Part shown: in pieces, positions 1 through 34,399 of the stretch
Numbering within the stretch: position 1 is the stretch's first letter
Layout of the letters: every line of letters starts with the position of its first letter
Assembly: GCA_018821305.1 (NCBI GenBank)
Contig: JAHJMN010000096.1
Location: forward strand, 1 to 34,399
DNA from: Myxococcota bacterium
Lineage (GTDB): Bacteria; Myxococcota_A; Polyangia; HGW-17
Length of the DNA stretch: 34,399 bases
Reading direction: 5' to 3'
Notes under the pieces: model-generated
What the model was told of the DNA's origin: nothing
The model's input: only the letters and a program-made list of their open reading frames with translations
Database searches by the model: none
Position numbers and translations under genes: made by a program

Positions 1-130
1 CCTGACTTGCTGATTATCTGTTAAAAAAATCAGGAACACAGGAAATCAGTAGCAGAAACAGGACATTCAGGGTCTTTCTCCTGAAGATTTTCTTTAGAAT
101 AACTCACAATCGTATTACTCAGGAAGCGGT
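1..130 (+). repeat. TIR element family 1, copy A (right part, cut by window start)
   Basis: This is the right-hand part of the dispersed element described in full at 12516. It holds the TTAAAAAAATCAGG centre, the CAGG-rich arm, the block CACAATCGTATTACTC and the terminal AGGAAGCGGT, which ends at 130 and is followed by CTAG. The left half lies outside the window. It sits beyond the 3' end of the minus-strand lipoprotein gene. Confidence 0.75.
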
Positions 131-331
131 CTAGTTGGGGCAATGATATGAACCGGAGTATTTTTCCCTGGTCCCAATAAGACGGTGAATGAACGGATCA
201 TGAGCCTGTGTCCGCACAGGCGAAAGTTTATCAGCCCGGCTCGTGAGAGCCGGGACGGTGGCGGGGTAATTGCATAGACGTGAATGATCGCCCCCGTGAA
301 TCCCCACAAGATGGTGAATCTGCAGATCCTG
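131..331 (+). other. Gene-free stretch with strong tetraloop hairpins; candidate structured RNA
   Basis: I support no gene here. Read on the plus strand there are two adjacent perfect hairpins: GCCTGTG/CACAGGC at 204-221 with a TCCG loop, and CCCGGCTC/GAGCCGGG at 235-254 with a GTGA loop. As RNA these would be a UNCG-type and a GNRA-type tetraloop. GGGGC (137-141) can pair with GCCCC (290-294), or CGGGG (262-266) with CCCCG (292-296), which could close a multibranched fold. Neither hairpin has a T-run on either strand, so they are not ordinary intrinsic terminators. The short minus-strand ORF across this stretch runs into the flanking repeat and is unconvincing. I cannot name an RNA family. 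Confidence 0.35.
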
Positions 332-967
332 TCAGGGGGTCCATTGGGAGTGGATAATTCCGGTCAGAAACCATCCCGTTGTGGTTTTTTCGAAAACAAG
401 GGTGAGGCCGCGCCAGTCCATTCCGTCATACTTTTCGGAAACCCGGTCGTAGTAGTATTCCATGAAGGATGCCGTCGGGTAAATTTCCCGAAGGTTGTTT
501 GTCATGGAACCGCCGATGCTACTTTTATTCATGGATTTTTTCGGAGCTTTCGTGAAGTCCAGATCCCAAACGTATTGTTTGAAATAACTTTCGAAATTCA
601 TCTTGATGGGCTCACCGCTTCCGGCTCCCATGCCCCAGATATAACTGGATTTATCCGAAAAAAGTCCAGATACAGCATCATGTTTGATTATCCGATCCAG
701 TTTTGTATCGATGAACTGGAATGGAGAAAACCGCACTCCTCGTTCTTTATGGACATAGCTCGCAAGGGCTGCAAAGTTCTTTTCTTTTAAAAGTGTAATT
801 ACTTTTTCCGCGGCTTTTTCCACGGTTTCGTTTTCAATTCCAGGACCTTTAATTTCTTTCTGATTTGCTTCCGGGGTCCTTGGCGAAGGTGTAGTATTTG
901 TCTCTTCACTACCACTTTTACAACCGACAGCAATAAGTAAAATAATAATGTAAATGCCGTTTTTCAT
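332..967 (-). CDS. Lipoprotein of unknown function
   Basis: A 211-residue protein. It starts with a short hydrophobic signal and the lipobox LIAVGC (Cys16), so it is probably a lipid-anchored envelope protein. A polar Ser/Thr/Pro/Glu linker (about residues 17-50) leads into a mixed alpha/beta domain. I recognise no catalytic motif and cannot assign a family. The first helix after the linker (ETVEKAAEKVITLLKEKNF) resembles the start of small secreted NTF2-like or DUF4440-like domains, but that is only a hint. A purine-rich AGAAGAAAGA precedes the ATG. It is the last of three minus-strand lipoprotein genes, 51 bases after the preceding stop, so it is probably co-transcribed with them. Beyond its stop lies the hairpin region at 131-331. 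Confidence 0.8.
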   Translation of the reverse strand: MKNGIYIIILLIAVGCKSGSEETNTTPSPRTPEANQKEIKGPGIENETVEKAAEKVITLLKEKNFAALASYVHKERGVRFSPFQFIDTKLDRIIKHDAVSGLFSDKSSYIWGMGAGSGEPIKMNFESYFKQYVWDLDFTKAPKKSMNKSSIGGSMTNNLREIYPTASFMEYYYDRVSEKYDGMDWRGLTLVFEKTTTGWFLTGIIHSQWTP

Positions 968-1018
968 TCTTTCTTCTTTCTGTTCGTTACGAGTTTTTAG
1001 GGCTGTTCATTAATTTTT

Positions 1019-2230
1019 TTAATCCACAACAGGGCGGGCAAGCCATGAATCCCACAGTTCTAAAGCGATACGTTCAACGCCGTTTTCATCGTAAAGTCCC
1101 GTATCACGCCAGATGAGGGAATCTTCACCGCTGCCAAGAACGTTTTCCCAGAGCTGGTCATAATCGCGGATGGTAAACCATATGACGAACAGAGCGCCGA
1201 AATTGTTACTTTCCGTAAGCATCTGATCCACAAAGTCGTACTGTTTCTGCGGGGTGCCATGCCACGTGATAGACATGGAAGGAAGCGTCCATTCCTGGGC
1301 GCTGTAGGAACTTTCCGAAACGGCAATAGGTTTTGTGGTAAGGCTGTAAAGATTGTTTAAATAATCCTCGGGGAAGGAATCAGCTAATAGAGCGCTCATG
1401 AACGGATGCAGGGAAAATGCGATGAAATCCACGTTGGGTTCAATGTCGTTTTCTAAAGCTGCAATTTGAGCTTCGCTGTCATGTTCCGGTGCCCACTGGT
1501 CAAAGTAAGGAACGCAGAAAACACTCACGCCGATGAGCAAATCCGGGTACTCAGTTTTGAGATTTGTATAAATGAAGGTGTTGAGATCCACCCAGTCATC
1601 CCATGCAGATGGATTGTTTGTAAGGAGCAAATTGACTTCAACACCTAAAAGAATGTGAGTGGGATTAAAAGCGTCAATCATCCGGCGGGCATAATTCAGA
1701 TAGGCATCATAAACTTCCGGGGAGGCGAAAGTCCGCCCTTGCCACTCAGCGGGAAGGGGCATATTCGGGGATGTACCGCGATAGGGCGCAAGGTTTGCCC
1801 GGGCGATATCCATGGCGTTTATCTGGAGTAAAAGAGGATGATCTCCTGCAAACTGGACTCTTTCGCTTATCTCCGTATTGAATTCCGCCGTAAAATCGTC
1901 TCCGCTGGCAGCTTCAGGCCAGGGAACTCCTTCTTCCATGTGCTCGGAAATCATATCACCATGTGTTTTTATGTGATCGTATGTCCAGCTTCGAGCTTCC
2001 AACGTGGCATCGTACATCCACGGAGAAAAACCCATGCGAAAACTCCGGGTAAGGGTGGTATTATTGGTGTTATTTGTGTTGTTCGTATTGTTCGTGTTGT
2101 TTGTATTGTTGTTAGTATTATTGGAATTAGTTGAGTTATTTGTGTTGTTTATATTATTAGAGTTATTGGTTGAATCATCATCACATCCAGCGAACATAAT
2201 CATAAGTGTGAGAAATATAAGTTTTTTCAT
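1019..2230 (-). CDS. Lipoprotein with Asn/Thr-rich linker and glycoside-hydrolase-like TIM barrel
   Basis: A 403-residue protein with lipobox MFAGC (Cys16). Residues 20-59 are almost only Asn, Thr and Ser in NNT-type repeats, a flexible stalk between the lipid anchor and the domain. Residues ~62-400 look like a clan GH-A (beta/alpha)8 barrel of the arabinogalactanase/GH53-like type. THILLGVEVN puts Glu198 at the end of a strand where the acid/base sits in such enzymes. PIAVSESSYS puts Glu306 where the nucleophile sits. Aromatic residues cluster near the predicted cleft (WFTIRDYDQLW). Activity on an extracellular polysaccharide is an inference and the substrate is unknown. The gene lies 12 bases after the FKBP gene and 51 before the next lipoprotein gene, so the three are probably one operon. 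The linker DNA (about 2050-2170) is a degenerate triplet repeat that could vary in length. Confidence 0.75.
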   Translation of the reverse strand: MKKLIFLTLMIMFAGCDDDSTNNSNNINNTNNSTNSNNTNNNTNNTNNTNNTNNTNNTTLTRSFRMGFSPWMYDATLEARSWTYDHIKTHGDMISEHMEEGVPWPEAASGDDFTAEFNTEISERVQFAGDHPLLLQINAMDIARANLAPYRGTSPNMPLPAEWQGRTFASPEVYDAYLNYARRMIDAFNPTHILLGVEVNLLLTNNPSAWDDWVDLNTFIYTNLKTEYPDLLIGVSVFCVPYFDQWAPEHDSEAQIAALENDIEPNVDFIAFSLHPFMSALLADSFPEDYLNNLYSLTTKPIAVSESSYSAQEWTLPSMSITWHGTPQKQYDFVDQMLTESNNFGALFVIWFTIRDYDQLWENVLGSGEDSLIWRDTGLYDENGVERIALELWDSWLARPVVD

Positions 2231-2242
2231 AATTTACTCCGG

Positions 2243-2728
2243 TTATTTTATTTCAAGAAGTTCGATAGTAAAAATCAGGGTTTCGTTGGGGCCTATTAAT
2301 CTTCCGGCGCCACGGCTACCATAGGCAAGGTCAGGGGGAATTGTAACGATCCACTTGGAACCAACGGGCATTAACTGGAGTACTTCCTGCCAGCCTTTGA
2401 TTACGGCATAGACTGGGAAAACCGCCGGGGCTTTTCTTAAATATGAACTGTCAAAGACTTTTCCCGAAACGAGTTTGCCTTCATAGTGAACTTTTACTCG
2501 ACTCCGCGGACCCGGTTTGGGACCCTGTCCCTGAGTCAGAATGAGTATTTTGATCCCTGAAGCAGTAGTAAATTCATTATTGGCCGCTGGTACGGAAACG
2601 GGGCCGGGATTAGCAGGTTTGCCGGCTATTGGCTTTCTGGTTTCCGGTGTAGTGACTTCAGTTTCGGTTTGATTTTTTCCTGAACATCCAATGGATAAAA
2701 CAAAAACTACAAAAAAAAGTGTTCTCAT
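2243..2728 (-). CDS. FKBP-type peptidyl-prolyl isomerase lipoprotein
   Basis: A 161-residue protein with a lipobox (VLSIGC, Cys15), a Thr/Pro-rich linker to about residue 50, then one FKBP domain (about 52-161). Family landmarks are VKVHYEGKLVSGKVFDSSY, the long PVYAVIKGWQEVLQLMPVGSKW helix-loop region, IPPDLAYGSRGAG and the final strand LIFTIELLEI. Such proteins catalyse cis-trans isomerisation of X-Pro bonds and help fold secreted or outer-membrane proteins. The isomerase would act in the periplasm from a membrane anchor. It is the first gene of the minus-strand three-gene lipoprotein group. Its neighbour is a predicted surface glycosidase, which could be a client, but that is inference. 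The domain appears complete. Confidence 0.92.
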   Translation of the reverse strand: MRTLFFVVFVLSIGCSGKNQTETEVTTPETRKPIAGKPANPGPVSVPAANNEFTTASGIKILILTQGQGPKPGPRSRVKVHYEGKLVSGKVFDSSYLRKAPAVFPVYAVIKGWQEVLQLMPVGSKWIVTIPPDLAYGSRGAGRLIGPNETLIFTIELLEIK

Positions 2729-2846
2729 GTTGAAAAACTCCCGGATAGCAGTTTACACTGAAATCAATGGATTGCACACGTGTTTCTTGAATGAATATAT
2801 TGGTCAGTATAGGGCATCTCATGAAAAATTTTTAGAAAATGTCTGG

Positions 2847-2874
2847 TTGACAAAACTGTGAAAAAGTTCTTAAT
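2847..2874 (+). promoter_or_regulatory. Probable sigma70-type promoter for the EIIA-ehr cluster
   Basis: TTGACA (2847-2852) is a perfect -35 box. It is followed after 16 bases by CTTAAT (2869-2874), four of six matches to the -10 consensus; an alternative -10 is TAATAC with an 18-base spacer. Transcription would begin near 2880, exactly where the long inverted repeat starts, giving a leader of about 180 bases before the first gene. Confidence 0.5.
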
Positions 2875-2878
2875 ACGG

Positions 2879-3007
2879 CACGGTCCTGACGAAATGTACT
2901 TAAGAGTACAGAGTTTTTTTATTCAGGACCGTGACCACAAGATGGCTTATTTATACTAGTGGCCCATAAGGATTTTTAATAAAATCCTTCGCGAAGCGAA
3001 CTATGGG
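2879..3007 (-). repeat. Compound hairpin repeat forming the leader of the EIIA gene
   Basis: The outer hairpin is CACGGTCCTGA (2879-2889) with TCAGGACCGTG (2923-2933). It encloses TGTACT/AGTACA (2895-2910). Next comes a three-part structure: CCCATA (2963-2968) pairs with TATGGG (3002-3007) and encloses AAGGATTTT/AAAATCCTT (2968-2989) and TTCGC/GCGAA (2988-3000). Bases 2969-3000 are an exact 32-base reverse-complement match to 34277-34308, and 2957-2964 matches 34313-34320. The TCCTGA-bounded hairpin also recurs there as CTGTCCTGA/TCAGGACAG. The stretch is therefore a dispersed repeat, although its position would make it a 5' untranslated leader. Confidence 0.7.
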
Positions 3008-3061
3008 TCGCGGTTAAATACGCCTGATCAGACAATTGCTTGCCTGACCGGGAGGCATAAA

Positions 3062-3742
3062 ATGCTGTCAATACGAGAACTTGCCGCTTCATTTCAGTTG
3101 CCAGTTGATACAATTAATAAGTGGATTAAAGAGGGTAGAATTAACGCGCATCGCATGGGTGACAACATCTATGTGGATCAGAATGAACTCCGCAGGGTTC
3201 TTGAACAATCTTCAAAAATACCATCGGAAGGTGTTCATAACGTCATCAAAAATCAGGAGTTCAGCCTCGTCTCATCTTTGAAATCCGGTGGAGTTTTCCA
3301 CGGTGTTTCCGGAAGTACGAGGGATGAAGTGCTCATGAATTCCCTTGAGAATATCAGGGGAATAAGGGAAGAATCAAGACATCAGCTCCACGGGCTTTTA
3401 ATAGAGCGGGAAGAACTTTCATCCACGGGAGTGGGTGATGGTATTGCTTTTCCTCATGCCCGGGGCTCCCTGGATAATATAATTACCGAACCGATTCTTT
3501 CCCTTAACTTTCTGGAAAATCCTGTGGAATTCGGAGCAGTTGACGGACAAGCTGTTCATATTCTGTTTCTGCTTTTTTCTCCTGATACAAAAACCCACCT
3601 GAAAATGCTTTCAGCTCTATCGTTTGCTCTTTCCAGAGCAGAAATCAGAAGTGCTGTCATGAACCATGAAGGCGAAAGTGTAATCTTAAGCGCCTTTTCA
3701 ACTCTTGAGCAGGAGCTTAAAACTAAGAGAAAGGGAGCCTGA
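3062..3742 (+). CDS. Helix-turn-helix protein fused to a PTS EIIA (fructose/Ntr-type) domain
   Basis: A 226-residue protein. Residues 1-50 form an excisionase/MerR-type winged helix (IRELAASFQLPVDTINKWIK, then a wing IYVDQNELRRVL). Residues ~75-225 form a type-2 PTS EIIA domain. GDGIAFPHARG places the phosphorylatable histidine at His132, and VHILFLLFSPD plus HLKMLSALS are typical EIIA strands and helices. In PtsN-type proteins this histidine receives phosphate from NPr/HPr and the domain signals nutrient state rather than moving sugar. The fusion suggests a DNA-binding regulator whose state depends on phosphorylation. No PTS permease gene is nearby. It starts after a strong GGGAGG and ends four bases before ehrA, so it should be co-transcribed with the Ehr complex. 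TGCCT/AGGCA around the ribosome-binding site could form a small hairpin. Confidence 0.88.
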   Translation: MLSIRELAASFQLPVDTINKWIKEGRINAHRMGDNIYVDQNELRRVLEQSSKIPSEGVHNVIKNQEFSLVSSLKSGGVFHGVSGSTRDEVLMNSLENIRGIREESRHQLHGLLIEREELSSTGVGDGIAFPHARGSLDNIITEPILSLNFLENPVEFGAVDGQAVHILFLLFSPDTKTHLKMLSALSFALSRAEIRSAVMNHEGESVILSAFSTLEQELKTKRKGA

Positions 3743-3746
3743 CCCT

Positions 3747-5702
3747 ATGGAACTTTTGCTGACAGGTATCCTTATAGTAATTGCCGGCGGTTTTGTATCT
3801 GCTTTTGCAAAAACCAATCGTTTTGCAGGTCTTACCGCTGTGATGTCTCTGATTCTGGGCCTCGGTATTGCGGCACTTCCCGTTATAACCATGCTGCTTA
3901 AAGGCGGCAGTTATAAACTTTCACTGCCTTGGAGCATGCCCGGCGGAGCTTTGTCCTTCGGCCTCGATCCCCTCAGTGCCCTTTTTGCCCTGCCTGTGAT
4001 AATTATAAGTCCCCTCGCCGCATTTTACGGGACTGCCTACCTCGAGAAAGAGCATCATCACTCCCGCACATCCTGGCTTTTTTATAATATCCTCGTGGCT
4101 TCAATGATGCTTTTACTCGTGTCACGAAATGCCCTTTTATTTCTTGTTATCTGGGAAGTTATGGCAGTCAGTTCATTTTTCCTGGTTGTAATGGAGCATC
4201 GAAGCGGTGAAGTAATGAAAGCGGGATGGATTTATCTGCTCGCAACCCATGCAGGAACCGTTGCCGTCATTTTCCTGTTTCTCATTATGGGTAAAACAGC
4301 AGGAAGTTGGGAATTCGAGCGTTTTGCCGCCGCCAGTGCAGGGTCTACATCTGTGTTTTTCCTTGCGGTAATCGGCTTTGGGGCAAAAGCGGGATTTTTT
4401 CCCATGCATGTATGGCTTCCCGAAGCGCATCCCGCGGCACCGAGTCACGTATCCGCCCTCATGTCCGGTGTAATGATAAAAATGGGAATCTACGGTCTTG
4501 TACGCATTCTGACCTTCTGCGGAAAACCAGCGGTGTTCTGGGGCTGGAGTCTGATAGTTATCGGACTTACCGGGGGAATCCTGGGTATTTTGCTTGCTTT
4601 AGCGCAGAAAGATATCAAACGGGTGCTTGCTTACTCCAGTGTTGAAAACATCGGAATTATAACCATGGGAATAGGCGCGGGCATTTTAGGAACGGCATGG
4701 AACAATACAGCTCTGATTATGCTCGGATACGGTGGAGCGCTTTTACATGTGATTAACCATTCGGTTTTTAAAAGTCTGCTTTTCATGGGAGCGGGCAGCG
4801 TTCTTTATTCCACGGACACGAAGGAAATGGATCGCCTTGGGGGCCTCGGGAAGAAAATGAAGTGGACTGCCGTGGCGTTTTTGGCAGGGAGTCTTGCTAT
4901 CAGTGGGCTGCCGCCATTTAACGGTTTTGTAGGTGAATATCTCTTGTTTTCCGGTGGTCTGGCTTCCCTGAATGCTGGAACTTATCAGAGTGCTTCCCTT
5001 GCGGTGGTTATGTTTATTGGCCTTGCACTTATCGGTGGTCTTGCCGTTGTGTGTTTTACAAGAACTTTCAGCATAGTTTTCCTCGGGGAAGGGCGAACGG
5101 ATGATGCAAAGATCAAACGCAGATTAACTGCAGCTATGGTCTGGCCACTTCTTTTCCTTGCGACACTGACACTGGTAATCAGTTTTGCATCTCCGTGGAT
5201 TATAAAATCCGTGTTTCTGGCAGTGCGGGGACTCTCGCCGGTACCAATTGAAATGAATTATAAGCCATCATCCAGTTCACTTATGATGCTCGTTATTTCC
5301 GGGGCGGTATTAATGGGGTTAGCTGGTCTTTTATACTTTATCCGTCGGCGTCTTCCCATGGGAGATGTGGAAACTTCCGCTGGAACCTGGGACTGCGGTT
5401 ACGCAAAACCTGATGCTTCCATGCAATACACTTCCTCTTCTTTTGTGGATCCCGTCATCCGACTTTTCGGTGCTCTGGCGGATCGCAAGGGGAAAAATCC
5501 CCAGGTTCGAGGGTACTTTCCTGCCTCCACCAGTCTTGAAACGGATGCGGGGGATATCGGCGAAGAGAAACTTTACAGACCGGCCTTTGTGTGGCTTGAA
5601 AAGTTTGCGGCGCCTCTCCGCCGTTTTCAGCACGGGCACATCCACGGCTATCTCATTTATATTGCTCTCACTTTAATAATCCTGCTCATCTGGAAAGTCT
5701 GA
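3747..5702 (+). CDS. ehrA: Ehr complex membrane subunit, HyfB/NuoL-like antiporter-type
   Basis: A 651-residue multi-spanning inner-membrane protein of the NuoL/MrpA/HyfB family, the proton or sodium translocating subunits of complex I and group 4 hydrogenases. Diagnostic features are LFLVIWEVMAVSSFF (conserved Glu in helix 5), GFGAKAGFFPMHVWLPEAHP with the channel Lys, HVINHSVFKSLLF with a second Lys/His pair, and VLAYSSVENIGI. The C-terminal WDCGYAKPDASMQYTSSSF matches HyfB/HycC-type subunits. I start it at the ATG at 3747, nine bases after AAGGGAG, rather than at the in-frame TTG at 3705 that lies inside the EIIA gene. It should be the ion-pumping first subunit of the complex. The ehr letter is assigned by gene order and by likeness to Hyf subunits. 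Confidence 0.88.
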   Translation: MELLLTGILIVIAGGFVSAFAKTNRFAGLTAVMSLILGLGIAALPVITMLLKGGSYKLSLPWSMPGGALSFGLDPLSALFALPVIIISPLAAFYGTAYLEKEHHHSRTSWLFYNILVASMMLLLVSRNALLFLVIWEVMAVSSFFLVVMEHRSGEVMKAGWIYLLATHAGTVAVIFLFLIMGKTAGSWEFERFAAASAGSTSVFFLAVIGFGAKAGFFPMHVWLPEAHPAAPSHVSALMSGVMIKMGIYGLVRILTFCGKPAVFWGWSLIVIGLTGGILGILLALAQKDIKRVLAYSSVENIGIITMGIGAGILGTAWNNTALIMLGYGGALLHVINHSVFKSLLFMGAGSVLYSTDTKEMDRLGGLGKKMKWTAVAFLAGSLAISGLPPFNGFVGEYLLFSGGLASLNAGTYQSASLAVVMFIGLALIGGLAVVCFTRTFSIVFLGEGRTDDAKIKRRLTAAMVWPLLFLATLTLVISFASPWIIKSVFLAVRGLSPVPIEMNYKPSSSSLMMLVISGAVLMGLAGLLYFIRRRLPMGDVETSAGTWDCGYAKPDASMQYTSSSFVDPVIRLFGALADRKGKNPQVRGYFPASTSLETDAGDIGEEKLYRPAFVWLEKFAAPLRRFQHGHIHGYLIYIALTLIILLIWKV

Positions 5703-5711
5703 GGTAATTAC

Positions 5712-6626
5712 ATGAAACTGCTTCACTGGCTTTTACCGATTTCAGCTTTTATCATTGCGCCGATCATTCCCGGCATTATTAACCGGGTGAAGGCTTTCTT
5801 TGCCGGGCGTCGTGGTGTTCCGATTCTGCAACTTTACATCGATATCTGGAAGCTTCTGCGTAAGGGAAGTACCTACAGTCACACCACAAGTTTTGTTTTC
5901 CGGATTGCTCCTTCTGTTATCGCTGCAGCTCTGATTCTCTGCACATTTTTTATTCCCTGGGGAAGTATCTCATCGCCGGTGTCTTTTTCCGGAGACCTGA
6001 TTTTCATTGCCTATCTTCTGGACGTCGCAAGGTATTTTACAGTCATTGCCGCCATGGATACCGGTAGCGCATTTGAAGGAATGGGGGCCAGCCGCGAGGT
6101 TCAGTTCGGTTTTTTAGCGGAACCGGCTTTTCTTATGGGGATTTTAGTCCTCGTGATGGTGACGAAAAATACTTCGACGTCAGGCATCATGCAGCATCTT
6201 TCGACGAGCGTGTGGGCGGATTCCGGCATCCTGCTTATCTTAGTGGCTACGGCCTGGTATTTTCTGCTTTTAACGGAAAACAGCCGCATTCCAGTGGATG
6301 ATCCCAACACACACCTTGAACTAACAATGATTCACGAAGTAATGGTGCTGGACTACTCCGGCCCGGATTTCGCTTACATTCTTTACGGCAGTGCCTTGAA
6401 ACTGTGGATTTTTTCGGCCCTTATCGTGAACATTTTGCTTCCCGTAGCGGCTTTACCCATCTGGCTTCAGCCAATTGTTTTCATTGCCGGTACAGCGGGG
6501 GTGGCGATACTTGTAGGCATTACGGAATCCATCATCGCGAGACTGCGGCTGGTGACGGTGCCGAAAATAATCGTTTCCGCCAGTGCCCTTTGTTTCATCG
6601 CACTCATTTTCAGGATAATCGGGTAG
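5712..6626 (+). CDS. ehrB: Ehr complex membrane subunit, HyfC/NuoH-like
   Basis: A 304-residue membrane protein of the NuoH/HycD/HyfC family, which anchors the peripheral arm and forms the quinone or ion entry path in related complexes. Visible landmarks are GVPILQLYIDIWKLL near the N-terminus, AFEGMGASREVQFGFLAEPA (the conserved E-G-x-G-A-S-R-E loop) and ENSRIPVDDPNTHLELTM followed by HEVMVLDYSGPD. Eight or so hydrophobic helices are apparent, as expected. GAGGT lies before the ATG and the gene starts nine bases after the ehrA stop. The length is normal for HyfC and all conserved acidic and arginine residues of the loops seem present, so the membrane arm looks functional even though the large subunit has lost its metal ligands. 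Confidence 0.9.
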   Translation: MKLLHWLLPISAFIIAPIIPGIINRVKAFFAGRRGVPILQLYIDIWKLLRKGSTYSHTTSFVFRIAPSVIAAALILCTFFIPWGSISSPVSFSGDLIFIAYLLDVARYFTVIAAMDTGSAFEGMGASREVQFGFLAEPAFLMGILVLVMVTKNTSTSGIMQHLSTSVWADSGILLILVATAWYFLLLTENSRIPVDDPNTHLELTMIHEVMVLDYSGPDFAYILYGSALKLWIFSALIVNILLPVAALPIWLQPIVFIAGTAGVAILVGITESIIARLRLVTVPKIIVSASALCFIALIFRIIG

Positions 6627-6630
6627 GACC

Positions 6631-7341
6631 ATGAATATAATTTCAATAATTCTCATCATGTCCGGTCTTCTGTTACTTGGTTCCAGTCGTCTGGGAGTTG
6701 CCATTAAAGTTGTGGCAATCCAGGGACTTGTTTTAGGTATTTTACCCATTGTAAAAGCATCTCATGAGCTTACGGCGGGGGTATGGTTTTTGTGCATAAG
6801 TATCATTGCCGCAAAGGGAATCATACTGCCGATTCTGCTGAACACTAATCTTAAAAGCTCCGGAATCACAAGGGAAATCGAACCCTTTATAAGTTACGGA
6901 GTTTCAATCATTGCGGGCATAATTATGCTGATTTTAGCCGGTTGGATGACCGTCAGGCTGAATCTCAACCGCACTATGACACCGCCCATCGTTCTGAGTG
7001 CTGCTTTTTTCATGGTTTTAAGCGGTCTTTTCCTTATGATTACGCGAAAAAAGGCCCTTACTCAAATTCTTGGATTTCTTGCCATGGAAAATGGTGTTTA
7101 TGCTGTTGGTATCGGCCTCAGTCTAGAGTTTCCATTCATGGTCGAACTCGGAATCCTCCTTGACGTTGTAGTTGGTGTCGTCATTATGGGGCATTTACTT
7201 TTGCATATGGACAAGGAAATGGCTCATACAGACACGGATCGTCTTACGGAACTATCGGACAACATACGTCTTTCCGGGGAAATTAAAGTCGTGTCATCGA
7301 ATGAAGTTAATATCGGAAGTGATCGGGAGGTACTGAAATGA
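6631..7341 (+). CDS. ehrC: Ehr complex membrane subunit, HyfE-like
   Basis: A 236-residue membrane protein that resembles HyfE, whose N-terminal half is NuoK-like and whose second half is specific to Hyf/Ehr complexes. There are about six or seven hydrophobic helices. AMENGVYAVGIGLSLEFPFMVELGILLDVVVGV carries the conserved Glu/Asp residues of the family (given here as positions ~150-182). The last 35 residues are polar and probably cytoplasmic. The gene starts four bases after ehrB and its TGA overlaps the ATG of ehrD in an ATGA junction, so translation is probably coupled. Presence of a HyfE-type subunit favours a Hyf/Ehr-type complex over an Ech or Mbh type. Confidence 0.85.
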   Translation: MNIISIILIMSGLLLLGSSRLGVAIKVVAIQGLVLGILPIVKASHELTAGVWFLCISIIAAKGIILPILLNTNLKSSGITREIEPFISYGVSIIAGIIMLILAGWMTVRLNLNRTMTPPIVLSAAFFMVLSGLFLMITRKKALTQILGFLAMENGVYAVGIGLSLEFPFMVELGILLDVVVGVVIMGHLLLHMDKEMAHTDTDRLTELSDNIRLSGEIKVVSSNEVNIGSDREVLK

Positions 7342-8795
7342 TTAGAATTCTCTTCCCGACGGTTATTGCTGCTATGGCCGGAATTATTGCTTTTTTTATC
7401 CGGAGTAATACATGGCGTCGTGCACTTCTGGTTACAACTGCATCGGTACATCTTGTTTTTTCCTTTTATCTTGGTGCGATCAAGCCAATCAAAGCCGGGT
7501 GGATTGGCACAGACAGCCTGTCGGTAATTTTTCTTGTTACCGTTTCCCTTATGTTCTTTGCTGCGGCGGTGTACAGCATATTTTATCTAACTGCAGATCG
7601 TCACCATGAGCCGGAAAACGCCAGCCGCTACCTGAGTTCTACACCTGAATCAATCTACACCGGCTGTATGCTTTTGCTTTTAAGCACCATGACGCTGGCT
7701 GTTACCGCAAGGCATTTTGCTCTTCAATGGGTTTCAATCGAAGCGACGACTTTAGCCAGTGCGCCCCTCATTTATTTTCATCGCTCGAGCCGAAGCCTTG
7801 AGGCAGCCTGGAAGTACCTGATAATTTGCTCCGTTGGCATCGCAATAGCCCTCATGGGATTGTTTTTCCTGAGGATGACGAGTCCGAAAGTTTCAGAATT
7901 CACTGTGGATGCCTTCGTTGCCGCTGGAAGCTCCCTGGATAAGAAATGGCTCAGTGCAGCCTTCATCATTATACTTGTTGGTTACGGTACAAAAATGGGT
8001 CTTGCACCGCTGCATACCTGGCTTCCCGATGCCCACAGTGAAGCTCCGGCGCCTGTGAGTGCGCTTTTATCCGGCGCTCTCCTTAACTGTGCATTTTTAG
8101 GAATAATGCGTGTTCACCAGGTTGCAAACGCGGGTGGCATTGGCGTTATGGCGAGTGAACTACTCGTGATGTTCGGTATTTTTTCCATTGGCCTTGCCAC
8201 GGTTTTCATATTGAGGCAGCCGGATTTCAAACGTCTTTTGGCCTATTCCAGCGTTGAAAATATGGGAATTATCGCCCTCGGTGTAGGAGTTGGTGGTGGT
8301 GCAGTTTTTGGGGGTCTTTTCCATGCGGTAAACCACAGCCTTGTGAAAGTAGCGCTGTTTTTAGCCGCAGGAAACATCCTCGCACGGTACGGAACCCGGG
8401 AATCCTCAAAAGTACGCGGACTTGCATCCATAATGCCTACCACAGCTTTTATCTGGACCATGGGGCTTATTGCCATAACCGGGACGCCACCTTTCGGTAC
8501 TTTCATGAGTAAATTCACAATTCTCAAGACCATGACGGCAAAAGGCATGTGGTCTTTAACTGCGTTTTTTATGGCATTTCTAGTTATCATCTTTGCAGCT
8601 ATGTCATACATCGTCCTGAAAATGGTTTTCACACCCCCACCACCAGAGATGCCTGAAAAACCCGAGAGGACACTGAGCTGGATCATGCCGGTTATTTTAC
8701 TCGTCACGGCATTGGCTGCAGGTATCTATATGCCTGAAATTGTAAGAAATCACCTTGAGCAGGCATCTGCTCTTTTCGGAGGTGGACTGAAATGA
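7338..8795 (+). CDS. ehrD: Ehr complex membrane subunit, HyfF/NuoM-N-like antiporter-type
   Basis: A 485-residue multi-spanning protein of the NuoM/NuoN/HyfF group, the second antiporter-like subunit of the complex. Landmarks are LQWVSIEATTLASAPL (Glu in helix 5), GYGTKMGLAPLHTWLPDAHS (channel Lys) with APVSALLSGALL, RLLAYSSVENMGIIALG, and FHAVNHSLVKVALFLAAG with the second Lys and His. Its end overlaps ehrL in an ATGA junction. Two antiporter-type subunits (this and ehrA) imply two ion channels, as in Hyf, so a substantial ion-pumping capacity is inferred. No residue expected for the channel looks replaced. Which ion is moved cannot be read from the sequence. Confidence 0.88.
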   Translation: MIRILFPTVIAAMAGIIAFFIRSNTWRRALLVTTASVHLVFSFYLGAIKPIKAGWIGTDSLSVIFLVTVSLMFFAAAVYSIFYLTADRHHEPENASRYLSSTPESIYTGCMLLLLSTMTLAVTARHFALQWVSIEATTLASAPLIYFHRSSRSLEAAWKYLIICSVGIAIALMGLFFLRMTSPKVSEFTVDAFVAAGSSLDKKWLSAAFIIILVGYGTKMGLAPLHTWLPDAHSEAPAPVSALLSGALLNCAFLGIMRVHQVANAGGIGVMASELLVMFGIFSIGLATVFILRQPDFKRLLAYSSVENMGIIALGVGVGGGAVFGGLFHAVNHSLVKVALFLAAGNILARYGTRESSKVRGLASIMPTTAFIWTMGLIAITGTPPFGTFMSKFTILKTMTAKGMWSLTAFFMAFLVIIFAAMSYIVLKMVFTPPPPEMPEKPERTLSWIMPVILLVTALAAGIYMPEIVRNHLEQASALFGGGLK

Positions 8796-10282
8796 TACCA
8801 CGTACTTTACGAAATGGAGTCAGTGTTGCCTTCTGTGAGATTCCGGTTTTCAGCGCCGATGAATTCCGGTACATCCTTTCTGAATATATCAGCGGCATGT
8901 GCCATGTATCCTCTTTCTTCGCCATGCCCGATGGCGACAATTACACAATTATTGCAGTCCTTTCCAACCCGGATATGAGCACTATTGAAGTCTTCCGTAC
9001 GATGGTGGGAACGGAGTATCAATCCCTCACTCCTGCGGTTCCCGAACTTCACTGGTTTGAGCGTGAAATATACGAGCAGTGGGGAATTGTACCTGCAGGA
9101 CACCCGTGGCTGAAACCCATCCGTTTTCATGAAAACTACGCAAATCCATCAGGACAGGAAGTTATTCCAGGAGTTACAGATTATTACCGTATTGAGGGCG
9201 CTCAGGTGCATCAGGTAGCTGTGGGTCCGGTTCATGCGGGAATTATTGAGCCCGGTCATTTCCGCTTCCAGTGCCATGGGGAGACCGTTTTTCATCTTGA
9301 AATAGAGCTCGGATATCAGCATCGGGGCATTGAACGGGCAATTTTAAGAAACAAAGCCCGGATCCCGTTTCTGATGCAGACAGCAGCAGGGGATACAACC
9401 ATCGGTCACACAAGTGCATGGGCCATGGTCATGGAGGGGTTGACTCATACTAAAACTGCTCACCGGGCCGATTCAATTCGTGCCATAGCTCTTGAACTGG
9501 AGCGACTGGCAAATCATGTGGGGGACCTTGGTGCTCTCGGTACTGACATCGGTTATCTTCCCACGTCATCATATAATGGACGTATCCGCGGTGATTACCT
9601 TAATATGACGGCAATGCTTTGTGGAAACCGCTTTGGACGCAATCTAGTTCGCCCCGGCGGTGTTCTGTATGATATGGATACCGACCTGATTGAGAAACTG
9701 AGGGCGAAACTGGCGGAAATTTATGATGACACCATTTCCTCCGTAGAGCTTTTGTGGCAGACACCGAGCGTTATGGCCCGATTCGAAAACACTGGAACCG
9801 TTTCCGCCCAGGCGGCACGAGAGACCGGACTTGTGGGCGTTGCCGCAAGGGCCTCGGGAATTTGTCGCGATGTGCGCACCGATCTGCCCTTTGGAGCATA
9901 CGTTGGGCATCAGATGAATCCGGTAACTTTTACTTCGGGGGATGTGAGGGCCCGGGCAGGAGTGCGCTGGTTTGAGGTAAAAAACTCAGTGAAATTCATT
10001 CAGGAAGAACTGGAAGCCATGGCTCCTTCCGGTGAAATCATGTCAAATCCCGGAAATGTGGCAGGCGACAGCATCTGCATTGCCCTCACGGAAGGCTGGC
10101 GGGGAGAAATATGTCATACGGCGATTACCGATTCTGCTGGAGCTCTGAGGCATTATAAAATTGTTGATCCGTCTTTTCACAACTGGTTCGGATTGGCTCT
10201 TGCGCTGCGGGATCAGGAAATTTCAGATTTTCCGCTTTGTAATAAGAGTTTCAACCTGTCCTACTGCGGACATGATCTGTAG
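8792..10282 (+). CDS. ehrL: Ehr complex large subunit, NuoC-NuoD/HyfG-like without Ni-binding cysteines
   Basis: A 496-residue fusion. Residues ~15-125 are the NuoC-like 30 kDa domain (PELHWFEREIYEQWGI, then GHPWLKP). Residues ~130-496 are the large-subunit domain shared by NiFe hydrogenases and NuoD (HLEIELGYQHRGIE, ALELERLANHVGDLG, GGNR-type and RPGGV loops). In true hydrogenases the first cysteine pair precedes a conserved His. Here the matching stretch is AAGDTTIGH, residues 198-206, with Ala199 and Thr202 in place of Cys. The C-terminal CxxC is replaced by SYCGHD (489-494), leaving only Cys492 at a shifted place. Loss of these ligands is the known hallmark of Ehr complexes, as opposed to hydrogenases 3 and 4. 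The substrate is therefore probably not H2. No hydrogenase maturation gene is in the window, which fits. Confidence 0.9.
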   Translation: MIPRTLRNGVSVAFCEIPVFSADEFRYILSEYISGMCHVSSFFAMPDGDNYTIIAVLSNPDMSTIEVFRTMVGTEYQSLTPAVPELHWFEREIYEQWGIVPAGHPWLKPIRFHENYANPSGQEVIPGVTDYYRIEGAQVHQVAVGPVHAGIIEPGHFRFQCHGETVFHLEIELGYQHRGIERAILRNKARIPFLMQTAAGDTTIGHTSAWAMVMEGLTHTKTAHRADSIRAIALELERLANHVGDLGALGTDIGYLPTSSYNGRIRGDYLNMTAMLCGNRFGRNLVRPGGVLYDMDTDLIEKLRAKLAEIYDDTISSVELLWQTPSVMARFENTGTVSAQAARETGLVGVAARASGICRDVRTDLPFGAYVGHQMNPVTFTSGDVRARAGVRWFEVKNSVKFIQEELEAMAPSGEIMSNPGNVAGDSICIALTEGWRGEICHTAITDSAGALRHYKIVDPSFHNWFGLALALRDQEISDFPLCNKSFNLSYCGHDL

Positions 10283-10298
10283 GGATGGGGAGGTAAAG

Positions 10299-10388
10299 AT
10301 GACCTTTGAAATAAGTCAGTTCAGTTTGTGTCCCATAATATTCAAGGGAAGCACAAAAGCTCCGGGACAGGAGAGATGTTATGCTTAA
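10299..10388 (+). CDS. Possible 29-codon ORF between ehrL and ehrS
   Basis: The 98-base gap between ehrL and ehrS is long for an operon whose other genes overlap or almost touch. It contains an ATG at 10299 preceded by GGGGAGG (10287-10293), the best ribosome-binding site of the cluster. The ORF runs 29 codons (MTFEISQFSLCPII, one Cys, Lys/Gly/Gln-rich end) and its TAA overlaps the start of ehrS by eight bases. It has no transmembrane segment and I recognise no family. It may be a real small subunit, a leader peptide that couples translation of ehrS, or chance. Confidence 0.4.
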   Translation: MTFEISQFSLCPIIFKGSTKAPGQERCYA

Positions 10389-11139
10389 AACCTTAAGAGC
10401 CCGAATGAAACAGGGTTATCGCACGAGTAATTATCCCGCCACTGACCCGGTTTTGCCGGATCGCTTTGTGGGACTCCCAGTCATTAGTCAGTCCCTTTGT
10501 AAAGCAAACTGCAGCAAATGTATTGAAGTTTGCCCTCAGGGAGCTTTGAGCCGTGTTGATGAAGACAAAATAGCTCTTGATATGGGACTGTGCCTCTTTT
10601 GTGGGGAGTGCATGACCGTTTGTAGTGAAAAAGCGATTACTTTCAGTCGTGATTACCGTCTTGCTGCTCGAAAGCGTGAGGATCTGTATATTTCCGGGGA
10701 AACCTTCCGCCTTGCCGAGCAACTGGATAAAAAAGCAATAAGCCTTTTCGGGCATTCTCTGAAACTGCGCCAGGTGAGTGCTGCTGGCTGTAATGCCTGT
10801 GAAGCTGACACTAACGTTTTAGGTACCCTGACTTTTGATTTATCCCGATTTGGAATCCAGTTCGTTGCTTCTCCACGCCATGCGGACGGAATTCTTGTGA
10901 CGGGGCCCGTAAGTCAGAACATGGCGCTGGCCCTTAAAAAGACCTATGATGCTGTGCCACCTCCAAAACTGGTGATCTGTGTTGGAAGTTGTGCTATAAG
11001 TGGTGGCCCCTTTGCTCAGAATCCTGAAGTAAATAATGGAGCAGGCGCAATTGTCCCTGTGGACCTCTATATTCCCGGCTGTCCTCCACACCCGTGGACT
11101 ATCCTCGACGGCCTCCTCCGCCTCCTTGGCCGCATTTGA
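10381..11139 (+). CDS. ehrS: Ehr complex small subunit, ferredoxin plus NuoB-like (HyfH-HyfI fusion)
   Basis: A 252-residue soluble protein. The N-terminal half is a double [4Fe-4S] ferredoxin domain with cysteines 40, 44, 47, 51 and 71, 74, 77, 81 (CKANCSKCIEVCP and CLFCGECMTVC). The C-terminal half is NuoB/HycG-like: GCNACE (137, 140), CVGSCAISGGPF (204) and IPGCPPHPW (234) supply the four ligands of the proximal [4Fe-4S] cluster. All twelve ligands are intact, so electrons can still flow through this subunit to a site next to the large subunit although the NiFe ligands are gone. HyfH and HyfI are separate proteins in E. coli; here they are joined. ACAGGAG precedes the ATG. No obvious terminator hairpin follows the stop. 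Confidence 0.9.
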   Translation: MLKTLRARMKQGYRTSNYPATDPVLPDRFVGLPVISQSLCKANCSKCIEVCPQGALSRVDEDKIALDMGLCLFCGECMTVCSEKAITFSRDYRLAARKREDLYISGETFRLAEQLDKKAISLFGHSLKLRQVSAAGCNACEADTNVLGTLTFDLSRFGIQFVASPRHADGILVTGPVSQNMALALKKTYDAVPPPKLVICVGSCAISGGPFAQNPEVNNGAGAIVPVDLYIPGCPPHPWTILDGLLRLLGRI

Positions 11140-11181
11140 TCTGCAATGTTATGTTCTCAATAATTCAATAATGACACATTT

Positions 11182-11209
11182 TTGATTTTTTGGGTTTTCA
11201 AATTACAAT
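11182..11209 (+). promoter_or_regulatory. Candidate promoter of the TSP1-repeat gene
   Basis: TTGATT (11182-11187) and TACAAT (11204-11209) are 16 bases apart and match the -35 and -10 consensus in five and four or five positions. The stretch is AT-rich and lies about 60 bases before the start codon, in the 128-base gap that separates the Ehr cluster from the secreted protein gene. A separate promoter agrees with the change of function. Confidence 0.4.
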
Positions 11210-11267
11210 TAACACGGTATAAAAAGATCGGTGTTGTAAACTTTTGAATATAAAAAAGGAGGAGCCA

Positions 11268-12515
11268 ATGGCGGGTTTAACAGGTTTTAGAGTCAGGAAT
11301 TTCATTTTATTCAGTGCTTTCACGCTTACAAGTCTTGGATTTGTTTCTACTTCTCAAGGGGCAGTTTTTAACTGGACAATTTCTTCATGGTCCGAATGTA
11401 CTGCTGTTTGTGGTGGTGGAACCCAGACAAGAACTGTGGTCTGTGTGGACGGATCCGGAAATATCGTCTCTGACACTCTATGTGGTAATCCCAAACCAGT
11501 GGAATCTCAGGTCTGCAATACGGACCCCTGTAATTACAGTTGGGGTGTTTCGCCTTGGTCAGAATGCAGCACTTCCTGCGGCGAGGGAACACAAACCAGG
11601 GATATTTACTGTATCTGGGTTGATACCATGACCCTTGTTGACGATTCCATGTGCCTTGTTGCCACCAGACCAGCAGAAACTCAAGTCTGCACTGGTACAA
11701 ACTGCGCGTATGCATGGGTTTCGGAAAGCTGGTCAGCCTGCAGCCAGGTCTGTGGTGAGGGAACCCAGAATCGCAATGTGATGTGTGTTGAATCAGCTTC
11801 GGGTAATTCAGTTGATGAATCCAATTGCACAGATCCGAAACCAGTAACGGAGCAGATATGTACCGGAACCGAATGTACATACAGTTGGGCAGTTTCTGAA
11901 TGGAGCGATTGTTCTGAAGAATGCGGCGGTGGCGTAGCTTATCGCGATATATACTGTATCCAGTATGAAACAAATACACTTGTGCATAGCGATCTTTGTG
12001 ATCCTTTGACTATTCCAGCGGAAGAAATGGACTGCAATACTGACCCATGTCCGGGAACTTATACCTGGGCCGTTGGAGAATGGGGTGAATGTGAAGCATT
12101 GTGTCTGCCGGATGCTCCGGATGCTCAGACAAGGGAAGTTTACTGCATCGAAACAGAGTCCAATACTCTAGTGGAAAATGATTTATGTGATCTTCCAAGC
12201 AGACCCGAAGGCAGTCAGGATTGTGAAAGCGAAGATCCCTGCCCGGAATATGATTGGGAAGCTTCCGGCTGGTCAGTTTGTACCGAAGGGATTCAAACTC
12301 GAACTGTAAGTTGTAATGAAACTACTGAAGGAACAGAAGTTACAGATTCCCTGTGTGACTCAAGTACAAAACCCGCCGAAACACAGGAATGCACGCCCGA
12401 AGATGGCGATTCCGATGATGACGGTGGATGTTCCGCAAGTGGTAAATCCCGTGGCAGTATCATTTTCCTCCTTCTTCCCGCCATTATCTTCGCCCTCCGC
12501 CGCAGAAAATTCTAG
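11268..12515 (+). CDS. Secreted protein with six thrombospondin type-1-like modules and a C-terminal sorting tail
   Basis: A 415-residue protein. I use the ATG at 11268, preceded by AAGGAGGAG, not the in-frame TTG at 11244. A signal peptide (about residues 1-33) is followed by six ~55-residue modules, each starting W-x(5)-W-S-x-C or similar, with CGGGTQTR / CGEGTQTR, a Cys in the middle and a terminal C-x(4)-C or D-P-C. That is the WSxC...C.xG.xxR...C pattern of TSP1 domains, known from adhesive extracellular proteins. Module five has an insertion (LPDAPDAQTR) and module six has lost one Cys pair. A Glu/Asp-rich linker ends in DGGCSASGKSRG, a 12-residue hydrophobic helix and ALRRRKF. This Cys-hydrophobic-Arg tail is what MYXO-CTERM or GlyGly-type sorting signals look like. 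A surface adhesion role is inferred. Its TAG directly abuts repeat copy B. Confidence 0.85.
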   Translation: MAGLTGFRVRNFILFSAFTLTSLGFVSTSQGAVFNWTISSWSECTAVCGGGTQTRTVVCVDGSGNIVSDTLCGNPKPVESQVCNTDPCNYSWGVSPWSECSTSCGEGTQTRDIYCIWVDTMTLVDDSMCLVATRPAETQVCTGTNCAYAWVSESWSACSQVCGEGTQNRNVMCVESASGNSVDESNCTDPKPVTEQICTGTECTYSWAVSEWSDCSEECGGGVAYRDIYCIQYETNTLVHSDLCDPLTIPAEEMDCNTDPCPGTYTWAVGEWGECEALCLPDAPDAQTREVYCIETESNTLVENDLCDLPSRPEGSQDCESEDPCPEYDWEASGWSVCTEGIQTRTVSCNETTEGTEVTDSLCDSSTKPAETQECTPEDGDSDDDGGCSASGKSRGSIIFLLLPAIIFALRRRKF

Positions 12516-12827
12516 ACCGCTTCATGAGTAAAAGGATCGAAATTGGGAAATTGAATTAAAAATTGCGTTCTTTTCAATTATTAATTGATATTGAATGGTT
12601 ACGCCCTGATCCTGATCCTGAACCTGTTTACCTGACTGCCTGAGTCCCTGTTAAAGAAAATCAGATAATCAGGAAATCAGTAGCAGGAACAGGGAGGCAA
12701 TTTTTGCTTTGCAAAAATGCAAGGGGACAATCAGGTAGGCAATTTCGCGCAGCGGAATGCTTTAGAGGGGCTCTTTCCTGTAGCATTTCTTTAAACCGAG
12801 TCACAATCGTATTCCTCAGGAAGCGGT
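12516..12827 (+). repeat. TIR element family 1, copy B (complete)
   Basis: This is the most complete copy. The left end is ACCGCTTCATGAGTAA and the right end TTCCTCAGGAAGCGGT; with the other copies the consensus ends are ACCGCTTCCTGAGTAA and its reverse complement. Inside, GGATCGAAA..GGGAAA is followed by an AT-rich block, a CCTGATCCTG-rich arm, TTAAAGAAAATC at the centre, a CAGG-rich arm and CGAGTCACAATCGTATT. The two arms are complementary, so the element can fold on itself. Copy B alone carries inserted mini-hairpins (about 12695-12715 and 12740-12762). It begins one base after the stop codon of the upstream gene. Confidence 0.8.
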
Positions 12828-12832
12828 ATATA

Positions 12833-13075
<243 letters not shown>

Positions 13076-13098
13076 CTACTTCCTTCTGAAAAATGGGC

Positions 13099-13126
13099 AA
13101 AAAAAACCCCGGATTTACCGGGGTTT
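13099..13126 (-). terminator. Intrinsic terminator of the Lys-rich lipoprotein gene
   Basis: Read on the minus strand, a 9-bp perfect stem AAACCCCGG/CCGGGGTTT (13104-13126) with a five-base loop is followed by a run of eight T. It lies 21 bases after the stop codon of the gene at 13147 and is the clearest Rho-independent terminator in the window. Confidence 0.88.
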
Positions 13127-13146
13127 AATTGATCAACTAGACGTAA

Positions 13147-13677
13147 TTATTTCTTTTTACGTTTCTTGCCTTTTTTGTACTTAGTTTTGCCACCTTTGGA
13201 GGGCTTGTACTTTTTGTAGTAGTCATTGCGAAGATCTGTAGCTTTTTTGATACGATCTTTAAGATCTACTACGAGGTCTTTAATGGCTTTGTTTTCATGG
13301 GGTTTTTTACCATCAGTAACCTGAGTGCGATATTCTTTGTAAATATCGCGGACAACTTTAAGAAGGTTAACATCGTTGTTGCGGATTTTTTCAAGATCCT
13401 TGTTACCTGCTTTTACTTTGTCCATTTTGTCGGCAAATTCTTTAAACTCTTCAGTTTTTTTGCCCATGTCTTTTTTGTATTCGTCTTTTTTGGCTTCTTC
13501 CCATTTGTTAAGCCATGCAACGGTGTCCCAGTAATGCTTCTGAGCCTTGGACATTACTTCCCAGGTTTCTTCCTGGTATTTTTTGTAGTCCTTGCGGGCT
13601 TTTTCGCTGCTTGGGCCACAGCTGAGTACAACGAGTCCGAATACTGCTGCGAGTGATAAAACGATTACTTTCTTCAT
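13147..13677 (-). CDS. Lysine-rich helical lipoprotein of unknown function
   Basis: A 176-residue protein. I start it at the ATG ending at 13677, eight bases after AAAGGAGT; longer in-frame starts upstream include that ribosome-binding site and are unlikely. The signal ends in the lipobox LVVLSC (Cys20). The mature part is almost wholly charged and helical, with many Lys, Asp and Glu in heptad-like spacing (about residues 25-155), so a coiled coil is likely. The last 20 residues are nearly all Lys, Gly and Arg, a strongly basic tail that could bind nucleic acid, lipopolysaccharide or peptidoglycan. I recognise no family. It is downstream of the SLC12-type transporter in the same direction, 86 bases away. 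Confidence 0.82.
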   Translation of the reverse strand: MKKVIVLSLAAVFGLVVLSCGPSSEKARKDYKKYQEETWEVMSKAQKHYWDTVAWLNKWEEAKKDEYKKDMGKKTEEFKEFADKMDKVKAGNKDLEKIRNNDVNLLKVVRDIYKEYRTQVTDGKKPHENKAIKDLVVDLKDRIKKATDLRNDYYKKYKPSKGGKTKYKKGKKRKKK

Positions 13678-13763
13678 AGATACTCCTTTCATTAAAATGT
13701 ACACTACAAAATTGCGAAACAGGGAATTGTTAACAGTTTGATCAATTGTTGTCCAGAAAAAAA

Positions 13764-16145
13764 TCAGGTTTTTGATTCTGGAGTTACTACTTTTATTTCC
13801 GGGGAGGATAGACTCACTGAGAGCTCTTCTGAGCACTCTCGAGTAATGCATTCATTCTCAAAATCAACGTGTTCTGATTGAATTGCAGCACTCTCCGCTT
13901 CCACGAGAGCAATATCGTCCGCTTCCGCACGGACGAAAATGACATCTTTTAATTCGGAAAAACGGGTGAAAGTTGCAGCGCCATACTTTTCCAGTTGGGA
14001 AGGATTGAATCCCATAATGACAAGATCTGCCTCGAGACTGTTTTCATAAATCAGTTGTTCATAGGTTTTTCCAGATGCCCAGGGTAGTACATTAATATTC
14101 TGAATTGAAATGGGTAATCGTCCACGATTTACAAGATCGTGAAGCAGTTTCTTCTGGGTTTCCCGCTCGGAATGAGGCATTACAGCGTATACAAAAATCT
14201 CACTGTTATCCCACTCAGGGTGGCCCATAATAATGTAGGCGAGTAAAATCATTAGATTCGCATTTGAAAGTTGACTCCTTGTCAGCCAGATGTGAATCGA
14301 AGTTTTGTAACCGCATCTGTATTCGCTTGAACGCTGGATACAAACATTGAAACGTGCACTGAGAGCAAGTTCCGTGGCCGCAAGAAGGTTTTTCATTGCT
14401 GGTTCGTCGGCAATTCTGTCCCGGGAAAATTCAAGTATCAGTCCGTTGTTTTCCATGCCCGCAACACCGGGAACCTGAATTATCTGTGCCACGGCGGTGA
14501 CAAAAGATGGCGAAATGATTGTTCCAGCGTAAACGCCGGAATGAGCAGCATCCGAGAGTTTGATGACTTTTTCCAGTTCCTTAACGCTTTGATCATAAAT
14601 TTCTCTGTTGAGTCGACCTTTAACATAATGGAAATACGTCCCGAAACCATATCTATGAGCAATCCATTTGAGTAAGTCAAATGCAGCAATTCTTGTGAAT
14701 GTATCGCCGCTTATTGCAATGAAGGAAGGCCGCCAATCGGTTCCGGAAATTCGCGAACGATTTTTCTGTAACCATACTTGAAGTCGTCTGATTGCCTGAT
14801 AAAGGGCGCCCTTAAATATAACTGCAATACCGCGTTCTTCCTTACTTGTTCTTCTCATGCTTATGTAAATGAGAACCATGACACCAATAGCTACGATGGC
14901 AGTGACAATTTCCATCATGAGCATGAGGATTGCGCAGCCCACGGCTCCAATGAGGCTTATCCACCATCGACTTCGGAAGGAAGGCCGATAGGAAGGGGAA
15001 GCGGCAAAATGCTCAAGTACACTGATGAGACAGATGGCACCGTAAGTAACCATGAAAAACTGCGAGACAATTCCCGCAACAAGGTTTACGTCCCCCAGGG
15101 CAATGATAACCATTGTTATTACTGCAGTAACATAGGTTGCGTTCCGGGGTTCGTTTTCATTTCCGACTCCGGCACTGAGCCAGTTGTTCATTTTTTCCGT
15201 GGGGAAAACCCTGTCACTGGTCAGGGCTTGAAGTGTTCGCGGGGCAATCAGTAACGAACCGATGGCGGAGGAAAGTGTAGCTGCTGCGAGGCCTATAGGA
15301 ATAATCGGTCCCCACAATGCAATTCGACTCATTACAAGTTCATCGGAATTAAGCGTAGCAGGATCCGAATTGGTTGCCAGTTTTAAAACGATAAGGAAAT
15401 AGACCAGGGCTCCCGTGAGGGTTGCAATCATGGTTCCGAGAGGAATACTGCGTCGTGGGTTTTTGAGATCCCCGCTGAGACCGACGCCTGCTGTCATTCC
15501 AGTAAATGCCGGAAAACAAACGGAAAAAACAAATGCCCAGCTTGCGCCGTTCGGGATACCTGATGAAGTATTTTTTAAATTGCTGAGGTTCCATGACCCA
15601 CCTGCAAAAAATAAAACTATTGAGATTGCCAGGATAACTACTACTCCATAGAGCATTAAAACCCCAAGGTTTGCGCCTTTTTTAAGAACAAGCCAGAGCA
15701 GTAATGCTCCCATGGGAAAGGAAAACATCTGAGGGATTGGGGTAAATCCTGCATATTTTTTTATTAACGGAAAAACTGGCTGAAAAGCCTGCGCAAAAGC
15801 AATGAGGTAGAAAGCTACGCTGATCGCCTGAGAAAGATAGAGTGCAATTCCAATTGAAGCGCCGATGTTGGTACCAAACGACCTTGAAATTATAAAATAT
15901 TCTCCTCCACCTTCTACTTTACGGTTTGTGGCAATTTCACTTATGGCTAAAGCAGTGGGAATTGTAATAGCGTGACCTACAATGATAATTAAAATAGCGC
16001 CCCAGATGCCTTGATTTCCCACGGCCCAGCCAAAACGCAGGAACATTATTGCTCCTAAAATGGTGCTTATAGCTGCGAGAAATACAGGCATGGTTCCAAA
16101 ACCATGCCCTTTACTTTCAATGGCCTGAGTTGTTGTATCCGACAT
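13764..16145 (-). CDS. Cation-chloride-cotransporter-like (SLC12/APC superfamily) permease
   Basis: A 793-residue inner-membrane transporter. Residues ~15-430 form the APC-fold core of about twelve helices. STILGAIMFLRFGWAVG at helix 1, GGGEYFIISRSFGTNIGASIGIALYLSQA and the PAFTGMTAGVGLSGDLKNPRRSIP loop in helix 6 are close to bacterial and eukaryotic Na-K-Cl/K-Cl cotransporters. Residues ~440-793 are a soluble domain like the SLC12 C-terminal (universal-stress-like) domain, with IWLTRSQLSNANLMILLAYII and WDNSEIFVYAVMP. It should move K+, Na+ and/or Cl- together, perhaps for osmotic balance, but amino-acid transport cannot be excluded from sequence. GGAGG lies eight bases before the ATG. It is transcribed away from the glycosyltransferase gene. 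Confidence 0.88.
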   Translation of the reverse strand: MSDTTTQAIESKGHGFGTMPVFLAAISTILGAIMFLRFGWAVGNQGIWGAILIIIVGHAITIPTALAISEIATNRKVEGGGEYFIISRSFGTNIGASIGIALYLSQAISVAFYLIAFAQAFQPVFPLIKKYAGFTPIPQMFSFPMGALLLWLVLKKGANLGVLMLYGVVVILAISIVLFFAGGSWNLSNLKNTSSGIPNGASWAFVFSVCFPAFTGMTAGVGLSGDLKNPRRSIPLGTMIATLTGALVYFLIVLKLATNSDPATLNSDELVMSRIALWGPIIPIGLAAATLSSAIGSLLIAPRTLQALTSDRVFPTEKMNNWLSAGVGNENEPRNATYVTAVITMVIIALGDVNLVAGIVSQFFMVTYGAICLISVLEHFAASPSYRPSFRSRWWISLIGAVGCAILMLMMEIVTAIVAIGVMVLIYISMRRTSKEERGIAVIFKGALYQAIRRLQVWLQKNRSRISGTDWRPSFIAISGDTFTRIAAFDLLKWIAHRYGFGTYFHYVKGRLNREIYDQSVKELEKVIKLSDAAHSGVYAGTIISPSFVTAVAQIIQVPGVAGMENNGLILEFSRDRIADEPAMKNLLAATELALSARFNVCIQRSSEYRCGYKTSIHIWLTRSQLSNANLMILLAYIIMGHPEWDNSEIFVYAVMPHSERETQKKLLHDLVNRGRLPISIQNINVLPWASGKTYEQLIYENSLEADLVIMGFNPSQLEKYGAATFTRFSELKDVIFVRAEADDIALVEAESAAIQSEHVDFENECITRECSEELSVSLSSPEIKVVTPESKT

Positions 16146-16406
16146 ATATCCTCCAGAAAAACCGTTTCAGGGTTAAATTTAAAATTTAAAATCCATAACG
16201 GTCCGGTGGCTGTATTTTCAATATTTTACAGTTTTAATCAATTTAATTTTACTGGACAAAGTTTATAAAGATATTCTGAGAGAAATGAAATCCTTGAAGT
16301 CAAAGACGAAACTTTATACATTCAGATGTGTCTGAAAACATGGGATCTGAAAAGGTCTCGATTATAGTTGTTCGAAAGACCTTGCGTTCAGGGAAGGTAG
16401 AAATAA
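16146..16406. other. Divergent intergenic region with two inverted repeats
   Basis: The gap between the divergent transporter and glycosyltransferase genes must hold both promoters, though I see no convincing -35/-10 pair. TTCAGA-TGTG-TCTGAA (16321-16336) is a perfect operator-like palindrome. AAGGTCT (16352-16358) and AGACCTT (16377-16383) form a second, longer hairpin that ends 23 bases before the glycosyltransferase ATG. Either could regulate that gene. Confidence 0.4.
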
Positions 16407-17567
16407 ATGAGAATAGTACATTCAATCACAAGACTTGAAGGTGGACCCGGTGTTACGACGCCTGTGCTTGCGGCGGCGATGGAGGCAAAGGGACATGAGG
16501 TAAGTGTTCTGTACGGAAGCGCGGATGTCTATGATGCTTCCGGACTTTCTGAAAAAGAAATCAAACTTTCCGTTCCATGGTTTTTCGTTCCAGAAATGAA
16601 GCGGAACATTTCTCCTCGTCAGGATCTCGCAGCACTTTTAAAAATATTGAAATATTTCGAAGTTTTCAAACCCGATGTCGTTCATACTCACGAATCAAAA
16701 GATGGTACTCTGGGGAGAATTGCTGCGATTTTATGTCGGGTGCCGGTTATTATGAGGAGTTACCACGGTCTCATATATTATAATGATTACTTTGGGAAGA
16801 AAACATCTATTGTTAAACCAATAATTACAAACATCGAGCGTTTTCTGAATCGGTCCACAGATTGTATCATATCCCTTTCTGACGCATTAACTGATGAAAT
16901 TGTGGATGATTTTAGATTGTCCGAAAGAGACCGGGTTGCGGTGGTTCCCAATTATTACGACCTCGAACCATTTTACACCCTTTCAAAAACGGATTACTTG
17001 AATCGTATTTTAAATATTGAGCCGGGCAAAATTATTATTACCTGCATCGCAAATCTCCAGCCTCCCAAGCAACATAGTATGATAATTGAAGCATTCTCAA
17101 AACTTGTGCTGGACTATCCTGAGGCTCAATTGGTTTTAGTTGGAGAAGGTCCTCTCCGGAAAGATATCGAAAAACAGATTGAAACATATGGCCTTGGTTT
17201 GGTTGTTCATTTAATGGGATTTCGCACGGATATTCCGGCGATTCTCTCGTCAACGGAACTTTTTGTTATGGGAAGCAAATCCGAGGGGACACCCGGTGCC
17301 ATGATTCAAGCTCTTGCAGCGGGCTGTAGAGTAGTTGGAACCGCCGTTGGAGGGATTCCTGAGCTATTAGAACATGGTGAAGCCGGGACCCTTTGTTCAA
17401 GCCGGAGTGCCGATGAGCTTTACAAAGCTATGAAAGATGAACTTTCTCTAAACCGAGACCATGAAGCGATCCGCGAGCGGTGTGTGAGCAAATATGACGT
17501 TCATCATGTAAGTAATACTCTTCTCGAGATATATGAATCAATTCTCCGGAAGAAAAAAGGCATGTAA
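16407..17567 (+). CDS. GT-B glycosyltransferase (family GT4-like)
   Basis: A 386-residue cytoplasmic or membrane-associated enzyme. The N-terminal Rossmann half has the GGPGVTTPVLAAAM acceptor loop, PDVVHTHESKDG and the typical GT4 VIMRSYHG strand. The C-terminal half has ITCIANLQPPKQH, LVLVGEGPLRKDIE, VHLMGFRTDIPAIL and the nucleotide-sugar binding motif with SKSEGTPGAMIQALAAGC and VGGIPELL, where the paired Glu residues (EGTPGAMIQA, GGIPE) are as in GT4 retaining transferases. It would add a hexose to a lipid-linked or surface polysaccharide from an NDP-sugar. GGAAGG precedes the ATG. Four bases after its stop comes a nucleotidyltransferase-like gene, so the two probably work on the same product; which one is unknown. 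Confidence 0.9.
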   Translation: MRIVHSITRLEGGPGVTTPVLAAAMEAKGHEVSVLYGSADVYDASGLSEKEIKLSVPWFFVPEMKRNISPRQDLAALLKILKYFEVFKPDVVHTHESKDGTLGRIAAILCRVPVIMRSYHGLIYYNDYFGKKTSIVKPIITNIERFLNRSTDCIISLSDALTDEIVDDFRLSERDRVAVVPNYYDLEPFYTLSKTDYLNRILNIEPGKIIITCIANLQPPKQHSMIIEAFSKLVLDYPEAQLVLVGEGPLRKDIEKQIETYGLGLVVHLMGFRTDIPAILSSTELFVMGSKSEGTPGAMIQALAAGCRVVGTAVGGIPELLEHGEAGTLCSSRSADELYKAMKDELSLNRDHEAIRERCVSKYDVHHVSNTLLEIYESILRKKKGM

Positions 17568-17571
17568 TATC

Positions 17572-18495
17572 ATGAAATACCCCTGTCTTAAACAAGGGAT
17601 TAAACCTTCTGAGCGGCTGTTGCCATGGCTTGGGGAAATTGGGAAAGTCCAGACATCGACGAAGGTTGCCACTTCCTGGAAATTGAGATTTCTTGATATT
17701 TTACCGGATTTAAAAAAAGCAGTTGCCGCCCTGAACTCCACCGATATCCCATGGATTATGCTTAAGGGCCCGGTTTTAGCACAAAAGGCATATGGAAGTG
17801 TTTTCCTTCGTTCCTTTTCGGATATTGACATATATGTCAAACCTCAGGATTTCGGTAAGGTCCTTGAAGTTCTGATTTCCATCGGTGGGCACCATCGAAA
17901 AGGCAGCGAACCTGAACTTCATGAAATTGCACAATTTGATTCGGGATTACACATAGAAGTTCATCGACGATTATCCAGGGAAGGGTGGTACGACGAGTCC
18001 CTTTATTCCCGGATGTTTGAAAACATATTTATGGTTGACGTGGGAGATCTTCACATTCCTACGGCTGCGGATGAACTGCATGCCATCTACATGGCACTTC
18101 ATGCCTTTAACCACAGTTTTCTTCTGGAAAATCATTGGGCCGTGGATCTGGCTATGTTTATAATTGTGAGCAACATTGACGTTTCCATGTTACTGGAAAC
18201 CTCAAGAGCCTGTGGAATCCATAAAATCATGTATACGTCTTTGGCCCTGGCTTCAGAAATTCTGGATAATTTTGAATTATCAGTTAAGTCCCCTGAGCTT
18301 TCAATTGCTTTAAATATATTCCTTGTCCGGAAAATCGCCGGGGCAGATGCTACTGCACAGAAGTATTTATCATGGACAATACGGGCTGTGGGGGCCCCAA
18401 ATGCACGGGCTACGGTATCCTGGATGAGTGTCAAAATGTACAGGAAGCTATGTCAGAAGTGTCAGTTTTTGAACACATTATCGTTTAAAAACTGA
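17572..18495 (+). CDS. LKG-type nucleotidyltransferase family protein (NTP_transf_5-like)
   Basis: A 307-residue protein. I use the ATG at 17572, after AAAAAAGG and four bases beyond the glycosyltransferase stop; an earlier in-frame ATG at 17533 would overlap that gene by 35 bases. The central IPWIMLKGPVLAQKAYGS, LRSFSDIDIYV and later GLHIEVHRRLS match the uncharacterised nucleotidyltransferase family often found in capsule, exopolysaccharide and peptide-modification loci. The two Asp in SDIDIYV are the metal ligands of polymerase-beta-type transferases. ELHAIYMALHAFNHSF and HWAVDLAMFI form the usual helical C-terminal part. Its real reaction is unknown; the family has no firmly established substrate that I can cite. 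A 12-bp stem-loop overlaps its stop codon. Confidence 0.8.
   Translation: MKYPCLKQGIKPSERLLPWLGEIGKVQTSTKVATSWKLRFLDILPDLKKAVAALNSTDIPWIMLKGPVLAQKAYGSVFLRSFSDIDIYVKPQDFGKVLEVLISIGGHHRKGSEPELHEIAQFDSGLHIEVHRRLSREGWYDESLYSRMFENIFMVDVGDLHIPTAADELHAIYMALHAFNHSFLLENHWAVDLAMFIIVSNIDVSMLLETSRACGIHKIMYTSLALASEILDNFELSVKSPELSIALNIFLVRKIAGADATAQKYLSWTIRAVGAPNARATVSWMSVKMYRKLCQKCQFLNTLSFKN
18463..18494 (+). other. 12-bp stem-loop overlapping the stop of the nucleotidyltransferase gene
   Basis: CAGTTTTTGAAC (18463-18474) and GTTTAAAAACTG (18483-18494) pair over 12 positions with one G-T wobble and an eight-base loop. The stem contains the last codons and two bases of the TGA. No T-run follows, so it is more likely an mRNA 3' stabiliser or chance than a terminator. 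Confidence 0.45.
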
Positions 18496-18698
18496 TGAAG
18501 ATGGCCAGAAACAAACCTGCGATTTTTTTCACAAATCTTGAACCGGCAATTTTAAAAAAAAAATCCCTTTTTTTTCACAATCCTCTATTTTTTTCTTAAC
18601 CAAAATCTAATTTTCAGGTATTTGGGATCGGTTTTTGCGAACCAGTTGGCGCGAATTGCGGGGTATATTTTCTTGTACCCCTCCAAGGGAGAAATAAA

Positions 18699-19919
18699 AT
18701 GCAGAGACTTCACGACGATTCATCAAGAATGCTTGGATATATTGAAGGGCTTTTAAGCTATAAGAACACTCAAAATTTTGTTCTTCTTAACCCCGGGCCC
18801 GTTATGACAACTCCTAAAGTCAAGGCTGCCCTGATTCATCATGACATGTGTCATCGGGATGAGGATTTCAGTGATCTTGTACGCAATCTGCGTATTAAAC
18901 TTAAAAAAGTCTTTAAAGGTAACGAAAATCATGAAGTAGTTATCATTACCGGTTCCGGTACAAGCGGCATCGAAGCGACAATAGCTTCCACGGTTCCCCG
19001 TGATAAAAAAGTTCTTGTTATTGTAAACGGTGCCTTTGGTGAGCGTTATGTAGAAGTTGCAAACGTTCATGACATGGACATTGTTGAGCTTAATTTCGGG
19101 TGGAAAAACACTGTGGATGTTCAGGCTGTGGAAGACGCTATCGCAGCGGATCCTGAAATTGCCTGTGTAATGATGGCCCATCACGAAACTTCCACAGGCA
19201 TTTTGAATCCGATACACGAAATCGGTGAGATTTGCCATCGCTACAATAGAATTTTTATGGTTGACGCAGTTTCTTCCCTTGGAGCTGAAGAACTTGACGT
19301 TGTGGAAGATCATATCGATGTCTGCCTTTCCAGTGCCAACAAAGCAATTCATGCCATCGCTGGTGTTGCATTTGTTTGTATTTCAAACCGCGCATGGGAA
19401 GTAATTAACAACAACAAACCGCGTCTGTACTATCTGGATCTTCGCAGATACAGAAAATATGCTGTTTCTATTGAACAGACTCCCTTTACCCCTGCGGTTT
19501 CCAACTTCTTTGCACTTGATGCTGCCGTGGATGAACTTCTTGAAACTACCGTTGAAGGTCGATGGGCAATCTACAGAGAAAGAAATGAATACATACGTGA
19601 GAATTTCCGTGGCATGGGTCTTTCTTTCCTCACTCAAACAGGCAGTGAAAGCCATGGCGTAACGGTTATTGAAGTTCCAGAGTATATTAAATTTTCCCAC
19701 CTCTATAATACAATGAAATCTTTTGGTTTTATTATTTATGGATGCAAAGACGAACTTGAAGACAAGTATTTCCAGATTTCAAATATGGGAGATCTGCCCA
19801 GGGAAACTATCGACACATTCCTTAATACTCTCCGTTTTGTCCTTCTCAAGTCAAAATCCGAATATACCGGTTCTGTGGAAGAATTTTCCTCCGCAATCAT
19901 CTCCGCCGTCGAAAAATAA
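18699..19919 (+). CDS. Class V aminotransferase resembling 2-aminoethylphosphonate transaminase
   Basis: A 406-residue PLP enzyme. LLNPGPVMTTPKVKAAL followed by CHRDEDFSDLV is the start seen in PhnW-type and alanine-glyoxylate class V aminotransferases, and the CHRD/EF form is closest to PhnW. TGSGTSGIEATIAS binds the cofactor phosphate. MVDAVSS holds Asp189, and SSANKAIHAIAG holds Lys215, the Schiff-base lysine. PhnW converts 2-aminoethylphosphonate and pyruvate to phosphonoacetaldehyde and alanine, and homologues run the reverse for phosphonolipid or phosphonoglycan synthesis. No phosphonatase or PEP mutase gene is in the window, so substrate and direction are uncertain. An N-terminal extension of about 25 residues is present. 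AAGGGAG precedes the ATG, and a GGGGTA/TACCCC hairpin sits just before it. Confidence 0.82.
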   Translation: MQRLHDDSSRMLGYIEGLLSYKNTQNFVLLNPGPVMTTPKVKAALIHHDMCHRDEDFSDLVRNLRIKLKKVFKGNENHEVVIITGSGTSGIEATIASTVPRDKKVLVIVNGAFGERYVEVANVHDMDIVELNFGWKNTVDVQAVEDAIAADPEIACVMMAHHETSTGILNPIHEIGEICHRYNRIFMVDAVSSLGAEELDVVEDHIDVCLSSANKAIHAIAGVAFVCISNRAWEVINNNKPRLYYLDLRRYRKYAVSIEQTPFTPAVSNFFALDAAVDELLETTVEGRWAIYRERNEYIRENFRGMGLSFLTQTGSESHGVTVIEVPEYIKFSHLYNTMKSFGFIIYGCKDELEDKYFQISNMGDLPRETIDTFLNTLRFVLLKSKSEYTGSVEEFSSAIISAVEK

Positions 19920-19978
19920 TCATTCCTCCTCCTTGAAATTTTCTGAAACTGCATCTAAAGTTAGCAGTCAGGTTCTGT

Positions 19979-20026
19979 AGTGAAATACCTGATTTCAAAT
20001 TTTTCATCGATTTTCGCTCAGGACAC
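19979..20026 (-). repeat. TGTCCTGA element (family 2), reverse copy
   Basis: Read on the minus strand it has TGTCCTGAGCGAAAATCG, AAAAATTTGAAATCAGG and TATTTCACTACAG. It aligns well with the copies at 22825 and 34347 through the TCCTGAGC(N)AAAAT block and the AAAAATTTG..TATTTCA block, but its right end has lost the GGAC. It lies 20 bases before the start of the next gene. Confidence 0.6.
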
Positions 20027-20046
20027 GGAAATATTAAAGAGTTCCA

Positions 20047-20586
20047 ATGGATCATTCACTGATTAAAAAGTTTGTGTTGCTGCTGGTTATTGCTGTCACG
20101 GTATGTTTTTCAACGGACTCGGGTGCCTACAGACTTGAATGGTATCTAAGTCGAAAACTCGGAATTCGTTTCCCCATTCCTCCTACCTGGCTGAAAACTG
20201 CAAATAATAAATATTCAAGCGTCAAATTACTTCTGAAGGATTTATCCGGGGCAGTTATATCTTTTGCTACTGATGAAAAGGGGCCACAGTTTGATTATTC
20301 AAAGTGGCAAAACGCCATTGAAAAGAATCTTGGCAAAAAGAAATTCAAGAAGATCAGCAGTTCAGATGTATCTCTTCCCGGGGATCGAAAAGTTAAAATG
20401 ACTAACTGGAAGAACAAATCCCGGCTTCTCACTACGGTGGATTTCGTTCATGGGAAGTACGCTTTCATTTTTGTTTTTACCTGCGATCCCAATGAGAAAA
20501 GGGGTAAAACCGGCCGGGAAAAGGACATGTGCAGTAAAAGTGAAAAGGATTTCATTACTTTACTCTCCAGGATTTCCCTCTTTTAG
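20047..20586 (+). CDS. Small secreted protein of unknown function
   Basis: A 179-residue protein. A hydrophobic signal (about residues 8-25, LLLVIAVTVCFS) is followed by a small domain. The ordering RFPIPPTWLK, a strand-rich region and a C-terminal FIFVFTCDP plus ISLF resembles the DcrB/PsbP-like fold, in which a short peptide of the form F-x-I-P-x-x-W begins the domain. That likeness is weak. Two Cys in the mature part may form a disulfide. The protein ends in many Lys-rich turns. It stands alone on the plus strand, converging on the radical SAM gene with a 14-base gap, and its promoter probably lies in or beside the family-2 repeat just upstream. I cannot assign a role. Confidence 0.75.
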   Translation: MDHSLIKKFVLLLVIAVTVCFSTDSGAYRLEWYLSRKLGIRFPIPPTWLKTANNKYSSVKLLLKDLSGAVISFATDEKGPQFDYSKWQNAIEKNLGKKKFKKISSSDVSLPGDRKVKMTNWKNKSRLLTTVDFVHGKYAFIFVFTCDPNEKRGKTGREKDMCSKSEKDFITLLSRISLF

Positions 20587-20600
20587 AAATGCTTCCAGCC

Positions 20601-21641
20601 TTATAAATCCAAATCGCGGATGAGATTGAGAGACTGAATCTTCCTTATGCAGTAGTCATTTGAGTAAATGGAACCAGTTGTAGTCCATGCCATGGCACTG
20701 CAACCGGCTTTACACGCGGAAGATACAGGGCAGGTACGGCAGAAACCTTCAAGGTGAAGGTGTTTTTCCCGGAATTGACGAAAAGTTTCATCGCACGTCC
20801 AGGCTGTTGAAAGGGCTATTTCATTAAGGTTAGCAACAACAAAATTACTGCCCATGGAAAGGCAGGGTAGCAAATCCCCGTTTGCTCTTATTCCGATTAA
20901 CTGTTTACCTCCCTGGCAGCCTTTCCAGTCCGAATGCAGAGCCTGAAGATCGCAATCAAGGGGAAAATACCCGAAATCATCCATTGTTCCGAGCTTAAGA
21001 TCAGGATCATTTTTAATCAGATACGAAAGTTTGTTATAGACCTCTTCGTACATAGCCACTGTGAATGCCAGATCGTCCGTGTGTCGTTCCCCACCGGCGG
21101 ACGCAATCTGGACCTGCCACGTCATATCAGTGTTTCTCATAAGGTCTGCAAAATCATCAATCCGGTGGTAATTAACACTTGTGAGCGTTGTTATTACATT
21201 GACGTATTCCAGACCCTCATTTTTAAACCGGTTGGCCAGATTCCAAGCATAATCAAAACCGTCTACCCCCCGGGTTTCCTTGTAAGAATCGCGATCCGGT
21301 CCGTCAATGCTTATTCCCATAACCGACACATTCAAATCCATGAGTTTCTTGAATGTGACGTCGTCGACTAAAAGCCCGTTCGTTATAACTACCAGATCCA
21401 TCCCCGATGCTTTTATTCGCTGGGCAACTATTTCCCAGTCATCGAAAAGAAAAATTTCTCCTCCGATAAGGGTAACTTCTTTTCCACCCAGTGAGGCCAT
21501 TTCATCTATTATTTCAAGCCATCTGGCCGTTGGCATCTCATTTTCCCGGGGAATACCGGAAGCGCTGGCGCAAAAAGGGCAGCGCAGATTACAGCGGTTT
21601 GTCAGTTCAAATACAGCATAGCCAAGGGGTTTTTCGTACAT
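20601..21641 (-). CDS. Radical SAM enzyme with SPASM domain
   Basis: A 346-residue enzyme. TNRCNLRCPFC supplies the CxxxCxxC cluster (Cys17, 21, 24) that cleaves S-adenosylmethionine. GGEIFLFDDWE takes the place of the usual GGEP motif, ITNGLLVDD and SIDGPDRDSYKETRG are typical radical SAM strands. The C-terminal SPASM region has Cys242, Cys260 (in GDLLPC), Cys301, 304, 310, 314 and 331, enough for one or two auxiliary [4Fe-4S] clusters. SPASM enzymes modify peptides, proteins or carbohydrate substrates. No precursor-peptide-like short ORF is seen within a few hundred bases, so a RiPP role is open. It starts 39 bases after the TonB-family gene stop with no clear ribosome-binding site, so it may be translated by coupling or from a weak site. 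Confidence 0.9.
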   Translation of the reverse strand: MYEKPLGYAVFELTNRCNLRCPFCASASGIPRENEMPTARWLEIIDEMASLGGKEVTLIGGEIFLFDDWEIVAQRIKASGMDLVVITNGLLVDDVTFKKLMDLNVSVMGISIDGPDRDSYKETRGVDGFDYAWNLANRFKNEGLEYVNVITTLTSVNYHRIDDFADLMRNTDMTWQVQIASAGGERHTDDLAFTVAMYEEVYNKLSYLIKNDPDLKLGTMDDFGYFPLDCDLQALHSDWKGCQGGKQLIGIRANGDLLPCLSMGSNFVVANLNEIALSTAWTCDETFRQFREKHLHLEGFCRTCPVSSACKAGCSAMAWTTTGSIYSNDYCIRKIQSLNLIRDLDL

Positions 21642-21680
21642 TGGGATGTAGCTTCAGTTGATGTCAGGAAAAAGCCCGCA

Positions 21681-22658
21681 TCAGAATTTAAAAAGTTTAA
21701 AATCGATTTTAGAAGTAACTTCAACATAAAAACCGAAACTGAAAGTAATATTGCCCGTAGTGGGGTTTACAATCTCTGCAGGTGGATTAAGAAACGGTGC
21801 CGCAGCTTTGAACGCCCGGATAGCTTCCTGATCTAGAAAAGTCAGACCGCTTCTACGAATAATAATTGTCTTAACCAGTCTGCCTTTGGAATCCAGAGTT
21901 ATCCTCAGAATAGTGAACCAGTTTTTAAATCCGTAAATGGTGCCGTCACTGTCGTGCCTGGAGTAAACTGTTTTAGGATCCCAAACCTGAGCCACGGCTT
22001 CTCTTACCCGCAAAAAGAAACTGGACCCAATCCATTTTTTAGCTTTAAGCACTGTTGTATCACCGGATTTGACGTTCGGTTGGTGTTCTTTTGTGTCGAT
22101 TCCGAGAATCTGTTTTGCTTCAGTTTCCGTGGGGAAGAGTTTTATTTCACGTGGTTTGTCATGGGTTTTCTTCGGTGGCGATGCAGGATTATCAATATCT
22201 TTCTCTTTTTTTTCTGAAGCATCCTTAACAGCGGGAGCCACAATGGGTTTAGCTATGACGGTTTCCGCTGGTTTTACAGTTTTACGAAGGGCTTTTGGCC
22301 GGGGAGGTGCTTTCGGAAGGGGAGTTGGTGGCTCATCTTCAGGCATAACAACAACTTCCGGCGGCGGTGCAGCTGCTTTAGTAGTTCGGTCGATAGTCTC
22401 GTTTGATGAATTGGAATTTTCAGTGGAAACCTTTTCCGTGTCTGCGGGAGCCTTGTCATTTTTGGCCTCGGACTTAAAAAGTTGCACAATGGTCAGTTTT
22501 TTCTTATTACTGTCATCAGGTGGTGGTTTCGTGTCTTTTGATATGTAAACGAACCAACCAAGGAGGGCATGGGCTAGAATAGAAACAAAGAACATAAGCC
22601 AGATTATGGATGATTTCTTTTTCCTTTCTGTCTTATATCTGTGTTTTTCTCTTGGCAT
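21681..22658 (-). CDS. TonB-family protein (single-helix anchor, Pro-rich linker, TonB C-terminal domain)
   Basis: A 325-residue inner-membrane protein. A basic N-terminus leads to one helix (IIWLMFFVSILAHALLGWFVY), where the conserved SxxxH pattern (S26 to H30 region) suggests contact with ExbB/ExbD-like partners. A long Lys/Pro/Glu-rich linker (about 45-200) spans the periplasm. The end, ~215-325, is a TonB C-terminal domain with RITLDSKGRLVKTIIIRRSG, LDQEAIRAFKAAAPFLNPP and a final aromatic strand. It would transmit ion-gradient energy or mechanical force to the outer membrane. No ExbB, ExbD or receptor gene is in the window. It precedes the radical SAM gene on the same strand. The tail after the domain (FYVEVTSKIDFKLFKF) is typical of this subfamily. 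Confidence 0.85.
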   Translation of the reverse strand: MPREKHRYKTERKKKSSIIWLMFFVSILAHALLGWFVYISKDTKPPPDDSNKKKLTIVQLFKSEAKNDKAPADTEKVSTENSNSSNETIDRTTKAAAPPPEVVVMPEDEPPTPLPKAPPRPKALRKTVKPAETVIAKPIVAPAVKDASEKKEKDIDNPASPPKKTHDKPREIKLFPTETEAKQILGIDTKEHQPNVKSGDTTVLKAKKWIGSSFFLRVREAVAQVWDPKTVYSRHDSDGTIYGFKNWFTILRITLDSKGRLVKTIIIRRSGLTFLDQEAIRAFKAAAPFLNPPAEIVNPTTGNITFSFGFYVEVTSKIDFKLFKF

Positions 22659-22687
22659 TTTCTACCTGATATAACCCTGATTGAAGT

Positions 22688-22740
22688 TGCCTGCCCTTCG
22701 ATCTGTAAGTGCGACGCAGATCAACAAATCGTGGCAGGCA
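22688..22740. other. Nested inverted repeat in a divergent intergenic region
   Basis: TGCCTGCC (22688-22695) pairs with GGCAGGCA (22733-22740), and inside it GATCTG (22700-22705) pairs with CAGATC (22717-22722). The gap 22659-22936 lies between the TonB-family gene (minus) and the TPR gene (plus). A second small hairpin, AAAATCA-tgcg-TGATTTT, is at 22775-22792, and the family-2 repeat follows. Operator, attenuator or another mobile palindrome are all possible. Confidence 0.5.
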
Positions 22741-22824
22741 GGACTGTAATGTTGTTATACTCCCTTTTACCTGAAAAATCATGCGTGATTTTCCAGTTTA
22801 TCTTTATGGGGATCTTCGTCATTC

Positions 22825-22881
22825 ATGTCCTGAGCTGAAAATTAGCTAAACCTGAAAAGACCGCATTTCAGGACATTAACT
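22825..22881 (+). repeat. TGTCCTGA element (family 2)
   Basis: ATGTCCTGA (22825-22833) and TCAGGACAT (22868-22876) are perfect inverted ends around an AT-rich interior with GCTGAAAATTAGC. The right end continues TAACTGA, a tail shared with the copies at 27190 and 29211. It ends 55 bases before the start codon of the TPR gene. Confidence 0.75.
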
Positions 22882-22936
22882 GAGTCGTAGACATTATGAA
22901 CAACGGGAAATATTTTTATATTCCCCCGGAGTTGAA

Positions 22937-23905
22937 ATGAAAAAATTCTTATTTATTGTTGCCATTCCACTGCTTTCAGGTTTCACCTGTTGCCGGAATC
23001 CGGATCTGAGTTCCAAAAACAAGCAGGATGAAGAATCTGAGTCGCCCATGAAGGAAATTTCCGGTACTCCGGGGGACAAAGACAAGCCTGTCTCAGAAAA
23101 AAAGATCCCTGTTGCTCCGGAGGTAAAGAAACCTGAAACTGATGTAAAGTCGGTGAAAAAGGAGGAAGAACTCAAAATTCCGGAAGATCCTCAGGAGAAA
23201 GCTGAACTCTATATTAAAGCTGGCTTTGGATACAGCGCCTATCGAGTGCTTAAAAATATTAAACCTGCGCCGGATACCTGGAAATACTGGTATACGCGAG
23301 CGTTAGCCCTTTACACGGCGCGCAAGTTTAATTCCTCAGCTCGGGAAGCGGAGAAATCTGCAGGACTTACCAAGGAAACGCCCCTGCAATATAAATCTTT
23401 TCTGCTGCAGGCAAGAGCCCTCATCGAAATGCGCCGTCATCCTCAGGCAATTAAACTACTTAAGACAACCTGTACCATGATTACTGACGCCCATGACTGC
23501 CACATTACAAGGCTCAATCATTTCATTGTTCTGAAAAGAATTGGTGACAGTGGCAAACTGAGTGATGAACTTGTTAAAAAGTATCCCGGGCGTGGAGAAT
23601 ATCACCTCGGAAGGATTGAACACTTCGTTCTGGATAAAAAGCTCACGGAAGCGAAAGATTATATGAACAAAGTTCTTGCAAATACTCAACTTCCCGTTTG
23701 GGTTCGAGCCAAGGCCATGGACATTGCATCGGCAGGTATTGCAGCGAAGAATGCCGATGAGGGTAAAAAGTTACTGGAAATATGTCGCAAAACCTTCCCG
23801 AAATACGGTTGCATTATGACCGAACTCACCATTTCACCACCGGATCCCCGGCACCCCGACCGAAAAATATACGACGTAAAAAGAAAAAAAGGCGACGGAT
23901 ATTAA
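22937..23905 (+). CDS. Secreted or lipid-anchored protein with TPR-like helical repeats
   Basis: A 322-residue protein. Its signal ends in SGFTCC, which could be a loose lipobox at Cys18 or Cys19. A charged, Lys/Glu/Pro-rich linker runs to about residue 85. The rest is helix-turn-helix repeats of tetratricopeptide type, for example AELYIKAGFGYSAYRVLKNI, WYTRALALYTARKFNSSAREAEK and ALIEMRRHPQAIKLLKTT, then less regular repeats with AKDYMNKVLANTQLPVWVRAKAMD. Such domains hold together envelope complexes. Cys pairs at ~180-187 and ~282-289 may be disulfides. GGAGTTGAA lies before the ATG. The family-2 repeat copy is just upstream, and a partial copy (CGGACAGTAACTAAC, 23930-23944) follows the gene. 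Confidence 0.75.
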   Translation: MKKFLFIVAIPLLSGFTCCRNPDLSSKNKQDEESESPMKEISGTPGDKDKPVSEKKIPVAPEVKKPETDVKSVKKEEELKIPEDPQEKAELYIKAGFGYSAYRVLKNIKPAPDTWKYWYTRALALYTARKFNSSAREAEKSAGLTKETPLQYKSFLLQARALIEMRRHPQAIKLLKTTCTMITDAHDCHITRLNHFIVLKRIGDSGKLSDELVKKYPGRGEYHLGRIEHFVLDKKLTEAKDYMNKVLANTQLPVWVRAKAMDIASAGIAAKNADEGKKLLEICRKTFPKYGCIMTELTISPPDPRHPDRKIYDVKRKKGDGY

Positions 23906-23947
23906 GTGTGCTCTCGCGCAGCGAATTTTCGGACAGTAACTAACTAT

Positions 23948-24188
23948 ACCACTTTCGACGTAATACGATTGTGACTCGTTTTAAAGAAATGCTACAGGAA
24001 TGAGCCCCCTGTTTTCCTGTTCCTGCTCCTGATTTCCTGTTTCCCTGAAATTTTTTAACAGGTACTCAGGTAGTCAGGCAAACAGGATCAGGATCAGGTC
24101 ATAAACATTCAACATCAAAGCATAATTACAAATGGCAGGATGAAAACAAGTACTTTTCCCGTTTCGATCCTTTTACTAATGAAGCAGT
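23948..24188 (-). repeat. TIR element family 1, copy D
   Basis: Reverse orientation. It begins ACCACTTTCGACGTAATACG with diverged TIR, then TGACTCGTTTTAAAGAAATG, the TCCTG arm, TTTTTTAACAGG, the CAGGATCAGGATCAGG arm, AACATTCAACATCAAAG, CCGTTTCGATCC and the end TTTTACTAATGAAGCAGT. It fills most of the 403-base gap before the RCC1 gene; the rest is AT-rich and must contain that gene's promoter, where I see nothing definite. Confidence 0.72.
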
Positions 24189-24308
24189 CTAATATTGGAA
24201 AAAAAAGTATTAACGGGTACACTTTATAGACTGGATCTTTTCAGGTTTAGTTTACGATAAAATTTAAGCTTTAATTTCCGGTTCAGTGGTTTATTTTAAG
24301 GTTAAAAA

Positions 24309-26156
24309 ATGCGCATAATTATTATATTTTCGTTTCTTTTTATTTCTTCATGCAATTTTTTTCTGGAAGTCAAAGACCCTCCCACCGAAACCATTTGTGG
24401 AAACGGCTCAGTAGAAGGGACTGAAGACTGCGACCTGGATAACCTTGACGGGGCCACCTGTTCATCCCTCGGTTTTGATACGGGAACCTTATCCTGTACA
24501 GGACAGTGCAGTTTTGATACTTCCGGGTGTTCAAACATTTCAGAAGATTGTGACAATGGAATTATTGACGAAGGGGAAACCTGTGATGGCACGGACTTCG
24601 CAGAATCCAGTTGTGAAAGTTTCGGATACGCCGGGGGCTCTCTTACATGTACCGCATGCCAGATCGACCCTTCGTCATGTGACGGATATCCTTGCGGAAA
24701 CGGTATCATTGACGATGGCGAAAGTTGTGACGGAACTAATTTCGGGGCTGTTACTTGCCAGTCTCTCGGTTTTGTATCGGGTGATCTTCAATGCACAACA
24801 GGGTGCACGGTGATAAATACGGATTTATGCATTGCTCCATCGGATTGCGGCAATGGCGTATTAAATGGCGGTGAAGAATGCGACGGCACAGATTTCGGTA
24901 CAGCCACCTGCACATCCCTTGGCTGGTACTCCGGCGGAAATTTAGCCTGTGACGATCAATGCCACTTTGTAACTGATGACTGCAGTGGTGGATATTGTGG
25001 CGATGGCATCATACAGCCTTTCAGCCCTGCTTTTGAAGAATGTGACGGCACTTCGGGTACTCCGAACTGTTTTGATCTTGGGTACTGGTTTTCGGAAAAC
25101 ACGTCATGTAATTCCTCCTGTAAAGCTGATGTTTCAAGTTGTACTGAAGTTCTTGATGTTACCGGAGGCTACAGTCATGCCTGCGCCCTCATTTCCACAG
25201 GTCAGGTTTTCTGCTGGGGAAATAATTCCTTCGGACAACTTGGAAACGGCCTTTATGGGGGCAGTGGCAATGCTCCCGTGGAAGCTCTCATTATATTGCC
25301 GGCAGTTAAAATACGTGCTTACCAGCATAATACCTGCGCTGTTTTATCCGATGGAACGGTTCAGTGCTGGGGGGATCAATTCAGTTCAACTCCATACACT
25401 ATGCCGGGCATGACTGATGCTCAGGATGTTTGTCTGGGAATGGAACACCAGTGTTATTCGGATTCTTCTGGCAATATGTACTGCCGGGGTGATAACGGCG
25501 ATGGCCAACTCGGAATTGGCCTGGCAGGAGGCTATCTTCAGGATCCTCAAGAGGTGTTTGGTCTCGTAAATGTTACAGATATTTCCTGCGGTTCCTATCA
25601 TACCTGCGCAATTTCAAACGGTGATGTTTGGTGCTGGGGCCGTGGCGAAGATGGTCGGCTGGGTTATGGCGGGACCAATGACCGGAGTGAACCTCAGAAT
25701 GTTCTTATGGCCGGAGAAAGTGTCAGTTGCGGCAATCGACATACCTGTGCGGTAAACGGTGCCGGGGATGCCTATTGCTGGGGTAGCAGTGCGAATCGTC
25801 AGGTTGGATATGTTACTTCGAGTAATAGATTGTCTCCCTATATGATGGGAAACGGTTTTGTGAGTGTTTCCGTACGCTGGAACTCATCCTGCGGTATCCG
25901 CACCGATGGCAACATCTGGTGCTGGGGTGGTAATGAATACGGTCAACTCGGAAATAATACATATGATCAGAGTTACATGGAAACTGCAGTTTCATGGACC
26001 ACAACAAACATCACCTCCATGGGCGGCAAGGGCAATTTTGTATGCGCCGTAGATGAAAACAGGGAACTGCGCTGCTGGGGCCAGAATGGTGACGGCCAAC
26101 TCGGTATTGGAAACGGGAACAATTCCCCTGTCCCCATCCGTGTTTTATCCCCATAA
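24309..26156 (+). CDS. Lipoprotein with five Cys-rich modules and a seven-bladed RCC1-type propeller
   Basis: A 615-residue protein. The signal ends in the lipobox LFISSC (Cys15). Residues ~30-280 hold five ~45-residue modules of the form CGNGxxxxGExCDGTxF...TCxSLGF...LxC...C...C, like the myxococcal Cys-rich repeat. Residues ~284-612 hold seven RCC1 blades. Each has HxCAxxxxGxxxCWGxNxxGQLGxG or a close variant (for example SHACALISTGQVFCWGNNSF, SYHTCAISNGDVWCWGRGED, FVCAVDENRELRCWGQNGDG), so the propeller closes at the canonical number of seven. Each blade has a Cys pair about ten residues apart, so internal disulfides are likely and an oxidising location is expected. RCC1-like surface proteins bind proteins or glycans; the partner is unknown. 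Start codon follows TAAGG at eight bases. Confidence 0.9.
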   Translation: MRIIIIFSFLFISSCNFFLEVKDPPTETICGNGSVEGTEDCDLDNLDGATCSSLGFDTGTLSCTGQCSFDTSGCSNISEDCDNGIIDEGETCDGTDFAESSCESFGYAGGSLTCTACQIDPSSCDGYPCGNGIIDDGESCDGTNFGAVTCQSLGFVSGDLQCTTGCTVINTDLCIAPSDCGNGVLNGGEECDGTDFGTATCTSLGWYSGGNLACDDQCHFVTDDCSGGYCGDGIIQPFSPAFEECDGTSGTPNCFDLGYWFSENTSCNSSCKADVSSCTEVLDVTGGYSHACALISTGQVFCWGNNSFGQLGNGLYGGSGNAPVEALIILPAVKIRAYQHNTCAVLSDGTVQCWGDQFSSTPYTMPGMTDAQDVCLGMEHQCYSDSSGNMYCRGDNGDGQLGIGLAGGYLQDPQEVFGLVNVTDISCGSYHTCAISNGDVWCWGRGEDGRLGYGGTNDRSEPQNVLMAGESVSCGNRHTCAVNGAGDAYCWGSSANRQVGYVTSSNRLSPYMMGNGFVSVSVRWNSSCGIRTDGNIWCWGGNEYGQLGNNTYDQSYMETAVSWTTTNITSMGGKGNFVCAVDENRELRCWGQNGDGQLGIGNGNNSPVPIRVLSP

Positions 26157-26226
26157 AAAAAACATTTCAACAATCAGAAATCCTGTTAAAATGACACAAA
26201 CTTTATAAGTTTACGGAGGTATGTTT

Positions 26227-27162
26227 ATGTCACATACGAAAAATATTTTTTCTGCGATTATAATTGCTGCGGGCCTTTTCACAGGTTGCTCGAAGCCGGG
26301 CCCGATAATAAAAATAAGAGTGCTCCCGGCTCATGCTCAGGGTATTGAATCATCCTTCCTCGTTCGGGCGGAAGAAGCAAAAAACGAATGGAAAGCCGCA
26401 AAAAAACAGCATGAATACGAACTCAAAATCGAGCCCCTTCGTAAACTTGATCTGGCTCAGGCACGGGCCTGGGTCAAAGCAGCACAGATTCAGGTTCAGC
26501 GGGCGGCTTTTGCAAACAATCACAAAAACCTGACGGAAGATGTGGATCACCCTAAAGCTCTCGATAAAGCAAAGAAAGAACTGGAACTGGCCCAGCTTTA
26601 TCTGGAATATCGTGAGACGATCATGGAAAATTACGATCTCCTCGTGGATATGTACAAATGGAAGGGTTATGCATTTCAGGCCCAATCCATTGAGGAAACC
26701 GTGATTGCAATCCACAAGGCCAGTTCTCCCAACTCTGCCATTTATTCTAAAATCAAATTCATGGATCAAACGTACTCCATTCGTCGGCGTTTTCTGATTC
26801 TCGAGGAAAAGTATACTGCCGTAGCTAAAAAGCTCGCAGCTCTGCGAAAGAAAATTGAAGGGCGCTGGGACAGTTGCTACCAGAAAAACGACGTTATCAC
26901 CCCGGAAAAGAAATGCCCCGCATGTCCTCCGTGCCCGGAAAAAACCTGTCCGGAATGCCCTAAAGAAAACCCATCCGATGCCAAAGACGGTAGTACGCCG
27001 GATTCAAAAGAAAATAGTGGCTCAGACGGTGGCACCGAGCCATCAAAAGCCCCCAAAACTGACGGTGGCAAACCAGATGCAAAACCCAACGTTGCAAAGC
27101 CTGAAGAAAAGAAACCCGTGACTCCAGCAAAACCTGCAACGCCAAAAGCCCCCGGGAAATAG
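26227..27162 (+). CDS. Coiled-coil lipoprotein with CPxCP motif and Pro/Lys-rich tail
   Basis: A 311-residue protein. I choose the second ATG (26227), seven bases after GGAGG (26215-26219); the first ATG (26221) is only one base from it. The lipobox is LFTGC (Cys20). Residues ~40-215 form long charged helices (EEAKNEWKAAKKQHEYELK, DKAKKELELAQLYLEYRE, KLAALRKKIEGRWDSCY), probably a coiled coil. Then come CPACPPCPEKTCPECP with regularly spaced cysteines, and a disordered Ser/Gly/Asp then Pro/Lys/Ala tail to the end. The tail resembles wall- or membrane-spanning linkers. No enzyme motif is present. It follows the RCC1 gene by about 65 bases on the same strand and could be co-transcribed with it. 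Confidence 0.8.
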   Translation: MSHTKNIFSAIIIAAGLFTGCSKPGPIIKIRVLPAHAQGIESSFLVRAEEAKNEWKAAKKQHEYELKIEPLRKLDLAQARAWVKAAQIQVQRAAFANNHKNLTEDVDHPKALDKAKKELELAQLYLEYRETIMENYDLLVDMYKWKGYAFQAQSIEETVIAIHKASSPNSAIYSKIKFMDQTYSIRRRFLILEEKYTAVAKKLAALRKKIEGRWDSCYQKNDVITPEKKCPACPPCPEKTCPECPKENPSDAKDGSTPDSKENSGSDGGTEPSKAPKTDGGKPDAKPNVAKPEEKKPVTPAKPATPKAPGK

Positions 27163-27189
27163 ATCCCTCTCTTCCTCACGTGATTGTTT

Positions 27190-27245
27190 TTCTGAGCAAA
27201 AAACTACAAAAAATTTAAAAACATATTTCAGTATAGTAACTGATT
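27190..27245 (+). repeat. TGTCCTGA element (family 2), degenerate copy
   Basis: It has CTGAGCAAAAAACTAC, AAAAAATTTAAAAACA and TATTTCAGTATAGTAACTGA. The CTGAGCAAAAAA and AAAATTT...TATTTCAG blocks match the copy at 34347, and the TAACTGATT tail matches 22877. The GTCC and GGAC ends have decayed. TATAGT (27232-27237) could act as a -10 box for the next gene, which starts 40 bases on. Confidence 0.5.
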
Positions 27246-27284
27246 GATGTAATATCGGATTCAACTTGAAGTTAAGGAACATTA

Positions 27285-27638
27285 ATGAAACAACTGCTTG
27301 AATCTCTGAATAATAAGCTCGAAAACAGTTTTCTGCGTATTCCGGTTAAGATTTTTATCCTGCTTTTTATCACGTTTTCTACATTTTTTGCTGTGGGACT
27401 TGCGCCATTTGCAGTTATGGATCATCTGAGGATTTATCGTCTTGATTGGGGAAATTTTCCGTTTATTTTCATTATGATTTCGATTTTGACAATAGTTGTA
27501 TTTATAACTGTACTTGTGAGACTCTATCGACAGCGTCCTATTGAATGGTTTTCCGCGACTCTTTTTGCTGGAATCTTTTTCTACGACCTTATTTTCTTCC
27601 TGACTGCTAATTTTTACTGGATGTTTGTGGACCGATGA
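27285..27638 (+). CDS. Small three-helix membrane protein of unknown function
   Basis: A 117-residue protein. Three hydrophobic segments are visible at about residues 20-45 (IFILLFITFSTFFAVGLAPF), 58-80 (FPFIFIMISILTIVVFITVL) and 92-113 (ATLFAGIFFYDLIFFLTANF), with a basic loop (RLYRQRPIE) between the second and third. The positive-inside rule puts that loop in the cytoplasm. AAGGA lies six bases before the ATG. Its TGA overlaps the ATG of the AlaX gene (ATGA), so translation of the two is coupled. I recognise no family. A partnership with a tRNA-editing enzyme would be odd, so it may simply share the transcript. Confidence 0.75.
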   Translation: MKQLLESLNNKLENSFLRIPVKIFILLFITFSTFFAVGLAPFAVMDHLRIYRLDWGNFPFIFIMISILTIVVFITVLVRLYRQRPIEWFSATLFAGIFFYDLIFFLTANFYWMFVDR

Positions 27639-28825
27639 CAACTAAACTTTTTTCCTGCAATTCATACGAAACGGAATTTACTGCCTGTGTGACAGAAGTA
27701 AACAAAACCCCAAAGGGCTATGTTCTTGAGTTTGACCGCACTTTGTTTTACCCGGAAAGCGGGGGCCAGAACTGCGATACGGGGACAATTTACACTTCCG
27801 ATGCGCGACAGTGGTCAGTTGTGGAAGTTTTTTATGAAGGTAGTGCAATCAAACATCTGATATACGGGGAAAATCCGCCATCAAAGGGTGAACCCATAAC
27901 CGGGCGCATCCACTGGGTTCGACGATACACTCACATGCAGCGGCACAGCGCCCAGCATCTTCTGTCTCAGGCCTTCGTGCGTGTTGATCCAGCCTTCCGC
28001 ACGGTTTCGGTGGCCATGTCATCATCAGTGTGCACAATAGATTTCGAGGGATTTCCCGATGATGATGATATTGCCCGGGCTGAGGCTCTGTGCAATGAAA
28101 TTTGTCGTGAGGGCATTCCCATAACCGTGCACGAAGTGGACGAATCAGAAATCGGCAATTGGAATGTGCGGCGTCCCCCAAAAGTCAGTGGCATCATCCG
28201 ACTTGTGAAGGCCGGAGATTATGAAACGGCGGCCTGCGGAGGAACTCACCTTGAAAATACCGCCGAGGCCCTCCCTGTGAAGATTCTCCGCAGTGAAAAA
28301 ATCCGCGGCGATCTCACGCGCATCCATTTTATTGCGGGTTCAGAAGCCTTTGAGGATTACATTCAAAAGCACGAAATTACCAGGGCTCTTTCGGAAGGTT
28401 TTTCCTCGAAAGTACACGCAATTCCCATGCATGTTGCAAATCTTGAGAGTTCTCTCTCTACGGCAAAGCAGGAAATTCAGTTTCTCTCCGCCATGGTTGC
28501 CCGTCAGCTTTTCGATGAGGCCACGATGAAGCAGGACCCACTGATTATAATCGAGGCTCCTGCCGTGGACGTGCTTAAAAAGCTTATGGCCATCGCCGGA
28601 GAGACTCCCGATACTGTGTTTGCAGGGTTTTTAACCACCGAGTCCAAGCTTGAAGTATCTCTTATTTCCACGTGCCCCGAAAAATCCATGGGTGATGTCG
28701 TAAAAAAACTTCAACTAACCATTGCCGTGAAAGGCGGAGGCCGCAAAGAAATGGCCCGTTTTGCCGCACAAGTCGCTGACAAAGATCTCATCAAACAAAC
28801 CCTGAAACAAATCCTGAGTAATTGA
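27635..28825 (+). CDS. alaX: AlaX-type alanyl-tRNA editing protein (long form with DHHA1-like domain)
   Basis: A 396-residue protein. It has the free-standing editing module of alanyl-tRNA synthetase, which hydrolyses Ser-tRNA(Ala) or Gly-tRNA(Ala). The N-terminal barrel has FDRTLFYPESGGQNCDTG. The Zn site is formed by HSAQH (His104, His108) and ACGGTH (Cys201, His205). VRRPPKVSGIIRLV and GDLTRIHFIAGSEA are further landmarks. The C-terminal ~130 residues, with LTIAVKGGGRKEMARFAAQ, correspond to the DHHA1/C-Ala region, which marks this as the long AlaX-L type rather than short AlaX-S. No catalytic synthetase domain is present. It overlaps the preceding membrane protein gene by four bases. All four metal ligands are intact, so activity is expected. 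Confidence 0.93.
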   Translation: MTTKLFSCNSYETEFTACVTEVNKTPKGYVLEFDRTLFYPESGGQNCDTGTIYTSDARQWSVVEVFYEGSAIKHLIYGENPPSKGEPITGRIHWVRRYTHMQRHSAQHLLSQAFVRVDPAFRTVSVAMSSSVCTIDFEGFPDDDDIARAEALCNEICREGIPITVHEVDESEIGNWNVRRPPKVSGIIRLVKAGDYETAACGGTHLENTAEALPVKILRSEKIRGDLTRIHFIAGSEAFEDYIQKHEITRALSEGFSSKVHAIPMHVANLESSLSTAKQEIQFLSAMVARQLFDEATMKQDPLIIIEAPAVDVLKKLMAIAGETPDTVFAGFLTTESKLEVSLISTCPEKSMGDVVKKLQLTIAVKGGGRKEMARFAAQVADKDLIKQTLKQILSN

Positions 28826-28853
28826 ATTGGTTTTTCCCTGCCGCTCACACTGT

Positions 28854-29102
28854 ACCGCTTCAAGAGTAATACGATAGTGACTCGTTTTAAAGAAATGCTT
28901 CAGGAAATTGACCATCGCATTCCGCTGCGCGAAATTGACCCTGATTGTCCTGTTCCTGCTACTGATTTCCTGACATTTTTTAACAGGGACTCAGGTAGTC
29001 AGGCAAACAGGATCAGGATCAGGTCGTAAACATTTAACATCAAAGTAAAATTACAAAAATGGAATATATTCACTTTTTTGATTCCGATCCTTTTACTCAG
29101 GA
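28854..29102 (-). repeat. TIR element family 1, copy E
   Basis: Reverse orientation. It begins ACCGCTTCAAGAGTAATACG and shows TGACTCGTTTTAAAGAAATG, GCATTCCGCTGCGCGAAATTG (28917-28937, also an insert in copy B), the TCCTG arm, TTTTTAACAGGGACTCAGG, GGATCAGGATCAGG and CGTAAACATTTAACATC. At its far end GATCCTTTTACTCAGGA is joined to the palindrome at 29097, so the final AAGCGG is replaced. It separates the convergent AlaX and lamin-tail genes. Confidence 0.72.
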
Positions 29103-29128
29103 CACGAACTAATTAGTTCGTGTCCTGA
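29097..29128. repeat. Perfect 32-bp palindrome
   Basis: TCAGGACACGAACTAA is followed at once by its own reverse complement, with no spacer. Half of it (AATTAGTTCGTGTCCTG) is found again at 34257-34273 next to another repeat. Two more hairpins follow: CAATTTT/AAAATTG (29133-29150) and AGCATGTTT/AAACATGCT (29151-29172). The group sits between convergent genes and could extrude as a cruciform or serve as a bidirectional terminator, though there is no T-run directly after it. Confidence 0.85.
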
Positions 29129-29210
29129 AATTCAATTTTTATCAAAATTGAGCATGTTTACGAAAACATGCTATTCAGAACACTTTAATAATTTCAAAGT
29201 CTTCATTCTT

Positions 29211-29270
29211 AATGTCCTGTGATAGAAATAGTCGTTAACTTGAAAAGTTGGTATAAAGGACATTAACTAA
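29211..29270 (+). repeat. TGTCCTGA element (family 2)
   Basis: AATGTCCTG (29211-29219) and AGGACATT (29257-29264) are inverted ends, followed by AACTAATTA, the same tail as at 22877. Its interior (GATAGAAATAGTCGTTAACTTG) differs from the other copies, so only the termini are conserved. It lies in the 509-base gap between convergent genes, which is otherwise filled by copy E and the palindrome group; 29271-29334 shows nothing I can name. Confidence 0.6.
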
Positions 29271-29334
29271 TTATTATGTGGGATTATTTGAAGGAGACGG
29301 GGTCTTTTTCAAGGCCCTTATGGACACTACCTAT

Positions 29335-32160
29335 CTAAATGTTTGGAATATAGATGAGTGTGTAGTTTGACTGAAATGCTGTGAGTCGGTCACCAGTTCC
29401 AGCTTCACCAATTTCATAAATATAGATTGGATGAGTATATCCAGTAACAGAATTTGGAGCACCAACGGCACCAGCTGTTGTCTGCTGAATTAAAGTGGTA
29501 TTGTCAGACTGACGAGTTTTAACGCTGTTCGACGGAACTTCCATTTCGTCAATTAACGTATCAGTATCATCATAAATTCGAACTCTGTCACTGTCATTTC
29601 CATTGGGTTGCCAACTATCTGCCGTTGTAACATATTCTGAAATGTTTTCAGTTTCAGCAGTTGTAAGAATTGGGTTAAAACCGGCGCCCCATGCGGCGAG
29701 ATCAACTTGATTTCTAACAATAGCAATATACTTACCTTTTACATAATTCCCCGTAAGGTTCATTGTGTGGCCTAGAATAGGTGTTGTGTTTATGTTCACC
29801 CATACTTCAATTCTGTATCCGGTAAGATCAACTGTAGCACCAATGTTGCAGTCGGGGTCAGCCATGTCTACAAAGCCGTCGCCGTCGTTGTCGAAGGTGT
29901 CGCTGCAGCTTGTTTCTGTAGCTTCGCAGGCGACGCCATCGGGACCTGTTACTCCAACACAGTCAGAGTCAGCGCAGTCGGTGTCGCCGTCACCGTCGTT
30001 ATCGTTTCCGTCGCCGCAGGTTGTTTCGGTAGCTTCACAGGCAACGCCATCGGGACCTGTTACTCCAACACAGTCGGAATCGGCACAGTCGATGGCGCCG
30101 TCGCCGTCGTTATCTGTTCCGTCAGCGCAGTTTGATTCAACAGCACAGGGATTGTTTGCCATTTTGGGAGTACCAAGAAGGTTGTTTGTGGCATCATAAA
30201 CATCAGCGGATGTACACCAGTTGCCTGCAGAGTTGTTTTCTGTGGCATTCTGAGTGGCATTGGCACTGAATTGAATGGATGCTCCAGCCTGAATTGCTGC
30301 CCAACCATCATAGAGTACTGCATCAATGAGGCTTGCACCGGCGAAGATCTGGATTCCATCGGAAGTATCAGCGAACTGGAGTGCTGTTCCATAAGAGTAA
30401 TCTGCCGTTACTCCGGCGGGAAGATTAGCTCCAGCGCGGGCAAACAGAGCATAGCTGCCAGCTGCAAGTGCATGAGATGCGCCGAAATTTGCAAAGAAAC
30501 AGTACTGTGTGGCATCGGAGTCACAAATTGTAAGGCCATTAAGTTCAATGGGACCAGAAGTTGTATTGTAAACTTCGAACCATTCATAATCCAGACCGAG
30601 AGTACCGGTGTTAATCATGATTTCAGTTACAATAAGATCACTTGCTGTGGGAACTGCGGCACTTGTGCATGAAGCGTCAAATGCGCAGGCGAAATCAGCG
30701 CAGTCAATGTCACCGTTTCCGTCATTATCAATAGTGTCACTGCAGTTTGTTTCCCTTGCACAAGAGGGGTTTGCTGCGCCGGGAGTTCCGTATTCGTCAG
30801 CATTGAATTTTGCTGTAACATAGCACCAGTTAGCTGCGACATCGTTGTCTGTAGCGTTCAGGGCAGTGGAGCTGAGGGAGAGACTCATCCCAGCGAAGTC
30901 ATGATAGTTAATGTCATCAAAAGCAACAACATCAATGACTGTTCCACCAGCGGTGCGGATTCCAACATTATCAATGCCGCTATTTGAGAAGGCGAGGGAT
31001 GTGTACACATAGTCCACGGCTACGCCGCCATTTTCGCCGGTATCAGAACTGAGACCGAGGACGATATAGCCACCGGCAGCAACTGTTACGGGGTTTGCGG
31101 ATGTAATCGTGTGAGTGGCTTCAGAGCTGGCGGTCATTGAATAAATTACAAGACCACGGAGATCTATTGCTAAAGCGGATGCATTGTGAATTTCAAACCA
31201 TTCACCTTTATTGTCAGCAGCGGTGTTAGGGTCTTTGAGAAGTTCGGTGATTACGAGGTCACCGGCGGAAATGCAGGCTGCGGTACAATCGGAATCGGCA
31301 CAGTCTACAAGGCCGTCGCCGTCGTTGTCATCGCCATCATCGCATGTAGTTTCAACGGATTCACAAACTACGCCCGTTCCGTTGGTTTCGCCGTCACATT
31401 CGGGATCAGCACAATCGATGGCGCTGTCGCCGTCGTCGTCAATACCGTTGTTGCAGATTTCGCCAGCGACGCATGCGGCATTGGTGTCGCAATCGGAGTC
31501 TTCACAGTCGACATCGCCGTCACCGTCGTTGTCGTAAGAATCGTCGCAGTTGGATTCCGTTGTCTGGCATGTCCCTGAAATGGTTTCGACAGTTGGGCCG
31601 GGTTGGCCGTTGCAGTCGGGATCCTGACAGTCGACTAAAGTGTCGCCATCATTATCAGAGCCATCATTGCAGACTTCAGCGGTTGCGCAATGGGCGTGAG
31701 CAGCACAGTCGTCATCGTCGCAGTCCACATCACCGTCGCCGTCGTCATCCTGTTCGTTGTCGCAAATTTCACTGCCGGCCTGGCAATTTGTGGCATCTGC
31801 ACAGTCGTCGTCGTCGCAGTCGGTTTCGCCGTCGCCGTCGTTATCCTGGCCGTCGTTACAGATTGTTTCGGTGTTTGAGCATTCAGTAGAAGAGGCACAG
31901 TCAGTGTCGAGACAGTCGGTTTGACCGTCGCCGTCGTTATCAAAACCGTCATTGCAGCGGCTTTCCGTACTCTGGCAAAGTTCGCCATTTGCACCACCAG
32001 CCATTCCGGCACACTGGGGATCAGCACAGTCAACGAGACCATCACCGTCATCGTCAACCTGATTGTTACAGATTTCGTCTTTGCTTTTTTCATCAGGATC
32101 GCAACTCATTGCGAAAGCTGAAGTGGCTAAAAGAGATACTACTAGCAATTTCCTTAACAT
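29335..32160 (-). CDS. Large lipoprotein with 12 DNDGDG-type Ca-binding-like repeats and lamin-tail domains
   Basis: A 941-residue protein. The signal ends SAFAMSC, a probable lipobox (Cys20). Twelve repeats of about 22 residues have the form xxCxDGxDNDGDGxxDCxDxDC (eight before residue ~295, one at ~480, three at ~700-790). Their Asp-rich loop looks like the thrombospondin-3/dockerin Ca2+ loop and each has cysteines for disulfides. Between them lie two lamin-tail domains (LVITELLKDP...GEWFEIHNAS, LIVTEIMINT...YEWFEVYN), and the C-terminal part (DLTGYRIEVWV, DRVRIYDDTDTLIDEM) looks like a third, degenerate one. LTD domains are found in secreted bacterial proteins next to repeats or enzymes. 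Two neighbouring repeats share an identical 17-residue linker (CVGVTGPDGVACEATET), a sign of recent tandem duplication. A surface scaffold is inferred. Confidence 0.88.
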   Translation of the reverse strand: MLRKLLVVSLLATSAFAMSCDPDEKSKDEICNNQVDDDGDGLVDCADPQCAGMAGGANGELCQSTESRCNDGFDNDGDGQTDCLDTDCASSTECSNTETICNDGQDNDGDGETDCDDDDCADATNCQAGSEICDNEQDDDGDGDVDCDDDDCAAHAHCATAEVCNDGSDNDGDTLVDCQDPDCNGQPGPTVETISGTCQTTESNCDDSYDNDGDGDVDCEDSDCDTNAACVAGEICNNGIDDDGDSAIDCADPECDGETNGTGVVCESVETTCDDGDDNDGDGLVDCADSDCTAACISAGDLVITELLKDPNTAADNKGEWFEIHNASALAIDLRGLVIYSMTASSEATHTITSANPVTVAAGGYIVLGLSSDTGENGGVAVDYVYTSLAFSNSGIDNVGIRTAGGTVIDVVAFDDINYHDFAGMSLSLSSTALNATDNDVAANWCYVTAKFNADEYGTPGAANPSCARETNCSDTIDNDGNGDIDCADFACAFDASCTSAAVPTASDLIVTEIMINTGTLGLDYEWFEVYNTTSGPIELNGLTICDSDATQYCFFANFGASHALAAGSYALFARAGANLPAGVTADYSYGTALQFADTSDGIQIFAGASLIDAVLYDGWAAIQAGASIQFSANATQNATENNSAGNWCTSADVYDATNNLLGTPKMANNPCAVESNCADGTDNDGDGAIDCADSDCVGVTGPDGVACEATETTCGDGNDNDGDGDTDCADSDCVGVTGPDGVACEATETSCSDTFDNDGDGFVDMADPDCNIGATVDLTGYRIEVWVNINTTPILGHTMNLTGNYVKGKYIAIVRNQVDLAAWGAGFNPILTTAETENISEYVTTADSWQPNGNDSDRVRIYDDTDTLIDEMEVPSNSVKTRQSDNTTLIQQTTAGAVGAPNSVTGYTHPIYIYEIGEAGTGDRLTAFQSNYTLIYIPNI

Positions 32161-32270
32161 AATCTTACTCCTTGGAATTAAGTTCCGAAAGTTAGAAAAA
32201 ACGCGAAGGTTAATCTAGCACAAAAAGAAAAGAAAAAAACACCGTAACCAAAAAAAATTGGTCTTCCAGG

Positions 32271-32365
32271 ACGCTTTTGGTTTTATATGATAATATTGCG
32301 AAAGTGTTAGGTTCTGAATTCCATAAAAATTTTCATGACCACAATTAGTGATAAACCAAAAGCGT
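32271..32365. repeat. 95-bp element with 15-16 bp terminal inverted repeats (family 3)
   Basis: ACGCTTTTGGTTTTAT (32271-32286) and ATAAACCAAAAGCGT (32351-32365) are inverted repeats that differ by one T, and the pairing continues a few bases outward with G-T pairs. The interior is AT-rich and non-coding. It stands upstream of the lamin-tail gene, whose promoter must be nearby. It resembles a miniature inverted-repeat element, but only one copy is in the window. A small ACCAA/TTGGT hairpin lies beside it at 32247-32262. Confidence 0.7.
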
Positions 32366-32430
32366 TCTAACAAATTTTAAAAATAACTGTTAAGATGACA
32401 GGCCCATAGGCATAGAAATCATTATATTAG

Positions 32431-32663
32431 ACCGCTTTCGTAGTAATACGACACTAACTTAATTTAAAGAAATACTTCAGGACAACAAACCTGATTTTCC
32501 TGTTCCTGGTACTGAATACCTGTTTTCCTGATTTTTGTAACAGGGATACAGGAAATCAGGAAATCAGGAACAGGTCATAAATATTTAGTATTAATGTAAA
32601 ATTACAAAGGATTGAAAAAGTTAAACACTTTAAAATTTTAGATCCTTTTATTCAGGAAGCGGG
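32431..32663 (-). repeat. TIR element family 1, copy F
   Basis: Reverse orientation. It begins ACCGCTTTCGTAGTAATACG, passes through AATTTAAAGAAATACTTCAGG, the TCCTG arm, a TTTTTGTAACAGGG centre, the CAGGAAATCAGG arm, CATAAATATTTAGTATTAATG and ends TTTATTCAGGAAGCGGG. It is flanked by TTAG on the left and (T)TTAG on the right, a possible target duplication. Confidence 0.75.
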
Positions 32664-32977
32664 TTTAGAGGTAATGCTTATCGTATAGTGAACTTACGAG
32701 TAAATTTGTCAATAAATACAATATGGTATAATGATTACAGGCAGACAGGAATTCAGGAAAACAGGGACAGGAGCAGGGCGGTTACTTTGAAGGTAAGTGT
32801 TTTTGTGGCACAAAGATCGATTTCAATTCAGTATTTGCGATGCCCCTTCAGGCACAAACCCCTGATTATCCTGATTCTGATACTGTTTCTGACTTCCTGA
32901 ATGTTCTTGCTTTTATTTAAACATGCTGTTTTTGTTAATAATATCTTCTAGTAAGGCTTATCCGAACAGCATTGGGT
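32664..32977. other. Gene-free region with a CAGG/CCTG fold-back remnant
   Basis: A CAGG-rich arm (about 32738-32779) is followed some 80 bases later by a CCTG-rich arm (about 32861-32905), the same base pattern as in family 1 but in the opposite order and without the conserved flanks. It may be a rearranged copy. The short plus-strand ORF here is made of repeat text and I do not accept it as a gene. Confidence 0.4.
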
Positions 32978-33949
32978 TTAGAGGGGTTTGACGGGGATCA
33001 CAATTTCGACTACGTGTTTCTTTTCCGGGTGAGATTCGGGATCGTTCATATACCATTCCATGGTGGGGCGATCATCGCACTGGAAGCCGCTCTTGGGAAG
33101 CCATCCCCCCATTACCGCACCCCAGGCATCACCGTATTCCGAAGGATCAAGCTCAAAGTGCGCAAAAGCATACTGCCCGGCAGGAATCTCCATACGACCG
33201 ATTTCACCATCCACTTTGTCATCCGGATGAATACGGACGCAGATACTTGTTCGAAGGCTGTCTTCATCGCAGATGTTGGGATCATCGTGATAAATTGACA
33301 GGAACATGGTGTCCGGTCGCGAAAGCAAGCCCCGGGGTGCCGCCCATCGCGCAAGTTTTTCAAAGAGGCTGCGGAAAAGCTCTGCGTCCCCGGCGTAGGG
33401 ACCCACGTGCCTGATGTAGGCCACTTCGAATTTTTCGATTGTTCTGACTTCAACGTTGATTTTGTTTTCTTTCATTTTAAACCTCCATAGCTGTTTACCA
33501 GCTCTGAAGGATTTATAATCAATTTCGACTTCCACGTCTTTCCACGGGCTGCTCATATCTTCGCGACAGTTGCTTTCCATTTTACCGATATTGCTTTTCC
33601 ACCCGCCACTGCGCCAATCGGAGGCACTCATACCGTAGTAATCGGAAAATGCCCTTGCAAAACTCGACGATGCGGAAAACCCCATGTCCAGAGCGATATC
33701 CGTTATGGGTTTATCGGGGGTTGAAATGAGCATGGATGCTGCCTTCTGAAGCCGAAGACGGTTGATGTATCGATTGAGAGTTTCACCAGTAAAAGTGGCA
33801 AAAATCCTGTGGAAGTGAAAAGGAGAGAACGCTGCGATGCGGGCAAGATCATCTAAAGTCAACTTCTGATCGATGTTTCGTTCGATATAATCAATTACGC
33901 GGTTAATTCGAGCGGCGTATTCCGTGCGGAACTTCTGATTGTCGTCCAT
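32978..33949 (-). CDS. AraC-family regulator with GyrI-like effector-binding domain
   Basis: A 323-residue DNA-binding protein. Residues ~10-115 are the two AraC helix-turn-helix motifs (LTLDDLARIAAFSPFHFHRI and ITDIALDMGFSASSSFARAF), with the family signature around FSDYYGMSASDWR. A linker leads to a GyrI/SbmC-like domain at ~165-322 (VEVRTIEKFEVAYIRHVGPY, RTSICVRIHPDD, GRMEIPAGQYAFAHFEL, MEWYMNDPESHP), which in Rob- and BltR-type regulators binds hydrophobic or cationic molecules. It probably senses a small molecule and controls its own or a nearby gene outside the window. AGGAGT lies before the ATG. AGGT-ATAAA-ACCT (about 33978-33991) upstream could be an operator. Its DNA has longer C/G-rich runs than its neighbours, but that alone does not prove transfer. 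Confidence 0.92.
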   Translation of the reverse strand: MDDNQKFRTEYAARINRVIDYIERNIDQKLTLDDLARIAAFSPFHFHRIFATFTGETLNRYINRLRLQKAASMLISTPDKPITDIALDMGFSASSSFARAFSDYYGMSASDWRSGGWKSNIGKMESNCREDMSSPWKDVEVEIDYKSFRAGKQLWRFKMKENKINVEVRTIEKFEVAYIRHVGPYAGDAELFRSLFEKLARWAAPRGLLSRPDTMFLSIYHDDPNICDEDSLRTSICVRIHPDDKVDGEIGRMEIPAGQYAFAHFELDPSEYGDAWGAVMGGWLPKSGFQCDDRPTMEWYMNDPESHPEKKHVVEIVIPVKPL

Positions 33950-34051
33950 TTAAAACTCCTGATATAATTGAGTTAAAAGGTATAAAACCTAACATATGTA
34001 ATTAATACAGGATTATAAAATATATTTCAACCGAAAATATGCTGTGAGGTA

Positions 34052-34255
34052 TCAACTTGCGGAATAAAGGGATCGAAACGGGAAAAGTAAATGTTTTCAA
34101 ACTATCCTTTGCAATTATTCATTGGTGTTGGATGTTTACGATCTGCCACTGTTGCTGTTCCCTGCCTGCCTGAGTCCCTGTTAAAAAAATCAGGCATTCA
34201 GGAAAACAGAAGCAGGATCAGGACAATCAGGGTATTTTTCCTGAAGGCTTTCTAT
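34052..34255 (+). repeat. TIR element family 1, copy G (ends decayed)
   Basis: Forward orientation. It has CTTGCGGAATAAAGGGATCG at the left, GAAACGGGAAAAGTAAATG, AATTATTCATTGGTGTTGGATG, then CTGCCTGAGTCCCTG, TTAAAAAAATCAGG, the CAGG arm and TTTTCCTGAAGGCTTTC. The right end with CACAATCGTATTACTCAGG is missing; instead the sequence runs into the palindrome half at 34257. Confidence 0.65.
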
Positions 34256-34256
34256 G

Positions 34257-34399
34257 AATTAGTTCGTGTCCTGTAATTCGCTTCGCGAAGGATTTTATTA
34301 AAAATCCTAACAGGCCACTACCAGTAAATTCAACACCTTGCGGTTACTGTCCTGAGCAAAAAATCGGCGAAAAATTTGATTTCCGGTATTTCAGGACAG
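34257..34399 (+). repeat. Compound repeat homologous to 2879-3007, reaching the window end
   Basis: AATTAGTTCGTGTCCTG (34257-34273) is half of the 29097 palindrome. Bases 34277-34308 match the reverse complement of 2969-3000 exactly (32 bases), GGCCACTA (34313-34320) matches 2957-2964, and CTGTCCTGA (34347-34355) with TCAGGACAG (34391-34399) repeats the family-2 hairpin ends. The same modules occur in the same order in both places over more than 120 bases. The window stops at the last base of the hairpin. Confidence 0.72.

Follow-up and report, generated by a model that had tools for sequence, protein, structure and literature searches.

A probable IS630-type MITE family with a variable CCTG/CAGG core, in hundreds of copies between the genes of a Myxococcota bacterium

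Introduction

Among described bacterial repeats, the closest in kind and in mode of spread to the family presented here is RUP of pneumococcus, for which mobilisation in trans by IS630-Spn1 has been proposed (PMC3049150). Like the present family, RUP is short, non-coding, present in about 100 or more copies and over-represented between convergent genes, and its terminal repeats resemble those of the resident IS630 element (PMC3049150). BOX, also from pneumococcus, has a comparable modular interior, with inner modules in variable copy number between conserved outer parts; its proposed mobiliser differs, being ISSpn2, and its modules are compared here by description (PMC3049150). Chunjie of Geobacter uraniireducens, likewise compared by description, is intergenic and 178-235 bp long, with 38 copies that have conserved TIRs and direct repeats and 57 partial copies (PMC10969869). 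As far as its abstract describes it, BrickBuilt of Porphyromonas gingivalis is a MITE whose interior, between conserved ends, consists of tandem short repeats (a minisatellite), with 19 copies and a 23-nt direct repeat (PMC4596501).

Here we describe a repeat family, referred to as element A, that was first seen in a 34,399-nt stretch of DNA from a Myxococcota bacterium, hereafter the window. RUP is a simple repeat of 107 bp with about 110 copies, whereas element A is about 238 bp long (overall range 88-386 bp), is present in about 230 full-length copies and several hundred fragments and, unlike RUP, has a variable CCTG/CAGG core and optional modules. That the two are not the same was judged from the 237-239 bp length of element A and from ends that match the IS630 element of its own genome, rather than from an alignment with RUP. 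Chunjie copies are far fewer than those of element A, and the BrickBuilt abstract gives no description of opposed complementary arms, which element A has (PMC4596501).

From comparisons of sequence, we put at about 0.95 the probability that element A belongs to the non-autonomous DNA transposons (MITEs) of the IS630 / Tc1-mariner group. A first-pass annotation of the window had recognised no described family. This stands for the sequence itself, which has no match in plasmids, phages or viral contigs and, in the window, no Rfam family match at gathering score, but it does not stand for the kind, which is that of an IS630-type MITE. With the known systems compared by description, element A is a new family within this known kind, and it is notable for its copy numbers and its modular core.

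Results and discussion

The repeat had been reported at seven sites in the window, and it was found at all seven, in both orientations, with exact bounds that differ from those first given (Table 1). Three of the copies are complete and four are partial or altered. The first complete copy has TA at 12513-12514 and at 12829-12830, and the stop codon TAG (12513-12515) of the gene upstream consists of the target TA and the first G of the element. Its right arm holds the internal modules GGCAATTTTTGCTTTGCAAAAATGCAAG and GGCAATTTCGCGCAGCGGAATGC. The partial copy that follows it has no left terminal repeat, a decayed right end and a tandem expansion of CAGGAG in the right arm, and in the copy at 28854-29101 the left tip beyond CAGGA is replaced by the sequence of repeat C1 (GGACACGAAC). 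As the window itself begins and ends in such repeats, contig breaks are probably favoured by them, and these families probably cause much of the fragmentation of the metagenome assembly. Several other contigs, in an assembly of 216, also begin or end in these repeat families.

Table 1. Copies of element A in the window, with the arms of the first complete copy
Feature	Position	Strand	Basis
Element A, complete, 314 bp, both internal palindromic modules	12515-12828	+	Sequence, pair and TA analysis
CCTG-rich and CAGG-rich arms of the first complete copy	12609-12765	.	
Element A, partial, immediately 3' of the 12515-12828 copy	12833-13083	+	Sequence, repeat search
Element A, complete, main class of about 238 bp, TA at 23945-23946 and 24190-24191	23947-24189	-	
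Element A, right end intact	28854-29101	-	
Element A, complete yet diverged, TA at 32428-32429 and 32666-32667	32430-32665	-	
Element A, left end broken off within the terminal repeat, right end cut by repeat C2	34056-34255	+	
Element A, right part, cut by the contig start; CTAG after the right end	1-131	+	

The main class of element A measures 237-239 bp from terminal CCGC to GCGG, with a mean pairwise identity of 82%. Terminal inverted repeats of about 16-19 bp stand at both ends and are followed by end-specific blocks. The left end is GACCGCTTCNTGAGTAAAAGGATCGAAA and the right end, read inwards, is [T/G]ACCGCTTCNTGAGTAATACGATTGTGAC; past the common terminal repeat, the ends diverge into AAAGGATCGAAA on the left and ATACGATTGTGACTCG on the right. 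The inverted ends first noticed are real, but not in the uniform form ACCGCTTCCTGAGTAA, as CATGA, GCGGA, CCTGA and TCGGA are all common after CCGCTT. Similarly, the block GGATCGAAACGGG, which had been taken to mark one side of the repeat, is a feature of a subfamily only, and it is AAAGGATCGAAA that is conserved on the left. Variants of the left and right tips show moderate coupling (14 observed vs 7.6 expected).

Two further length classes accompany the main one. Elements of 270-280 bp contain one extra palindromic module at a single position in the right arm, either GGCAATTTTTGCTTTGCAAAAATGCAAG or GGCAATTTCGCGCAGCGGAATGCTTTAGAGGGG, and the first copy in the window carries both palindromic modules; one internal palindrome of element A occurs outside element A too. 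Elements of 88-105 bp are complete and have the same ends, with the arms absent. The description of arms that vary in length between conserved flanks held up well, with 0-8 CCTG units and 0-9 CAGG units per complete element and with ends kept over hundreds of copies. Coding capacity had been called absent, and this is confirmed, the overlap with ORFs amounting to 1.2% of bases.

Copies were surveyed in a sample of 1.53 Mb (77 stretches) of the window's own genome, and the counts were then scaled up. In this sample, an nhmmer search with a profile built from 40 main-class copies yielded 266 merged hits, copies and fragments together, which make up 3.0% of the DNA. Both ends are present in 74 of these hits, and most of the 266 are missing one or both. 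Given this loss of ends and a mean difference of 18% between main-class copies, much of the family is therefore old. Motif searches across the whole genome showed the ends in great excess over chance, with 281 matches to the terminal pattern CGCTTCNTGAGTAA (at most 1 mismatch) vs 8 for the reversed control, 273 to the right-end motif GAGTCACAATCGTATTAC vs 3 for the control, and 338 to the left-end motif GAGTAAAAGGATCGAAA vs 1 for the control. The right- and left-end motifs occur 88 and 111 times in the 1.53-Mb subset, and the whole genome therefore holds about 3.07 times as much. Extrapolation from the end counts places element A at about 800 loci (~820) in the whole genome, fragments included, with ~230 full-length, and a second estimate from length alone gave ~900. 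The genome-wide count that the first-pass annotation had proposed thus came to hundreds of copies, by end motifs as well as by nhmmer. With about 800 extrapolated loci, fragments included, element A ranks among the more numerous MITE families on record for a bacterium; 711 copies of ERIC in Photorhabdus are cited in a review (PMC10969869).

Outside this genome, element A is scarce. Among 59 related genomes, only that of a sister species was matched in addition to the window's own, and it contains one clear relative, at G001:C7, which keeps part of the core (69% identity over 157 positions), as well as several short elements whose ends are the same, a handful in total. Motif counts in eight other relatives were at chance level, and the expansion is therefore specific to the window's species among the genomes searched.

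The repeat had been described as lying only between genes, and 96% of the 266 hits overlap ORFs of at least 100 aa by less than 5% of their length, the gene calls used for context being long ORFs and not curated genes. Of 224 copies of element A, 105 have convergent neighbours, 105 tandem and 14 divergent, vs 150 convergent, 784 tandem and 156 divergent among all gaps of the genome. Element A avoids divergent (promoter) gaps and clusters at gene 3' ends, with a median distance of 37.5 bp to a gene 3' end vs 130 bp to a gene start; in 19 cases a gene stop falls at or within an element A tip. Convergent gaps are likewise enriched in pneumococcal RUP and IS elements, which has been read as avoidance of harm (PMC3049150).

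The strong excess at 3' ends and in convergent gaps, the short distance to gene ends and the stops at or in the tips would also suit formerly mobile copies that the host has domesticated as an RNA hairpin at gene ends, be it a terminator, an mRNA stabiliser or an RNase III site, and one copy does fold better as DNA than its own shuffles (z = -2.97). However, RNAalifold over 40 copies detected no compensatory change in 14 consensus pairs, many copies are truncated and there is no Rfam match, and we consider domestication unlikely. The giant fold-back core of the first-pass annotation is borne out insofar as the arms are truly complementary, but compensatory base changes between the arms do not accompany this complementarity. 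A selected RNA structure for the core was not adopted because the 40 copies show no covariation, and the fold-back itself is probably not a selected structure.

Insertion left a more specific signature. TA or CTAG had been guessed as targets, and an exact TA duplication was found: at the exact boundary, 45 of 61 complete elements have TA on both sides, and about 0.4% would be expected by chance because the frequency of TA in the flanks is 6.4%. A comparison with empty sites had also been suggested, and clean gapless junctions were present in other repeats of the same genome, where the joined flanks of an interrupted repeat were matched to uninterrupted paralogous copies of that repeat. Gapless empty copies numbered 36 for C163:1466-1704, 44 for C166:30415-30647, 3 for C35:80465-80704 and 2 for C167:44212-44449, and the copy at C61:12289-12562, which is nested in another element A copy, had 107 gapless empty matches. 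These matches show clean insertion with TA duplication, a hallmark of IS630 and Tc1/mariner elements. For an orthologous empty site, one region was tried in the sister species and was non-syntenic, with a transporter ortholog of 79% identity in a different neighbourhood and only a 36% relative of an AlaX-like protein.

The palindromic core and the modular internal palindromes, one of them also found outside element A, would be compatible with a REP/BIME- or BOX-like repeat that spread otherwise, through RAYT or recombination, with its TA flanks incidental. REP/BIME repeats are without target duplication, whereas element A duplicates TA exactly; the TA flanks of 45 of 61 elements and the many gapless empty sites largely refute this mode of spread and, together with terminal repeats of 16-19 bp and IS630 ends in the same genome, make it very improbable.

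The CCTG/CAGG arms are a short-repeat array whose length changes, most likely by slippage or recombination. Clusters of at least five CAGG/CCTG number 162 in the 1.53 Mb, whereas eleven other 4-mers of identical or similar base composition form 0-17, and 120 of the 162 lie within 400 bp of element A ends. An origin as a fold-back or slippage artefact, with CCTG/CAGG simple repeats arising independently at many sites, would explain why the arms are short-unit arrays of variable unit number, but it is hardly credible and is refuted by unique flanks and ends that are conserved over hundreds of copies and that the complete 88-105 bp elements possess without arms. Related CAGG/CCTG arrays are found in a second MITE family (family B) and ahead of an S23/IVP gene at C78, and another lies on the right side of the IS630 element described below; given this last array, the MITE core and the parental transposon therefore probably share a history.

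A transposase with the same ends had been named as a further expectation, and IS630 gene fragments are indeed present in the window's genome. These DDE_3 fragments, at C56 and C10, match NF033545 (IS630 family transposase; 2.5e-19 and 2.7e-7) and PF13358 (2.2e-18 and 4.9e-9). The left and right ends of the IS630 element each agree with the corresponding element A consensus at 28 of 30 bases, and the matches include the blocks that distinguish left from right. In the internally deleted IS630 copies C56:1-146 and C44:66-180, codon ~10 is joined to the last ~10 codons, and in the sister species the same IS630 left end leads to MKILSLDLRMRIVESYESGKTRTYKE and an open transposase start. An intact transposase gene is absent from the assembly (no hit to PF01710), and every IS630 copy in it is a fragment, mostly at contig ends; the intact transposase may have been lost, or may be hidden in unassembled repeats. 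Simple deletion from the sampled IS630 element does not account for the core of element A, and only the ends and the array are alike.

In total, element A is short, non-coding and multicopy, with terminal inverted repeats, TA duplication and the ends of a resident IS630 element, as is typical of IS630-type bacterial MITEs, and the first-pass description of it as MITE-like is supported. Its function is most likely selfish, non-autonomous transposition. In such a cycle, an IS630 transposase (DDE_3) would bind both ends of element A in trans, excise or copy the element and insert it at TA, and selection would then purge copies from promoters and coding sequences, leaving intergenic copies that lie mostly at gene 3' ends. 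With its hundreds of insertions, element A forms a natural series for the study of where insertions are tolerated.

The arrangement of the fragments points, at roughly even odds, to a parent that was a two-gene IS630 element, composed of a left end, a transposase gene, an opposed S23/IVP gene (PF05635) with a CAGG/CCTG leader array, and a right end. Its array would have seeded the fold-back cores of both element A and family B. 23S rRNA intervening sequences encode proteins of the PF05635 family. At G000:C56:25131-26018, a convergent IVP gene (PF05635) ends ~24 bases from the transposase 3' end, and beyond it come its leader, the CCTG array and the right end, which is flanked by TA. In the sister species, a unit of 278 bp (G001:C8:12682-12960) with TA on both sides has the 3' ends of the transposase and IVP genes, together with the array, between its two IS630 ends, and related fragments occur at C5 and C6 of that species. 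The whole two-gene element was on no single contig among the loci examined, and searches of plasmids and viral contigs gave no IVP relatives. Mobility of 23S rRNA intervening sequences is suspected and unexplained (PMC4990558). If such a transposon exists, an S23/IVP gene would be spread by a DDE transposase, which bears on how 23S rRNA intervening sequences move and would provide a route, open to testing, by which genes of this family could move.

Other features of the window

MITE family B is represented in the window at about 32668-32975. It is ~310 bp long, TA-flanked and bounded by the TIR GACCCAATGCTGATCGGTTA, with CAGG/CCTG arms, and it carries the S23/IVP leader motif GTTTACTTTGAAGGTAAGTGTTTTTGTGGCA. 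Family B looks like a deleted relative of an IVP-carrying element.

Two other repeat families, C1 and C2, lie at 29110-29276 and 34256-34399, with the ends AGTTCGTGTCCTG / GTTACTGTCCTG, and number about 45 and 85 copies in the 1.53 Mb. A nested copy of C1/C2 type at C109:26613-26991 has a 6-bp target duplication, TAATTA. Fragments of C2 or of a related repeat were found at 2915-3003 and 19975-20025, with ~40-70 matches in the 1.53 Mb.

Among the genes of the window, a membrane hydrogenase / complex I-like cluster occupies 3705-11139, and for one of its proteins the best public relatives reach at most ~50% identity and come from scattered phyla. The stretches 29335-32160 and 24309-26156 encode large secreted-looking proteins with numerous Asp/Cys-rich repeats (CDDGDDNDGDG...), the latter with RCC1-like repeats as well.
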